Source of the DNA: Sulfolobus acidocaldarius SUSAZ
GTDB taxonomy: Archaea; Thermoproteota; Thermoprotei_A; Sulfolobales; Sulfolobaceae
Direction: 5' to 3'
Assembly (NCBI GenBank): GCA_000508305.1
Contig: CP006977.1
Coordinates: forward strand, 1,830,621-1,894,620
Length of the DNA stretch: 64,000 nt
The notes below the pieces were generated by a model, which saw only the letters and a list, made by a program, of their open reading frames with translations, was not told where the DNA came from and did not search any database. Positions 1-64,000 of the stretch are shown piece by piece. The first letter of the stretch is position 1. The number at the start of each line of letters is the position of its first letter. The translations under genes were made by a program, and so were the position numbers.

Positions 1-1227
1 GTTATAATACTCTCTGGTTATCCACGGTCCTCTAATCCAGATCTCGCCTACACTCTTACCGTCCCATGGCAACTCCTGATTAGTAATTGGGTCAACAACC
101 TTAACCTCAACGCCAAAGACGATCAATCCCTGTTTCATTTTAAGGAACTTATCCTCAGCAGGTAAATTATCTATTTCTGACTTGGCGAAACCCACGGATA
201 CCACTGGACTAGTCTCAGTTGCACCATATCCCTGATAAACTTCCACACCATATTTAGCAAGTTCTGAAACTAGTTTGGATGGTGGTTCCTGACCTCCCAT
301 AGAGATCTTTAAGCCCTTGAGGTCTGGTTTAGGATCCATCTTTTCCAGTCTTTTAAGTAGCTCAATTATTATAGTAGGCACTGCGGCAGTTCTAGTGACC
401 TTATAGTTCAAGATGTAGTCTGTTAGACTCTCAGGCGTAGGCCTTCCAGGATATATCTGTCTACATCCCTGCATTGCGGCAGCAAAAGGAGTTCCCCATC
501 CATTGGCGTGAAACATTGGAACAACTTGAAGTAATGTGTCTGTGGGTCTCATATCATGAGCTACCGTCATTGCATGAAGCACTACAGACCTGTGCGAGTA
601 GAAAACTCCCTTAGGCAGACCTGTTGTTCCTGAGGTAAAAGCAGCATAAGCGGCGCTCTTTTCATTCACTTCTTCAAACTTTCTATTTGGCGAGTGAGAT
701 TTTATTAATTCCTCATATCCGTAAACTTTAGATGACAGATCCATCCCTTTTAGGGGCTCTATCTCCTCAAGTGACTTATCACTCATTACCACAATGAAAT
801 CAAATTTGTACTCCTTAGATAAGATCTGTGCAAGGAGTAACAGTGAGTCGTCTATAAATAGACCTCTAGCCTTAGTGTGTTTTACAATATAAATTAAGTC
901 AGAGGGGTGAAGCCTGAAATTAAGCTCTAATAGGACTCCTCCTATGGAAGGAACTGAAAAATACGACTCAAAGAACCTGTGATCGTTCCAGTCTATTATA
1001 CCCACGACATCACTGGGTTTTACATCGAGTTCTCTCTCCAGAGCATTAGCCATGCTACGCACTCTGTCTAAGACCTTTCCGTAGTTTAGAGTATGTAGCT
1101 CTCCACCTTGAAGTCTCCGATCGGAAATAATCTCCGTTGTAGGATGAATTTTCCCCGCGTATTCAAGAATTTTATGGACGCTCAATTGCCAATCATCGTT
1201 TGTAGTGGATTTAGCTCCATCGATCAT
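1..1227 (-). CDS. AMP-dependent fatty acyl-CoA ligase (N-terminal 409 residues; runs off the left edge)
   Basis: The frame is open from an ATG at 1227 to the window edge, so only the C-terminus is missing. Such enzymes activate a fatty acid with ATP to an acyl-adenylate and then form the CoA thioester. The P-loop-like signature TSGTTGLPKGV is read around 650-610 on the minus strand, followed by MFHANGWG and the YGATETSP block, which is the A5 motif of the ANL superfamily. WIRGPWITREYYN sits at the edge. The sequence resembles medium/long-chain acyl-CoA ligases more than acetyl-CoA synthetases. It is divergent from the R2lox gene with a 209-bp AT-rich gap, so the two could share regulation. 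The substrate cannot be read from the sequence. Confidence 0.9.
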   Translation of the reverse strand, partial: MIDGAKSTTNDDWQLSVHKILEYAGKIHPTTEIISDRRLQGGELHTLNYGKVLDRVRSMANALERELDVKPSDVVGIIDWNDHRFFESYFSVPSIGGVLLELNFRLHPSDLIYIVKHTKARGLFIDDSLLLLAQILSKEYKFDFIVVMSDKSLEEIEPLKGMDLSSKVYGYEELIKSHSPNRKFEEVNEKSAAYAAFTSGTTGLPKGVFYSHRSVVLHAMTVAHDMRPTDTLLQVVPMFHANGWGTPFAAAMQGCRQIYPGRPTPESLTDYILNYKVTRTAAVPTIIIELLKRLEKMDPKPDLKGLKISMGGQEPPSKLVSELAKYGVEVYQGYGATETSPVVSVGFAKSEIDNLPAEDKFLKMKQGLIVFGVEVKVVDPITNQELPWDGKSVGEIWIRGPWITREYYN

Positions 1228-1436
1228 AATGTATAATAGATTTAGCAATTTTATATATTTAATGTGAAATATTAATTGTAAGTTTCCATGTCAATAACAT
1301 TATTGATTATCCAATTTTCATTTATTAGTTTGATACGTTTAATTGATTTTATTAAAGAAAATAAATAGCTAAAAATAAAGGAAAAAATTTTTTAATAGGA
1401 AGTAATACAGTTATATTAATTAAGGGTGAAATAGAT
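1228..1436. promoter_or_regulatory. Divergent promoter region between acyl-CoA ligase and R2lox
   Basis: AT-rich 209-bp gap with no gene. On the plus strand an AT-rich TATA-like box (TTTTTTAATAG, about 1388-1398) lies roughly 40 bases before the R2lox ATG. AAGGGTGA at 1421-1428 is a good Shine-Dalgarno about 8 bases before that ATG, so this transcript probably has a short leader. Confidence 0.45.
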
Positions 1437-2429
1437 ATGATTAATTCAGAGTATGGAAATACTACCAAGGAAGGAAAAATACTTCACAATAAGTTTAAAT
1501 CAACTGTAGAGGGATTAGACTGGAACACGTTTCCCATGAGATTATTTGAAATTGGAGAGAAATTCAGGTGGACTGCATATGAGCTAGATTTTTCTAAAGA
1601 CCGAGAGGACTGGAAAAAGCTGAAGCCATCTGACAGAACTCAGAACAAAATTATATCGTCTTATTTCCTAGCAGGAGAGGAGTGCGTAGCCAGAGATATA
1701 TTACCCTTAGCAAACGCAATGGAGGAATTGGGGTTAATTGAAGAAGCCCTTTATCTTACACAGTTTGCAAGAGACGAAGCTAATCACACTGTAGCTTTTA
1801 GAAAGTGGTTTGAGAGTGTAGGTGAGACAGAAGGAATATATGACTTCACCTATAAGAATGAGCCTTACAGGAGACTATTCTACGAGATAATACCAACAGA
1901 CATGAGAAAATTATATAATGATCCCTCTCCTGAAAATATCGTAAGAGCAGTAGTCTCCTATAACTTTGTGGCTGAAGGCATATTAGCTGAAACAGGATAT
2001 TACGGTTATGTGAAAGGTTATGAGAAAATCTTACCTGTTTTACCTGGACTGTATAAGATGGTCAAGTTAATCACGAGGGATGAAGCTAGACATATTTCAT
2101 TTGGTGCATATGTAGCTGCACTGATGATAGCAATGCACGGTGATAGTGTGTTAAATGAGTTCAATAGGTATTTCGGGCAGTTAACCCAAGAGATAGGATT
2201 TCCATTAATTGAAGCTAATAGAAAAATCCAGTTATCGTATAACTGGACGGAAGAAGATAAGGGACCTCTCTACAAATACTTCGTGGAAAGTGAAGAAGGT
2301 TTCCAAGATGTGATGAGCTTTGCCACCAGGATGTTCCAGCAGAGATATGCTGTTATAGAGAGAGCAGTGAAAATGAAACCAGAACAGGTAAGGAGACTAC
2401 ATTTGAGAGATATAGGTGTAGAAGAATAA
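1437..2429 (+). CDS. R2-like ligand-binding oxidase (R2lox), ferritin-like Mn/Fe protein
   Basis: 330 residues, normal length for R2lox. All six expected metal ligands are visible: E81 (GEECVARD), E114 and H117 (DEANH), E180 (AEG), E216 and H219 (DEARH). The residues known to form the Tyr-Val ether cross-link in R2lox are also in place (V84, three after the first Glu; Y175, five before E180). This separates it from true ribonucleotide reductase R2, which lacks that pair, and no R1 gene is near. R2lox proteins assemble a Mn/Fe cofactor and bind a long-chain fatty acid; their physiological reaction is unknown. The divergent acyl-CoA ligase fits a lipid role (inference). The start is fixed by the Shine-Dalgarno at 1421-1428. 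Confidence 0.93.
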   Translation: MINSEYGNTTKEGKILHNKFKSTVEGLDWNTFPMRLFEIGEKFRWTAYELDFSKDREDWKKLKPSDRTQNKIISSYFLAGEECVARDILPLANAMEELGLIEEALYLTQFARDEANHTVAFRKWFESVGETEGIYDFTYKNEPYRRLFYEIIPTDMRKLYNDPSPENIVRAVVSYNFVAEGILAETGYYGYVKGYEKILPVLPGLYKMVKLITRDEARHISFGAYVAALMIAMHGDSVLNEFNRYFGQLTQEIGFPLIEANRKIQLSYNWTEEDKGPLYKYFVESEEGFQDVMSFATRMFQQRYAVIERAVKMKPEQVRRLHLRDIGVEE

Positions 2430-2495
2430 CCTTGTTTTTGAGATAAAAAACGTATACATTTAACTTTTTTTTGACTTTTTTCCAAACATCTCCTC

Positions 2496-3440
2496 TTATC
2501 CCAGGAAGGACGTCACTAAGTTAATAAATTGAGTAGGATACTGGTACATTAGTCCGTGACCTGCATCAGGGCTAAAGATGTATAACTGCGCATTTGGTAT
2601 GTTCTCAGCTAAATACTGACTATTTTGAGGAGGCAGTAAAAGATCACTGTCGCCACCGATAACAAGTGTTGGTGCTGTAATGTTTTGAAGTTGTCCCACA
2701 GAGTTAAACGTAGCTAACGCATAAGTCTGCTTTAGAACGCTTGCATAACTTATCGGGTATTTCTCCAGTGTAAATAAGACATACTTCGCTACGTCTGGGT
2801 GAGCCTGTAGCCAATCACTTGGCACTAAATAAGGAATTATAGTCTCGACCGTAACAGTTGGGTCAGAGGCCGTAAATCCAGTTATAATAGACTGAGGGGA
2901 GACTTTCGGAGGATATAAGTAAATATTAGGTGCAGTACATAGTAATACCAGTTTGTTCACATAAATGGGGTAGTCAATGGCAATTTGTTGGGCTACGAAA
3001 CCACCCATTGACCAGCCTAGAACATTTAGGTTGGAGTAACCTAGATAGTTCAGCAGACCTATGGTATCACTGGCGTATAACGGAATAGTATAAGTTAGTG
3101 CATCATGAAGAGGATCTTGACCCACTGTACCACTTCTTCCTGTACCCCTATTATCGAAAATTATGACCTCATACTGCGATGCTAGACCATTTACAATTAT
3201 AGGTCCCCAACTCTCTAAGTTTCCCAGATAGCCCATGATCATTATAAGTGGCTCCCCACTACCATATATCTCATAGTAAATATGTATGTTGTTTACTGGA
3301 GCCCAGCCGAACTCCTTGGGAACCAAGTTGGAGTAGTTTATTTGAGGCGGTGTTTGTGATATACTTAACGGGATTCTCGTAGCTAATGCGCCTGCTATTG
3401 CACCAGCACCTAAAATCTTAATAGCGTCTCTCCTGTTCAT
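2496..3440 (-). CDS. Tat-exported alpha/beta hydrolase
   Basis: 314 residues. The N-terminus NRRDAIKILGAG followed by a hydrophobic Ala/Gly/Ile stretch is a twin-arginine signal, so the folded enzyme is expected outside the membrane. Alpha/beta-hydrolase landmarks: oxyanion region IMGYLGN near 68-74, DNRGTGRSG at 96-104, nucleophile elbow GWSMGG with S144, acid D266 (GGDSD) and catalytic H295 (DAGHG). It is probably an esterase, lipase or epoxide-hydrolase-like enzyme; the substrate is unknown. The first 98 codons and 142 bp upstream are duplicated at 58664-59101. The 3' end of the 59057-60574 gene lies just upstream of this copy as a remnant, so the two were originally neighbours. Confidence 0.9.
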   Translation of the reverse strand: MNRRDAIKILGAGAIAGALATRIPLSISQTPPQINYSNLVPKEFGWAPVNNIHIYYEIYGSGEPLIMIMGYLGNLESWGPIIVNGLASQYEVIIFDNRGTGRSGTVGQDPLHDALTYTIPLYASDTIGLLNYLGYSNLNVLGWSMGGFVAQQIAIDYPIYVNKLVLLCTAPNIYLYPPKVSPQSIITGFTASDPTVTVETIIPYLVPSDWLQAHPDVAKYVLFTLEKYPISYASVLKQTYALATFNSVGQLQNITAPTLVIGGDSDLLLPPQNSQYLAENIPNAQLYIFSPDAGHGLMYQYPTQFINLVTSFLG

Positions 3441-3582
3441 GGCTATTTAAAGATATAGCTAAACTAGTTTTTAAAGTTTTGTCATAAAGTTTCAGAATTT
3501 AGTAAAATAATTTCATTTGACTCAAAAATTCAGGATATTATCTACGCCTTATCAAAAGTAAGATAACTATCACAATAATAAT
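3145..3582. repeat. Left copy of a 438-bp direct repeat bounding the 55-kb island
   Basis: Matches 58664-59101 base for base in what I compared, apart from one visible substitution (A at 3535, G at 59054). This copy is continuous with chromosome on its left (full hydrolase gene). It stops abruptly at 3582, where IS sequence begins. It carries the hydrolase 5' end plus the last codons of the gene that is intact at 59057-60574. Confidence 0.9.
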
Positions 3583-3910
3583 TATATGTTATATTAAATG
3601 ATGTTAACCTGGAGAATTGGAGGGATAAGGTTATCTTTGTACACGACAAGGCATCAGCATACAAGGCGTTCAACTGGTTTAATATAAAGCATGAGGTTGA
3701 AACGTTTGGCAAGAGGAACTTGGTAGATTTTCAGAAGCTTAAAGCATAGCAAGCATGGACTTCCATTTCTCATGGAACTCAACAAGGAGCACGATAATGA
3801 GGTGGTTGAAAATATTCTTCCTAATTTACAACTCAATTTATTCGAAATCTATAGGTGTTAGTTTGAATAAAATTGAATTTTATGGAGGTGAATGAAATTC
3901 TTGTCCATAC
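3583..3910 (+). mobile_element. 3' fragment of the island IS family (IS6-like) with right terminal repeat
   Basis: Homologous to about 39175-39479. It begins at the TATGTTATATTAAATG segment of the transposase region, runs through the degenerate VIFVHDKA-like coding stretch and the sub-terminal sequence, and ends at the terminal repeat TTGTCCATAC. The left half is missing, cut exactly where the 438-bp direct repeat ends. Stops and frameshifts make it non-coding. Confidence 0.7.
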
Positions 3911-4001
3911 TCGTAAACGTAATACATGAGAATTACAAAGTAAAGGTCAAGGTGCCAGAAGATTTGGCAAATAGAATATTGGAAGATGCGTATCAAGAGA
4001 T

Positions 4002-4454
4002 TTATTTTATCTTTGGTTCAACATATTTAGTAAGAAGATAATTTAACCCTTCTATTACTATTACGCCAGTAATTATAGGATGTATAATATATAGAGGATT
4101 AACTTTTTCTAATACTCCCAAAAAAGATGCTAAAATCGCTGGAGGATGTTCAACATTTATGCTAACACTTATAATAAATGCTATAAAAGATGCTATAGTA
4201 GCCATAACTATACCATAAAGGTTAAACAGAGAGAAAACTACGCCTATTATCCCACATAATACATATGAAAATAATATTACTATACTTCTATGCATTCTCC
4301 AATCAGGATCAGGATATTTTGTAGCAGCAGTAGCTAAAAGTGGTGGAAGGATATATTCAGTATTTGTAATTACGGTTATTGCAACTAAAGCTGAAATTGA
4401 AATTATAAGATTCAAGATGGCCACAATCTTTTTTTGCTTAGAAGGGAAATACAT
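4002..4454 (-). CDS. HPP-family small integral membrane protein
   Basis: 150 residues with four to five hydrophobic segments. PPLLATAA near residues 37-44 and EHPPAILASFLG near 101-112 match the HPP family, named for its His-Pro-Pro motif between membrane helices. Some family members are tied to nitrite transport in plastids and cyanobacteria; the archaeal role is unknown. It lies alone between an IS fragment and a decayed tnpB element. The preceding 90 bases (3911-4001) hold a short plus-strand reading frame fragment (reads VKVKVPEDLANRILED) that I could not assign. Confidence 0.75.
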   Translation of the reverse strand: MYFPSKQKKIVAILNLIISISALVAITVITNTEYILPPLLATAATKYPDPDWRMHRSIVILFSYVLCGIIGVVFSLFNLYGIVMATIASFIAFIISVSINVEHPPAILASFLGVLEKVNPLYIIHPIITGVIVIEGLNYLLTKYVEPKIK

Positions 4455-4579
4455 AAAATAAAATACTGGGAGTCACTATAAAACCTTTCACTATAAAACC
4501 TTTCTAATATGATTTGAAATTAAATATCTTTAATATTAAAAATCTAGAAATATATAGATTAACTTGCCATAATGTATTT

Positions 4580-5904
4580 CTAGAAGATAATACATAGTAT
4601 ACTAATTTGCAGACACTTAAATAACTGACCCCCTCCCAGCCCTGCGAGGATTCTGCTTAGGTCTAAGGCGTTACTCCCCTTTATGGGAGATACTCCACTA
4701 GATTTTACAAGAAAAGAAAGAGGCTTACTCAACGCGTTAATAATCTTCTTCACTCCCAATTTCATAATATTTAACCCTCCATTAACATCACTATGTAACT
4801 TATGACCAAAAGGACAATTAATGACTCCCCTAGGCCTTCTATCAACTTTAACACCATGGAAAGCACAGAAACGCGAAGTATTATACTCAACAACTAGAAA
4901 CGTCTTTATACCATACTCGTAAAGCTTATTCACTATAGCGTTAACTTACGATAAGACCAAATGTTCACAGTAAACTTGTTACCCCTATCTTGAGAAATAA
5001 AATAGGGATAACCCAAATACACTATCGAAACACCAAGATCCCACTAATACTTAGCCAAATGAGAGGCTAAAGTTCTGTAGTAATGAACAAGCCTACGGTG
5101 AAGCTTAAAGAAAAGCTTTTCCCTCAACACTTTTTCCCTAGCGTTTAATTCATTAACCTTCTCAGCCTCACTCTTCAACTTATCAAGCTCAGCAATCTTC
5201 TTCTGAAAATAGAAATAATCACTCTTCACTACAGAACCCCGATAAAATAGAATAGTACCATCATCAACAACAACAGTAGCCAACATGTTAATACCAAGGT
5301 CAACTGATGCAACCTTCTCACCCTTAGGCTTCTCAACTTGAATCTTACTCCTCAAACCGTGAATGATAAGAGAGTCCTTCATTGACTTACCACTCTTCTT
5401 TGCATTAATCCTACCAACGTCAACGGGAATGTGAGCATAAAACTTGTTGCCCTCAACGTGAATTTCCAGCCTACCTTGTACACCAAACCACCTTAACCTA
5501 CCTTCAAAGGGTATCTCCATCTTCCAATCCTTCAAAAAGAGAGTGTGTTTTTCCTCATCAACCTCATAACGATCTTGCCTAATGACTAGGATCAGTTTCC
5601 TCTTTCCTTCCTCTTTCCAGTAGCCTGGCGGTGTAACGTGGTTAATAAATGGTGGTTTTTGTTTTAGTAACGAGAAGAACGATAACCAAGTCTCATTGTT
5701 CTTCTGTAAAACTGCTTGAGCATTAACTTTTAACTCATCCTTGTACTTTTTATAATACTTATCCCAAGTGCCCTTGAAGTCCACTTTCTTTTGTTGAAAG
5801 AATTGCTGTCTTCTCTCGTAGTTTACCTCATTCCACAGCCTAGCAGATAGGTCTGCCAACTTTCTCAATTTTCTTTGTTGATGCCCATTAGGGAAGAGCC
5901 TCAT
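4580..5904 (-). pseudogene. tnpB: Solo TnpB (IS200/IS605 OrfB, IS1341-type), broken by a stop and a frameshift
   Basis: The N-terminal part (5904-5044) starts MRLFPNGHQQRKLRKLADL and contains the first RuvC-like Asp in VDLGINMLATVVVDDG. Reading stops at a TAG after LASHLAKY (5041-5043). The same frame resumes directly (GVSIVYLGYP, FTVNIWSYRKL), and a one-base slip near 4930-4940 leads into 4933-4580, which carries the zinc-finger region CAFHG...CPFGHKLHSD and the last RuvC Asp in SDVNGG. TnpB is an RNA-guided nuclease of IS200/605 elements. With one nonsense codon and one frameshift it is probably inactive. No tnpA lies nearby. The 3' end and following bases (about 4740-4600) correspond to the omega-RNA region of such elements. 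Confidence 0.88.
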
Positions 5905-6068
5905 AACGACTGTTCTGACGCTTGCCTCTGGTATTGCGGGAGTAATAATCGGCTCCCGCTCCTCATCTTTAGTTGACCGGAGGGAAGCGTCATAAAAGGA
6001 AATTGTTTTTATTGATTAAAAACTTTTACCCCGCCTTAAAAAGCGAGGTTTGTCTTTTCCTTATCATC
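4580..6068 (-). mobile_element. IS1341-type (solo tnpB) element
   Basis: The element includes the broken tnpB and its left end (5905-6068). On the minus strand the left end reads ACAAACCTCGCTTTTTAAGG and then a region with CTTCCCTCCGGTCAACTAAAG. The same left-end signature is found on the plus strand at 6767-6890 and at 54490-54590. The exact 3' boundary is uncertain. Confidence 0.6.
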
Positions 6069-6136
6069 TAGAAGAGGCATCATGGATAGTAAGAAATGAG
6101 GAAAAACATTGCCCAGCAGAAAAGCTAATAGGAAGA

Positions 6137-6673
6137 TTACTTAGAAGCTATTAGGTAAGTTCCAAAGCTTATTCCCCAGATCAGTTCTGGGTAAACAATT
6201 AACCTCTCCATTCCACCTGGTCCTAATGGTCCATAAGTTTTTAAGACGTAAAGGACAATGCTGAATAGAGTTATAATTCCTAATACTGCCCAAAAGTAAT
6301 TTCTCTTCAACGAAGTAAGAATCGCACCAATCCCTCCAAACAGAAATGCTATGAGTGCTGAAATCGAGTGAATGAAACCAGTATACTCAGGGAATATTCC
6401 AACTAGCGCGGAGCCTAATCCGGTTAATAGTATTATGTAAGATACTGAATGATACTCCTTTCTTATTAGTATAGCAGAAATAATTATTAAGATGCCCATG
6501 AAAATTATTGATGAATTGAAAATTATTGCCGTACTGCCTACTCCTAAATCGCTTATGTAGTTATATTTTACAGAATAATTTGGATAAAGGAACTCTGATA
6601 ATAACATTAGTAAGAGGAATTCACTTACGCCTATTAAAACTAGATAGCCAGCTAGATTAATTCTGTTCATCAT
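6137..6673 (-). CDS. DUF998-like integral membrane protein
   Basis: 178 residues with about six hydrophobic segments. The N-terminal NYISDLGVG block after TM1, a central GIFPEYTGFIHSISALIAF block and the overall layout match the DUF998 family, whose function is not established. It lies between two solo tnpB elements. An ATG at 6673 (ATGATGAAC) follows an AT-rich region with TTTAAATATATATT that could hold the promoter. Confidence 0.75.
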   Translation of the reverse strand: MMNRINLAGYLVLIGVSEFLLLMLLSEFLYPNYSVKYNYISDLGVGSTAIIFNSSIIFMGILIIISAILIRKEYHSVSYIILLTGLGSALVGIFPEYTGFIHSISALIAFLFGGIGAILTSLKRNYFWAVLGIITLFSIVLYVLKTYGPLGPGGMERLIVYPELIWGISFGTYLIASK

Positions 6674-6766
6674 ATATAAGAAGCAATATATATTTAAATA
6701 GTAAACGACTGGAAATATGAGGTATACAAAGACTATGTATACGCATTAGTTTGCCTGAAAAAGTTT

Positions 6767-7490
6767 GATAAAAGAACTACAAACCTCGCCTTTTAAGGCG
6801 TGGTAATATTTTTACATGAAAAACAACTTTCATGTCCTTCTGGTGAACTAAGGATGAGGAGCGAGAGCCGATTAACCCCGCCAGAGCGTCAAAACCATCG
6901 TTATAAGGCTATTTCCTAATGGATACCAACAGAGGAAATTGAGGAAGTTAGCAGAAGATTCTTCAAAGCTGTGGAATGAGACAAATTACGAGAGAAGACA
7001 GCAATTCTTTCAAGAAAAGAAAGTAGATCTAAGAGGCACGTGGGATAAGTATTATGAAAAGTACAAGAAGATTCTAGGAGTTAGTGCGCAAGCTGTACTG
7101 GAGAAGAACAATGAGACTTGGTCATCATTCTTCTCGTTACTAAAGCCTGTGTGGACAACAATTTCATTAGCCTCCATAAAATTCAATTTTATTCTGGCTT
7201 ATACTTATAGATTTCGAGTAAATTATGTTGTATATTATGAAGAAGACTTTCATCTTGTTATTGTGTTTCTTGTTGAGTTCCATGAAAAAACTTTGCCCCT
7301 AACCTAAAAAATACATTTGCAGTAAAGAAAATTCAATTTATATCAAAGCAACCAAATTGTTGTCCACACACACTAAAGCAAGGGAAAAATTACCGTCACC
7401 AATCACGTCTTACCACCAGGTTATTGGAAAGAGGAAGTTAATCCTAGGCAAGATCGCTATGAGGAAAAAAGAGGCTCTCTTTTTGTAAGA
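6767..7490 (+). pseudogene. tnpB: Solo TnpB element, N-terminal half, interrupted by a MITE
   Basis: The left end at 6767 (ACTACAAACCTCGCC) is followed by a coding stretch from about 6893 reading IRLFPNGYQQRKLRKLAEDS to FFSLLK (7146), close to the tnpB at 4580-5904. A 225-bp MITE interrupts it at 7147-7371. After the MITE the frame picks up fragments (7380-7490) matching the region after SLLKQKPP in the other copy, then decays. The RuvC and zinc-finger parts are lost here; a separate TnpB C-terminus lies at 12034. Confidence 0.75.
7147..7371. mobile_element. 225-bp MITE of the island IS family, inserted in tnpB, with 8-bp target duplication
   Basis: Terminal inverted repeats TGTGTGGACAACA / TTGTTGTCCACACA. 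The flanking 8 bases ACTAAAGC occur at 7139-7146 and again at 7372-7379, a clean target-site duplication. Its ends match the ends of the roughly 730-bp element at 38752-39479, so it is an internally deleted derivative. An 8-bp duplication is typical of IS6-family transposition. Confidence 0.85.
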
Positions 7491-7498
7491 GAGTAGAA

Positions 7499-7648
7499 TT
7501 GTTCAGAAGCTTAAAACATAGACTAGTATGGACTTCCCATGGAACTCAACAACTAGATTATTGAAAATCATTTTATATAACATAAATTACTCGAAACCAT
7601 GAGCGTTTGTCAGAATAAAATTGTAGAATGAAATTCTTGTCCACACAC
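7499..7648 (+). mobile_element. Right-end fragment of the same IS/MITE family
   Basis: Contains the CAGAAGCTTAAAACATAGAC segment, then the sub-terminal CAGAATAAAATTG and the terminal TTGTCCACACAC. The left end is missing. Confidence 0.6.
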
Positions 7649-7677
7649 GCATTCGCGCTGGAAAGAAGAAAAGTTAG

Positions 7678-8061
7678 GTGAACTGCAGACGAAGAGAGAA
7701 AGTTATTAAGAAAGGGACGTTCAGCATCGACGCGCTCTCTTTGAAGATTGGTATTGACGTTCACGAGCTAACAAATTACGCTCTGAAGTTGCTTATGAGC
7801 ATGGATTTGAGCTTTCAAGGCATAAAAACATGGGAGGCTAAGAACGATTTGGAATACGTCGTAAGCTGGTTAATGGACGTTATTCTGAGGTATTTAAGGG
7901 GATAGAGGAGGACCACGAAAGGAGTATTAAAAAGAGAATTTCTAAATTAAAGAGGAATATCAGAAAAGCGATCTGCAATAGGCAAGTAACTGCTAGGCAA
8001 AAGACTGTTGAAATAAATCTAGGCACAAATAGAAATATGAAAGCAAGAAAAATGAATACTT
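7678..8061 (+). pseudogene. Degraded unknown gene
   Basis: Two overlapping frames each carry protein-like sequence. The first reads IGIDVHELTNYALKLL. After a shift near 7795, the second reads AYEHGFELSRHKNMGG, a stop, then RRKLVNGRYSEVFKGIEEDH and a Lys/Arg-rich tail ending RKMNT. This looks like one reading frame broken by a frameshift and a stop. I do not recognise the family. It starts right after an IS fragment. Confidence 0.3.
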
Positions 8062-8087
8062 AAAAGAGTGGTATTTTATCGTAAGGA

Positions 8088-9584
8088 TTAAGAAGCTGAC
8101 TTCTTGAGTGCAGACAAGAATTTTGTTATTTTGATATAAATTGAATTTTTCGCGCAACAATTATTTATCACATCTTCTACATCTTTTTTAAGTTCATTTC
8201 TAACGTAATTACTAATACGGTTTTTATCAGGAAAATTATTTCCAGCGGTGTTTGGCCCAAGTTTTCCATCCTTAACTTTAATCTTTAGGTCCGTGGAAAG
8301 CCCGCTGTGCATTAGATAGTTTCTGAACGTCATTATCCTATTGTGACGTTCTTTTATGTAATTATCAACAGATTTTTGACATTTCTTATAGTTCTTATCA
8401 TCATCATCAATAGTTCCTCCTCCTTTTTTATCCAAGCATTCTACTACGGGCAACTCTCTAGCTAAGGATAGGGCTTTATCATAATACTCGACCTCTTTAT
8501 ATTTGTCCAATATATTTTTCATGCTTTCTATATCGTTTTTGCCTTTAATTGAATCTATTAGCTCTCTAACTTTAAGAGTAGAGTAGAAGTTGGGAAGGAG
8601 TATATACCTCACATTCTGAAAACTAGCGTTGTCTGGATTGTTCCAGTTCAGGTAAATCTGAGTGAGATCTTTAACGTCTTTCTGAAGATTTTCTATGTAA
8701 TTGCTAAGCTCATCCGTGGATTCTAACGCTTTAGGTACGTAGCCGTTTCTCAAATACCATAGAAGATTATTGACCTTGTTTATATTAGTACTTTTTATTT
8801 TTTCGATAAGATTTTTATGCTTCTGATTAAAATTATTTGGATTTAAACTCCCTAAGTTTTTAGTATAGTCGACTGAATATCTTTCATCAAGCTTATCTAT
8901 TGATAATCTTATCTTAAGCGAATCTTTTAATGCTTTTACCAAATTTGTTAGTTCAACTATTTCAACTTGAATATTTTGAGTATTCGTAGGAAGTCCCATT
9001 ATAGGCGCTGCGTAAAAATCTGAGTCGTCGAAATGTGCAGCAGCAGCTAGAAGGGTAGATACTAAAACGTTTGTGCCATGAGTTAAATCTACGATAAACT
9101 TCTCACATCCTTCCTCTGAATGGTATTTGTTCAATATTGCGTAAACTACGTTATAGATAAAAGTTGGATCTCTTGATTCTCTATAGTCAACTTGTTTGAT
9201 AATTTGACCTTGACAATTGACAACTGAAGTCCGTCCAATACCTACGTTAGGTATGTATTCTACTTTTATATAATTCAGTAGCTGGTTAAAGCTAGAAATT
9301 TGAAATCTAGAATTTAGTGACGATACATTGGTGGCTTTATTGCTTAACAATTTTTTGTATGTGTCCTCAATAGCCTGAGTAGTACTAACTTCTTTATCGT
9401 CACATTCGAACCTCATTAGACTATCCGGAACTAGCGCTATAACTTTCTTTGGGTTTAAGGCAAGCCATAGTGCGTGTACTGAAAAGAAGCTGGTATATGT
9501 ATTTCCATTAAAAATGTAGTCAACAACCCTATAGCTACTAACATCACCTGCAATGTATACGATACATAAAGATTGAGAGCTCAT
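8088..9584 (-). CDS. csx1: Csx1, cyclic-oligoadenylate-activated CARF-HEPN ribonuclease
   Basis: 498 residues from the ATG at 9584. The N-terminus CIVYIAGDVSSYRVVDY and VIALVPDSL match the CARF domain of S. solfataricus SSO1389. DLTHGTNVL (about 166-174) is the conserved CARF ligand loop. The C-terminal HEPN domain has the catalytic Rx4H as R421-NYLM-H426, followed by SGLSTD. When bound to cyclic oligoadenylate made by the Cas10 of type III complexes, Csx1 cuts RNA non-specifically. The frame stays open 65 codons further upstream into a MITE (to 9779), but the SSO1389-like start points to 9584. It stands alone, 30 kb from the III-D operon that would make its activator. Confidence 0.92.
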   Translation of the reverse strand: MSSQSLCIVYIAGDVSSYRVVDYIFNGNTYTSFFSVHALWLALNPKKVIALVPDSLMRFECDDKEVSTTQAIEDTYKKLLSNKATNVSSLNSRFQISSFNQLLNYIKVEYIPNVGIGRTSVVNCQGQIIKQVDYRESRDPTFIYNVVYAILNKYHSEEGCEKFIVDLTHGTNVLVSTLLAAAAHFDDSDFYAAPIMGLPTNTQNIQVEIVELTNLVKALKDSLKIRLSIDKLDERYSVDYTKNLGSLNPNNFNQKHKNLIEKIKSTNINKVNNLLWYLRNGYVPKALESTDELSNYIENLQKDVKDLTQIYLNWNNPDNASFQNVRYILLPNFYSTLKVRELIDSIKGKNDIESMKNILDKYKEVEYYDKALSLARELPVVECLDKKGGGTIDDDDKNYKKCQKSVDNYIKERHNRIMTFRNYLMHSGLSTDLKIKVKDGKLGPNTAGNNFPDKNRISNYVRNELKKDVEDVINNCCAKNSIYIKITKFLSALKKSAS

Positions 9585-9697
9585 GATATTATTGGTGATT
9601 GAGAGATTAATAAAGATTGTATTACAGTCTGATGGGAATAATTCATGTAACGTGAGTGCAGTTATATGGGTATAAAAATCAGTATAACTCAGCTTAT

Positions 9698-9977
9698 GTG
9701 TGTGAACAACAATTTCATTCACCTCCATAATTTTATTCAAACTAACACCTATAGATTTGAGTGTGAACAAGAATTTCATTCACCTCCATAAAATTCAATT
9801 TCGAGTAAACTGTAATATGGAAGAATATTTTTTTAACTTGTTATTGAGTTCCAAGCTTGCTAGTCTTAAGCTTCTGAATGCTAATGTCCTCTTACTAACG
9901 AACTTGTCCTAAACATACTTTTCCACAAAAAAGAAATTTCAATTTATATCAAAATAACAAAATTATTGTCCTCACAC
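9698..9977. mobile_element. Nested MITEs upstream of csx1
   Basis: A first left terminal repeat (GTGTGTGAACAAC) begins at 9698. A second (GTGTGAACAAGAATTTC) begins at 9761 within the same sub-terminal sequence, so one copy sits in another or a partial tandem duplication occurred. The common right end ATTATTGTCCTCACAC is at 9977. It lies about 110 bases upstream of the csx1 start. Confidence 0.7.
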
Positions 9978-10045
9978 AATGGTTTATAATGTTTCCTAAT
10001 AAATAGAGTGAAGGAGAAAACGACGCGATAGAAAGTTATTTTGGT

Positions 10046-10322
10046 TTATCTTTTGTAAATTAGCCATCCCTGCATGTACATTGCGTCAAATCCGCCTAGT
10101 GCAAAACTTCTTATTGCGTCTTGTGGAGTCTTAACAAGTAGTTCCCAGTGAAGTTAAATGAGGTATTCACGATCAGATCCTCACCCTTTAAGTCCCTAAA
10201 TGCCTTAATTAAATCGTACCACGTCTTGTTAACATCCCTAGTAATAGTCTATGGCTATATTCACGTCAGTCCCACCATCAGTTCCCTGATAAAAATTAAC
10301 TGGTAAAGCTATCTTTAGGGGA
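10046..10322 (-). pseudogene. C-terminal remnant of a carbamoyltransferase (NodU/CmcH/TobZ type)
   Basis: On the minus strand one frame reads DLIVNTSFNFTGNYL. After a one-base shift, the next frame reads VKTPQDAIRSFALGGFDAMY and ends QGWLIYKR followed by a stop at 10046-10048. The pattern LxNTSFN...(I/V)xTPxDAxxxF...D is the conserved C-terminus of O-carbamoyltransferases. Stops and the frameshift show decay; the N-terminal 400 or so residues are absent. Confidence 0.6.
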
Positions 10323-10339
10323 AGAGGTCAAGCCTTGAC

Positions 10340-10972
10340 TCAAAACACTTTAGTCAAAATTATCGCTATTAACGTTGCCACTATCCCTCCTAAGAAGCCA
10401 AAGAAGTACATCCTCATATCATTCCTCAAATCGTCTATCCTCTTATCAACGGCATCGAACCTAGCATCAAAATACACTTTTAGGTTCTCAATTTCCTTTT
10501 TATTCTCATTCCTGAGATTCTCATTTTCCTTTTTATTCTCATTCCTGAGATTCTCAATCTCTTTTCTCATATCATTTCTTAGTCCTTCTATCTCTTTCCT
10601 CACCTCGCTTCTCAGATCTTCTATTTCCTTTCTCATATCATTTCTTAGTCCTTCTATCTCTTTTCTAGTCTCATTCCTCAAATTCTCCATATCACTTTTC
10701 GTTAAGTTTCTCAGCTCATTCATATCGTTTTTTATAGCATTTCTTAGTCCTTCTATCTCATTTTTCAACTCCTCTTTATCCCTCTTTATTGCATTCTCCA
10801 GCTCTCTAATGTCGTTCTTAGTAGCAACGTCCTTTATTATACTATTCAACACTAAAACCCTAACCTCGTCATCCTTGGCAATACCAACAGCTATCTTCTT
10901 AACTAACTCATCATAAAGCTTCTCGTCTTTGCTTATCTCATCTAACAACTGCCTAGTAACACTCACACTCAT
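10340..10972 (-). CDS. Coiled-coil protein with 11-residue repeats and a C-terminal membrane anchor
   Basis: 210 residues. Residues 1-60 form a mixed N-terminal part. From about 60 to 165 the sequence is one long Lys/Glu-rich coiled coil. Its core repeats with an 11-residue period (NDMRKEIEGLR, SEVRKEIEGLR, NDMRKEIENLR, NENKKENENLR), the hendecad pattern of right-handed coiled coils. KVYFDARFDAVDKRIDDLRNDMR leads into a C-terminal hydrophobic helix FFGFLGGIVATLIAIIL. Similar tail-anchored coiled coils are common in Sulfolobales, without known function. The complementary plus-strand frame is a shadow of the repeats. Confidence 0.8.
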   Translation of the reverse strand: MSVSVTRQLLDEISKDEKLYDELVKKIAVGIAKDDEVRVLVLNSIIKDVATKNDIRELENAIKRDKEELKNEIEGLRNAIKNDMNELRNLTKSDMENLRNETRKEIEGLRNDMRKEIEDLRSEVRKEIEGLRNDMRKEIENLRNENKKENENLRNENKKEIENLKVYFDARFDAVDKRIDDLRNDMRMYFFGFLGGIVATLIAIILTKVF

Positions 10973-11671
10973 AAAATTCTCACAACAAGCTAATAAACTT
11001 ATTTAAGGGGACAGGGTAAAGTAAAAGTCTTAAGCCCCTCTTTAATATCTCTAATTCTAAGTTGATTACTCCGAGGCGAAATTCACCTAAACATTAACTA
11101 AACACCCTTTGAATAAAAAGAGTTAAGCGAAGTGAGATGAGGTTAACACTTTCAAGCACTTTACACTGGCAATTCCCCTATCTTAACATCCTTCTATAAC
11201 GATAATTTCTACAACTAGAAAAATGCGCATTAGTTAACACAAAACGAATGTAGAGAGAAATCTGGCTAACTTTCGTGTCTTTATTTGTAATCTTGTCTTT
11301 AATTTTCACATGGTTGTTATAAATGAGTTTATACAACTCGTCAGTTACTATATATTTGTCCACTAGGCTCATTTCACTCTCAGTTACATATTTTCTTCTC
11401 ATAGCATAAGCAACTATATCTAATTGTAAACCCCTAAATTTTTTGATTCGCCAAAGCAGATCTCTTTCATGAAATGTTCTATCATAAATTTAGGTTTTAG
11501 ATTGAAATATATCATTGTCGTTCACCTTTCCACTATTATAAAGCGATATGTGTGCTTCTCGCAAATTTTTCCTTATGTTTCTTCAAGATATTTATATAGG
11601 CTACCTCCAAAATAAGCGGAAAATTTTTCCTCATGTTAGAAGAAGGCTCATCGTAAATTACAATAACAGTA
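10973..11671. other. 700-bp stretch without a firm gene; decayed minus-strand frame
   Basis: The minus strand keeps protein-like pieces (FMIEHFMKEICFGESKNLG, then a 74-codon frame 11402-11178 starting MRRKYVTESEMSLVDKY) broken by stops. This may be one decayed gene. I cannot name the family and see no RNA gene. Confidence 0.3.
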
Positions 11672-12046
11672 TCATTTCCTATTACTGGAACAGCTCTTTA
11701 CTAACTTGTATGCTAATCTTAGTACTTCGTCACATTCGAAATAGCCTATAACACGAGGAACTGGAGTGTTACTATAGAGGATTTCTATAGGATAACGACC
11801 CATATAACAGACGTTTAGAAAAGTAGTAATTTCTTCCACTATTTTGTATATAATTTGTCCTATTTGCTTGGCGATTTCTTCCTTTTTGTATTGAGTTAAG
11901 TTTAGTACAATTTTCTGAGGATTTTTAGTTAATTCAGATTTATTCAAATATGGCATTGATACAAACTCTTTCACATGTATTTCGGTTTCTCTTTTGAACC
12001 CATATTCTTCTTCCGAAGATATGATAGAAAGGCCTAGAGGAGTCAT
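11672..12046 (-). CDS. Hypothetical protein, 5' end overlapped by a tnpB remnant
   Basis: 124 codons. The first residues (MTPLGLS) are the antisense of the TnpB motif RGVINCP at 12031-12050, so the annotated start is an accident of the insertion and the gene is probably truncated. The body reads EIAKQIGQIIYKIVEEITTF and VPRVIGYFECDEVLRLAYKL. No motif is recognised. It may be part of the same decayed gene as 11178-11402. Confidence 0.35.
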   Translation of the reverse strand: MTPLGLSIISSEEEYGFKRETEIHVKEFVSMPYLNKSELTKNPQKIVLNLTQYKKEEIAKQIGQIIYKIVEEITTFLNVCYMGRYPIEILYSNTPVPRVIGYFECDEVLRLAYKLVKSCSSNRK

Positions 12047-12240
12047 TAATTGTCCTTTAGGTCATAAGCTTCATAGCGACGTTAACGAAGCGTTAAACAT
12101 TATGAGATTAGGCGTGAAGAAGATTGTCGACGCGTAAAAAACCTCTTTCTTTTCTCGTCACAACCAATGGAGTGACTCCGTGGGAGTAACACCTTAGACC
12201 TTAGTAGGTCAGTTATCGTCTGGAAACATTCTTTACGCGT
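12034..12240 (+). pseudogene. tnpB: TnpB C-terminal remnant with IS1341-type 3' end
   Basis: Reads RGVINCPLGHKLHSD-VNEALNIMRLGVKKIVDA, the last zinc-finger and RuvC segment of TnpB. It is followed by the conserved 3' region (CCAATGGAGTGACTCC...GGGAGTAACACCTTAGACC) that in full elements forms the end of the omega-RNA. Only the last 35 or so codons remain. Confidence 0.7.
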
Positions 12241-12413
12241 ATTTGCCGAATGTTAGTTTAAAAGGTTCAATATAATTAAAAATGTAGAAATTGTGGGTTA
12301 TATAAAATAATGTTGTAAATTAACGGATTAAATCAGCTCTATATTTCATATCTTTATATAAGGAGTTTATTTCGATTTATCGATTGATTCTGAGTATTTT
12401 TGTTATTTACGTA

Positions 12414-13424
12414 TCATTGAACTAACTTGTTAACTTCCTTAAATTTAGATGGATCACCTAAAACGAACAGAACTTCCCCTTCTTTAACTTGAGTATCTTT
12501 TTCAAAATAGGGATCTAGTTTACCATCTCTTAATATCGCTATTGGTATAACACCATTAGGTAAATCTTTAAGTTTTATAGCTCTTCTAACCTCAAAAACT
12601 CCTATTGCGAACTCCCTACTATTTGTAGGATAAATCATACCAGCAAACTGTTTTGATACTGACGCTGAAGCCATCATTCTCCCTAAAACTTCCTCAAACG
12701 GTATGATGATATCAGCTCCAGCTGTCCTCATAATATCCATCATTGACGGGTCCTTAACGACGGTAACTATTGTTAATGGTGGATTTATCTTCTGTACCTT
12801 TAAAGTTAGTAAAAGGGTTTCCGAATCATCATCCATTGCTATTATAGCTGACTCAGCGTTACCAATTCCAGCACTTATTAAATTATCCTCATTTTTAGGA
12901 TCTCCCAAGATTACCTTATCTCCCTTTAACAATTTATAAATTTCTTGATTATTTGTGACTACAATATAATCCTTGTCCAATTCCTCGAGTTTTTTCACAG
13001 CTGACAATACACTTCTAGAATTACCTAATACTACAACATGACCTCTCATATGTTTACCTCTCCATCTAGCCCTAGCATCAATCCAAGTATTTCTATTCAC
13101 AATTGTTAAAATTAAAGTTTGTGCCATACTCGCAAATAGTCCTACACTGAAAACAATGGTTAAAGTTAAGAATAGCTTTTCTTGAGATGGCATGGAGTAA
13201 ATATCTGGTGCGTAAAGTCCAACGGTCGTTATAACGTTAACGGCTGCATAAATTGCAGAAATCCAATCTAAATGTTGATAATAAACAAATATTAAGGCTA
13301 TAATATATACTATGATACTTAGCATTAATAATTGTAAATATATTTTTCTAATAACTGAGTATGGTGATGCAAAAATTTCTATAATTGGTAATATTCTTCT
13401 ATTCCATAACTCGTTTTTATTCAC
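12414..13424 (-). CDS. 2-TM ion channel with cytoplasmic RCK (TrkA-N/TrkA-C) domains, atypical filter
   Basis: 336 residues. Hydrophobic helices span about 28-50 and 86-110, with a pore loop between them containing TTVGLYAPD (T66-D74). The canonical K+ filter would be TTVGYGD, so L70 and Y71 replace the usual Tyr-Gly. From about 127 an RCK domain begins (GHVVVLGNSRSVLSAVKKL, a degenerate Rossmann glycine motif) with DPKNEDNLISAGI and TVVKDPSMMDIMRTAGAD, then a TrkA-C domain (about 255-336). MthK-like channels have the same order and are gated by ligands on the RCK ring. Ion selectivity is open given the altered filter. It stands between decayed tnpB sequence and a MITE cluster. Confidence 0.85.
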   Translation of the reverse strand: MNKNELWNRRILPIIEIFASPYSVIRKIYLQLLMLSIIVYIIALIFVYYQHLDWISAIYAAVNVITTVGLYAPDIYSMPSQEKLFLTLTIVFSVGLFASMAQTLILTIVNRNTWIDARARWRGKHMRGHVVVLGNSRSVLSAVKKLEELDKDYIVVTNNQEIYKLLKGDKVILGDPKNEDNLISAGIGNAESAIIAMDDDSETLLLTLKVQKINPPLTIVTVVKDPSMMDIMRTAGADIIIPFEEVLGRMMASASVSKQFAGMIYPTNSREFAIGVFEVRRAIKLKDLPNGVIPIAILRDGKLDPYFEKDTQVKEGEVLFVLGDPSKFKEVNKLVQ

Positions 13425-13493
13425 AATTTACATTTTACAAAATCATATTAAATAAGCTTTTACTTGCGACAAGCATACTAAGTAAAAAACTAT

Positions 13494-13811
13494 GTGTGGA
13501 CAACAATTTCATAAGCCTCAATTATTCTGACTAATTCACGTTTGAATAACAATTTCATAAGCCTATATAAAATTTTACTCCAACTCATGCTAACAGATTT
13601 CGAGAAAGTAAGGAAAAAGAGGGTCAGAAAAGTCTATCACCAACTCATGCCAATAGATTTCGAGTAAATTGTGTTTTATGAAGAATATTCTCAACCATCT
13701 AGTTGTCGAGTTCCATGGTAAGTCCATGCTTAAGCTTCTCTCACTAATAAAGTTACTCAAACATTTTTCTGGATATTCAATTTATATCAAAATAATAAAA
13801 TTGTTATCACA
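13494..13811. mobile_element. MITE cluster (rearranged copies)
   Basis: The left terminal repeat GTGTGGACAACAATTTC at 13494 is followed by a second partial sub-terminal copy, and the GATTTCGAG segment occurs twice (near 13592 and 13660). The far end is AAAATTGTTATCACAC at 13811. This suggests nested or recombined insertions. Nothing coding is seen from 13425 to 13961. Confidence 0.6.
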
Positions 13812-13961
13812 CTAAGTGCACATTGGCATTATACACTTTTGAAATAGGATTACAACCATAATTTATACATGACGGCACCAACACTGATTGAGCACATATG
13901 GTATATAGCTAATTCACAGAAAAGAGATCTCACATTAACACTCTTCATTATAACCACAGTC

Positions 13962-14246
13962 TTACCACAAAATACTAGATCCCTCACTCACTATCTCTCC
14001 TATCGCAATCCTTTGATTAAACTGATTTTCCGTGATAGGGACAATTAATACATTAAACCTCTCCCCACTTTTTCTCTTCTTAGAGTACATCCTCAATCCA
14101 GCTACCACGTCCTTAAGCCTTGATGAATTTACCTCACCAAAGAAAACACTAAACTGAACCCTGGTTAGCCCCTTCTTTTTCAAAAAATCCGCAACCTTAC
14201 TCCTCAACTGATCGTCAGTTATATCGTAAAATATTAAGTATAGCAT
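13962..14246 (-). CDS. cas2: Cas2, adaptation endonuclease/integrase subunit
   Basis: 94 residues, typical length. The ferredoxin-like start [12 protein letters not shown] carries the conserved Asp (D8). [14 protein letters not shown] and the C-terminal strand [12 protein letters not shown] follow. Cas2 bridges two Cas1 dimers during spacer integration. A strong Shine-Dalgarno (GGAGGGGG) lies upstream of the ATG, in the 34-base gap after cas1, so the two form an operon. Confidence 0.95.
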
Positions 14247-14280
14247 ACTCCAACCCCCTCCCCAAAAGGTTTGTTCTTTA

Positions 14281-15180
14281 TCACTTACTCAAAAATGGTC
14301 TATACTCCTCATCCTTCAAAAGAGAATTAGCTAACCTCCTAGCTTGCGTATATATCAGATCCTCCTTAAACTTAATTGAATAAATCTCTTTCAAATCCTT
14401 AATCTTCTCCTCACTATCTCTAGCCAAACTTATCATTCTTCTATCCACAAAGGGAGACCTAAATTCCTCCATTAAATCGAACACTAGAGAAATCCTACCA
14501 CTCCTCACACTGTGAAGAAAACCTATGTAAGGATTCAAACCAACTGAAACTAATGCAGAATAAACGCTCTTCCTAAGCATTGAATATCCTATATTTAACG
14601 CTACATTAAAGGGATCTTCATTCTTAACCCTCTTCTTCCTACCCTTAAAGCCCAATGATCTGGGTAGAAGCTTTCCAACACCCCTCCAGTAGACTTTTGC
14701 CCCCTCAGCCTCCTTATTCATTATTTCCTTTATGTCAGTTAGCACTAAAACTTGCCTACCTAGCTCGTCTAAATTTCTAGAAGACAAATCGTAACCATAC
14801 TTCCTCTCGTAATATCTCAGCGTCATATATTGGTTGTGCAACTTAGCATAGATAAACTCCCTAGCGTAAATGTACCTCTTTTTCTTATGAGCAATTATTT
14901 GTTTAATCCAAAGCTTCATTGAACCCCCATATCTTGCTGGGATAAGTTTAGCTATCGGCTCGTATTTCTCAAAGAAGACTAGATCGATCCCGTAATGAAA
15001 TGCAAGTTTAATTACTTCTGAGGAAATCACGGAGGTGGACAAAATCACAATTGAGGAAAGTTCTGCAGGAGAAACTTGCCACAATTCTTTATCCTTAAGT
15101 TCACATACTATCATCCCCTTCTTTACCCTTAAGAAAGCACCGTAATCTTTAACAAAAGCTATCTTCTTACCATCATCCAT
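14281..15180 (-). CDS. cas1: Cas1, CRISPR integrase
   Basis: 299 residues. The N-terminal beta domain is followed by the helical catalytic domain. Metal ligands fit E157 ([11 protein letters not shown]), H223 ([10 protein letters not shown]) and E238 ([11 protein letters not shown]). [16 protein letters not shown] is the usual helix before the His motif. Cas1-Cas2 insert spacers beside the leader. The gene starts 167 bases from the leader-distal end of array 1 and reads in the same direction as array transcription. The usual operon partners cas4 and csa1 are 11-13 kb away on the far side of the array. Confidence 0.96.
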
Positions 15181-15347
15181 ATTTAGAAATTAGAAACACT
15201 ACTAATAAGCGTAATGCGTAAAATTTTCGATAATTTTAAGGTGTAAGTAATACTGGTATTACGGAAAAAAGATTTAAAAAATAAGCATATCGAGCCGTGA
15301 GGAAGGGAAAACACGACTATTAATCTTTCTAAGATACATCTAAGACA
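15181..15347 (-). promoter_or_regulatory. Array 1 distal end: T-rich terminator, repeat remnant and cas1 promoter
   Basis: Reading leftward from the array, a shortened degenerate repeat remnant (plus strand CTTTCTAAGATACATC, 15326-15341) comes first. T-runs follow (minus strand TTATTTTTTAAATC and CTTTTTTCC, about 15286-15262), expected to end pre-crRNA transcription in archaea. A TATA-like CTTATTAG about 28-35 bases before the cas1 ATG comes last. Confidence 0.5.
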
Positions 15348-18300
15348 CTTTCCATCCCTTTTGGGATGCATCTCTGAAAGTGTTAAGGGCTAGCTCTGGG
15401 CAAACTAGAGCTTTCAATCCCTTTTGGGATGCATCTACGCTACGTTGAAGAATTTGCGCGTTCTGGATACTACTTTCAATCCCTTTTGGGATGCATCAAA
15501 ATAATACCTGAGGCATGGCTAAACGCATTACAACAATTCTTTCAATCCCTTTTGGGATGCATCGGATTCTGGTTGTTCTTTAATGATGCTCTATGGATTA
15601 ACTTTCAATCCCTTTTGGGATGCATCGAGCATTACGTGAACTAGTATCAGATGCTGTGGTAAGGGGCTTTCAATCCCTTTTGGGATGCATCATAAAAGAT
15701 TTACAAAAAGGGCTAAAAAGCGGAGTCTACTTTCAATCCCTTTTGGGATGCATCAACGAGCGACGCCAAATTCACGGAGCCTGAAATGGTCTTTCAATCC
15801 CTTTTGGGATGCATCCTTTAGGATTGGCTAGGATATTCGTGACGGTTTTAAGTAACTTTCAATCCCTTTTGGGATGCATCAGGTTTTATAGCTTAATTGT
15901 TAAGCGTTTAACTTTTTATCTTTCAATCCCTTTTGGGATGCATCTAGATGACTGGTTGATATTCCTAAAGGACTATATCATAAATCTAGCTTTCAATCCC
16001 TTTTGGGATGCATCTTGGAATATAAGGTATTGCCGGGTATTTACATATTGATACTTTCAATCCCTTTTGGGATGCATCTAAAAATTTTAACTTTTTTTGA
16101 TCAATTTTCTCATGGATCTTTCAATCCCTTTTGGGATGCATCTTGTGGTATGTAATGGTGAGGGGTTAGATGAGGATAAACTTTCAATCCCTTTTGGGAT
16201 GCATCTTACACGACAAGACCTAAGCTCACAGACCTAGCCACCTTTCAATCCCTTTTGGGATGCATCCAGAAATGAGGTACGATAAGTTTTCAGTTAATGT
16301 CCAAGACTTTCAATCCCTTTTGGGATGCATCAAAATAGGAGGTGGGTCAGCAAAGGGGTATGGTATTTCAACTTTCAATCCCTTTTGGGATGCATCTAGA
16401 TATTTGATAGTTCCTTTAGGCGAATACTACCGCTTTCAATCCCTTTTGGGATGCATCCTAGACAGCAACAGAAGAATCAGCCCCACTACGAGTTTCTTTC
16501 AATCCCTTTTGGGATGCATCTTATAATAGATTTATTCAGAAATGTTGAGTCATATGTTAACTTTCAATCCCTTTTGGGATGCATCTTTTCTTACGGCTAG
16601 CGTTATGCTCATAATCCCAGTCTTCCCCTTTCAATCCCTTTTGGGATGCATCCAAGAACTTTTAAAGGGAGGGGTTGATAACATCATTAGTAACTTTCAA
16701 TCCCTTTTGGGATGCATCAAGATATATAATATTTACTAATGTGAATGCGAATCAATTAATCTTTCAATCCCTTTTGGGATGCATCGATCTTCATAATCTG
16801 ATATTATTACTTTCAATTCATTTAACTTTCAATCCCTTTTGGGATGCATCTTTTAACGCAAAATATATTAACAACAATAACATAATAAGCTTTCAATCCC
16901 TTTTGGGATGCATCATTAAATATTTGAGAATCTATGGGACTGCCAATGTTAGCTTTCAATCCCTTTTGGGATGCATCAAGAAGAAGATATGGAGATCATG
17001 TCTTTGAGAAAATTAACTTTCAATCCCTTTTGGGATGCATCTCTAGCGCCTGTGTTAACCCACTCTGTGGGGTTTTATTCTTTCAATCCCTTTTGGGATG
17101 CATCCTCAGCGTTATCAACAGGGTTAGAAAATTGCGTATGGACTCTTTCAATCCCTTTTGGGATGCATCCGAAAACAGCCTTCACTGCTCCGGCTTAAAT
17201 GTTATCATCTTTCAATCCCTTTTGGGATGCATCAATACGTATACAATAAACATATTGTTTAGCTTAAAACAACTTTCAATCCCTTTTGGGATGCATCCGA
17301 ACTGTGGTTACCCAACACAGCATATACTAATACATACTTTCAATCCCTTTTGGGATGCATCAAAGATAAAGTTACCCGAAAGTGCAATCGATGCATTATA
17401 CTTTCAATCCCTTTTGGGATGCATCCCAACGATAACAGCCACTGTATCCGGTGGTACAAGTACGACTTTCAATCCCTTTTGGGATGCATCTCCCAGACAC
17501 CCAAACGATAAGTATGATATGTTAGTGTTCTTTCAATCCCTTTTGGGATGCATCAGGCGCCGGGTATGCTATAATATTAAATAATATTTGATTCTTTCAA
17601 TCCCTTTTGGGATGCATCGGTTATGGTCTTCCATATGGGGAAATACAATAACGGTAAACTTTCAATCCCTTTTGGGATGCATCATGCGGTTTGGGGGGTA
17701 ATTGGTATCCCCACAGTAGCCGCCTTTCAATCCCTTTTGGGATGCATCGGGCTTTACTCATTTTTTTTATCACCACTCTATGATACTTTCAATCCCTTTT
17801 GGGATGCATCAATGGACAATTTACAATTTCCGCACCATTACAATCGGGATACTTTCAATCCCTTTTGGGATGCATCGCTGATAACCGCTTACGGAAATAC
17901 CAGTTTGTTCCATATCTTTCAATCCCTTTTGGGATGCATCCCGGTAAAAGTGCTAAAGTTGGTACAGAAAGTACACACCTTTCAATCCCTTTTGGGATGC
18001 ATCCCAATACTGCTACCAAGGGATAAAATAATGATAGAAGCACTTTCAATCCCTTTTGGGATGCATCAATATATGAGTGAAAACGAAAACGAAAGTGGAA
18101 AGAAAAACTTTCAATCCCTTTTGGGATGCATCTGGAAGACTTCTATTCAGAGCTAATATCACAACTACATCCTTTCAATCCCTTTTGGGATGCATCTTGA
18201 TGGTAAGGCTGAATGTGAGAGTTACGGGTATTACTTTCAATCCCTTTTGGGATGCATCTGATGAGTGGGGATATATTTACAGTGTGTTAGTAAATACACT

Positions 18301-21300
18301 TTCAATCCCTTTTGGGATGCATCTAATTTGTCTAGTATACATAGTGTACTTACTTAAGTAATCCTTTCAATCCCTTTTGGGATGCATCTGTCTAACGTCA
18401 TTAATATCATGATTCTTCGCATATCTTCTTTCAATCCCTTTTGGGATGCATCACTTGGATAATAACTGGCTAACAGAAAACTGGAGTAGTACCTTTCAAT
18501 CCCTTTTGGGATGCATCAGTAAATAGAGAGAGAAGATAGGTAGGCTATTGATGCTTTCAATCCCTTTTGGGATGCATCTATTGTTAGTGTTACTGATAAT
18601 GAAAGGTTTATTATTAACTTTCAATCCCTTTTGGGATGCATCCTATCAAGTTACATTACGATGTACAGTATGTGCAAACGACGTTTTTCTTTCAATCCCT
18701 TTTGGGATGCATCTTAATTATCCCTATTCCTTTTATTATATATATATTAGGGAACTTTCAATCCCTTTTGGGATGCATCTTTATGTGGCCTTTTATATAT
18801 GTTGTTGAAGTTATAATCTCTTTCAATCCCTTTTGGGATGCATCAAATATCACCTTATCATCTTGTAATATTCTAACATGACCTTTTACTTTCAATCCCT
18901 TTTGGGATGCATCCATGGGCTGATGTGCAAACATGTGTTAAAGGTGTACAACCTTTCAATCCCTTTTGGGATGCATCGTTAACGTCGTAAAAGTAAGGAG
19001 ATTAATGCGTAAAATACTTTCAATCCCTTTTGGGATGCATCGTGGGGTGTGCGTCCCAAGAACCCTATTTCCAGTTCTGTTCTCTTTCAATCCCTTTTGG
19101 GATGCATCATGTGATTGCACATTTTTATGATCATTTTATGCGGGAAGACTTTCAATCCCTTTTGGGATGCATCTGAAGTTGTTGACATTATAATGGAGTC
19201 AGAGTATATTAGCTTTCAATCCCTTTTGGGATGCATCTTGATACTGAAAGGAAGACGATTACAGTCAAACTAGAGATCTTTCAATCCCTTTTGGGATGCA
19301 TCCGGACACTGACAAAATCGCAGAAGAATGGATTAATAAAGCTTTCAATCCCTTTTGGGATGCATCTTAATCAATATCGCGCGAAAGTAAATGCTTTATT
19401 GGGTGTCTTTCAATCCCTTTTGGGATGCATCGGATGCATCATTTATATTGGTTCCGCGCACGGGCATATCCACCCAACTTTCAATCCCTTTTGGGATGCA
19501 TCAAATAATTTCTAAATAACGTGGTATGGTAAGGGTATACTCAAACTTTCAATCCCTTTTGGGATGCATCGACAAGAACTTCAGGAAAGAGCCATACAGT
19601 ATTTGACAGCTTTCAATCCCTTTTGGGATGCATCCTATATGCAAATTATCTTAGATGATGATATTACTATAGCACTTTCAATCCCTTTTGGGATGCATCA
19701 AGCTCTCGATAATAATGAACGTAAGATCTGCCTAATACTTTCAATCCCTTTTGGGATGCATCATCACAAATGAGGTAGTGCCGACTGGTCTTCAGCTTCT
19801 CTTTCAATCCCTTTTGGGATGCATCAATAATACATCTCAACCTATTATACTAAATAAAGAGCTCTGCTTTCAATCCCTTTTGGGATGCATCGAGAAAATA
19901 AGCAAGTTCTTTTTATTGGTCAAAATGAATCTTTCAATCCCTTTTGGGATGCATCACAAAAGAAAAGACGAGGTAATGACGTGGCATATTAAAGTTGCTT
20001 TCAATCCCTTTTGGGATGCATCTAATGGCAGATAAATTCCGAATCCTTGTTTTAATTTTATCTTTCAATCCCTTTTGGGATGCATCAGAGAGATCAATAT
20101 TGATGAAATCAGAAGTATATTAGATCACTTTCAATCCCTTTTGGGATGCATCATTACTTAGCGAATTAATAGACACATTAACAGATGTCAACTTTCAATC
20201 CCTTTTGGGATGCATCAACTTCTCATCCAGCGTCTGCTTATCCAATTGTGAATAGTACCTTTCAATCCCTTTTGGGATGCATCACGAGTACACTAACAAT
20301 AAATTGGTCTATGCCAGTTACCCTTTCAATCCCTTTTGGGATGCATCGAAATTGTAAGCACGATCGCGTTACTGGCAGAAAAACAAACTTTCAATCCCTT
20401 TTGGGATGCATCTAATCGTATTCGTATTAGGTATTGAATGCATATACAAATACTTTCAATCCCTTTTGGGATGCATCAAGGTTAATCGAGGCTAAGAGGG
20501 TTAACTTGCACATTTATGACTTTCAATCCCTTTTGGGATGCATCATAAATGCCGTTACTGATCTGTATTGGCGCCGTACCTCTTTCAATCCCTTTTGGGA
20601 TGCATCAAAAGTAGAAGATTTAGCGGAAATCGAGTTTGCCAATACCTTTCAATCCCTTTTGGGATGCATCCAATTAAAGTATATTGAACAATTTGCGAGT
20701 GCCGGATATTACTTTCAATCCCTTTTGGGATGCATCTTAATTCAACGAGACTGCGAAGCACCGAGGGAAATAGTACGCTTTCAATCCCTTTTGGGATGCA
20801 TCTTAAGTAAGGCGTTTTCGCGGGATAGATATATTTTTCCCCTTTCAATCCCTTTTGGGATGCATCTCGAGCAACACTCGTTAGCTCGTCTTCTGCTGCA
20901 GACGTTTGCTTTCAATCCCTTTTGGGATGCATCTAAGTACGTGATTGAGGCTTAAACTTTGGGGATTATCTACCTTTCAATCCCTTTTGGGATGCATCTA
21001 GTAGTAAGTAGTCTGGACACTTACATTTAACACTTTTGCTTTCAATCCCTTTTGGGATGCATCACGTTAACTGAGGAAAGACTACTAGCGCTCTCGACCC
21101 ACGCATCTTTCAATCCCTTTTGGGATGCATCCAAAAAAGAAGACACAAACCACACTCAGCTTACACTCCACTTTCAATCCCTTTTGGGATGCATCTAAAG
21201 AAGGAATACTGAAGATTGTAAATGAAATGGTAACTTTCAATCCCTTTTGGGATGCATCCTGGCTAACATATAATAACGGTACACTCGCTCTCGCCACTTT

Positions 21301-24300
21301 CAATCCCTTTTGGGATGCATCCAAAAAGTACCGTAAAATCAATACAACTGTTATATCTACCTTTCAATCCCTTTTGGGATGCATCACAAGTATGGAATGG
21401 TTTGGTTGCATTTGGTAATGATGTCCTTTCAATCCCTTTTGGGATGCATCATTTTTTCGTATGGGTTACCGTTTGACGTTGGCTTTACCATCTTTCAATC
21501 CCTTTTGGGATGCATCGTAAGAGAGATTCATTTTTCTGAGTGGGGTGAGATGAACTTTCAATCCCTTTTGGGATGCATCAACACACACGTTATAGTTTTA
21601 AATCACTGAGTGAATTATTTAATGCTTTCAATCCCTTTTGGGATGCATCCAACATACTTCTGTTAGTTTCAACTGGTATAGATAGCAAAAGCTTTCAATC
21701 CCTTTTGGGATGCATCTTAATTGTGTCATTCTGAGTCACCCTCAACCCATAGCGTAGCTTTCAATCCCTTTTGGGATGCATCATGTATTCGTATACGAGG
21801 TACTAGGGAAACTTATATACACTTTCAATCCCTTTTGGGATGCATCGACAGATATGGTAGTGGATGCCTATGGAATTGAAAGTCTTATCTTTCAATCCCT
21901 TTTGGGATGCATCCAATGACATGGATAGTGAAGATAATAAGAATATATAAAAACTTTCAATCCCTTTTGGGATGCATCTTAACTACCCCCACAATAGCTG
22001 CTGATGGAAGACTTGAGTGCTTTCAATCCCTTTTGGGATGCATCCAAATATAATGTGAAGACAACATTGCGTAATACCAACTTATATCTTTCAATCCCTT
22101 TTGGGATGCATCACTATTATAGAGGGCAATGCGAGGAGGAAGGTTTGTTATCTTTCAATCCCTTTTGGGATGCATCTAATCCTTTCACCTAAATATCGAG
22201 ATACTATTATATCTTCTTCTCTTTCAATCCCTTTTGGGATGCATCAAGAAATAAGAGCGAGAAACAAAACGAAAAACGAAATCATCTTTCAATCCCTTTT
22301 GGGATGCATCTAGAGAAGGGTCTTCTAGAAAGAAGACCGGTAAAGAACTTTCAATCCCTTTTGGGATGCATCATGCACGTATTGCGAATAATGCAACGTG
22401 TGGCACTGTGACATTCTTTCAATCCCTTTTGGGATGCATCCATGGTCTCACACCCTCTGTGCTAAATGCTTAATCATCTCTCTTTCAATCCCTTTTGGGA
22501 TGCATCAGGGGAAAACAAGAGTATATGAGTTTAGTGATGGTATCTTCTTTCAATCCCTTTTGGGATGCATCCAGAAAGAGGCTAAGAACAGTAGGTTAGC
22601 GCGCGTAACCTCCTTTCAATCCCTTTTGGGATGCATCACGATGTAATGAGGCATTACAGAAAAGCAGATGAAGAGACTGGCTTTCAATCCCTTTTGGGAT
22701 GCATCAGCACCTGCTAAAGCGACACTATTGTTGTAAGGATCCCCTTTCAATCCCTTTTGGGATGCATCGAGCAAGTTGCAGTTAATCGCTCAATGCTGAA
22801 GATAAGGCTTTCAATCCCTTTTGGGATGCATCATATAAGGGGAGATATATATTGTATATTACAATTTCACTCTTTCAATCCCTTTTGGGATGCATCCCAC
22901 AAATGAAGGCGAAAATATACGCGTTAAGTGAGAGGAACTTTCAATCCCTTTTGGGATGCATCTTGGTCGATACCTTGAGGTTTTGAAATACGTAAGTACT
23001 TTCAATCCCTTTTGGGATGCATCTTGGTCGATACCTTGAGGTTTTGAAATACGTAAGTACTTTCAATCCCTTTTGGGATGCATCAAAACCAAATTCAAAC
23101 CCCGCGGGTGTTGGGGGTTTTTCCTTTCAATCCCTTTTGGGATGCATCAAATGTATATAATCTTGTTATTCAGCCAGCGTATGATGAGTACGTGTTGACT
23201 TTCAATCCCTTTTGGGATGCATCATATACGATTTCCAAATAAGGAGTAAAAGTAGAGAGGGTTCTTTCAATCCCTTTTGGGATGCATCCAGCGTTACCGT
23301 CAGACCCAGATTTCGCCCAAGCGTTTAACTTTCAATCCCTTTTGGGATGCATCTCGAATATTGAAGTGAGAATCATAAATTATTAATACACACTTTCAAT
23401 CCCTTTTGGGATGCATCGTGGGAGATTCGTGAAATTGCATGGAAGATGTTGGCGGAAGCTTTCAATCCCTTTTGGGATGCATCTAAAAAATTGTTAAGGC
23501 TGGCAAATCTTGAAAAGGTACCCTTTCAATCCCTTTTGGGATGCATCATGATGGAACATGGTGTAATTATGCATGAGATTGTCGACTTTCAATCCCTTTT
23601 GGGATGCATCAATATCCTTACCTTTTGCACCGTCCACTCCATAACTTCGTCTTTCAATCCCTTTTGGGATGCATCTTGATTTTGCGTTTGATTCAGAGGT
23701 ATTATACTACAAGGATATCAACTTTCAATCCCTTTTGGGATGCATCTATATTTTATTTCAACTTTTAAGCGTTTAACTTTTTATTATTATCTTTCAATCC
23801 CTTTTGGGATGCATCAACGTTACAATGATGGTAAGTGGAGATTATATTAAGTACGCTTTCAATCCCTTTTGGGATGCATCAATGGATGTCGATGAAGCTG
23901 TCTCAAAGGTTCATGTTGTTTCTTTCAATCCCTTTTGGGATGCATCAGCCAGCTGCGCTTTTTGAGATAATTGCGTCAATTCAAGCTTTCAATCCCTTTT
24001 GGGATGCATCATTGAATAAGATTGAACCTCCTGATTTAGGAGATAACTTTCAATCCCTTTTGGGATGCATCATTGACCGGAAACAAACCATCATTATCAT
24101 TACTTGATGCTTTCAATCCCTTTTGGGATGCATCAAAAATATTAAGTCAATATGAAGAGCCGCGTTATGCTAACTTTCAATCCCTTTTGGGATGCATCAT
24201 ATTACAATCACCATGAAGGTAAAACAGTTGGATGAAACTTTCAATCCCTTTTGGGATGCATCAAACTGAGGCACAAATAAGACGTGAGTTAACAGTATAT

Positions 24301-26267
24301 CACTTTCAATCCCTTTTGGGATGCATCATTTAAAATGAATACTATAATATATTCCACTCAATTATATCTTTCAATCCCTTTTGGGATGCATCCAATACCT
24401 TCCAATATTAGCCACTGTAGCAATAGTAATACTTTCAATCCCTTTTGGGATGCATCCAATACCTTCCAATATTAGCCACTGTAGCAATAGTAATACTTTC
24501 AATCCCTTTTGGGATGCATCTGCAATTTTTACATGTCATATTTAGTATTTAGTATTCACCTTTCAATCCCTTTTGGGATGCATCCGTCATATGTAGCGCA
24601 ATGCGTAGCACTTGGCGGAACAACCCTTTCAATCCCTTTTGGGATGCATCATAATAACCCAATGGAATGGTATGTAAAAATGATACTTTCAATCCCTTTT
24701 GGGATGCATCGGATTGAAAGTTATGACAAAGGAGGTTGATATTGAGGGTTTTAGACTTTCAATCCCTTTTGGGATGCATCACGATGGTAGAGAAATTGTT
24801 TTATGCGGGGGTGATTAATGACTTTCAATCCCTTTTGGGATGCATCCCCAACGGGCACGGGGAGTTTTTCAGACGTCCCTAAGCCCTTTCAATCCCTTTT
24901 GGGATGCATCAAGTTCTTTCGCAACTTCAACATTCTGCGCCGGCTCCAACTTTCAATCCCTTTTGGGATGCATCCGTGGCGCTTAAGGCTTAATATATTT
25001 TAAGGCTTAACCTTTCAATCCCTTTTGGGATGCATCTTTATAGTTGCTGTGGATGCAGACATTTGGGTCATGATATCTTTCAATCCCTTTTGGGATGCAT
25101 CCCGGGACTAAGTATATCATGGGGATAAAAAAATGAACTTTCAATCCCTTTTGGGATGCATCAAAGACAGAACTAATGATGTAAATGTAAATAACTACTT
25201 AAACTTTCAATCCCTTTTGGGATGCATCAGAAGTAAGCGTTCTATCTTGCAACGTCACTATAAACTCGCTTTCAATCCCTTTTGGGATGCATCAGATGAA
25301 GTCAGGATCTCCATAGTTAAATGGCACAACAATAATAACCTTTCAATCCCTTTTGGGATGCATCATTTAGTAGTAGCAATTAACATAATAGTATTTTCTC
25401 CTTTTCTTTCAATCCCTTTTGGGATGCATCCAGAAATAGATTTCTGGGGTTGTTACCGCATACTTTGGTGCTTTCAATCCCTTTTGGGATGCATCCACAA
25501 ATAAGGCAGGGGTTTTACAACGAACAGCAAATAAACTTTCAATCCCTTTTGGGATGCATCTGATTTTCAGTCAGAAATATTGCTCTATAAGGATATTAGC
25601 TTTCAATCCCTTTTGGGATGCATCCTAGAGGATATGGGAGCCCCGCCAGATGTTGTCGACTTTCAATCCCTTTTGGGATGCATCAGAGTTTCGGCAATCG
25701 CCCAACAGGCACTAGCCGTGTGGGACTTTCAATCCCTTTTGGGATGCATCTTATATAATGCGTAGTGCCGTTGATGAGAACATTTATATGCTTTCAATCC
25801 CTTTTGGGATGCATCAGGTTATGAAGTGGGGTATCAAAGTTGTGAAGATAACGAACTTTCAATCCCTTTTGGGATGCATCCCTTTTTTCAATTCATCAGC
25901 ACTCAGGTTACTAAATACTCTTTCAATCCCTTTTGGGATGCATCATCATTGTAGCGGTTATATAATTTAAATAGCCATATGCACCTTTCAATCCCTTTTG
26001 GGATGCATCAGAATTTATTACGAGTTGGATAATAATTGCAGAAATATCTTTCAATCCCTTTTGGGATGCATCATAGCCGATTGCAACATTTTCTACGTTT
26101 GCAGTATCTGTCTTTCAATCCCTTTTGGGATGCATCTAGGTCACACTGTTTTAAGCAGCCTAGAGACAGGGTTTAACTTTCAATCCCTTTTGGGATGCAT
26201 CTTGGCGAAGGCGCAGTTAGAATGGGAAGATTTAAAAATGTTCTTTCAATCCCTTTTGGGATGCATC
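15348..26267 (-). CRISPR. CRISPR array 1, about 170 repeats
   Basis: A 25-base repeat starting CTTTCAATCC and ending GGGATGCATC (plus strand) recurs about every 64 bases, with unique spacers mostly 36-42 bases. Read on the minus strand the repeat ends in ATTGAAAG, the 8-base 5' handle known from Sulfolobales crRNAs, so transcription is leftward. The leader is on the right (26268-26701), shared with array 2. The far-left repeat carries a substitution (CTTTCC), as expected at the old end. Two spacers are duplicated in tandem (22963/23024 and 24393/24457). I counted 48 repeats in the first 3 kb and extrapolated the total. Confidence 0.98.
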
Positions 26268-26701
26268 TGATGTGTTTATTAATCTCTTTCCTTATTTTCT
26301 CCTTCTCTGCTAATAAGTTTTACTTTTTTTCCTACTTTTCTCATCCTACCCTATTTCCTAGTAATTTTCTTTCCCTTTTTTGGTTGGATGGTCCTTTAAT
26401 TGAATTGAAAGTTATGGAGTGTTTTTAAACGTTTAATTTGTGAAGAGATTTTCAAACCTTCCGCATTGAGACTCGAAATTTCACGTTTTTATTACCAACA
26501 TGAAAATAGAACTCCCTCCTTATAATTAATTTAAACTAAAGTACTATCATAGTAATATCACGTTAAAAAATCATTAAAAAATGATGGAATATAAGAAAAG
26601 AAATTCACAAGAAGAAACAAATAACCTTTTAAAGACATTTAAATAAACACGAAACCACCTAAAAACACACCAAACAAAAAATAAAAAATTTTCAACACAA
26701 A
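26268..26701 (-). promoter_or_regulatory. CRISPR leader of array 1
   Basis: 434 bases between the last perfect repeat and the cas4 stop codon, nearly identical to 52617-53050 beside array 2 (one visible difference, GGTCCTTT versus GGTCTTTT). On the minus strand a TATA-like ACTTATTAGC lies at about 26309-26317, placing the transcript start some 20 bases before the first repeat. The array-proximal part is strongly purine-rich on the transcribed-sense strand. No gene is seen here. New spacers should enter at 26267. Confidence 0.85.
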
Positions 26702-26702
26702 A

Positions 26703-27272
26703 CTAGATTTCTCTCTCATAAAACTTTCCTACTTTAACTGGTTTGCAATAATTGAAAAATCCACAGTTTTTGCACTTTTTGGCAGGCTGAATTACTTTAA
26801 TCTTTTCGTTTTTATTCTTTTGTATACTTCTTATTTTATTTATCATTTTCTCTATGTAGTCCTTATCTTGGGTAGTGTACGGTATTCTAACTATTCTTTT
26901 TAAAGGTATGTAGTAAAGGTAGGCCTCTTTAACTATCATGTTAAGCTTTTCCATGATGTAGGAGTAAAATATTAGTTGAAACTTATGGTCTAAAGAAACT
27001 CTTTTACTATTCTTGAGGTCTAACGGAGAGTTGTAATAAGAAAACTTTAGGATATAATCTGGTACTCCAACTAGATCCTTATATCTGAGCACTGGTTTTT
27101 TGATTATTTCCTTAGCCTTAAGTGTTGGGTAGAGGAAACTCATAATTTTCTCTTTATCTACTTCATCTCCTTCGATCATGGCTTCAGTTGTTCTCTCTTC
27201 AAAGCCGAGACTCTCTATTTGAATAATTGCAGGACAGAAGACGTAATGTTTTATTGTAATCCCGCTAATCAT
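26703..27272 (-). CDS. cas4: Cas4, Fe-S cluster exonuclease for spacer processing
   Basis: 189 residues. RecB-type nuclease motifs GVPDYI (D72) and LDLKNSK (D85, K87) are followed by a Gln-containing QLIFYSY helix. The four cluster cysteines fit C13 (YVFCPA), C167, C170 and C176 (CKNCGFFNYC). Cas4 trims prespacers and selects PAM ends for Cas1-Cas2. The stop codon lies one base from the 434-bp leader and the gene reads toward the array. AT-rich TATA-like sequence sits just upstream of the ATG. It is separated from cas1-cas2 by array 1. Confidence 0.93.
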   Translation of the reverse strand: MISGITIKHYVFCPAIIQIESLGFEERTTEAMIEGDEVDKEKIMSFLYPTLKAKEIIKKPVLRYKDLVGVPDYILKFSYYNSPLDLKNSKRVSLDHKFQLIFYSYIMEKLNMIVKEAYLYYIPLKRIVRIPYTTQDKDYIEKMINKIRSIQKNKNEKIKVIQPAKKCKNCGFFNYCKPVKVGKFYEREI

Positions 27273-27514
27273 AATATAATATAGTCTAAGTCTTTTATAT
27301 TCAATAAGGAGTCTACGGTAAATAGTCTACCTTTTCTCAACTTTCTGGGGGATTAGGCAAAAGGCTTTTACAACAAAGGTTTAACTTTAGAGGTCAAAGT
27401 AGTTGCTTATCTTTCATTAAACGACACAAAAAAGGGTTCATGAAGTTAAACATTTTTAGTTATATCTATAAGGCAAAAATTCATGAAATTAGTAAATTTT
27501 ATTCATTACTATTC

Positions 27515-27693
27515 TACCTATGAGTGAAATCTTGGCTTAACATTTACCTTAAAAGGGAAGAGATAATTTGGGTGAGTAAATCAAACCTATTCACGTTCTC
27601 ATCCTCATAAAATAAACTCGTCCTCACCCTAAAAATACTTTTCCACAAAAAGAAAATTCAATTTATATCAAATAACAAAATTGTTGTCCACAC
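27515..27693 (-). mobile_element. End fragment of the island IS family
   Basis: Matches 36551-36725: GTGAAATCTTGGCTTAACA, the CTCGTCCTCACCCTAAAAAT region and the terminal ATTGTTGTCCACAC at 27693. Only the 5' (transposase start) end of the element remains. It ends about 80 bases before the csa1 start. From 27273 to 27514 I see no gene. Confidence 0.7.
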
Positions 27694-27740
27694 TCCTACC
27701 TATTCCCAAAAGGAGTTAAAGCATTTAATTTGTCTAATAA

Positions 27741-27749
27741 ATATTTATT
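27741..27749 (+). promoter_or_regulatory. TATA box of csa1
   Basis: ATATTTATT centred about 26 bases before the ATG at 27772, implying a leaderless transcript typical of Sulfolobales. Confidence 0.45.
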
Positions 27750-27771
27750 CTCCTTTTTCTCTATTTTATAT

Positions 27772-28635
27772 ATGTTCTTTACACTAACTGATGTATTGTT
27801 GATGGCTAAAAGAGTTAGACTTAGCCCTAAGACAGTTTCAGAGGAATTGAGAGGATGGCACTGGAATGAACCGCCAATATATTACTCCTCCACTAATTTC
27901 TTAAACGTCTCCGACCTAACTAATGGCTTCTGCGAAACGGGACGCTACGTGTACTTGAAACATAAGGGAATTAAGCCTGAGATTCCTGAAGGAGCTAACG
28001 ACATTCATTACGTTTACGCTGAAGGAATACAGACAATAAAGAGGTTAATATATGAAGAAGGAGAAAACATGAGTGGAAGTAGGCTTAGAACTTTAATGAC
28101 TGACGAATTTTATAGGATCATGAGGAACGTTCATGACGTTGAAAAGGCTAAGGTTTTGTGGGATCATATAACTAACATTTACTCAGCTGAAATAGATAAA
28201 TATAGGGCTAAGCAGTTCTTAACCAGAGAGTCTTTAGCATCTCTAGTAATTCCTTTTTACGTTGAATATACAATAGATGGTTCATTTATAGGATTACAAA
28301 ATAACATTAGGGTCGACGCTTTTGTTCCACTAATTCCGCTAATAGCTGAGATGAAGACTGGAAGGCAGAGAAAAGCTCACGAACTTTCATTAGCGGGCTA
28401 TGCTCTAGCTATAGAGAGCCAGTTTGAGATCCCGATCGATTTTGGAAATTTATGTTACGTTCTAGTTGACAAGAGTGTATCAACAAACTGTAAGCTAATT
28501 CACATTTCAGACTCTCTAAGGGACGAATTCTTAGAAGTTAGAGATAGGGGGTTTGAAGCGATGGAAACTGATCCGGGAATGCCTAAGAAATGTGATGAGA
28601 CTTGTCCGTATTTAAGGTATTGCAACAAATTGTAG
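27772..28635 (+). CDS. csa1: Csa1 (Cas4-2 family), type I-A adaptation protein
   Basis: 287 residues from the ATG at 27772; the frame is open 14 codons further (27730), but MFFTLTDVLLMAKR is the family-type start and the TATA box spacing supports it. The Cas4/RecB-like core includes RVDAFVPLIPLIAEMKTGR, with D and E-x-K (AEMKTG) as nuclease motifs, and HELSLAGYALAIE. C-terminal cysteines CDETCPYLRYC would hold an Fe-S cluster. Csa1 works with Cas1, Cas2 and Cas4 in spacer uptake. Here it is a single gene, opposite in direction to cas4. Confidence 0.92.
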   Translation: MFFTLTDVLLMAKRVRLSPKTVSEELRGWHWNEPPIYYSSTNFLNVSDLTNGFCETGRYVYLKHKGIKPEIPEGANDIHYVYAEGIQTIKRLIYEEGENMSGSRLRTLMTDEFYRIMRNVHDVEKAKVLWDHITNIYSAEIDKYRAKQFLTRESLASLVIPFYVEYTIDGSFIGLQNNIRVDAFVPLIPLIAEMKTGRQRKAHELSLAGYALAIESQFEIPIDFGNLCYVLVDKSVSTNCKLIHISDSLRDEFLEVRDRGFEAMETDPGMPKKCDETCPYLRYCNKL

Positions 28636-28737
28636 GAATTTTAGTCAAAAAGCGATCATTACATCAATTGTATAACTCCCTAAAAGCATTATTTTAAAGT
28701 TTTATCTCTGTATTAAGATTTCTCATTATCTGCTAGA

Positions 28738-29410
28738 GTGTGGACAAGAATTTCATCCACCTCCATAATTTTATTCTGACTAATGCTTATTTCGAGTAAA
28801 TAGAATTGTTAGGAAGAACACTTTCAACCACCTCATTATGCTCCTTACCGAGTTCCAAGGGAAGTGAAAAACCCGCCAGCCTATGTTTCAAGCTTCTAAA
28901 CACTACCACTAATCTTACCAAATTTCTCGACCTAGTGCTTAGCGAATAAGTTGAACGAGTTGTACGCTCTATCGCGTACATGACCTTATCCCTCCAATTC
29001 TCCAGGTTAACGTCATCAATATTACGTAAACGTGATGACCACCCTAATGAAGAAAGCCCAGACTCTGCCTAACAACCCAAATACTCGCCATTAATCCTCA
29101 AAACCCTAGTCTCATCAACAAGTAAGTGTCCATTTACAACGTCAAGCTTAAACTCATAACTTTAGCCAATATGTGAAGATAGTAAAGCAAGGTAGTGTGA
29201 GGCAAAGAGGTCCTCCAACCAGCTCAACAAGTAGCTGATGAAATCTCGTCTAGTGTGTAAAATGTTAGCTTAACCTTAAAAGAGATAATTTGGGTGAGGA
29301 AATCAAACCTATTCACGTTATCACCCTCATAAATAACTCACCCTCACCCTAAAAATACTTTTCTAGATGAAATTCAATTTATCTCAAAATAACAAAATTC
29401 TTGTTGACAC
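28738..29410 (-). mobile_element. Degenerate full-length IS of the island family
   Basis: About 673 bp between GTGTGGACAAGAATTTC at 28738 and AAATTCTTGTTGACAC at 29410. The internal transposase region (minus strand) is full of stops, so no product is expected. It lies between the 3' ends of csa1 and cas3''. Confidence 0.75.
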
Positions 29411-29412
29411 TG

Positions 29413-29682
29413 CTACACGCAGTACGCACATTCCATCGGATGCCTTCACCGAGTGTGATTAGGACAACGCTGATTACCATGGGTCAACACATCACCTGTG
29501 TGAGCCGTGATATTTTTACTTTCACTCAGAAAAAATAATTTTGTCTAGTCGAGACGTGATACCCACTGAAAAATAAGTGGAGAAAGCTCGAAAAATGAAG
29601 AAGACGCAATAATAAGAAGAAAGAGAAGGAGACGAGAAGCGGGAGGAAAAAAGGGAAAAAGAGAGGAGAAAAAAATCCCATC
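29413..29682 (-). terminator. Pyrimidine-rich tract after the cas3 operon
   Basis: On the minus strand, directly after the cas3'' stop, comes GGATGGGATTTTTTTCTCC followed by some 100 nearly all-pyrimidine bases with several T-runs (29680-29580). This is a convincing archaeal termination zone. The remainder (29413-29570) has no recognisable gene. Confidence 0.5.
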
Positions 29683-30354
29683 CTAAAATTTTAGAAACTT
29701 CTTGTACTCGCTAATTAAATTATTCATCGCGTTACCTTTCCTATTCTGGTTCGCAGTAATCGTATCTGCTATCATTAATGGTCCTACCAGAATAACGTAA
29801 TGGATGTAGTCCTCGTTAAAGGCTCCTTTTAACTCATTTACAGCTTTAGAGAGGCTCAACTTCTCCAACTCCCTCAACAGGTCGAGGGTCTTCTGAGGGT
29901 TTATGTTCAAGTATTTCGCCACCTCATCTATGTCCTTTTCACATCCGTGATAGAACTCATAATACCGTTCATTACTCGGAATCAGAAGCTCATTCTTTTT
30001 CCTATCACCCATAGCCTCATGGTGACTCAACGCGGCAATTGCTGATATAGATGCTAACTTATCATTCCCTATTTTTAAATCATTTATTAACCTCCACACG
30101 ATGTATCCACTAAAAATCTCATGGCCATAGTAATTACTAGCTTCTAGCTGATAGTAAATAGAGGTCTTACCGATATCGTGGAAACCTGAAGCTATCCTCA
30201 CCGCTTTCTCTACGTCCTCTACACTCGCGTTTAACCTCTTGGACAGGATAGGTACTACTTGATGGAGGAAGTTCCTCTCTAATACCTTCACAGTGCCAAT
30301 TGCGTGTTGCTGGAAGGTCTCCTTATTTTTGAAAGCCCAACACTCAGTTTTCAT
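29683..30354 (-). CDS. cas3'': Cas3'' HD nuclease of type I-A
   Basis: 223 residues. HD-domain ligands are visible: H17 (QQHAIG), H59-D60 in GFHDIGK, H78 (YYGHEIFSGY), H111-H112 (LSHHEA). The C-terminal IADTI supplies a late Asp. In type I-A systems the nuclease and helicase of Cas3 are separate proteins; this one degrades the displaced DNA strand. The ATG overlaps the end of cas3' by 4 bases (translational coupling). Confidence 0.93.
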   Translation of the reverse strand: MKTECWAFKNKETFQQHAIGTVKVLERNFLHQVVPILSKRLNASVEDVEKAVRIASGFHDIGKTSIYYQLEASNYYGHEIFSGYIVWRLINDLKIGNDKLASISAIAALSHHEAMGDRKKNELLIPSNERYYEFYHGCEKDIDEVAKYLNINPQKTLDLLRELEKLSLSKAVNELKGAFNEDYIHYVILVGPLMIADTITANQNRKGNAMNNLISEYKKFLKF

Positions 30355-32189
30355 AATCTCAAACCTAATTCTTCATTGTAGTTTCTAGGGTCTACGTGGA
30401 AGGCTACTAACATGTATTTCTCCTTTCCATTCCCGTAATAGGGTGTGAGTTCACCGTTCCCTTTCTTCACGAAGACGTTCGTGTAGTTACTACATAAGCA
30501 TCTCCTGTCTCTCAAGTACCTTCTAGGGAAGCAATCCTCAACTACGGTTACTGTATCTACACCATTTCCCTCGTCAACGCTGAACTTCTCGAAGAATGCC
30601 TTAACGCATTCCTGGTCCTCGATAGAGCGCAAGAAGTAATCTCCATCTACTGATATCAAATCGTCGTGGCTTTTAGGAATCTCAGTCGCCAGACTAACCA
30701 CGAAGGAGTCTGTCAGAGAGCAGTAGTCGCTTAAGATCTCCTTTAACTGCTGTTTCGTAGAAAAGAAGTTGAAGTCCAGATGGGTCAACTTGTCATACAG
30801 TTCCCTTTGTTTGTAATCGAATGGAACGGTATTGTAAACGCGTTCGATAATTTCACTATAGCCTTCCGCATTGCCACATCCGTAAGGGTGTTTGAAGCAT
30901 ATTATTCCATTTTTCCCCTTGATCTCATTCATCGTTCTCTCAACCTCTTCCTTGCTGTAAGGATAGTACTTGTCGTCCTCTATAATGTATATTCTTCCTT
31001 CTCCTTCCCTATTCCTCAAGATCCTTCCAGCCCTCTGAACTAAGGAAAATATTGGAGCCTGTTCAGTTATGAGGACGTCGTAATCCAGGTTTACACCGAC
31101 CTCTATAACTTGCGTCGCTACAACTATCCTCTTAAAACCTTTCCCTCTCTTATCCTTTTCCTTAAACCTGGAGTGAATCAATGAAACATCCTCGTATTTT
31201 TGCTTCAACTTCTCGTAAACTTCTATTGCGCCATCAACAGTGTTCATGACTATTAAGATCTTCTCATCCTTGTGAGCGTTAACTATTTCCTCTAATTTCT
31301 CCTTCTTTATTACCTCAATTGGCACGTAAGGCGTCCTGAATTCCTTGTCTGCTATTTCCACCAACGTGAAATTTATATCGTTATCTAGGTCGCATTCGTA
31401 TTCCCTAATCTCGTCCTTCTCTTCTTCTCCTCTTTCTCCTATCTCTCTACAGTTATACTTCTTCTCAGCGTCGCCGAAATTCCTCACTACCTCTATTTTC
31501 ACTACCTCTTTCCCCCACTTAGCTATATTCTTCACTATCTCGCTGTCTATTGCTTTACTAGAAGACGCTGAGGACAGTATCATGTTGACTCCATGCCTAG
31601 CTAAAACGCTGACGCTGGCGAGAAGCGACGCCCACGAATTACCTTCTCTCATTAAGTGATATTCGTCGAAGTGGACAATCGAAGTGAATATTGAGAACCT
31701 TGGAATATCGTAATGCCCATGGACCGAGAAAGGCTCTCCAACGCTTCCCTTGAATAAATTCATGAGGAAAGAGTCATAAGTGGTAATGACGAAGTCAGCC
31801 AAGAAATTAGGTGTTTTAGTCTCTGAGGGGGCGAAGGAGTACTGAACTCCGTAGCTTAACTGCGCCTCCCTAGCTTTCTCCTCGATATCCCAGATTAGCG
31901 TCTTAGTAGGAACCACGTGAATTATCCTAGAGAAAGTGGTAGTAACGTTTTCTTTCAAATACTTAGCTAAGGTTAGGGAGAGAGTTGTCTTGCCATAACC
32001 TGTTGGGAAGTTAAGGATGAAGTTAACATCTTTACATTCTGAAAGCTTCCTATCATTTATTTTCTTGTCGCTATCCCTACAGTTAAGTATATCCCAGAAC
32101 TTATCAACGCCTAATCTCATTAGATCAGCTCGTCTCCAGATCCTATGAAAGTCTGTTTTTAAAGTTAACGCATGACAAATCATCAACAC
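30351..32189 (-). CDS. cas3': Cas3' helicase of type I-A
   Basis: 612 residues. Superfamily 2 motifs: Walker A FPTGYGKTT (61-69), VVPTKTLIWD (Ia), FDEYH (D175-H178, the DExH box), SSAS (III), VATQVIEVGVNLDYDVL (V) and QRAGRILR (VI). It unwinds target DNA for Cas3''. The start is uncertain: GTG at 32189 or ATG at 32183, with a TTTAAAAA stretch just inside the gene that could instead promote a shorter form. It is split from cas8a2 by 418 bp, so it may be transcribed separately. Confidence 0.94.
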   Translation of the reverse strand: MLMICHALTLKTDFHRIWRRADLMRLGVDKFWDILNCRDSDKKINDRKLSECKDVNFILNFPTGYGKTTLSLTLAKYLKENVTTTFSRIIHVVPTKTLIWDIEEKAREAQLSYGVQYSFAPSETKTPNFLADFVITTYDSFLMNLFKGSVGEPFSVHGHYDIPRFSIFTSIVHFDEYHLMREGNSWASLLASVSVLARHGVNMILSSASSSKAIDSEIVKNIAKWGKEVVKIEVVRNFGDAEKKYNCREIGERGEEEKDEIREYECDLDNDINFTLVEIADKEFRTPYVPIEVIKKEKLEEIVNAHKDEKILIVMNTVDGAIEVYEKLKQKYEDVSLIHSRFKEKDKRGKGFKRIVVATQVIEVGVNLDYDVLITEQAPIFSLVQRAGRILRNREGEGRIYIIEDDKYYPYSKEEVERTMNEIKGKNGIICFKHPYGCGNAEGYSEIIERVYNTVPFDYKQRELYDKLTHLDFNFFSTKQQLKEILSDYCSLTDSFVVSLATEIPKSHDDLISVDGDYFLRSIEDQECVKAFFEKFSVDEGNGVDTVTVVEDCFPRRYLRDRRCLCSNYTNVFVKKGNGELTPYYGNGKEKYMLVAFHVDPRNYNEELGLRL

Positions 32190-32607
32190 ATTTCTTCAAC
32201 ACATAGTGTTTCTGACGTAAATAGATTTCCTCACGTCCTTGAATTTGGTCTTCATCTCTATCTAGAACTTTGATTTTATTGTTATTACCATCATCATTAC
32301 TATTTTTTGTTTTGTGCTATAATCCATTTTGCCGAAATCTTCTCGTTTATAATCAACAAACTTCATGACGTCCTAAGGCGACATTAATTCTACAGTGATT
32401 AATGAGTATACTCAAGTTGAATAAAAAATAATTGCTTATTTCTCGTTTTGTTTTTTCTCTCTTTTCCCTCTTCCTCTTGTGACTTCTATAAAGACTAAGT
32501 TAAAATGGCTAAGATCTTCTACTCCTCATCTTTACTTCCACTGCCGCAGAGTTTTTCAGTAATAATTCACTCGTTGACTGCACATAGCTTGACAATCACA
32601 TTACCCC
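32190..32607. other. 418-bp gap inside the type I-A locus
   Basis: No gene or element is recognised. The minus strand after cas8a2 has A/G-rich sequence. On the plus strand the run TTTTGTTTTTTCTCTCTTTTCCC (32446-32468) is pyrimidine-rich. It could hold the cas3' promoter near 32230-32190. Confidence 0.35.
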
Positions 32608-33648
32608 TTAATAGCTCTCTACGCCAATGGACCTCTGCGAAATAACGTAAGATACGCCTTCCTTGAGCTTCCTCACATCATAGATGCTCAAGGGTGGATC
32701 ATCCTCACTAAGGTTCTCTCTCCAGATCATGATGGCCATCTCTTCCGGTGAAATTGAACCTCCTAAGGCTTCAAATACCAGGTTAACTATCCTATTCATG
32801 AAGTCAGCTACTTTCTCGTTGCTGAGAGCCCTTTTAACGTAATAAGGTATCTCATCCTTGTACTTGAGCCTCAGGAACTTAGAGAGCTCGATGAATGATC
32901 TTATAGAGGCATAGCTGTTGTTCTCTATTACCTCAGTCCTACGCGATGAGGTCAACATTATTATCTTCTGAGCGTCCCACAACTTGAATGAAAAGGAGAA
33001 TATCCTATTTAGGTGCGAGAACCTCTTCAAGGCATCAGGTTTACCAGAGATGCGCAACTTATCCTTGACATATAGTTTCTTGAAGTCCACTAATTGTGCA
33101 CTGAAGGATGAATCTATTGGAGCTAACACTATGTAACTCATAAAACTGTTACCTATTTTGCTCTTAAACATTATTATCCTAAACCATGAAAAGGACAACG
33201 TCGCTAAGAAAGCTGATAGAAGAGTTATTTTAATGGACTTGTAACCTTTCTTAGCAGTCTTTCCATTCCATCCTCCAAACCATCTCTCAGCCTCCATGGT
33301 CTCTGGTAGGATCAAGGGATAACCGTCAGTCTCGCTGTCGGCATTGTTAATTAGCTCGTCAGCCGTTATCTTCATGAGGAGCTCTATTATGTCACTGTAA
33401 TTTCTCGTGAAACCCCTCAGCATACTCTTCAGCTCTTCGTCATTCTTCATGTCATTTACTGCACTGTTTAACACTTCCTCCATGAGTTGTTTGGTGGGAG
33501 CTCGTAACTTCAACTTGTCTCTTTCAACCTCGTAGTCTAATCCCAACTGTTTCAGGTAAATCGCTGAGCTCATCGCCAATTCTCTAGATAAAAAACCTTC
33601 CATGGGTAGGGTAGTGGTGATTTCCACTTCCTTCTTTTCTACTACCAT
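32608..33648 (-). CDS. cas8a2: Cas8a2 (Csa4), large subunit of type I-A Cascade
   Basis: 346 residues, the usual Csa4 length. There is no simple catalytic motif. The identification rests on position (after cas5a, before cas3'), size and family-like sequence (EITTTLPMEGFLSRELAMSSAIYLKQLG at the N-terminus, SPEEMAIMIWRENLSEDDPP near the C-terminus). In I-A systems it recognises the PAM and recruits Cas3. The ATG overlaps the cas5a stop (TGAGATG). Confidence 0.85.
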   Translation of the reverse strand: MVVEKKEVEITTTLPMEGFLSRELAMSSAIYLKQLGLDYEVERDKLKLRAPTKQLMEEVLNSAVNDMKNDEELKSMLRGFTRNYSDIIELLMKITADELINNADSETDGYPLILPETMEAERWFGGWNGKTAKKGYKSIKITLLSAFLATLSFSWFRIIMFKSKIGNSFMSYIVLAPIDSSFSAQLVDFKKLYVKDKLRISGKPDALKRFSHLNRIFSFSFKLWDAQKIIMLTSSRRTEVIENNSYASIRSFIELSKFLRLKYKDEIPYYVKRALSNEKVADFMNRIVNLVFEALGGSISPEEMAIMIWRENLSEDDPPLSIYDVRKLKEGVSYVISQRSIGVESY

Positions 33649-34421
33649 CTCAAACCGCCTTTAGGTACTATAACGAGCGAATTATTCACCTTGTATACAG
33701 TACACTCTTCACGATATAAATTGCTCACCTTCATGAAACCACCAAACAGTGGTCCATGTTTAGGTATCACGAACTTCTCAACATTTGGCTTTTCATCAGA
33801 AGTGGGTGCCTTCGATGACAATTTATAGATTCCAGTCATAGGCATTTCTACACCTTCATCTGAATTCACGCATTTGGATGGGAAGTAGAAGTTAGTGTTT
33901 ATCTCGTCAGGAGCGCTCATCTCCTCAACTTCTCCTTCAATGACTTTTAGCACGCTAACTAGAGACTCCTTCGAGCCTAACGACGTCACTTGCCACGCTA
34001 ACTTCCTCCATAACTCTTCCTTACCCCTCAGAAGTAAGAGAACGTTGAAAGTCGTCATAGGCGCATATATCTTACCGAAGGCTGAAACTCCAAACCAGTT
34101 CTGCATTTCTTCCAATTTCCTGTTCTTCTCCTGTCTGTAAGGAACCCTCTCTTCCCTCATTAAGTCTGAGTATCTGATCATCAGTGGTTCCTCAGTGCCG
34201 TAAGTTATCCAGAAAAGGTCCTTCTTTGCCAGTTGATCCACGAATTCCTTAGTGCATGACTCGTTCCTCTCGTTTACAGCGTGATTACAGTAACCTCTAG
34301 AGAGCGCTCCAATCAGTGTGGAAACTGGTGGCATGGGAAATGACTCGCCACCGGCTGAAGCTGAAGGGTACCTTACGGAATAACCCCAGTGATGCTTCCC
34401 TACAATCAGTATTCCGTACAT
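33642..34421 (-). CDS. cas5a: Cas5a, type I-A Cascade subunit
   Basis: 259 residues. The N-terminal RAMP strand MYGILIVGKHHWGYSVRYP is followed by ESFPMPPVSTLIGALSRGY, the Cas5-type P-P-x-T-x-x-G-A-L motif. KHGPLFGGFMK sits near the C-terminus. Cas5 binds the 5' handle of the crRNA and caps the Cas7 filament. It lies 37 bases after cas7 and overlaps cas8a2 by 7 bases. Confidence 0.9.
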   Translation of the reverse strand: MYGILIVGKHHWGYSVRYPSASAGGESFPMPPVSTLIGALSRGYCNHAVNERNESCTKEFVDQLAKKDLFWITYGTEEPLMIRYSDLMREERVPYRQEKNRKLEEMQNWFGVSAFGKIYAPMTTFNVLLLLRGKEELWRKLAWQVTSLGSKESLVSVLKVIEGEVEEMSAPDEINTNFYFPSKCVNSDEGVEMPMTGIYKLSSKAPTSDEKPNVEKFVIPKHGPLFGGFMKVSNLYREECTVYKVNNSLVIVPKGGLRW

Positions 34422-34458
34422 TTAATTCCCTGACCTCATTAATTGTCCTTTCAGCTCT

Positions 34459-35511
34459 CTAATGTCCCTCCATGGATTTTTCTTCTAATTTCTTTTTTAC
34501 AGCTTCCTTCATTTCCTTGAATGGCTCCACGGGATCCTTCTTGGACTCTCCCTTGATAGATGACATCAACTTGTCCTGCGCGTAAAACGTAAGGATAGGT
34601 TTCTCAATACCTAGACTTCCAGCGAAGGAATCTATCGTGGACTTAGTGAAGTTAATGTAGTCATCAATCTTTCCGTTCTCTAGCGTAATTGGCAAGAGGT
34701 TGAAAGGCTTCTCAGATAAGGAAAGCGCTACGGCCTCTATATCGATTATCGGTTTGAACCTGCTCTGCTTCGCCCCGAAGAGGAACTGTGTGAGGGTCAA
34801 ATTCAACGCGTCGAGAGAGGAAAGGATCCTTTTCTCCCTCTCATTATCATTGCTTTTCTCCTTTTGCTTATTATCATCTATACAGAGAGTGTAACAACCT
34901 TCTTTTTCAGCGCATTTCAACGTTTGAGTACAACCTATTCCGTCGACATTTAGGTATCCAGTTAGCACGTAAGATGCGCTAGCCACTTCAACGTTGAAGA
35001 GAGATTGTTGGTCTATCAACTCCTTGGTGACGTACCTAACGTGGAACTCCGACGTTATTCCTACGCTCTTCACTGAGTCAAGTGAAGGTATCATGTAGCT
35101 GAACGCTATGTTAGATACCCTCTTAGCTAACTTACTTGGATTCATGAAGCCTGCAACGTCCTCCACGACGTCCTCCTCTATGACGCATAGCTCGTAGTCA
35201 GCTCCATCTTTATCTTCGCAGTTAGACCCTACATGAACGTTGTCTCCGGCACCTCTCTTAATGAATACCCCTTGCCTCGCTAAGGCATCTACTTTTAAAC
35301 CACTCTTGGTAGCAATTTCAGCTAATTCCCACTGATAACCGTGAGCTATCATTTCGCCGCTAATTGCGGGAACGTAAGATATTACGTAAGAGTTGTTGTC
35401 TCTGAAGATAACTGGAGCCCTTCTGTGTCTTATGTAATTCCCTGCTGACTCTACGTTATTCAGGTCTTCAACGTTCACTAGGTACCTTATGGAGAATGAG
35501 AGCCAGCTCAT
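34459..35511 (-). CDS. cas7: Cas7 (Csa2), backbone subunit of type I-A Cascade
   Basis: 350 residues from ATG 35511; a GTG at 35523 is possible, but GGTGG just before the ATG favours 35511. SFSIRYLVNVEDLNNVESAGNY is followed by RRAPVIF and PAISGEMIAHGYQWELA, the typical Csa2 block. Multiple copies coat the crRNA. A middle insertion with Cys pairs (CTQTLKCAEKEGCYTLC, near 200-215) might bind metal. The start overlaps the csa5 stop. Confidence 0.93.
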   Translation of the reverse strand: MSWLSFSIRYLVNVEDLNNVESAGNYIRHRRAPVIFRDNNSYVISYVPAISGEMIAHGYQWELAEIATKSGLKVDALARQGVFIKRGAGDNVHVGSNCEDKDGADYELCVIEEDVVEDVAGFMNPSKLAKRVSNIAFSYMIPSLDSVKSVGITSEFHVRYVTKELIDQQSLFNVEVASASYVLTGYLNVDGIGCTQTLKCAEKEGCYTLCIDDNKQKEKSNDNEREKRILSSLDALNLTLTQFLFGAKQSRFKPIIDIEAVALSLSEKPFNLLPITLENGKIDDYINFTKSTIDSFAGSLGIEKPILTFYAQDKLMSSIKGESKKDPVEPFKEMKEAVKKKLEEKSMEGH

Positions 35512-35512
35512 T

Positions 35513-36016
35513 TCAACTACCACCCATGGCGAGTTCTACTAATTCTCTCGCGACGTATATGTTTTTATTCAATTCGTTCATGAAAGACTTCAGCTCGAAC
35601 TCTGATGGAACAGAGACCCTTATATTTCCATCCTTTAAGAAAACGACCGGGGAAATGCAGTACTCCTTCTCATGTGAGGACTCGCCCTTGACTATCTCGT
35701 GAACTACGTCTTTATAACCTCTCACAAACAATTCCTTGATGTCTGATTGCTTGAGGATTGCTAAGCAAGGTATCTTGGCTTTCTCGGTATTTCTCGTCTT
35801 CCTATTGTAAATGAAAGCCTCCTTTTCCACAGCTGACTGCATGTATGATAGATACTCCCTAGTGGCTTGAGTTAAAGTGTCCTTTATTACGTTGGGATCT
35901 AAGGAATAGATTAGTGGGTCGAGGTAGCCGAACCTCCTCAAAACAGCATAAACCCTCAACATCTTTATTAATGAAAGATGGAGGATCTTCTTCTTTGTTT
36001 TCTGTGTTTCTACCAT
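35513..36016 (-). CDS. csa5: Csa5, small subunit of type I-A Cascade
   Basis: 167 residues, first gene of the operon. LIKMLRVYAVLRRFGYLDPLIYSLD and the DTLTQATREYLSYMQSA helix match Csa5, which binds R-loop single strands in I-A complexes. It begins with a leaderless-type ATG 20-30 bases from a TATA box and ends overlapping cas7. Confidence 0.87.
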   Translation of the reverse strand: MVETQKTKKKILHLSLIKMLRVYAVLRRFGYLDPLIYSLDPNVIKDTLTQATREYLSYMQSAVEKEAFIYNRKTRNTEKAKIPCLAILKQSDIKELFVRGYKDVVHEIVKGESSHEKEYCISPVVFLKDGNIRVSVPSEFELKSFMNELNKNIYVARELVELAMGGS

Positions 36017-36035
36017 GGATTAATATAGGAGAATA

Positions 36036-36046
36036 CTCACTAATAA
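36036..36046 (-). promoter_or_regulatory. TATA box of the type I-A interference operon
   Basis: AAATTTATTAG on the minus strand, about 25 bases before the csa5 ATG, so the mRNA should be leaderless. An IS copy begins at 36068, only about 22 bases further upstream, so any upstream activator site has been replaced by IS sequence. Confidence 0.5.
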
Positions 36047-36067
36047 ATTTTGATGAATAAATCAGAA

Positions 36068-36725
36068 GTTTGGACAACAATTTTATTCACCTCCATAAAA
36101 TTCAATTTTATTCAAACTAATACTTATAGATTTCGAGTAAACTGTATTGTAAATTATGAAGAATATTTTCAACTTGTTATTGTGTTCCTTGTTGAGTTCC
36201 ATGATAAGTCCATGCTTTAAGCTTCTGAAAATCTACCAAGTTCCTCTTGCCAAACGTTTCAACCTCATGCCTCGCCAGTTGAACTCCTTGTAAGCTAATG
36301 CTTTATCTTGTACATGACCTTATCCATCCAATTCTCCAGTAAACATGAAAACCACTCCTAAACATGAAGAATAAGACAAGACCCATAATGCCTAACAACC
36401 CATTTCACCCTCAAAACCTTAATCAACAAGAAAATCATTCCTAACGTTAATCTTAAGCTCATAATTAAAGCAAGCTTGTGGAGATGGTAGAGTAAGGTGG
36501 CATGAGGTAATAAAGTCCTCCAAAAGTAAGAGGTTAAGGCTAATGCAATCCAAGGAGTGAAATCTTGGCTTAACATTTACCTTAAAAGGGAAGAGATAAT
36601 TTGGGTGAGTAAATCAAACCTATTCACGTTCTCGTCCTAATAAAATAAACTCGTCCTCACCCTAAAAATACTTTTCAATAAAGAAAATTCAATTTATATC
36701 AAAACAATTAAATTGTTGTCCACAC
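36068..36725 (-). mobile_element. IS-family copy upstream of csa5, degenerate transposase
   Basis: 658 bp from GTTTGGACAACAATTTT to AATTGTTGTCCACAC. The minus strand retains the first 60 or so codons of the transposase (LSQDFTPWIALALTSYFWRTL, 36576 onward), identical in start to the 38752-39479 copy. An internal deletion and stops follow. Confidence 0.8.
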
Positions 36726-36993
36726 AAAGATATAGAAGGAAAAATTTTATCTTAGCTTTTCATCTTTTCCTTCACTGATGTCTAGAAGAGGATGAGATCC
36801 ATGAAGGAAATATAGCCATTAAAATTAGAGTGTAAGATTTGAAAGCAATAAATGTTTATTAAGAATAAATACTAATGTAGTTTCATGGAATATGAGATAG
36901 ATTTAAGAAAAATTCCATTCAACACTTATAGCGAGTTAATAAATAAGTTCAATATGGAATATTCCGGAATATTTTAATATTGGAGAAGCAATA

Positions 36994-38511
36994 TTGGATA
37001 GAAATAACGACGATAGCATAGCTGTATACTACGAAGATGAAGAAGGGAATAGAAAAAATTATACATTTAAAGAATTAAACTTAATGTCAAATTCTTTCAT
37101 CAAATTACTTTTGGAAAAATTTAAAATAAATCAAGGAGACGTTATAGGAGTATACTTACAGCCAAGAGTAGAAACAATAGTATCTCTACTTTCAATATAT
37201 AGGCTTGGTTGCATTGCATTATCAATCTCTCCATTAATGGGAAGTGAGGCTGTAGAATATAGGATTAAACACAGTAACGCTAAGGTAGCAGTAATTGAAG
37301 GCTCTAGAAAAGACGTTAGAGAAAAATTAGGAAATATAAATTTAATAATAGTTGGAGATGAACAAAGACGAGAAAACGAGACTGATTTTGATGAGATTAA
37401 AAGACAAACAGGAAATTTTACCGCAGTAAAGACTAAGAGCGATCAGCCAGCTCAATTATTTTACACTTCAGGGAGTGCTGGTTTGCCAAAAGGAGTATTG
37501 CACGCACACAGATTTCTCTTAGGGCATATTCCTACATATCAACTATATTTTGAAATGGCTCCTAGAGATGAAGATGTATTCTATACACCGGCAGATTGGG
37601 GATGGATAGGGGCCATAGGTGACGTTATCTTGCCTTCATTATATTTTAAGAAACCTATAGTCGCATATAGAAGAGAAGGAAAATTTGATCCAAATAACGC
37701 TCTAGCAATAATGCAAAAGTATAATGTAACCTGCGCTTTTATTCCGCCGACAGCGTTAAGAATGATAAAAAGAGAGATTGAACATCCTGCAAAGGAATAT
37801 GATCTCAAACTTAGAGCATTAAGTAGTGCAGGAGAAGCAGTAGGAGAGGATATAATCAATTGGGCATTAAAGGAACTAAGTCAAAATGTAAATGAGTTCT
37901 ATGGATGTACTGAAGCTAATCTAGTAGTAACCAATAATTCTCTATGGAGGAAAATAGGATCATTAGGTAAGCCTTCTCCGGGACATGAAGTAGCCGTAAT
38001 TGACGAGAGCGGAAAACCAATTATAGGACAAATTGGAGAAATAGCCGTAAGGAGAGATGATCCAGTTGTACTTTTAGGATATTTAAATAATCCAGACTAC
38101 ACTAAGACAAAATTTAGAGGAGAATGGTTCTTAATAGGAGACTTAGGAGTAATGGATGAAAACGGATATATATGGTTCAAAGGTAGGGCGGATGATGTAA
38201 TAAAAGTGTCAGGATATAGGATAGGACCTGAAGAAATAGAAAAGATAATACTTCGACATCCAGCAGTCAAAGATGTTGCAGTAATAGGAAAACCGGATAA
38301 AATTAGAGGAAACATTATAAAGGCTTTTATCGTGTTAAAGGATGGTTATTCAAAATCTGATGAATTAGCTAGTCAAATTCAGCAGTTTGTTAAAAATAAT
38401 TTGGCATCATATGCATATCCTAGAGAGATAGAATTTGTTAACGAACTACCTAGAACTGAGACGGGAAAGCTAAAGAGATTCAAATTGAGAAAAAGAGAAG
38501 GAGTTTCATAG
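36994..38511 (+). CDS. Acyl-CoA synthetase (acetyl-CoA synthetase-like ANL enzyme), 5' frameshifted
   Basis: 505 codons from a TTG at 36994. Motifs: YTSGSAGLPKGVLHAH (A3, P-loop), EFYGCTEANLV (A5), GEWFLIGDLG (A7), GRADDVIKVSGYRIGPEEIE (A8) and the C-terminal PRTETGKLKRFKLR with the catalytic Lys (A10), so the core is complete. Upstream, an ATG at 36885 opens MEYEIDLRKIPFNTYSEL, the normal N-terminus of this family. It is out of frame by one base near 36960 (EYSGIF stop versus PEYFNIGEAILDRN). Either the gene lost its first 37 or so codons or translation restarts at the TTG. It is metabolic and unrelated to CRISPR, so it is a passenger of the island. Confidence 0.85.
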   Translation: MDRNNDDSIAVYYEDEEGNRKNYTFKELNLMSNSFIKLLLEKFKINQGDVIGVYLQPRVETIVSLLSIYRLGCIALSISPLMGSEAVEYRIKHSNAKVAVIEGSRKDVREKLGNINLIIVGDEQRRENETDFDEIKRQTGNFTAVKTKSDQPAQLFYTSGSAGLPKGVLHAHRFLLGHIPTYQLYFEMAPRDEDVFYTPADWGWIGAIGDVILPSLYFKKPIVAYRREGKFDPNNALAIMQKYNVTCAFIPPTALRMIKREIEHPAKEYDLKLRALSSAGEAVGEDIINWALKELSQNVNEFYGCTEANLVVTNNSLWRKIGSLGKPSPGHEVAVIDESGKPIIGQIGEIAVRRDDPVVLLGYLNNPDYTKTKFRGEWFLIGDLGVMDENGYIWFKGRADDVIKVSGYRIGPEEIEKIILRHPAVKDVAVIGKPDKIRGNIIKAFIVLKDGYSKSDELASQIQQFVKNNLASYAYPREIEFVNELPRTETGKLKRFKLRKREGVS

Positions 38512-38701
38512 GATTTCATGAATCCTCTTGAAGAGTCTATGCATCATTAACCTTATTTTTCAGATGAAAAAGTTGTAAAGTAATTTTCAATTAACACTTC
38601 ATCTCGTGTTAGATATAAACGATCCCAGCCATTTTCTTTCACACTATACACACTTCATTAGCTTTCCCTTCATAGAGAAAGTTAAATTATAATAAGGAGA
38701 A

Positions 38702-39479
38702 GTGTGGTCAACAATTTCATTCACCTCTATAATTTTATTCAAACTAACACCGTGTGTGGACAACAATTTAATTGTTTTGATATAAATTGAATTTTCTTTA
38801 TTGAAAAGTATTTTTAGGGTGAGGACGAGTTTATTTTATTAGGACGAGAACGTGAATAGGTTTGATTTACTCACCCAAATTATCTCTTCCCTTTTAAGGT
38901 AAATGTTAAGCCAAGATTTCACTCCTTGGATTGCATTAGCCTTAACCTCTTACTTTTGGAGGACTTTATTACCTCATGCCACCTTACTCTACCATCTCCA
39001 CAAGCTTGCTTTAATTATGAGCTTAAGATTAACGTTAGGAATGATTTTCTTGTTGATTAAGGTTTTGAGGGTTAATGGTGGGTATTATTACTTGTGGGTT
39101 GTTAGGCATTATGAGTCTGGGCTTGTACTATTCTTTATGCTTACTAGTCTTAGGAGTGGTTTTCACGTTTATGTTATATTAAATGGTATTAACCTGGAGA
39201 ATTGGAGGGATAAGGTAATCTTTGTACATGATAAAGCATTAGCTTACAAGGAGTTCAACTGGCGAGGCATGAGGTTGAAACGTTTGGCAAGAGGAACTTG
39301 GTAGATTTTCAGAAGCTTAAAGCATGGACTTCCATTTCTCATGGAACTCAACAAGAAACACAATAACAAGTTAGAAAAACATTCTTCATAATTTACAATA
39401 CAGTTTACTCGAAATCTATAAGTGTTAGTTTGAATAAAATTGAATTTTATGGAGGTGAATGAAATTGTTGTCCACACAC
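38702..39479 (+). mobile_element. Best-preserved IS of the island family (728 bp) next to a left-end stub
   Basis: 38702-38751 is a 50-base left-end remnant (GTGTGGTCAACAATTTC). The main copy runs from GTGTGTGGACAACAATTT (38752) to ATTGTTGTCCACACAC (39479). It holds a 133-codon frame (38903-39304, LSQDFTPWIALALTSYFWRT to KRLARGTW) ending in an early stop. The region VIFVHDKALAYKEFNW followed by a Lys/Arg-rich block resembles the DDE core of IS6-family transposases of Sulfolobus (ISC735/ISC774 type), but the protein is shortened. From 39480 to 39720 no gene is seen. Confidence 0.7.
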
Positions 39480-39720
39480 TCTCTTTTTCCCATAAATTCC
39501 TTTAATAAAGCTCGAAGAAAGAAGAAACCCTTAATTTTCTTGTATCTTATGTGGTTATTTATTCTCACTGTTAGTCTTTATTCGGTTGAGGCAATAATCT
39601 AATTAACCTTCTCTCAAATCACTTCCTCAAGTAAATGTTAAGGCAGTTCTATAATTAATGAATCTTGTCATACTTTTTGTTAAACAATTATTGTAAATTT
39701 CACAATTAAGTAAACAGTAA

Positions 39721-39730
39721 AACTTAAAAG
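39721..39730 (+). promoter_or_regulatory. TATA box of the type III-D operon
   Basis: AACTTAAAAG, centred about 26 bases before the ATG at 39752; implies a leaderless operon mRNA. Confidence 0.5.
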
Positions 39731-39751
39731 ATGTATAACTAAATAATATTT

Positions 39752-40141
39752 ATGTCCTTACAACAATCTTCTAACGAAGAACTTCTGAACATAGCTACAA
39801 AAATCGCTATTTCCGCATCGAAACATGCTAAAGGGGGTGACAAGCCTGTGGTTGACCCAACCACAATTAATAACTTGTTAACTTTTATTCAATCCAGAAA
39901 AGACGTGAATGAATTATTGGCATTTATTATGAGGCAGACTGGAAGGAAAGAAATAGATCCAGACACTTGTAAGTTATTGTTACGATACTTAAAAGGGTTA
40001 AGTCTAGATAAAGCCACTCAATTATTGGGTTACGTGAAGTGGATTCATGAAACTCTTACCTCCGGAGATATTGGAATAAATAGGAGTAAGTTAAACGATG
40101 TGAAGAGTTTCTCAGAACTTGTAAAACTTATAGCTGAGTGA
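39752..40141 (+). CDS. Type III-D small subunit (Csm2/Cas11-like)
   Basis: 129 residues, all-helical in appearance ([65 protein letters not shown]). It is the first gene of the III-D operon. Size, predicted helices and position fit the Csm2-like small subunit that lines the crRNA-target duplex. Sequence evidence alone is modest. Confidence 0.7.
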
Positions 40142-40148
40142 TAAAATT

Positions 40149-40853
40149 ATGAGCTGTGCTGACTTAGACGTAATTGACACCATTATAAAAGTTGAGGGAA
40201 AAATAGTAAACTTAACTCCTTTAAGAGTAGGTCAAGGTAAGTCACAAGAATTCACGGAGGCTACAGATAACCCAGTTATGAAAATAAAGGGAAAACCTGT
40301 AATACCAGGATCGTCATTGAAGGGAGCCTTTAGAAGTATGGTAGAGGCTTACGTCAAGTCATTGAATGATCAAAAATACAGAGTATGTGACATCAATGAC
40401 GATAAGTGCACCTCTTGCGATGACCATAGTTATTGCATACCATGTATACTTTTTGGCTTCAAGGATTTAGCTTCACGAGTGTACATACTGGACTCTATAG
40501 CAGAGGAGTTCTCAATTGGACAGAGAACTATGGTCACAATTAATCGAGTATCCGGTGGGCAATTGACCGGGCATCTATATACGCTTGATTTCGTAGAGCC
40601 AAACTCTAAGTTCAACTTCTCCATGATGATATATAACCTAGACTTAGTGAACCAAGAAAAAGAGGATTGGAAGAGGGTTTCAGTAGATGCATTAAAATAT
40701 GTACTAAAGACTCTCCTCACAGAAGGTATCTTCGTAGGAGGTCGGAAGAGTGTAGGATATGGTTTGATAAAGTTAACTGAGGGCAAATTAAAATTATACA
40801 AATCCCCAGACCTCTTAACTCCTAAAGAGTACGATTTAGCCAAGGTGATCTAA
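40149..40853 (+). CDS. Csm3-like Cas7 RAMP of type III-D
   Basis: 234 residues. The RAMP core [16 protein letters not shown] (48-63) is the glycine-rich crRNA-binding loop. ATDNPV places D40 where Csm3 carries its target-RNA-cleaving Asp. A cysteine cluster ([11 protein letters not shown], then [11 protein letters not shown]) probably binds zinc. [14 protein letters not shown] is the C-terminal G-rich motif. Likely a backbone subunit that cuts target RNA. Confidence 0.88.
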
Positions 40854-41690
40854 TTGGTAGATTACACCTTCATAAGGAAGGATTTAGTGAAGAGGACAGT
40901 AATAATTGATGGAGAAATAGTTACGTTAGCTCCACTGAGGATAGGGGTTGGTAGGGGAGGTAGCTTGGATCCTACCAGTATCGCTAGGGATACGATATTG
41001 AAGGACCATAATGGAAAACCAGTTATCCCTGGTTCATCATGGAAAGGTATATTCAGATCTACCGGAGAGAGGTTATTATCATCGAAAAACGTTGAAGTAT
41101 GCAGTGGCGTAGGAAATGATAATTGTTTAAAAAAGAAAGGATTAGATGATGACTTCCAAAACTTGTTAAAAAGAAATAACATTGATAAAGCGTTAGAAAT
41201 GTTTTGGGGAAAAACTTGCCTAAATTGTAAACTCTTTGGAACGATGGGAGTAGTAGGCAATCTGAGATTCCTAGACTCGGTCGCAATAAACTACACCTTA
41301 GGTATGAGAACCATGATAGCGATAAGTAGGACTAAAGGAGCAGTTGCTAAGAGAGCATTGGTGCAAGTCGAATATGTTGAGCCTGGCTCAACTTTTACAT
41401 TTAAGCTAATTGGATATAACTTACCTAGCTATGCTATCGGTTATATTGTTAATATTATGAAAACTATTAATGATGGTTTAACACAAGTTGGAGGACATAA
41501 GAGTAGAGGTTTCGGTTTCGTTAGGTTCTCCAAACTAAAGTTTACCAACATTGGTGAAAACAAGGTAGAAGAAGAAGACGTTAAAGTCGACTTAAATTCA
41601 GCAGAAGGAGATGGAGATAAGTTCTTCGAGTTAATGAAACCATTTATAGAGGTATTCCAGAATGCGAAGATCCCCTATCCAGAGAAATGA
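40854..41690 (+). CDS. Csm3-like Cas7 RAMP of type III-D (second copy)
   Basis: 278 residues from a TTG start directly after the previous stop. [22 protein letters not shown] is followed by [17 protein letters not shown]46 is the likely cleavage-site Asp. CLKKKG and [12 protein letters not shown] hold probable zinc cysteines. [15 protein letters not shown] is the C-terminal glycine loop. Paralogous to the 40149 gene, as expected in III-D complexes, which use several different Cas7 subunits. Confidence 0.87.
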
Positions 41691-42483
41691 ATACACCAAA
41701 AGAAACTCTAACGGCATAAGTGGTGTAATAGAGCTAAGATTATCAGTGAAGTCGGACTATTTGCACGTGGGAAGTGGATCCTCAACCTATAGGCTAGTCA
41801 AAAAAATAGATAATATTGACGCGTTGGTAGAAGACGCAATAGAGGGTAATATACCAGACCTCTCAGCCTATTTTTCGCCAAAACTCCACTTAATGACCAA
41901 GTATAGTAATGGTACATTCATAATTCCTGGGTCAACAATAAAGGGATTAGTGAGGACTAGACTGGAATTATCAATACCTGGAAGTTGTTATATAGTCTCT
42001 AAGGATGCTAGCAACACCTCTCAGACCTATAGGAATATATTTAAACCTAGAAAAAAGCCAAGAGACAGATTCGATCCAGTAAAATTTCCTAAAGTTTGCC
42101 CGGTGTGTGATCTCTTAGGAAACAGTGGCTTAGCTAGTAGAGTAACGTTTAGTGATTTCGTAGGAGAGAAAGTTAATTCTCAAAACGTTAAAGTAAGGGG
42201 AGACGAATATGAATGTGTTACAAAGAACTCTACTTTTAGGGGTAAAGTTGTATTTAAAGGATTGAAGAGTGTAGAAATAGGAATGTTACTCTACGGTTTT
42301 GGGTTTAGAATAGGTAATAACACAATTACATCTAAGACTATGTTATTAGGTAGGTTTAAGTTCTCAGATAGGCAGTTTGGAAGAGTTCAGTTCTCCCTCG
42401 TCAACTCTAATCCTAATTACCTTAATTACTTAAAGGAGTTCGTATCCAAATTTAAACCATTAGATTTCAACGAGGAGTGGTAA
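41662..42483 (+). CDS. Csm5-like Cas7 RAMP of type III-D
   Basis: 273 residues, overlapping the previous gene by 29 bases. The N-terminal strand [20 protein letters not shown] is followed by [42 protein letters not shown] contains a CPxC pair and the RAMP G-L-A-S-R-V-x-F-S-D block. It is longer between strands than the Csm3-like subunits, closer to Csm5, which caps the 3' end of the complex. The glycine-rich C-terminal loop is weak. Confidence 0.8.
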
Positions 42484-42484
42484 G

Positions 42485-42646
42485 ATGAAGATCTGTATTC
42501 GTTATGATCTCTCAGTCGATTTAGATTGTAAAAACCTTAGTGACTATCTATTCGTAGAGGAAGTTAGTGAAGAAAGAAAAAATGATTATTCCCTCATAGA
42601 ATGGAAAAGAGGGAAGTATATAAAGAAGGTGGTAAAATGGTCCTAA
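42485..42646 (+). CDS. Small 53-residue ORF between the Csm5-like gene and cas10
   Basis: The ATG lies one base after the previous stop (TAAGATG), preceded by GAGGAGTGG, a good Shine-Dalgarno. The frame runs 53 codons (MKICIRYDLSVDLDC ... KKVVKWS) and its stop overlaps the preferred cas10 ATG at 42637 by 10 bases. That is tight enough for translational coupling and would explain the otherwise 150-base gap in a packed operon. Charged, with two Cys. I do not recognise it. It could be a small III-D subunit, a regulator of Cas10 or an unselected frame. Confidence 0.45.
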   Translation: MKICIRYDLSVDLDCKNLSDYLFVEEVSEERKNDYSLIEWKRGKYIKKVVKWS

Positions 42647-45201
42647 GAGGTAAATTATTACTACCAGACTTTAAGGTAGAGTTCGTCGACGAGAATAAGG
42701 TGAGTAAACTAAAAGATAAAATAGTGGACGTCTTATTCCAGTTGGCAACTCTTTCATGCGAAATCGCTAATAACGATGAGAAGAAGGCAATTGATATATA
42801 TGCCGACGTATTATCCTTCCTCTATAAAATGCCAATGTTATTCTCATACTCGCCTCATTCCTCTAGTAAATACGTATCTAATGCCTCTGAATACTTCTTC
42901 ATTTACGTTATTTTTAGGCATTTAGAGAACATTAGCTCATTAGAGCTTGAAGAGATTTTTAAACAGCTAGAGAGTAAGAGAAAGGAATACGACGAGTTGA
43001 TTAGATATGTTATAACTTCAAATGATATCAGAGAAATCTATGAGGGATTACTTTACACTCCTGCTGATACTAGGCCAGGTTATAACTTCACTTCCCTTCT
43101 ATCGCACCTACAACTTTCCTCCTTATTAGCTTGGGCTTTACAGCCTCAGTCGTTAGACCTAAACTACTTAAGAATAGCAGGACTCCTTCATGATATTGGA
43201 AAATTGATTGATCCCACGCATCACGTTACCGCCTCATCTGAAATACTAGAAGGTGTAATTGAGAGAGGTAAAAAGACCGGCTTATGTATGGGCCAAACAT
43301 TGAAGAAAATATTAGATTTAATTAAACAACATCACGACCCTAATTTTGAAAACATTCTAAAAAAGGCTGATAGATTAGCTGCATCAGCAGATAGATTAAG
43401 TGCCATAGTCGAGAAGTACGTTAACCAGACCCCTATTGCGGCTTGTTATCAAGCATGCTACACTCGTAATGCTGACTTTAGTATATGTAATCAATGTATT
43501 GAAAATACTGGTAAGAATTATGAACAAGCTAAAAAGAATTATGAAGAGGCCAGCAAGATCCTATTTAAGCGGATAATCGCTGAGACCATTGAATTGAGTA
43601 GATATAAGAATTACACTAAGTTCTTCGAGTTTCTAAACACTCCAGAGATTAAGAAGGTTGAGCAAGGAAAGCTAGAAAGCCCTAAAGCTTACCTAGTTTA
43701 CGTAGACTTTCCTGGGATTCAAAAGTTTATAACTAGCTTCCCTAAGTTAAGGGACATGTCATTTGCCAGTATGTTAGTTGATTTTCTGACCTCAGTTTAC
43801 GCCTTCATACTCATTGATACGGAGCTCAGTAAGCTTGGAAAATCTAGAATACCAGCCGAGGCGTTACTAAGTGGCTATGGAGGTCACTCATATATCGTAG
43901 TAAGAAGTGATTTAGGCAAGGATCAAGTTAAGAAGTTATTTGAAAAAATCATTGAGCCTATCGACGTTAAGTTAGATGTGAAAATAGTTGATTTCATCTA
44001 TGACAACTACGTTAAGAACTTCAACGAAGTATGGGCTGATATCCTAACACAACAGTATGAAAAGTATCTGATTAACTTCGACGAACAAGTATACTCCTTA
44101 GGTCTCCATGAGGTTTGTACGAGTTGTGGGATTAGACCAGCCATTGCTACGAGTGAAAACGATTCTCTTTGTAAGAGATGTAAATTCGTCAGGGATCTCT
44201 CAAACCAGAGAGGTTTCGTAGCCAAGGTTAATGCTGATTATTCATTGGATGGAACTTCAGTCAACCCATTAGAATACGCTCAAAAATATTTAGGAGATGA
44301 TTATTTATCCTACGCCATGGAGTTCATCGCGGGATATAAGCAAAAAGAAGACACTAAATACGTGGGTCTTATAAAAGCTGATGGAAATAATGCTGGGGTG
44401 ATTTTCATGACAAGTGTAACTTTCTCAGATTATATCGATAGAAGCTTTAGGCTGGATTATGGGATAAAGAAGTCATTTTATGAGACCATATCTGAGTTGG
44501 CTAAAGTAAATAAAGACTTGGCGAGTAAGGTCCTATCAGGTGTGCTATATCTAGGTGGAGACGACGTTATGATATTAGCTCCATCAATAATTTCCATACC
44601 ATTTGCAGTTAAACTGTTTGAGAGAGCAGAGAAGAACACCGGATTCACGTTTAAGGTCGGGGTAATATCAGTTAAGCCACACCATCCAGTCCAATTCGCA
44701 TATCACGCGGTAAATGAATTAATGGAGAAGAGTAAGATAGAAGAAGCTAACAAATCTTCAACATCTTGTTTAGTCTTCTCGTCAACACTAGCATCAGAGG
44801 GGGTAATTAAGACCGAAATCTCTAAATATAGGAAGGAAAAGTCATTCCTCCTAGTATCAAATGATTTAGATGACGTGAGGAAATTGTTAGATCTAATAAC
44901 CAATAACCAAGAAATATTTAGCTTCATTTCAAGTATATATGATAAAGATAAGAATGCAAGTGAGGAAGTGAGGAAATTCATTAGACCTCTTGAAGACGTA
45001 GTAAGTTACGCTGACGCCTTATACGGCACTGACAGATATTTCTACGAAACCGTAGCTTACATGGTTAGGAAGAGGTCTAGGAGTGATGATGAATACGCTA
45101 AGAAACTATTAATGCTATTATTAAGTAAGATAAGTAAAAATACCATTCCACTTTACGATTACTACTTCATGTTAAAGACTATAAGAGTAGGGATAGGGTG
45201 A
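42637..45201 (+). CDS. cas10: Cas10 (Csm1) of type III-D: HD nuclease plus cyclic-oligoadenylate synthase
   Basis: 854 residues from ATG 42637, chosen because AAGGTGG lies just upstream; ATG 42601 is the alternative. An N-terminal HD domain has LLHDIGK (H185-D186) and THH. A Cys cluster (C270, C274, C284, C287) forms an apparent extra metal site. The inactive first palm is followed by a zinc module CTSCG...CKRC (from C494). The second palm has KADGNNAGVIF near 581 and the catalytic GGDD at 640-643 (YLGGDDVMIL). On target RNA binding, Cas10 makes cyclic oligoadenylates and can cut ssDNA through HD. Both active sites look intact, so Csx1 and Crn1 have a local partner. Confidence 0.95.
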   Translation: MVLRGKLLLPDFKVEFVDENKVSKLKDKIVDVLFQLATLSCEIANNDEKKAIDIYADVLSFLYKMPMLFSYSPHSSSKYVSNASEYFFIYVIFRHLENISSLELEEIFKQLESKRKEYDELIRYVITSNDIREIYEGLLYTPADTRPGYNFTSLLSHLQLSSLLAWALQPQSLDLNYLRIAGLLHDIGKLIDPTHHVTASSEILEGVIERGKKTGLCMGQTLKKILDLIKQHHDPNFENILKKADRLAASADRLSAIVEKYVNQTPIAACYQACYTRNADFSICNQCIENTGKNYEQAKKNYEEASKILFKRIIAETIELSRYKNYTKFFEFLNTPEIKKVEQGKLESPKAYLVYVDFPGIQKFITSFPKLRDMSFASMLVDFLTSVYAFILIDTELSKLGKSRIPAEALLSGYGGHSYIVVRSDLGKDQVKKLFEKIIEPIDVKLDVKIVDFIYDNYVKNFNEVWADILTQQYEKYLINFDEQVYSLGLHEVCTSCGIRPAIATSENDSLCKRCKFVRDLSNQRGFVAKVNADYSLDGTSVNPLEYAQKYLGDDYLSYAMEFIAGYKQKEDTKYVGLIKADGNNAGVIFMTSVTFSDYIDRSFRLDYGIKKSFYETISELAKVNKDLASKVLSGVLYLGGDDVMILAPSIISIPFAVKLFERAEKNTGFTFKVGVISVKPHHPVQFAYHAVNELMEKSKIEEANKSSTSCLVFSSTLASEGVIKTEISKYRKEKSFLLVSNDLDDVRKLLDLITNNQEIFSFISSIYDKDKNASEEVRKFIRPLEDVVSYADALYGTDRYFYETVAYMVRKRSRSDDEYAKKLLMLLLSKISKNTIPLYDYYFMLKTIRVGIG

Positions 45202-45815
45202 GGAAAGTGGAAATCATAATTCTCTTCAAAAACCTTACCTCCTTGACTATTGCAGGGGGAAGTGCAATAGGGATAGTAGATATTCCATTCAACGAATTGG
45301 GAATTCCCTCCTCATCAATAAAAGGGGTTATGAGAACAGCAATAAGTAACCTATTGCCAAATGCCTCGTGTGGTGAAATTGAACCTGGAAGATTAGAAAA
45401 AGCACATGGCTCCTCTCCCTGTGATGTATGCAAACTTTTCGGCTATCCTAATTCGAAGGATGGAGCATGCTTCACCATATTAGTGGATCAAGTTAAAGAG
45501 GAAAAACATTTGATCACAAGAGTATCAATTGATGATAAAACGCAAAAGGCTAAGGATGGTTCACTATTCACCCAACAAATCATAAAGCCTGGCGTAGAAT
45601 TTAAGGCAACAATTATTTACAAATGTGAAAATGACGCTAAACTGTTTAACCTTTTACTCTACTCACTATCTGCATTAAGGTATTGGAGATTGGGTAGAAA
45701 CGCTATGATAGACGTTAAGGTTTTGACTAAGAAAGATGAAGTGTGTAAAAAGATAAAATGTAACGATGAAACTGAAAAATTGTTTGATTCTCTATCAGAT
45801 TACTTATGGGGGTAA
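45198..45815 (+). CDS. Csm3-like Cas7 RAMP of type III-D (third, short)
   Basis: 205 residues from a GTG overlapping the cas10 stop by 4 bases. LTIAGGSAIGIVDIPFN has D28 in the Csm3 active-Asp position. GIPSSSIKGVMRTAI is the crRNA-binding loop, and CDVCKLFGYPN a C-x-x-C pair. The C-terminal G-rich loop is reduced (YWRLGRNAMIDVKV). Confidence 0.83.
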   Translation: MRKVEIIILFKNLTSLTIAGGSAIGIVDIPFNELGIPSSSIKGVMRTAISNLLPNASCGEIEPGRLEKAHGSSPCDVCKLFGYPNSKDGACFTILVDQVKEEKHLITRVSIDDKTQKAKDGSLFTQQIIKPGVEFKATIIYKCENDAKLFNLLLYSLSALRYWRLGRNAMIDVKVLTKKDEVCKKIKCNDETEKLFDSLSDYLWG

Positions 45816-45822
45816 GGGGCTA

Positions 45823-46728
45823 ATGCATTTCGTGTTATTGAAAATAACGGTAAATAGATATATTACAGCTCAGCTGAGGAAAGTAGGAAACTACTACTTC
45901 TCAACAGTTGATTACATTCCATCAACTACGTTAAGAGGGGCTATCCTAGCTGAGTATTATTATCAGAAAGGGAAAATAGAGGAGGACTTCTTCGTGTCTC
46001 CAGGATATCCAATAAATACCTTACCATCCCATTACTTTAGCCCAGCCAAAGATAGAAAGGACAAGACTTTTATTGAAACTAAGAACGTGTTAGAAGAGAA
46101 GGATAAAGTAATAGGAGAGGGTAAAATATCTGAAGCCATGAAGGTAGAGGGAAAGCCTAAGATAGGGACTCTAATAACTTATAAAGAAGATAATGGAAAT
46201 CAAAACTTTTACGAGCAATTCTCCGCTGAGTCAACAATCCAAATGCATGTGGCAATAGATAAGACGAGCATTACATCATATCAAGGCATGTTGTTTGCGT
46301 ATGAGTATAAGAGATTTGGTGAATTGTGGGCATTAGCTAAGCCAAGTGAAGTGATAGATTTAGTTAAGAGAGTAAGCATAGGTAGAAGTAAAAATAGAAC
46401 TAACAACATTGCTGAGGTGAAAAAGGTAAGGGATTTAGACTTAGATGATCCCAAAGGCTTATCCTATTGCCTATCCCAATGCGTACCATCACTTTTTGAC
46501 AAGAAGTTCTTCGATTCTAAAGCGATCATAGGAGATACATCACTTTACACTGGTTGGTTTACTACTAATCTAATTTCCGGAACTAAGCCAGTCCTTAAAA
46601 CCTTAAAGGAGGGTACGTTAATATATATAGATAAGTATTATGACTCAAGGATTATGGCTTCAGGTTTGAACTTCATCCTTAAAATACGTGATCTAAAACA
46701 CTTACTAGATGAGGTGAACAAATCATGA
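45823..46728 (+). CDS. csx10: Csx10, Cas5-type RAMP that defines type III-D
   Basis: 301 residues from ATG 45823, which follows GGGGGTAAGGGG; a frame extension to 45766 overlaps the previous gene and is unlikely. LLKITVNRYITAQLRKVGNYYFSTVDYIPSTTLRGAILAEYY is the Csx10 N-terminus (Cas5 fold, P-S-T-T-L-R-G-A motif). RVSIGRSKNRTNN sits in the middle and YYDSRIMASGLNFILKIRD at the C-terminus. It takes the Csm4 place, binding the 5' crRNA handle and Cas10. Confidence 0.87.
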   Translation: MHFVLLKITVNRYITAQLRKVGNYYFSTVDYIPSTTLRGAILAEYYYQKGKIEEDFFVSPGYPINTLPSHYFSPAKDRKDKTFIETKNVLEEKDKVIGEGKISEAMKVEGKPKIGTLITYKEDNGNQNFYEQFSAESTIQMHVAIDKTSITSYQGMLFAYEYKRFGELWALAKPSEVIDLVKRVSIGRSKNRTNNIAEVKKVRDLDLDDPKGLSYCLSQCVPSLFDKKFFDSKAIIGDTSLYTGWFTTNLISGTKPVLKTLKEGTLIYIDKYYDSRIMASGLNFILKIRDLKHLLDEVNKS

Positions 46729-47453
46729 CAGAGGTCTATCTATATAGGTTAAAGTTTAATTTGCCAAATGGTCTAAGAGTTGGAGGAGTATATGACACTA
46801 CTGAACCACTGAGGATAGGCAGTGAAGAATACTTAATACCCTCAAGCAGTCTTAAAGGAATGTTTAGAAGGGTCACAGAGATTGTATTAGGTAATGCTGA
46901 TCACTTTAACCAACACTCTCAAGTCAATAATGTTTACAGTAAATATAAGGCTTTAATACAGAATTGCGAAAATAATCCTAAAAACTGTGTTGATGAAGTT
47001 GTTAAGATAGCTGTAGCCAAGGGAATAAAAGATGAAAAAGAATTCGTAAAGCTCTACAATCAATACAATTGCCCCATTGAGAGGCTTTATGGAGGAGACT
47101 ACTTCGCCGGTAGTATAACCATATCTGACGTATTAGTTAAAACCAACAATATTGAAAGACCTCATGTAGTTATTGATAGAAAGGCTAAGACTAATTTAAA
47201 GAAGTATTTATTTACCGAGAAGATCCTGGACTTGAGATCAATTGAGGTTAAGGTAATCATAAGGGGGGAGGCAAACTATATACCTTGGATGAGAACTCTC
47301 AAGTTCATGAGAGAAGTGGGAACTTTCATAGGTAACAGCAAGTCTAGGGGAATAGGGTTCATACAATTGGATGATAAGGAGAGTAGTATGGCAAGAGTGT
47401 ACTCCCTCTTAGATAAACCAATATTCAAACCATTAAATGATGAGCTGAAATGA
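46725..47453 (+). CDS. Csm3-like Cas7 RAMP of type III-D (fourth)
   Basis: 242 residues, ATG overlapping the csx10 stop (ATGA). GLRVGGVYDTTEPLRIG is followed by YLIPSSSLKGMFRRV. RLYGGDYFAGSITISDV is the RAMP block after the helical insertion, and FIGNSKSRGIGFIQL the C-terminal glycine loop. A helical insert with few conserved residues spans about 60-110. Confidence 0.83.
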   Translation: MTEVYLYRLKFNLPNGLRVGGVYDTTEPLRIGSEEYLIPSSSLKGMFRRVTEIVLGNADHFNQHSQVNNVYSKYKALIQNCENNPKNCVDEVVKIAVAKGIKDEKEFVKLYNQYNCPIERLYGGDYFAGSITISDVLVKTNNIERPHVVIDRKAKTNLKKYLFTEKILDLRSIEVKVIIRGEANYIPWMRTLKFMREVGTFIGNSKSRGIGFIQLDDKESSMARVYSLLDKPIFKPLNDELK

Positions 47454-48265
47454 TGATATATTCCATGAAATTCGAGGTTGAACCAGAGCATGACGTTTTA
47501 ATCCCCCCATTCACCTCAAAATTGGGAAGACAAATCCTAGTTCAGATGAGTAAAAATTATTCAGAAATAGTTGAAGACTCCAGACCATACAAGCCAATAA
47601 GAGTGAGTGTAATAAAGGATGAGACTGGAAAATTACTTTTTTCAACTGGCAATAAAAAGATTGTATTGAAAGGTAAAGGGAAATATTACTTCACTTTTTC
47701 CTTCATGAACGCCGCATTTCTTGAAGAAATACTTCAAAACTCACAAAAAGTATTAACTTTTTGGCAAACAAATTTCAAAGTAGAGCTAACCGACGTTAAG
47801 ATAACTGAAAACGTCGAAATAGAAGATGCTAAGCTTTATAAAATCATTTTCCTGACACCAACATTACTACAACCATTGAGACCTTCTATTAAAAGGAAGA
47901 AGAATAGGTTCATATTATTCCCCTACCCCCCTTATCTAATTTCCTCCATCGTAAGGCATTGGAATTTCAATAATGACGAAAAGATATATAACGTGCTAGG
48001 TTCTAAAGCATTATACTACTTTCGAGAAGTGGATTATAGGCTAAGGCCAATAACAACATATTATGGAAACAAACCAGTAAGAGGATTCACCGGTTGGACA
48101 ATATATCAGTTGTCAGCAAGAAAAAACAGCAAATTAAGAGAAAACATAAGAAAGCTCCTAGGCTATGCAAATTACTTAGGAGTAGGAAAAAGCAGAGCAA
48201 TAGGATTCGGAGAAGTAAAAGTAATTCCTATCATCGAGAACCCTCCTAACAAGAAGATCCTTTAA
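47450..48265 (+). CDS. cas6: Cas6, CRISPR-transcript endoribonuclease
   Basis: 271 residues, ATG overlapping the previous stop. Two ferredoxin-like halves are seen. The C-terminal glycine-rich signature YLGVGKSRAIGFGEVKV (about 244-260) is diagnostic for Cas6. RHWNF near 169 is a possible site for the general acid or base. It cuts within the repeat to leave the ATTGAAAG handle, and would serve both arrays and both effectors. The stop codon is 3 bases from the degenerate last repeat of array 2. Confidence 0.92.
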   Translation: MMIYSMKFEVEPEHDVLIPPFTSKLGRQILVQMSKNYSEIVEDSRPYKPIRVSVIKDETGKLLFSTGNKKIVLKGKGKYYFTFSFMNAAFLEEILQNSQKVLTFWQTNFKVELTDVKITENVEIEDAKLYKIIFLTPTLLQPLRPSIKRKKNRFILFPYPPYLISSIVRHWNFNNDEKIYNVLGSKALYYFREVDYRLRPITTYYGNKPVRGFTGWTIYQLSARKNSKLRENIRKLLGYANYLGVGKSRAIGFGEVKVIPIIENPPNKKIL

Positions 48266-48268
48266 TAA

Positions 48269-51200
48269 CTTCCAATCCCTTTTAAGATACTTCTTTGCAA
48301 CGCCCTTACTTATTGTATCCACCTCATACTTCTTTCAATCCCTTTTGGGATGCATCTATTTCATCAAATTGCATTTCGTTTACAGAAAGAGAGCTTTCAA
48401 TCCCTTTTGGGATGCATCATGGCAGAAGCAAAAGGTAAAAAAACATCTGATATTTTTTTCTTTCAATCCCTTTTGGGACGCATCATTGCTAGTGTCTCAT
48501 GGTTAACTCCATGGGATTACCTTTCAATCCCTTTTGGGATGCATCTTGCACATCAGCCCATGCTTTCCCGCCGGGCATGCGCATTCTTTCAATCCCTTTT
48601 GGGATGCATCACTAGACGAAAGAGATGAAGAGGATATACGAAGAAGATATCTTTCAATCCCTTTTGGGATGCATCATTTATATGGGGCTATAGATACTAT
48701 GTAGCAGATTATTATTTCTTTCAATCCCTTTTGGGATGCATCAGGCTACTATAGTGCTACACGAGTTAGTTGAAAGCTATCTTTCAATCCCTTTTGGGAT
48801 GCATCGAGAGGAATGACTCAATTAATTACATTAGAAGAAATATTCTTTCAATCCCTTTTGGGATGCATCGACAAAAAGCCACTACTATTACCTCTGGTGA
48901 ACTATGCTTTCAATCCCTTTTGGGATGCATCTTGATTTTACAGAGGTTGACAGAAAAATTCAGCTTATCACTTTCAATCCCTTTTGGGATGCATCAAAAT
49001 ATTAGTTCAGGCAGGATGGAGAAGGAGTATCTTCTTTCAATCCCTTTTGGGATGCATCTATTAGAGAACAAGTGGAAAATTATAAAATGAATGCATTCTT
49101 TCAATCCCTTTTGGGATGCATCGAATTATTTTGATTTATTTGTTTCAATATCATCACATCTTTCAATCCCTTTTGGGATGCATCATTACAAACATTAAAA
49201 GATATACCTGATATAGTTTTTGATCTTTCAATCCCTTTTGGGATGCATCTTTTTGAAACATCAATGCAAATTGAAGTTGTTGGAAACTTTCAATCCCTTT
49301 TGGGATGCATCAAAATTTGCCGTAAATAACACTGAAATAACCACAAGTAACTTTCAATCCCTTTTGGGATGCATCTTGTTTGTCGTCGATTAATATGCCA
49401 TGTGATGCTAGACTGCTTTCAATCCCTTTTGGGATGCATCATATGTAAATCCAAATCTTAAGTATTTTGTTTTTTTAGACTTTCAATCCCTTTTGGGATG
49501 CATCTAACGTATTGCGCCGTGAGAAAAATTAGCCATAAAAATCTTTCAATCCCTTTTGGGATGCATCATACAAAATATGTATACATTATACGTTAACGCA
49601 TTAATGGCTTTCAATCCCTTTTGGGATGCATCGAGACCATGTCCGGACCCATAATTGTCCAGGAACCAGATGACTTTCAATCCCTTTTGGGATGCATCGG
49701 ATGCATCAAGTGGATATCGCCGACCCACAGTACTATCATTCTTATATTCTTTCAATCCCTTTTGGGATGCATCCCGGCTGTGAGTTTTGCACCGTTATCG
49801 CCCATGTGGGATATACTTTCAATCCCTTTTGGGATGCATCTGGTTACGATTATTTCCGTTTAGATAAAATTGATGTTTGCTTTCAATCCCTTTTGGGATG
49901 CATCTTGGCTACGATTATTTTCGGCTGGAGCAAGTTGATATGTCTTTCAATCCCTTTTGGGATGCATCGTAACATTAATAGGTGAAGATGTATTATTGAC
50001 TAGAGGCTTTCAATCCCTTTTGGGATGCATCCTACCGGCGAAAATAGCTGCTGCCTTAGATATTGCGTATGGCTTTCAATCCCTTTTGGGATGCATCAGA
50101 CTATGACACACATGACAGGGCAATTCTATATCTGACTTTCAATCCCTTTTGGGATGCATCACAGATGTTGACCCAATGGTATGGATAGCAAAAATAATAC
50201 TTTCAATCCCTTTTGGGATGCATCAAGCGGAAGATATCTGAATATTTATGCCAATAGAATTTTCCTTTCAATCCCTTTTGGGATGCATCCAGACTTTTCC
50301 ATCTTCGGTATGACCGCTTACCGCCTCTACTTTCAATCCCTTTTGGGATGCATCGGGATGTGAGTGAAAAATCGTATAATCCATTGATGGATACTTTCAA
50401 TCCCTTTTGGGATGCATCAAAGAGAGAAAATAAAACAATTTATCAACTTAGTGGTGGGCTTTCAATCCCTTTTGGGATGCATCTTTTATTATTATTATAT
50501 AAAGTAAATGTATAATAAATACTTTCAATCCCTTTTGGGATGCATCCTGCAGACGTGTTCATTATGGACTGTGAGGGCTGTGACTTTCAATCCCTTTTGG
50601 GATGCATCTTTTTGAAACATCAATGCAAATTGAAGTTGTTGGAAACTTTCAATCCCTTTTGGGATGCATCAAAATTTGCCGTAAATAACACTGAAATAAC
50701 CACAAGTAACTTTCAATCCCTTTTGGGATGCATCTTAATCAGTTAAGCGTGTCAGTAGTAGAATATTTCCACTTTCAATCCCTTTTGGGATGCATCGGCG
50801 TATTTGTTTCTCGCGCAATTATAGCCATAAGTATCCCTTTCAATCCCTTTTGGGATGCATCATGGAAAATTGATGATCAATATTGGTGAGGACAAATTTA
50901 TCTTTCAATCCCTTTTGGGATGCATCTAATATCCATCTTTGCACAACAGTTCGCGCAGCATTTGTACTTTCAATCCCTTTTGGGATGCATCAACTGACTA
51001 TGAATACGGCGAACCGGAAAGGGCTTTAATCTTTCAATCCCTTTTGGGATGCATCGAAATTGTGCGAAAAGCAATAAGGCTATACTACGAGCAGACTTTC
51101 AATCCCTTTTGGGATGCATCAGCGTTGGCGGGTAATACGCTGACTTACATTAGTGATGACTTTCAATCCCTTTTGGGATGCATCCCAGGGTTACAAAGGC

Positions 51201-52616
51201 TAACATTGAAAATTAACTACGCAAGCTTTCAATCCCTTTTGGGATGCATCAATAAAGAGATTCAGCTGATCAAGAGACTGAAGGACGCTTTCAATCCCTT
51301 TTGGGATGCATCTAGTGAGACCAGGCGACGAAGTTATCATGAAACCATTAAGCTTTCAATCCCTTTTGGGATGCATCTCAGTTAGTATTAGCGGTGCTTC
51401 AGGGTATAAATAACTACCCTTTCAATCCCTTTTGGGATGCATCACTGTATCGTTATCTCTATGTTTTTTGTTGCTAATCTACTTTCAATCCCTTTTGGGA
51501 TGCATCGGGGCAGACTTATTCCATGAAATCGCTTTGCAGTTGCAGAACTTTCAATCCCTTTTGGGATGCATCCTGATGAATTGAAAAAAGGATTAAAAGA
51601 CAAAACTTATCTTTCAATCCCTTTTGGGATGCATCAAAAATAATTTGTGCCGATGCGTGTGATAAACTACAGTTGACTTTCAATCCCTTTTGGGATGCAT
51701 CAATCCTTCCTCCTCGCATTCTCCTCTGTACATTTGTAACTTTCAATCCCTTTTGGGATGCATCAAGTGATTCTGCGCCATGCATTGCCAATAAAGTGTT
51801 CACGTCTTTCAATCCCTTTTGGGATGCATCATGATACTGAATCATGACCCCATCTTCTATTCTTTTAAAGCTTTCAATCCCTTTTGGGATGCATCATATC
51901 TACAATCATGACCGAAGCGCTATTGTCCTGGCAAACTTTCAATCCCTTTTGGGATGCATCGTCTTCTCTCTAAACCCACGAGTACATTCACAATAACTTC
52001 TTTCAATCCCTTTTGGGATGCATCCAGCACCCAAACATTTACAGACGAGAGACTACTGTAAGATTCTTTCAATCCCTTTTGGGATGCATCACGCGGTAAA
52101 AGCGCAACTATTAAGCGTGGTAGAAAAGTACTTTCAATCCCTTTTGGGATGCATCATACGGCATCACTGATGCCATGTTATCGGTAATGAAAACGTAGAA
52201 AAGTACTTTCAATCCCTTTTGGGATGCATCAACTTCACTCGCAAATAAGGTATCCGCGGGCAAAATCCTCCTTTCAATCCCTTTTGGGATGCATCAACAC
52301 GAGACCAAAGCCCTCACATCCTGACGGGATAAACACTTTCAATCCCTTTTGGGATGCATCGTGAGGATCAACACACGGAGAAACCTTGGAGAGGTCTTAA
52401 TACTTTCAATCCCTTTTGGGATGCATCCAGTCCCCCGCGCCCAGTGGGGAAGTTTCGAGTGAAAAACTTTCAATCCCTTTTGGGATGCATCTTACAATTC
52501 AAGTTGACGGGCAAACGCTCTCAGTAACCTTTCAATCCCTTTTGGGATGCATCGTTATTTGTTCTCCCAGTGTAGCTCCCGGTATTTGTGTCTTTCAATC
52601 CCTTTTGGGATGCATC
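48269..52616 (-). CRISPR. CRISPR array 2, about 67 repeats
   Basis: Same repeat as array 1, about 64-base period. The leftmost unit (48269-48293) is degenerate (CTTCCAATCC...AAGATACTTC, five changes) and the next spacer is 38 bases; from 48332 repeats are near perfect (one GGGACGCATC variant near 48475). Transcribed leftward from the leader at 52617-53050 toward the III-D operon. A two-spacer block is duplicated (49250-49350 and 50609-50709). One spacer is 50 bases (52156-52205). Confidence 0.98.
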
Positions 52617-53050
52617 TGATGTGTTTATTAATCTCTTTCCTTATTTTCTCCTTCTCTGCTAATAAGTTTTACTTTTTTTCCTACTTTTCTCATCCTACCC
52701 TATTTCCTAGTAATTTTCTTTCCCTTTTTTGGTTGGATGGTCTTTTAATTGAATTGAAAGTTATGGAGTGTTTTTAAACGTTTAATTTGTGAAGAGATTT
52801 TCAAACCTTCCGCATTGAGACTCGAAATTTCACGTTTTTATTACCAACATGAAAATAGAACTCCCTCCTTATAATTAATTTAAACTAAAGTACTATCATA
52901 GTAATATCACGTTAAAAAATCATTAAAAAATGATGGAATATAAGAAAAGAAATTCACAAGAAGAAACAAATAACCTTTTAAAGACATTTAAATAAACACG
53001 AAACCACCTAAAAACACACCAAACAAAAAATAAAAAATTTTCAACACAAA
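52617..53050 (-). promoter_or_regulatory. CRISPR leader of array 2
   Basis: 434 bases nearly identical to 26268-26701; the identity ends one base short of where the cas4 stop codon begins in the first copy. TATA-like ACTTATTAGC at 52658-52666 on the minus strand. No cas gene adjoins this copy. Confidence 0.85.
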
Positions 53051-53170
53051 GGCTAAACCTATACGAAAAATTTTTACAGTATATTTATTATTGATTTTTA
53101 CGCTTAAATACTATTTTATTTATATCTAACTTAAAGGTATTACATCAACTTGATTTACGTTAGCTAACTT

Positions 53171-53416
53171 GTGTGTGGACAACAATTTTGTTATTTGATA
53201 TAAATTGAATTCTCTTTATCATAAAAGTATTTTTAAGGGAGAGTTCCTCATTAGAAAATGTTGGTGTTTAGAATCTCTAGAAAGTATGAAACAAGGAACA
53301 CAATTACGAGATGGTTGGAAAATGATCTTCCATATTACAATTTACTCGAAATCCATAAGTATAAGCCAGAATAAAATTGAATTTTAAGGAATCAAATGAA
53401 GTGGTTGTCCACACAC
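53171..53416. mobile_element. 246-bp MITE of the island family
   Basis: GTGTGTGGACAACAATTTT at 53171 to GTGGTTGTCCACACAC at 53416. The interior is a shortened version of the 728-bp element with no coding capacity. It abuts a decayed tnpB. Confidence 0.8.
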
Positions 53417-53800
53417 CGTAATTTCTAGGATAACCAATAATAGAAAGCTCACCAACAGAAGCTACATTAACTTTCATTTTCTCAAGATCAAGCCTATACG
53501 AGTTCTTAGGCATTAGCCACACTGGGATGTATCTTTGAAAAATTGCCTAGAGTTTTTCCTCCATTATAGACCGCAATAGCGTTCCTATAAATCGATGGCA
53601 AGCCTTGAGGTTAAATTAAACTTCCTTAGTTATCGATAAAGGGCATGATGTGCTTGCTTTACAATTTCCGTCTCTGGCTTCTTATTTAATCAGTCCATTA
53701 CGAAATTGAGCGCTTTTTCATGACGAGAAACGAGGGAGAGTAGTACGGCTGAGAGATTCTGAACATGAACGTTGATTGGATCTCTATCCCCTCGTGAGGG
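53417..53800 (-). pseudogene. tnpB: Second-type TnpB (IS605 OrfB) N-terminal remnant
   Basis: Reading leftward: VLLSLVSRHEKALNFVMDWL, then VKQAHHALYR, a stop, LRKFNLTSRLAIDLYRNAIA, then [20 protein letters not shown] and [11 protein letters not shown] at the MITE border. This matches the N-terminal half of a different Sulfolobales TnpB lineage from the one at 4580-5904. Stops and small shifts show it is dead, and the MITE marks the break. Confidence 0.6.
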
Positions 53801-53951
53801 ATTAGATGAGCGCCCCTTAACCGAACTGCCCATAAGAGCATAAATGGACAATTAGGAAACTTTTGCCACGCCATAAATGGCTAGGCTTTCGTTCTTTTGT
53901 GACAATTCGTGCAAAGTATATACATATAATTTATTGTTTGAACAATATATT

Positions 53952-54485
53952 ATGGTTAGGCTGATCGCTACTCTGGGTAAAACTGTGGGTGGTCCAATAG
54001 AGACTTTTGAGAATTTGGTTAACGCAAACTATATCTCTGCCTTTCCTTCTCATAAGGTTGATATAAATGAGGTAATAGTGATTACGACTAAAGAAACTGA
54101 GGAAACATTTTATGTTCTAAAGTCAGTATTTCTGTGTTGTGCAAACTTCACTAAGGTGAGAGAGGTTACTTTACCTTTTGATGATATAACAGCCCCTGAT
54201 GATTTCATAACAATTAGGGAGAAGGTTAGGGAAGTTTTGAGGGCTGGGGATTACTTAGACTTTTCAGGTGGGAGAAAGGCGATAAGCGCAGCTGCAGCAT
54301 TAGCTGCAAGGGAGATAGGAGCTCACCTAGTTACTAGCATTATAGATGAGGATGAGTACGATAAGATTAGGAAGAGATATTATGAGATAAAGGATAAGGC
54401 TTTAAGTATCTACAACAAGGGGCAATGTATAAGTTATTTATGTGATCTGTACATTAGTAAAGCTAGAACAATAGTTTTATTTTAA
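53952..54485 (+). CDS. crn1: Crn1, CRISPR-associated ring nuclease degrading cyclic tetra-adenylate
   Basis: 177 residues from ATG 53952; the frame extends 25 codons upstream, but MVRLIATLG is the family start and a TATA-like ATAATTTATT lies about 25 bases before it. CARF-type motifs: LIATLGKTVGGPIE at the N-terminus, VIVITT, LDFSGGRKAISAAAALAA and the C-terminal SKARTIVLF with K170 in the place of the catalytic Lys of SSO2081. The Ser known to matter in SSO2081 (S11) is Thr11 here. Ring nucleases cut cA4 and so switch off Csx1. It stands alone next to array 2. Confidence 0.88.
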   Translation: MVRLIATLGKTVGGPIETFENLVNANYISAFPSHKVDINEVIVITTKETEETFYVLKSVFLCCANFTKVREVTLPFDDITAPDDFITIREKVREVLRAGDYLDFSGGRKAISAAAALAAREIGAHLVTSIIDEDEYDKIRKRYYEIKDKALSIYNKGQCISYLCDLYISKARTIVLF

Positions 54486-54489
54486 GTTA

Positions 54490-54720
54490 ATGATAAAAGA
54501 ACTACAAACCTCGCCTTTTAAGGTAAAAGGTTTTAAATAATAAAAACAATTTCCTTCTATGACGCTTCCTTCTGGTGAATTTCCTATTTCTTTTCTCGTC
54601 ACATCTAATGGAGTATCTCCCTTAAAGGGGAGTAACGCCTTAGACCTAGGAAGAACCCTCGCAGGGCGGGGAGTAGGTCAGAATATTTTCGTGGTAACAT
54701 TACCAGAAAAATAAAATATA
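54490..54720 (+). mobile_element. Internally deleted IS1341-type element (ends only)
   Basis: A left end like the other solo tnpB elements (ACTACAAACCTCGCC, TATGACGCTTCCTTCTGGTG) is joined within 100 bases to a tnpB 3' end (TCTAATGGAGTATCTCCC, GGGGAGTAACGCCTTAGACC, CGCAGGGCGGGGAGTAGG). The body of tnpB is gone but the 3' segment that forms omega-RNA in intact elements is retained. From 54721 to 54899 I see no gene. Confidence 0.6.
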
Positions 54721-54899
54721 AAAAGTTGTCGGTGAAAAGGGAAATCTTACAGACGACACAGGACTAACTTGTTTTAAGAGATCTAAAACAACTTCGTCGA
54801 CGCGCTTGAGGTTGACGAGTAGACAAAAACCTCTAGAAAGGGGGCGCTCATCTCTCCTCTAAAATGCGTCAACACTTTAGCTTATCCAAAAAGAAGAGA

Positions 54900-56252
54900 T
54901 TACCCGAATATTAATTCACTCAAAATTCTCCTCAACTCTTGAAGCAACAAGTCGTTGTCACCGTTAACTATATTGTTAATTTTTTCGTTGTCTATTTTAA
55001 ACACCTTCACCTCAGGTGGAAGGTCAAGGTTTCTAACGTTCGATATAACGAATTTCACCACGTCTTTGCCTTCTTCCTTATCTATTTTCACGAAATTCAA
55101 AACGTTGCTTAACTCCCTTCTGCTTAAGCTATTCATGTTGGTAATCTTAATGTCCCCTATGTACACTTTATCCTTGGTCATAAAGTAAATGTCCGGAGTA
55201 ACTCCTTTTCCTTCCAACCTTTTTCCTCTAGGGTGTACGTATTCGATGCCAAATTCTCCTTGTAATTTTATCAATCCATTTCTAATCAAGGACTCTAACT
55301 TTCTGGACAAATCCTGAGGATTTTTTATCTGTGAGGCACTGCTCAAGAATCTCGCTATACAATCTGACGAAGAACCCACGCAGTTCTCCTTAGCTCTATT
55401 GTAAAGATCCCTAGCATTTTTCAGAATATCGTTAACCTTTAGGATCTCAGGATCAGAGGACTCGTTTACAGCCTTAGCTAACATATCAGCGAACTCTTGG
55501 CAATAGGCTGCAATGATTCCCTTTTCCTCCTCTTCAGTTATTGGAGTGGAGAGTTCTATCCTTAAGGCGTCCAGAAGCCTTCTCCTAATGGCGCTGTCTT
55601 CAATGGACGTGAGGACACCTGGAATTAAAGTGAGGATAAGCTTGAACTTTACATTAGAGTTAAGCAACCTATGTAAAGGTTTAATTATTCCATCAGCGTT
55701 TCTCATTTCGTCTATAAGCAAAACGACTTCCTTTCCCAGCATGCTCACGTCGGCAATGAAATTAGACACGTCGTCTAGGGTTTTGGAATAGGAGTTGCAG
55801 TAAATCCTAAAGGCGTAAGCAAAGTTATCCCCGTAGTCCTTTTTCTTGCACTTTTGTTTTAGCCACGTTTTGAACTCTTTTGAGAGCCGCGCTAAACCCG
55901 TGTAACCGATGTTTTTCTGATTCCTATTTAGAACGTTGTAAGCTTCTTCCTTGAGCTTTTTAACGTTAGCGTTTTCCCAAAACTCTCCAACTAAATCGTC
56001 TTTTCCAGCCAAGTCTAGAAAAATTACGTGGAATCCGCCATCAGTAGAAAGTTTTTCCTTGAGGGAGAGAATTACTGCAGTTTTCCCCATCCCAGGCTCT
56101 CCGACAATTACTCCAACCCGGAACTCTTTTTCCTTTGACACGGCCTCATATAGCTTGTCTACTGCATCTATCCACCTCTTTCCTCCTAGCCTTGGCTTGC
56201 TGTCCCACCTAGTCACGGTGTACTCTGGAAAGTCGCATTCCGTTATTATCAC
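54900..56252 (-). CDS. P-loop ATPase with a C-terminal PD-(D/E)xK-like segment
   Basis: 450 residues. Walker A GEPGMGKT lies near 48-55, Walker B as VVLLIDEMRNADG near 180, and a sensor-like LILTLIPGVL near 213. The helical middle is followed by a possible winged-helix stretch (DLSRKLESLIRNGLIKLQ). The C-terminal TPDIYF, then twelve residues to GDIKI (D-x12-D-I-K), fits a PD-(D/E)xK nuclease core. The overall plan resembles archaeal STAND-like ATPases (ATPase_2 type). It overlaps the upstream winged-helix gene by 4 bases, so the two are one operon. Function unknown; the location in a CRISPR island suggests defence (inference). Confidence 0.75.
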   Translation of the reverse strand: MIITECDFPEYTVTRWDSKPRLGGKRWIDAVDKLYEAVSKEKEFRVGVIVGEPGMGKTAVILSLKEKLSTDGGFHVIFLDLAGKDDLVGEFWENANVKKLKEEAYNVLNRNQKNIGYTGLARLSKEFKTWLKQKCKKKDYGDNFAYAFRIYCNSYSKTLDDVSNFIADVSMLGKEVVLLIDEMRNADGIIKPLHRLLNSNVKFKLILTLIPGVLTSIEDSAIRRRLLDALRIELSTPITEEEEKGIIAAYCQEFADMLAKAVNESSDPEILKVNDILKNARDLYNRAKENCVGSSSDCIARFLSSASQIKNPQDLSRKLESLIRNGLIKLQGEFGIEYVHPRGKRLEGKGVTPDIYFMTKDKVYIGDIKITNMNSLSRRELSNVLNFVKIDKEEGKDVVKFVISNVRNLDLPPEVKVFKIDNEKINNIVNGDNDLLLQELRRILSELIFG

Positions 56253-56815
56253 CTCTTCTTCACAATTCCGTATAAGCTCCCGTGAATGAGTATTCCCTCA
56301 GAGCCTCCATCTATCAGCTGATAGTTTTTCAGTATGTAATCCCTAAATTTTCCGTAAAACTGCTCCTCAGTCATTCCTAGCTGTTTCCTTATTTCCTCCA
56401 ACCTTGCGTACCCAAAGGAATCCTTAACTTCGTCGTAAACCCTGTCGAAGTCCTTTTCGCTCTTTGAATCTCCAAAGTAACTCTTGAACGCCTCTAGTAC
56501 TGCCCTTTTTACAATTGCCTCTATTTCCTTTTCTAAGCTTGACAGGTCAAAGGTTTGCTGAGAGGTTTGAGTTTGCGAGTTGGACTTGACTGTTGCAGGT
56601 TTTACTTCATTAGCATAGTACCTTTTATTCCTCTTCTTTATCTTATGCGAAGAAAGCAAGTTGTCCAAGAGCTTCTTTACTTCCTCTCTCGTGTCTTTGT
56701 CCTTCGAAGATCTGGGTTTTATGCCCAATTTTTCATAAATGTCCGAAATTGAAATTCCCTGTTGGCCAGAGGCGATTATGATTTCCAGTATCTTTTCCTC
56801 AGTAATCTCAGCCAT
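56249..56815 (-). CDS. Winged-helix protein paired with the ATPase
   Basis: 188 residues. ITEEKILEIIIASGQQGISISDIYEKLGIKP and VKKLLDNLLSSHKIKKRNKRYYA make a winged helix-turn-helix (about 5-70). A Gln/Thr/Ser linker (72-90) leads to a helical domain and GYARLEEIRKQLGMTEEQFYGKFRDYIL with IDGGSEGILIHGSLYG, resembling a second small winged helix. First gene of the pair; the ATGA overlap with the ATPase argues for a complex or co-regulation. No close family is recognised. Confidence 0.75.
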   Translation of the reverse strand: MAEITEEKILEIIIASGQQGISISDIYEKLGIKPRSSKDKDTREEVKKLLDNLLSSHKIKKRNKRYYANEVKPATVKSNSQTQTSQQTFDLSSLEKEIEAIVKRAVLEAFKSYFGDSKSEKDFDRVYDEVKDSFGYARLEEIRKQLGMTEEQFYGKFRDYILKNYQLIDGGSEGILIHGSLYGIVKKR

Positions 56816-56865
56816 TAAAATCTATAAGTTTTCAAAATTAAAAATTTTTATGTTTCTAAGCAAGA

Positions 56866-57079
56866 GTGTGGACAACAATTTCATTCACTTCCATAAAATT
56901 CAATTTTATTCAAACTAACACTTATAGATTTCGAGTAAACTGTATTGTAAATTATGAAGAATATTTTTCAACTTGTTATTGTGTTTCTTGTTGAGTTCCA
57001 TGGGAAGTGTGAGTCTATGCTCCCTAGTCTAAACGAAAATTTAATTTATATCAAAATAACAAAATAGTTGTCCACATAC
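56866..57079. mobile_element. 214-bp MITE of the island family
   Basis: GTGTGGACAACAATTTC at 56866 to AATAGTTGTCCACATAC at 57079; no coding capacity. A further partial right end (ATAATAATTTTATTTTTTCG, AATTGAATTTC) is seen at about 57187-57243. No gene from 57080 to 57293. Confidence 0.8.
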
Positions 57080-57293
57080 ACGACAAGAAACTAAAACTTC
57101 ATTAATAGTTTAACTGCCCTTAAAAAGTACTGACAACAAAACTAGTAATATTTCCATAATTAGACCAATTGTGAGTTTTCTAAGTATGTACGAATAATAA
57201 TTTTATTTTTTCGAAATAAATTGAATTTCACTCATTGTAAAAAGGTTGAATACTATACGGTTTTGCTTTTCATCTACCTTCTGAAGACTTTAT

Positions 57294-57683
57294 TTAAACT
57301 CTTTTTATCCTAACTATGTCCTTTAACCTATCCCAGTCTTTATCGTTGCTAATAACAGTGCAACCTAACCTCCTAGCTACCATAGCATTTACTGCGTCAC
57401 CCAAATTTACGTCCCTCTCAAACATTATGTTAATAGCCTCCTCAATATCCTTAAAAGAAACCTCAACTACTACATTCCTTATGTAGGACAGTATAAGATT
57501 TAGAAATTTTACATAACCTTCCGCTCTTAATTTCTCTCCTTTATTAAGTTTCTCAAGGTATTTCTCACGTATAACTGAGGCTAATTCGACAACAGATATT
57601 AAACTAACTACAAACGGTTCTTTAATGCTCACAAACTGCTTAGACACTAGGACATCAGTATCTAAGAGATATTTTTCTTCCAT
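57294..57683 (-). CDS. vapC: PIN-domain toxin (VapC family)
   Basis: 129 residues. PIN acidic residues: D8 (YLLDTDVLV), E33 (SVVELASV), D96 (NLGDAVNAMVARR) and D114/D116 (VISNDKDWDRL). Such proteins are Mg-dependent ribonucleases held by an antitoxin encoded just upstream, as here (4-base gap). It sits at the inner right edge of the island. Confidence 0.87.
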   Translation of the reverse strand: MEEKYLLDTDVLVSKQFVSIKEPFVVSLISVVELASVIREKYLEKLNKGEKLRAEGYVKFLNLILSYIRNVVVEVSFKDIEEAINIMFERDVNLGDAVNAMVARRLGCTVISNDKDWDRLKDIVRIKRV

Positions 57684-57687
57684 AACG

Positions 57688-58023
57688 TTAACCTAAATAT
57701 TTCATGGCTGAGTTAGAAAGCGCTTTCTCTGCCTCTTTATGAATTTCTTTAAAGTCCAACTCAGCAACTAATCTGAGGAACTCTTCTTTGAAGAAATCTG
57801 AAGCTTTTTTACTTACAGCCTCAGCTAATTCTTCATTATCTGTTAAAAAGTATCCATTACCAAGGTCAACTAGGTAAACCTTTTTACCTTTATATTCAGA
57901 AATGTAAATTCTTCCTTTCTCGTCAACCTTCTTCTCAATTTTTTCCCCTATCATATTCCCACTAATATATTCTTTGAACCTCTTTATTAACTTTTCTATA
58001 CTGTATTCGAGTGTGGACAACAA
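57688..58023 (-). CDS. Probable VapB-type antitoxin, 5' end cut by an IS
   Basis: 111 codons. The first codons (TTG TTG TCC ACA) are the terminal repeat of the IS at 58011, so the native start is lost or internal; ATG 57954 (MIGEKIEKKVDEKGRIYIS) is the best alternative. VDEKGRIYI resembles the AbrB/VapB DNA-binding strand. The helical C-terminus FFKEEFLRLVAELDFKEIHKEAEKAL would bind the toxin. The IS has also removed the original promoter. Confidence 0.65.
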   Translation of the reverse strand: MLSTLEYSIEKLIKRFKEYISGNMIGEKIEKKVDEKGRIYISEYKGKKVYLVDLGNGYFLTDNEELAEAVSKKASDFFKEEFLRLVAELDFKEIHKEAEKALSNSAMKYLG

Positions 58024-58663
58024 TTTAGTTATTTTGATATAAATTGAATTTTCTTATCTGAAAAGTATTTTTAGGGTGAGGGCAAGTGTTATTTTATGAA
58101 ATATGTTTAATTTCCTCACCCAAATTAATATCTACCCTAAAATGTTAAGCTAAGGTTTCGTTCCTTGGACGAAATTATACTAGACCTCTTACTTGTCAAT
58201 TTGGAGGACTTTATTACCTTGTTCTTCACAAGTTGGGTAATGGGCTTAGGCTTGACGTTATGGTGATCATTTTCTTGTTGATTTTTAAGGGTGAAATGGG
58301 TTGTTAGGCATTATGGGTCTTGTTGTATTCTTCATGTTTAGTCTTAGGAGTGGTTTTCATGTTTACTGGAGAATTGGAGGGATAAGGTTATCTTTGTACA
58401 CGACAAGGCATCAGCATACAAGGCGTTCAACTGGTTTAGTATAAAGCATGAGGTTGAAACGTTTGGCAAGAGGAACTTGGTAGATTTTCAGAAGCTTAAA
58501 GCATAGACTAGCAAGCATGGACTTCCATTTCTCATGGAACTCAACAAGGAGCACGATAATGAGATGGTTAAAAGTGTTCTTCATAATTTACAATTCTATT
58601 TACTCGAAATAAGCATTAGTCAGAATAAAATTATGGAGGTGAATGAAATCGTTGTCCACACAC
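58011..58663 (+). mobile_element. IS-family copy at the right island border
   Basis: 653 bp from GTGTGGACAACAATTTAG (58011) to CGTTGTCCACACAC (58663). The transposase is degenerate. Its right end touches the right copy of the 438-bp direct repeat. It has the same orientation as the partial copy that touches the left repeat (3583-3910). Confidence 0.8.
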
Positions 58664-58959
58664 CCCCTATTATCGAAAATTATGACCTCATACTGCGATG
58701 CTAGACCATTTACAATTATAGGTCCCCAACTCTCTAAGTTTCCCAGATAGCCCATGATCATTATAAGTGGCTCCCCACTACCATATATCTCATAGTAAAT
58801 ATGTATGTTGTTTACTGGAGCCCAGCCGAACTCCTTGGGAACCAAGTTGGAGTAGTTTATTTGAGGCGGTGTTTGTGATATACTTAACGGGATTCTCGTA
58901 GCTAATGCGCCTGCTATTGCACCAGCACCTAAAATCTTAATAGCGTCTCTCCTGTTCAT
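58664..58959 (-). pseudogene. N-terminal fragment of the Tat-exported hydrolase
   Basis: The first 98 codons (MNRRDAIKILGAG to FDNRG) are identical to the gene at 2496-3440. They are then cut by the IS terminal repeat, which adds an unrelated tail (stop at 58600). The nucleophile Ser and all later residues are missing. The signal peptide and promoter are intact, so a short secreted peptide could be made, probably without function. Confidence 0.88.
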
Positions 58960-59101
58960 GGCTATTTAAAGATATAGCTAAACTAGTTTTTAAAGTTTTG
59001 TCATAAAGTTTCAGAATTTAGTAAAATAATTTCATTTGACTCAAAAATTCAGGGTATTATCTACGCCTTATCAAAAGTAAGATAACTATCACAATAATAA
59101 T
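58664..59101. repeat. Right copy of the 438-bp direct repeat
   Basis: Same sequence as 3145-3582 at a constant offset of 55,519. It begins exactly at the IS end and continues into intact chromosome on the right (full 59057-60574 gene), the mirror image of the left copy. Confidence 0.9.
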
Positions 59102-60574
59102 GACGACCACTATCACAATAATAATTAATAGATTAAGTGAAGGACTACTCGTTGTTTGAGATTGTGGGAGACCACTTGATAAAGACTCAATACTATTAAT
59201 TGATGTGGAAGAACTCTCTCCTACCTGTGATAACGAAGTTGATACTTGACTACTACTAGTGGTAGCTTGATTTGAGGACGTTACCTGGGACACTGAAGTT
59301 GTACTCATAGACGTTGATGTATTACTAGTATTTGTGGAGTTACTTTGAGAAGTTGAAGTTGTGCTAGTAGGTATCACACCGTATTTAATTTCATATACGT
59401 TAATAATTAATGAAGAGCCTGTTGTCTGTGCAGAATATGCCTGGTTTCCTATGATAATAAGCGGATTGCTCAATGTTATGTTGAATATATTTCCCGTCTT
59501 GGTATTCACCAGGTATAACTTATTTCCGTTTGCTATTGAGATGTTTTGTGATACCATAAATGCCTGAACGTCATTGGAAATAAGAGGGAACTCAGATATC
59601 GTTTTAATATTCTCGTCGTGAACAGAGACTAAATCCAGCGTCCCATTACCTTTACCAATTAGATATAGGGATGAATTAATGACTCCCAGGGGAGTCGAGG
59701 ATAATGGAAATTGGATCGAACCTATTTCCATTAATGGTTTTGGTGAGGATAAATTAAGATCATACACATTTATTCCGGTATTTTTCAGGTCAACGTATAC
59801 TAAGTTATTTACACTGGCGATCCAATCTATCTCTTGGGGTAACGTGAAGTTGGCGATGACCCTGAGAGATACTGGGTCTGATGGGTTAGTAGCTAAATAT
59901 GCGATAAGTTGATTTGAACCCTGATATGAGTTGCCAACAATAATTACCTTGTAGCTATAGTTGATTGTTATTCCATATACAGCTGTTGGCATTCCCGTTA
60001 AAGGGGTCAAAGTGGTATATGGAGGATAGTAAAACCACCACTGATTGGGCTCATAAGAGACCAGGACCATGGAAAGATTAAATCCTTCGCTGGGATAATT
60101 AAGTATAACATTTTGGGGATATGCGTTGCTGACCATTATGAATTGCCCCTGTCTGTTGTATAACGATGAGTTTATGAAAGTCCCAGACTGCATATTGTTA
60201 TAGTACTTGATCCCGTAATACATTCCGAGATAATGCCCGTCTGTATATGAAGATACGCTAACTGTAGGCATCAGTGGAGATGAAAATGTGTAATTTAAAA
60301 TTAGCTTCTCAGTATCCTCTGATGAAAGGTAAATATAACTTATATTGATATCATATGGAGAATTTCCCTTGACAGATACTGCAGGAATAACCAGACCATT
60401 GTTGAAATAAGTTATACCATAACTAATGGTAGAGTTCAAGGGAAATTGAAATGTATATAATAGTTGAGGGTAATATCCCACTGCAGAATTGAATATTGTA
60501 TACGGATAAATTGAGATTGTGAATAATGATACCGGAATTATTAACACTAAAACTAATAATTTTCCTCTTTTCAC
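59057..60574 (-). CDS. Surface protein: exported domain, Ser/Thr stalk, C-terminal membrane anchor
   Basis: 505 residues from a GTG. The N-terminal hydrophobic signal (LLVLVLIIPVSLFTISIYPY) is followed by a beta-rich extracellular part (about 30-400) with repeated short strands such as INVYDLNLS and NKLYLVNTKTGNIFNI, suggestive of a beta-propeller. A Ser/Thr-rich stalk (about 405-475) is a typical glycosylation region. A C-terminal transmembrane helix of Ile/Val ends LLLIRRR. Partner or ligand unknown. Its last codons are also present upstream of the hydrolase at 3535-3582. Confidence 0.8.
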   Translation of the reverse strand: MKRGKLLVLVLIIPVSLFTISIYPYTIFNSAVGYYPQLLYTFQFPLNSTISYGITYFNNGLVIPAVSVKGNSPYDINISYIYLSSEDTEKLILNYTFSSPLMPTVSVSSYTDGHYLGMYYGIKYYNNMQSGTFINSSLYNRQGQFIMVSNAYPQNVILNYPSEGFNLSMVLVSYEPNQWWFYYPPYTTLTPLTGMPTAVYGITINYSYKVIIVGNSYQGSNQLIAYLATNPSDPVSLRVIANFTLPQEIDWIASVNNLVYVDLKNTGINVYDLNLSSPKPLMEIGSIQFPLSSTPLGVINSSLYLIGKGNGTLDLVSVHDENIKTISEFPLISNDVQAFMVSQNISIANGNKLYLVNTKTGNIFNITLSNPLIIIGNQAYSAQTTGSSLIINVYEIKYGVIPTSTTSTSQSNSTNTSNTSTSMSTTSVSQVTSSNQATTSSSQVSTSLSQVGESSSTSINSIESLSSGLPQSQTTSSPSLNLLIIIVIVVVIIIVIVILLLIRRR

Positions 60575-60752
60575 ATTTGTACGAACTAAAAATAAGTTTA
60601 AAAATGTTTTGGTGAAAATATATTGTGAAGTCTTATTATTTATGTAGATTCCCGCTAAAACGAAGTTTTTTCACATTCCATAAAAAGCTCGAGATGGAAA
60701 AACAGGAAGAAGAAAAACTCTCACTTAAAAAAGTAAAAACACTTTCCTTTAG

Positions 60753-63389
60753 CTATGGGAAGTAACTGTATGGCACATACATTGACAGATATGCTACATA
60801 TAATGATAGTCCAAAGGCATGAAGAGTTGAGTTGATTAACGTCAGTCTCGAGTTGTATACTGTTGTACTAGATAGATATACGTCAGACCCTGATATTGTT
60901 TGAGTAGAACCCGAAATCGTTGTACCTTGAGAATGTAACTGTGAGTTACTTACTCCTATGGTATCACCATTTATGTTACTGTTAATCAAGTAGATCGTAC
61001 TACTGCTTATATTCTGCTGAGAGTTAGATATAGTTGATCCTGTGGCATTTAATACAGAGCCAGATACGAACTGATTTGAGTTAGATATAGTTGAGCTAAT
61101 GATATTTATTGTGGAGCCTTGAGCGTTAATTGTAGATCCACTAATGGAAGAGCTTGTTAGATATACGTTGGAATTGGTTATGTATTGTTGTGAATTGATT
61201 ATTTGTGAATTGGAAGCCTGTAAGGTAGAGCCAGAGAGGTATATCTTGGAGCCTGATATTATTGTAACCACATTTAACAGCTTGGAGTTGGATATGTAAG
61301 CGTTAGTGTTTGTTAAGGTTTGCTTAGAGTTTGATACAGTAGTAGATCCTGAAATGTATAACGTGGAGCCCTGAATGTTCTGTGTAGTGCTAGTTATTGT
61401 TGAACCTGTAACGTTTAACGTGCTATCGCTTATACTAACGGTAGAAGAACTTATTGTTGAGCCAGATAAGGATATGAATGAGCCTCCACTTACGGTCTGA
61501 GTTACACCTGAAATGGTTGAGCCTGTACCATATAGTTTTGTACTAGTAAAAACAACATTTCCGCCATTTATTTGAGAATTACTTAGGTAAATTGTTGAGC
61601 CCTGAATGTTCTGATTACTATTGGTTATTGTTGAACCTGAGGCAGACAGGGTAGACCCTATCATATTTACATTTGAAGAGCTTATTTGTGTATTGGTTAA
61701 TGACACCATTGAGTTACGTATATTCTGTGTTACTCCCGTAATTGATGAACCACTCGCATAAAGATTAGTCCCTGTAATATTAGCTACCCCACTTCCACTA
61801 CTAGATAATTGCGAATTGGTTAAATAGACTGTTGATGATTGAATATTCTGGTTACAGTTTATTATGGAAGATCCCTGAGCGTTTAGGACAGAGTTGGAGA
61901 GGAAAACACTTGTAGATGATATTGTGGAGTCCACAACACTACTCTGAGAGTTTATAATTTGCATTACTGAGTTCACTATATTTGAGTTGATTAAGCCTAT
62001 GTTTGAGTTTGACGTATACAGATTTGAGTTTGATGACTTTAGAACTACTTGGGAGAATTTTGAATTACTTACATATGCTGTTGAACCTATAAGGGACTGA
62101 GTTGAACTCAGAATAGACACGTTATTGGCATTTATAACAGTACTCTGGGCTGTTATAGTTGAACCAGATATAACAGTACTCTTCAGGTAAACTCCTGAAC
62201 TGTATATATTTTGAACGGAATTTTGTATAACACTATTCACAGCACTTAGATTGGAGTTCTCAAGAGTTATCTGAGCATTGTATATTTTCGAGTTAACTAG
62301 ATCACTTACAGAATTAGTTATAGTAAAAGTGGAACCGTATATGTCAGCAACAGTGTTCTGAAGGTTAGAGTACATCACCTGTGCTGTGGACGAACTTACA
62401 TTCTGTACTACATTCGTTAACGTTAAGTTATCAAGTTTTATGAAAGACTTGGATACACCAACAAATGTATTTATGATGTTAGTCTTTTCCAGGTTCAGGG
62501 TAGAATCATTTGCATATTGTTTTACGTTTTGTATAATCGTACCTACTGCAGTTAAAGTGGTATTTGATAAGTGGAGTGAGACTCCATCTAATAACCCTCC
62601 GTTGGTTAACGCTGACGAAGATATAATACTGATGGAGCCATTGTAGAAGTCCACATTATTCAGGTAGTCCACAGTATTCTGTAATACGAAATTTGACATA
62701 TAGAAACTATCATTTGTCAAGTTAAACTTGGATTGAATATTTCTAACGTTAACTAGGTAAAGATCGCTAGATGTGATGTGTATAGAGTCATTGAAGTTAA
62801 TAGTGTAAGTCAAGTATAGTTTTGAAGAGTAAACCATTTGATCTGACGAGTTTATTGAGGTACCAAATAGTTTTAACTGACTATTATGAACCGTAAATGC
62901 ATCTCCTATTAATGATGCATTATGCAGTGTTAAGTTAGAGCTTTGAACGTTTTGTATTGAATTACTTATCGAAGTATAGTATAAGAACAGACTACTATTG
63001 TTCACGTTAAACTGCGAATTAACAAAAACTGAATAGTTTGCGATGACTTTAGTATTATTGAAAAAACCCCTAGTAATTGATACTAACGAACCTACTTGAA
63101 CTGCAGTAGAGTTACTAATCTCAAAGCCATCCGCAAATATACTAGAGTTGTACATGAAAATTTTCACATTTATAAAACTACTATTATATGTGTAAAGTAT
63201 TGAATTATACACATATAGTATAGCATTCATTAACGTTGAGTTGTATAGCCTTTGGACTGAGTTCTTTATGTACAGTATGGTAACTGGTGTGTTTTTGGGA
63301 GTTTGAGCAGTAGTCATTGCTCCTGAGGATACTAGGGTGATTAGTAATATAAGTCCTATAATTAAACCTAATTTATTTATTTTGTTCAT
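60753..63389 (-). CDS. Large secreted Ser/Asn/Thr-rich repeat protein, beta-solenoid-like
   Basis: 878 residues. A clear signal peptide (INKLGLIIGLILLITLVSSGAMTTAQ) is followed by about 830 residues of short repeats built on patterns such as GSTISNSQQNI, SSTIYLSNSQI and NGSxIxxSxQxIxxS, alternating hydrophobic and Ser/Thr/Asn, as expected for a right-handed beta-helix. There are almost no Cys or charged residues in the repeats. No C-terminal anchor is visible (ends YVPYSYFP). Probably an extracellular or cell-surface fibre; function unknown. The 60575-60752 gap holds no gene. Confidence 0.8.
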   Translation of the reverse strand: MNKINKLGLIIGLILLITLVSSGAMTTAQTPKNTPVTILYIKNSVQRLYNSTLMNAILYVYNSILYTYNSSFINVKIFMYNSSIFADGFEISNSTAVQVGSLVSITRGFFNNTKVIANYSVFVNSQFNVNNSSLFLYYTSISNSIQNVQSSNLTLHNASLIGDAFTVHNSQLKLFGTSINSSDQMVYSSKLYLTYTINFNDSIHITSSDLYLVNVRNIQSKFNLTNDSFYMSNFVLQNTVDYLNNVDFYNGSISIISSSALTNGGLLDGVSLHLSNTTLTAVGTIIQNVKQYANDSTLNLEKTNIINTFVGVSKSFIKLDNLTLTNVVQNVSSSTAQVMYSNLQNTVADIYGSTFTITNSVSDLVNSKIYNAQITLENSNLSAVNSVIQNSVQNIYSSGVYLKSTVISGSTITAQSTVINANNVSILSSTQSLIGSTAYVSNSKFSQVVLKSSNSNLYTSNSNIGLINSNIVNSVMQIINSQSSVVDSTISSTSVFLSNSVLNAQGSSIINCNQNIQSSTVYLTNSQLSSSGSGVANITGTNLYASGSSITGVTQNIRNSMVSLTNTQISSSNVNMIGSTLSASGSTITNSNQNIQGSTIYLSNSQINGGNVVFTSTKLYGTGSTISGVTQTVSGGSFISLSGSTISSSTVSISDSTLNVTGSTITSTTQNIQGSTLYISGSTTVSNSKQTLTNTNAYISNSKLLNVVTIISGSKIYLSGSTLQASNSQIINSQQYITNSNVYLTSSSISGSTINAQGSTINIISSTISNSNQFVSGSVLNATGSTISNSQQNISSSTIYLINSNINGDTIGVSNSQLHSQGTTISGSTQTISGSDVYLSSTTVYNSRLTLINSTLHAFGLSLYVAYLSMYVPYSYFP

Positions 63390-63624
63390 TTCTGATTTCA
63401 GGTCTTATTTTTAACTTATAAATTTTACTACTGTTCCTAATTCTTTTATTTTTTATTAGAAACATACTTTTACTTTATTCTATTGATTAAGAAGGGACAA
63501 AAGCCGTTACTTAAATATTTTAAATATATTATACATTGTACATTGACTAACTGAATAAATTTTTTCAATTCTCAGAAGGTTATGCACACCTTATAGAGAC
63601 TGTTAAACTTATCTTGTGTATCCT

Positions 63625-64000
63625 TTAAACTTCAATTCTTGCATTTATTTTCCTTGCAACGTCTGCGAATATAAGAGCAGTATTAGTATATTTTCCTAGT
63701 TCTGACAGAGAACCTTTCTTAATTTTTATTGTATTACCTAAAAGCGCCAATGATGCGTCCAGTTTTCCCTGAATTATTCTAACCCAGTCTTGATATCTAG
63801 CCTCAAGTATGACATCTGCACTTACATTTAGTATATCTACATAGAATTCGGTTGCGACACATTTTCCCTTATCTAAAATTAATTTTACAGCTCCAGAGCT
63901 CGAATTATTAATATATCCACTCTTAATGTCTTCTGGTAATTTCCTTCCTGTAATATTTTCCAATGCCTCCATAACAATTTTCCTTTCTTCAGGTGGTACT
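63625..64000 (-). CDS. SCP2-like sterol-carrier domain protein (5' part beyond the window)
   Basis: The frame is open to the right edge (VPPEERKIVMEALEN), so the start is likely outside; ATG 63972 is internal. SSGAVKLILDKGKCVA, then ILEARYQDWVRIIQGKLDASLALLGNTIKIKKGS match the C-terminal half of SCP2 domains, where the last motif forms the lipid-binding tunnel. May carry lipids or acyl-CoA. The gap 63390-63624 shows no gene. Confidence 0.65.
   Translation of the reverse strand, partial: VPPEERKIVMEALENITGRKLPEDIKSGYINNSSSGAVKLILDKGKCVATEFYVDILNVSADVILEARYQDWVRIIQGKLDASLALLGNTIKIKKGSLSELGKYTNTALIFADVARKINARIEV

Follow-up and report, generated by a model that had tools for sequence, protein, structure and literature searches.

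Primed adaptation is known for CRISPR systems of types I-E, I-B and I-F. A review of the CRISPR systems of the Sulfolobales found no evidence for priming despite many matching spacers, and gives TCN as the PAM reported for type I-A subfamily 2 of this order (PMC4390879). In S. solfataricus, about 50% of DNA degradation persists when as many as 15 mismatches lie outside the seed (PMC3905844). The locus described here has an array with its leader near Cas1, Cas4, Csa1, Csa2 and Csa5, as in type I-A subfamily 2, and two adjacent spacers in it are very probably memories of one homologous site in two related viruses.

The window, a 64,000-nucleotide stretch of the Sulfolobus acidocaldarius SUSAZ genome (2.06 Mb, a single contig), contains two CRISPR arrays that share the 25-nt repeat CTTTCAATCCCTTTTGGGATGCATC (Table 1). 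The count of this repeat across the whole genome, 236, is the same as the total in arrays 1 and 2, and there is thus no third array with CTTTCAATCCCTTTTGGGATGCATC. Both arrays are read from the minus strand and have degenerate repeats at their left ends, with the youngest spacers rightmost. Because each array has its leader on the right, spacer 49905 (spacers are named here by their first position) would be younger than its neighbour, spacer 49841. The families of cas genes, taken with the PAM subfamilies known for the order (PMC4390879), by themselves place this host in the Sulfolobales.

Table 1. Arrays, cas genes and spacers discussed in the text (positions are those of the window; nt, nucleotides of SMRV1 where so marked).
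Feature	Position	Strand	Remarks
CRISPR array 1, 168 spacers	15348-26267	-	Repeat and orientation as in array 2
CRISPR array 2, 67 spacers; left (old) end has a degenerate repeat	48269-52616	-	
Leader of array 2, 300 nt	52617-52916	-	99.7% identical to array 1 leader, 26268-26567
Type I-A cas gene region	26703-36016		Located between the arrays
Cas4	26703-27272	-	
Csa1	27730-28635	+	
Cas3''	29683-30354	-	
Cas3'	30351-32189	-	
Csa2/Cas7	34459-35523	-	
Csa5	35513-36016	-	
Cas1, left of array 1	14281-15180	-	
Type III-B-like cassette, six RAMP proteins and Cas10 (42601-45201)	40149-48265	+	
Cas6, adjoins array 2	47450-48265	+	
Putative older spacer of the focal pair; plus strand = GYDYFRLDKIDV	49841-49879	-	crRNA from minus strand; SMRV1 nt 4490-4528
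Repeat separating spacers 49841 and 49905; = consensus	49880-49904	-	
Putative younger spacer of the focal pair; plus strand = GYDYFRLEQVDM, one-base shift	49905-49943	-	SMRV1 nt 4489-4527
ATPase spacer EQHSLARLLLQTF, directly upstream of focal site	20867-20908	-	SMRV1 nt 4450-4491
ATPase spacer LEPAQNVEVAKEL, other strand	24911-24949	-	SMRV1 nt 4398-4436
ATPase spacer SALSTGLENCVWT	17105-17144	-	SMRV1 nt 4802-4841
ATPase spacer VLFPSVLRSLVEL, other strand	20737-20777	-	SMRV1 nt 5060-5100
Same-PAM, non-identical pair, member 1: RYVEEFARSGY, SMRV1 gp17 structural protein	15436-15472	-	PAM end nt 14778
Same-PAM, non-identical pair, member 2: QLKYIEQFASAGY	20671-20711	-	PAM end nt 14778

An earlier note on this DNA had described spacers 49841 and 49905 as neighbours that encode homologous peptides in frames one base apart, and this is borne out both by the two sequences and by a translated comparison of all spacers. 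Each spacer is 39 nt long; 49841-49879 translates as GYDYFRLDKIDV when read from its second base and 49905-49943 as GYDYFRLEQVDM when read from its third, and the one-base offset between the frames is real. When the 235 spacers of both arrays were compared all against all in translation, with identical spacers collapsed, this was the top pair (score 54), the null maxima being 38 for four shuffles and 42 for reversed spacers. At the nucleotide level the pair scores 18, barely above the chance level set by shuffles, which reach 17; the resemblance is therefore one of protein or coding sequence. Aligned by codon, the two agree at 28 of 38 bases, and the 10 differences fall on third (six) and first (four) codon positions, with none on a second position. 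This distribution bears on the idea that one spacer was duplicated in tandem within the array and that the copies then drifted apart, a process for which array 1 offers identical tandem spacers and array 2 a duplicated block of two spacers. Drift in an array is not codon-aware, however, and the changes seen here avoid second positions and keep the peptide. Nor does a one-base register shift at both ends arise by duplication, and the actual duplicates are identical, while the repeat between 49841 and 49905 is unchanged. Tandem duplication is thus almost certainly not the origin of the pair.

Both spacers fall on residues 175-186, GYDFFRLTEHDI, of orf08 of SMRV1 (Sulfolobales Mexican rudivirus 1, NC_019413), in agreement with the proposal of the earlier note that they target homologous sites in related genes. 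The product of orf08 is the rudiviral ATPase of the SIRV1 ORF440 family (Pfam BrxL_ATPase; PHROG 6542), the SIRV3 counterpart of which is annotated as an ATPase with ssDNA-annealing activity, and the Walker A motif follows some 40 residues downstream of the target site. Against GYDFFRLTEHDI the two spacers score 43 and 42, values reached by about 0.0002 of shuffled spacers when the SMRV1 proteome is searched, and no outliers for single spacers across twelve virus genomes in six frames, where reversed spacers score up to 49. The case for this target consequently lies not in the single matches, but in the pair taken together, in the null specific to SMRV1, in the residues that are conserved and in the outcome of the pattern search. 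Five residues at the site, F174, G175, Y176, D177 and D185, are invariant across ten rudiviral ATPases. The G, Y, D and D of this set are encoded by both spacers, and for the invariant Phe the spacers hold only a compatible T and TT ahead of their Gly codons. The codon-degenerate pattern GYD[YF]FRLxxxD[IVM] retrieves one record, SMRV1, from 2.9 million viral contigs.

The lack of a shared gene, which the earlier note gave as its refutation, did not come about. The shared gene was found by way of a relative and not by way of an exact protospacer, none of which is present for 49841 or 49905 among phage records, viral contigs and prokaryote genome contigs. At the target site, SMRV1 has 49-54% nucleotide identity to the two spacers. 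It is the closest known relative of the donor viruses and not itself the donor; the donors are accordingly named through this relative, and the flanks of its sites stand in for theirs. When each spacer and both arrays were searched as nucleotides against phage records, the focal pair had no matches beyond those of chance. A joined query of 32 residues made from the pair had no match, a strict degenerate pattern for the site had none among viral contigs, and the other 30 genomes of the host family contain no match. Two further sets of matches were rejected: GYDYFRL[DE] alone occurs in 12 viral contigs, in the context of unrelated proteins or short frames, and a scan of genome contigs returned ten bacterial records, none of them from Sulfolobales.

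Two alleles of the site raise the question of how many viruses supplied them. The ATPase is single-copy, tblastn finding one place per record in 48 of 48 virus records, and with one ATPase per genome a pair of alleles implies a pair of genomes. The exact donor genome is not among the known ones and one infection could supply both spacers, so that a single virus with two diverged ATPase genes, or with two genes sharing the motif, might be considered as the source of both. The uniform single copy in the tblastn records and the relaxed pattern, which matches one place in all viral contigs, make such a donor highly unlikely. Since the gene is present once in every known rudivirus, the two spacers probably came from two diverged viruses similar to SMRV1.

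The focal pair belongs to a larger set of spacers directed at such viruses. At a translated score of at least 40, 42 of the 235 spacers (41 without a tandem duplicate) match proteins of SMRV1, where 0.25 would be expected. Their nucleotide identity to SMRV1 is 49-84%, and nucleotide searches match other spacers to SMRV1 at 84-88% identity. The most-targeted genes are gp17 (nine spacers), the ATPase (six) and the glycosyltransferase gene gp27 (five). Judged by these matches, the set appears to point to an unsampled lineage of rudiviruses. The crRNAs of 27 of the 41 spacers are complementary to viral mRNA and those of 14 are not (p = 0.06), a bias that hints that the type III-B module, which targets RNA, makes use of them.

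The sites assigned on SMRV1 also allow the PAM to be read. GA occupies flank positions 2-3 in 19 of the 41 sites, against a background of 6.6% (p = 2e-12), with no enrichment at the neighbouring flank positions. In crRNA sense, GA at these positions corresponds to a 5'-TCN PAM, which sits at the leader side of the protospacer, as read on the relative SMRV1 rather than on the donors. A CCN PAM had been assumed first and was ruled out by these same flanks. The enrichment of a PAM at the SMRV1 sites lends independent support to the spacer assignments. Directly after the register of 49841, SMRV1 has CGA, equal to the PAM TCG, which is formed by the final base of a codon together with the Asp codon that follows. 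The TCN in SMRV1 is therefore exact for 49841 and one base off for 49905, both ends of which are displaced by one base relative to its neighbour. Either NGA lies one base earlier in the virus that gave rise to 49905, or cutting slipped by one base. The equivalent PAM suggested in the earlier note thus agrees with the rule deduced from the other spacers and with the TCN that SMRV1 carries at the homologous place, one base off for 49905. Its proposal to locate protospacers and PAMs in viral genomes succeeded for the PAM, through the SMRV1 flanks, but not for an exact protospacer.

It appears very probable that spacers 49841 and 49905 record two different relatives of SMRV1 among the rudiviruses, each spacer having been taken from the orthologous site of a single-copy ATPase gene. 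The Cas1 machinery of the host would select sites that adjoin a TCN PAM, and the codons after the ATPase site, as they stand in SMRV1, would form that PAM. Purifying selection on the ATPase would tend to preserve both the site and its PAM across virus species, so that the same place would be offered again by each rudivirus relative, of which the host may have sampled two. Spacer 49841 would have been taken first and 49905 next, from a relative that differs by 26% at the site. The ATPase mRNA is complementary to both guides, which could thus be used by the DNA-targeting type I-A effector and the RNA-targeting type III-B effector alike.

The first guide would be predicted to recognise the second virus poorly. 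Counted from the PAM and compared from position 2 onward, the guide of 49841 has 10 mismatches to the sequence of 49905, at positions 3, 5, 11, 14, 15, 18, 20, 21, 24 and 36, at least two of which lie in the seed, and the two seed mismatches make protection by 49841 against the second virus doubtful. This weak recognition, and the fact that the putative younger spacer adjoins the older one, would also be expected if the first virus had escaped by mutation and returned, the re-infection envisaged in the earlier note. An escape mutant should carry its changes in the seed or the PAM, however, given the tolerance of S. solfataricus for mismatches outside the seed (PMC3905844). The 10 differences in 38 bases, with none at second codon positions and with the invariant residues kept, instead resemble divergence at the level of species, accumulated over a long time under purifying selection. 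Escape is very unlikely on this evidence, and the second virus, poorly covered by the guide of 49841, was probably a distinct relative rather than an escape mutant.

That the two spacers are neighbours might mean that the first had a part in the uptake of the second. In primed or cross-primed uptake, as also put forward in the earlier note, the guide of 49841 would have bound the second virus imperfectly and steered the adaptation complex to the same place. The pair is indeed adjacent, on the same strand and at an equivalent PAM, and of the 10 pairs of SMRV1-matching spacers that are neighbours, 2 lie within 100 nt of each other in the virus (permutation p = 0.011), but this count includes the focal pair, which was picked for its likeness, and without it 1 of 9 is close, about the level of chance. 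The other close adjacent pair, 19303/19367, lies 48 nt apart in one gene. Priming would moreover be expected to yield spacers beside the target and not the same target again, it would have had to work across ten mismatches, two of them in the seed, and the review of the Sulfolobales reports no evidence of it (PMC4390879). Spacers 15436 and 20671 share a PAM end in gp17, yet they are separated by 81 spacers, showing that priming is not needed for a PAM to be used twice. Priming is therefore an unlikely source of the pair. A version of it in which adjacency is causal, with uptake from a diverged relative being guided to the homologous site by an older spacer that matches only in part, is quite unlikely; if true, it would amount to same-site, cross-species primed adaptation in a type I-A system.

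The simplest account is that a conserved site was sampled repeatedly by the ordinary machinery. A 27-kb rudivirus has about 3,600 PAM sites, so that 0.23 same-PAM coincidences are expected for 41 spacers, and two are observed (P = 0.022); this mild excess can be explained by conservation together with the detection of conserved sites. SMRV1-matching spacers form 10 adjacent pairs where 6.9 are expected (p = 0.12), and their clustering in the arrays is not significant. The adjacency of 49841 and 49905 is itself mildly unusual, with p of about 0.02 given two same-PAM pairs, for a pair that was chosen post hoc. Acquisition in sequence, as the earlier note assumed for neighbouring spacers, is likely, although the adjacency itself stands out only mildly.

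Further related pairs came to light on comparing all spacers, in translation, as that note had suggested, and at the nucleotide level. The overlapping spacers 15436/20671 and 48932/51251 likewise carry two alleles. Spacers 22113-22151 and 51702-51739 encode YYRGQCEEEGLL and MYRGECEEEG (score 50), in opposite orientation and in different arrays; a pattern for this pair had no match among viral contigs, and patterns for the pairs 24651/50161 and 23676/25561 had no match or matched four viral contigs. Spacers 15881-15919 and 23747-23790 have TTAAGCGTTTAACTTTTTAT in common (nucleotide-level score 22), an AT-rich conserved viral site that is possibly non-coding.

The arrays also record irregularities of their own. 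The exact tandem duplicates of array 1 are 22963-22998/23024-23059 and 24393-24431/24457-24495, and in array 2 a block of two spacers with their repeats is duplicated exactly (49225-49350 and 50584-50709), 21 spacers apart. The 50-nt spacer 52156-52205 is chimeric in appearance: its first 39 nt match SMRV1 gp17 (27/39) and are followed directly by TGA, a perfect PAM, whereas its last 11 nt, GTAGAAAAGTA, are the same as those that close the older neighbour 52091-52130. It looks like an integration in which the target that was duplicated comprised the repeat and also 11 nt of the spacer next to it. Two more long spacers, 19432-19477 (46 nt) and 49699-49748 (50 nt), start with GGATGCATC, which equals the final 9 bases of the repeat and gives the impression that this end was copied a second time.

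The pair at 49841 and 49905 shows one place of a conserved viral gene stored twice in one array, apparently from two virus species, and conservation of the protein probably tends to conserve the PAM as well. Reading the spacers in translation succeeds where nucleotide searches fail: about one sixth of the spacers can be placed in a rudivirus lineage without sequenced members, and the PAM becomes readable through translated matches without any exact protospacer. This is ordinary CRISPR memory that is unusually readable, and the understanding of how such memory is made is unchanged by it.

In its composition, the locus has no fundamental difference from type I-A subfamily 2 of the Sulfolobales, with which it shares the 25-nt repeat, spacers mostly of 36-46 nt, the Csa1, Cas4, Csa2 and Csa5 genes, the TCN PAM and a type III-B module in the neighbourhood (PMC4390879); here the arrays, with 168 and 67 spacers, are long, and most of the targets found resemble SMRV1. 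Primed adaptation as in types I-E, I-B and I-F would likewise yield successive spacers from related invaders, but the pattern of positions expected of it is not shown here, and prior evidence from Sulfolobales is lacking (PMC4390879). SMRV1 is matched in its proteins by about 41 spacers and is the sole carrier of GYD[YF]FRLxxxD[IVM] among viral contigs, and differs from the donors in that its nucleotide identity to the focal spacers is no more than 49-54%. The spacers of S. islandicus against related SIRVs (PMC6452263) offer a close parallel, with many spacers against lytic rudiviruses, with mismatches and with dependence on the PAM; whereas that study counts mismatches to known viruses, here a single array records two alleles of one site.
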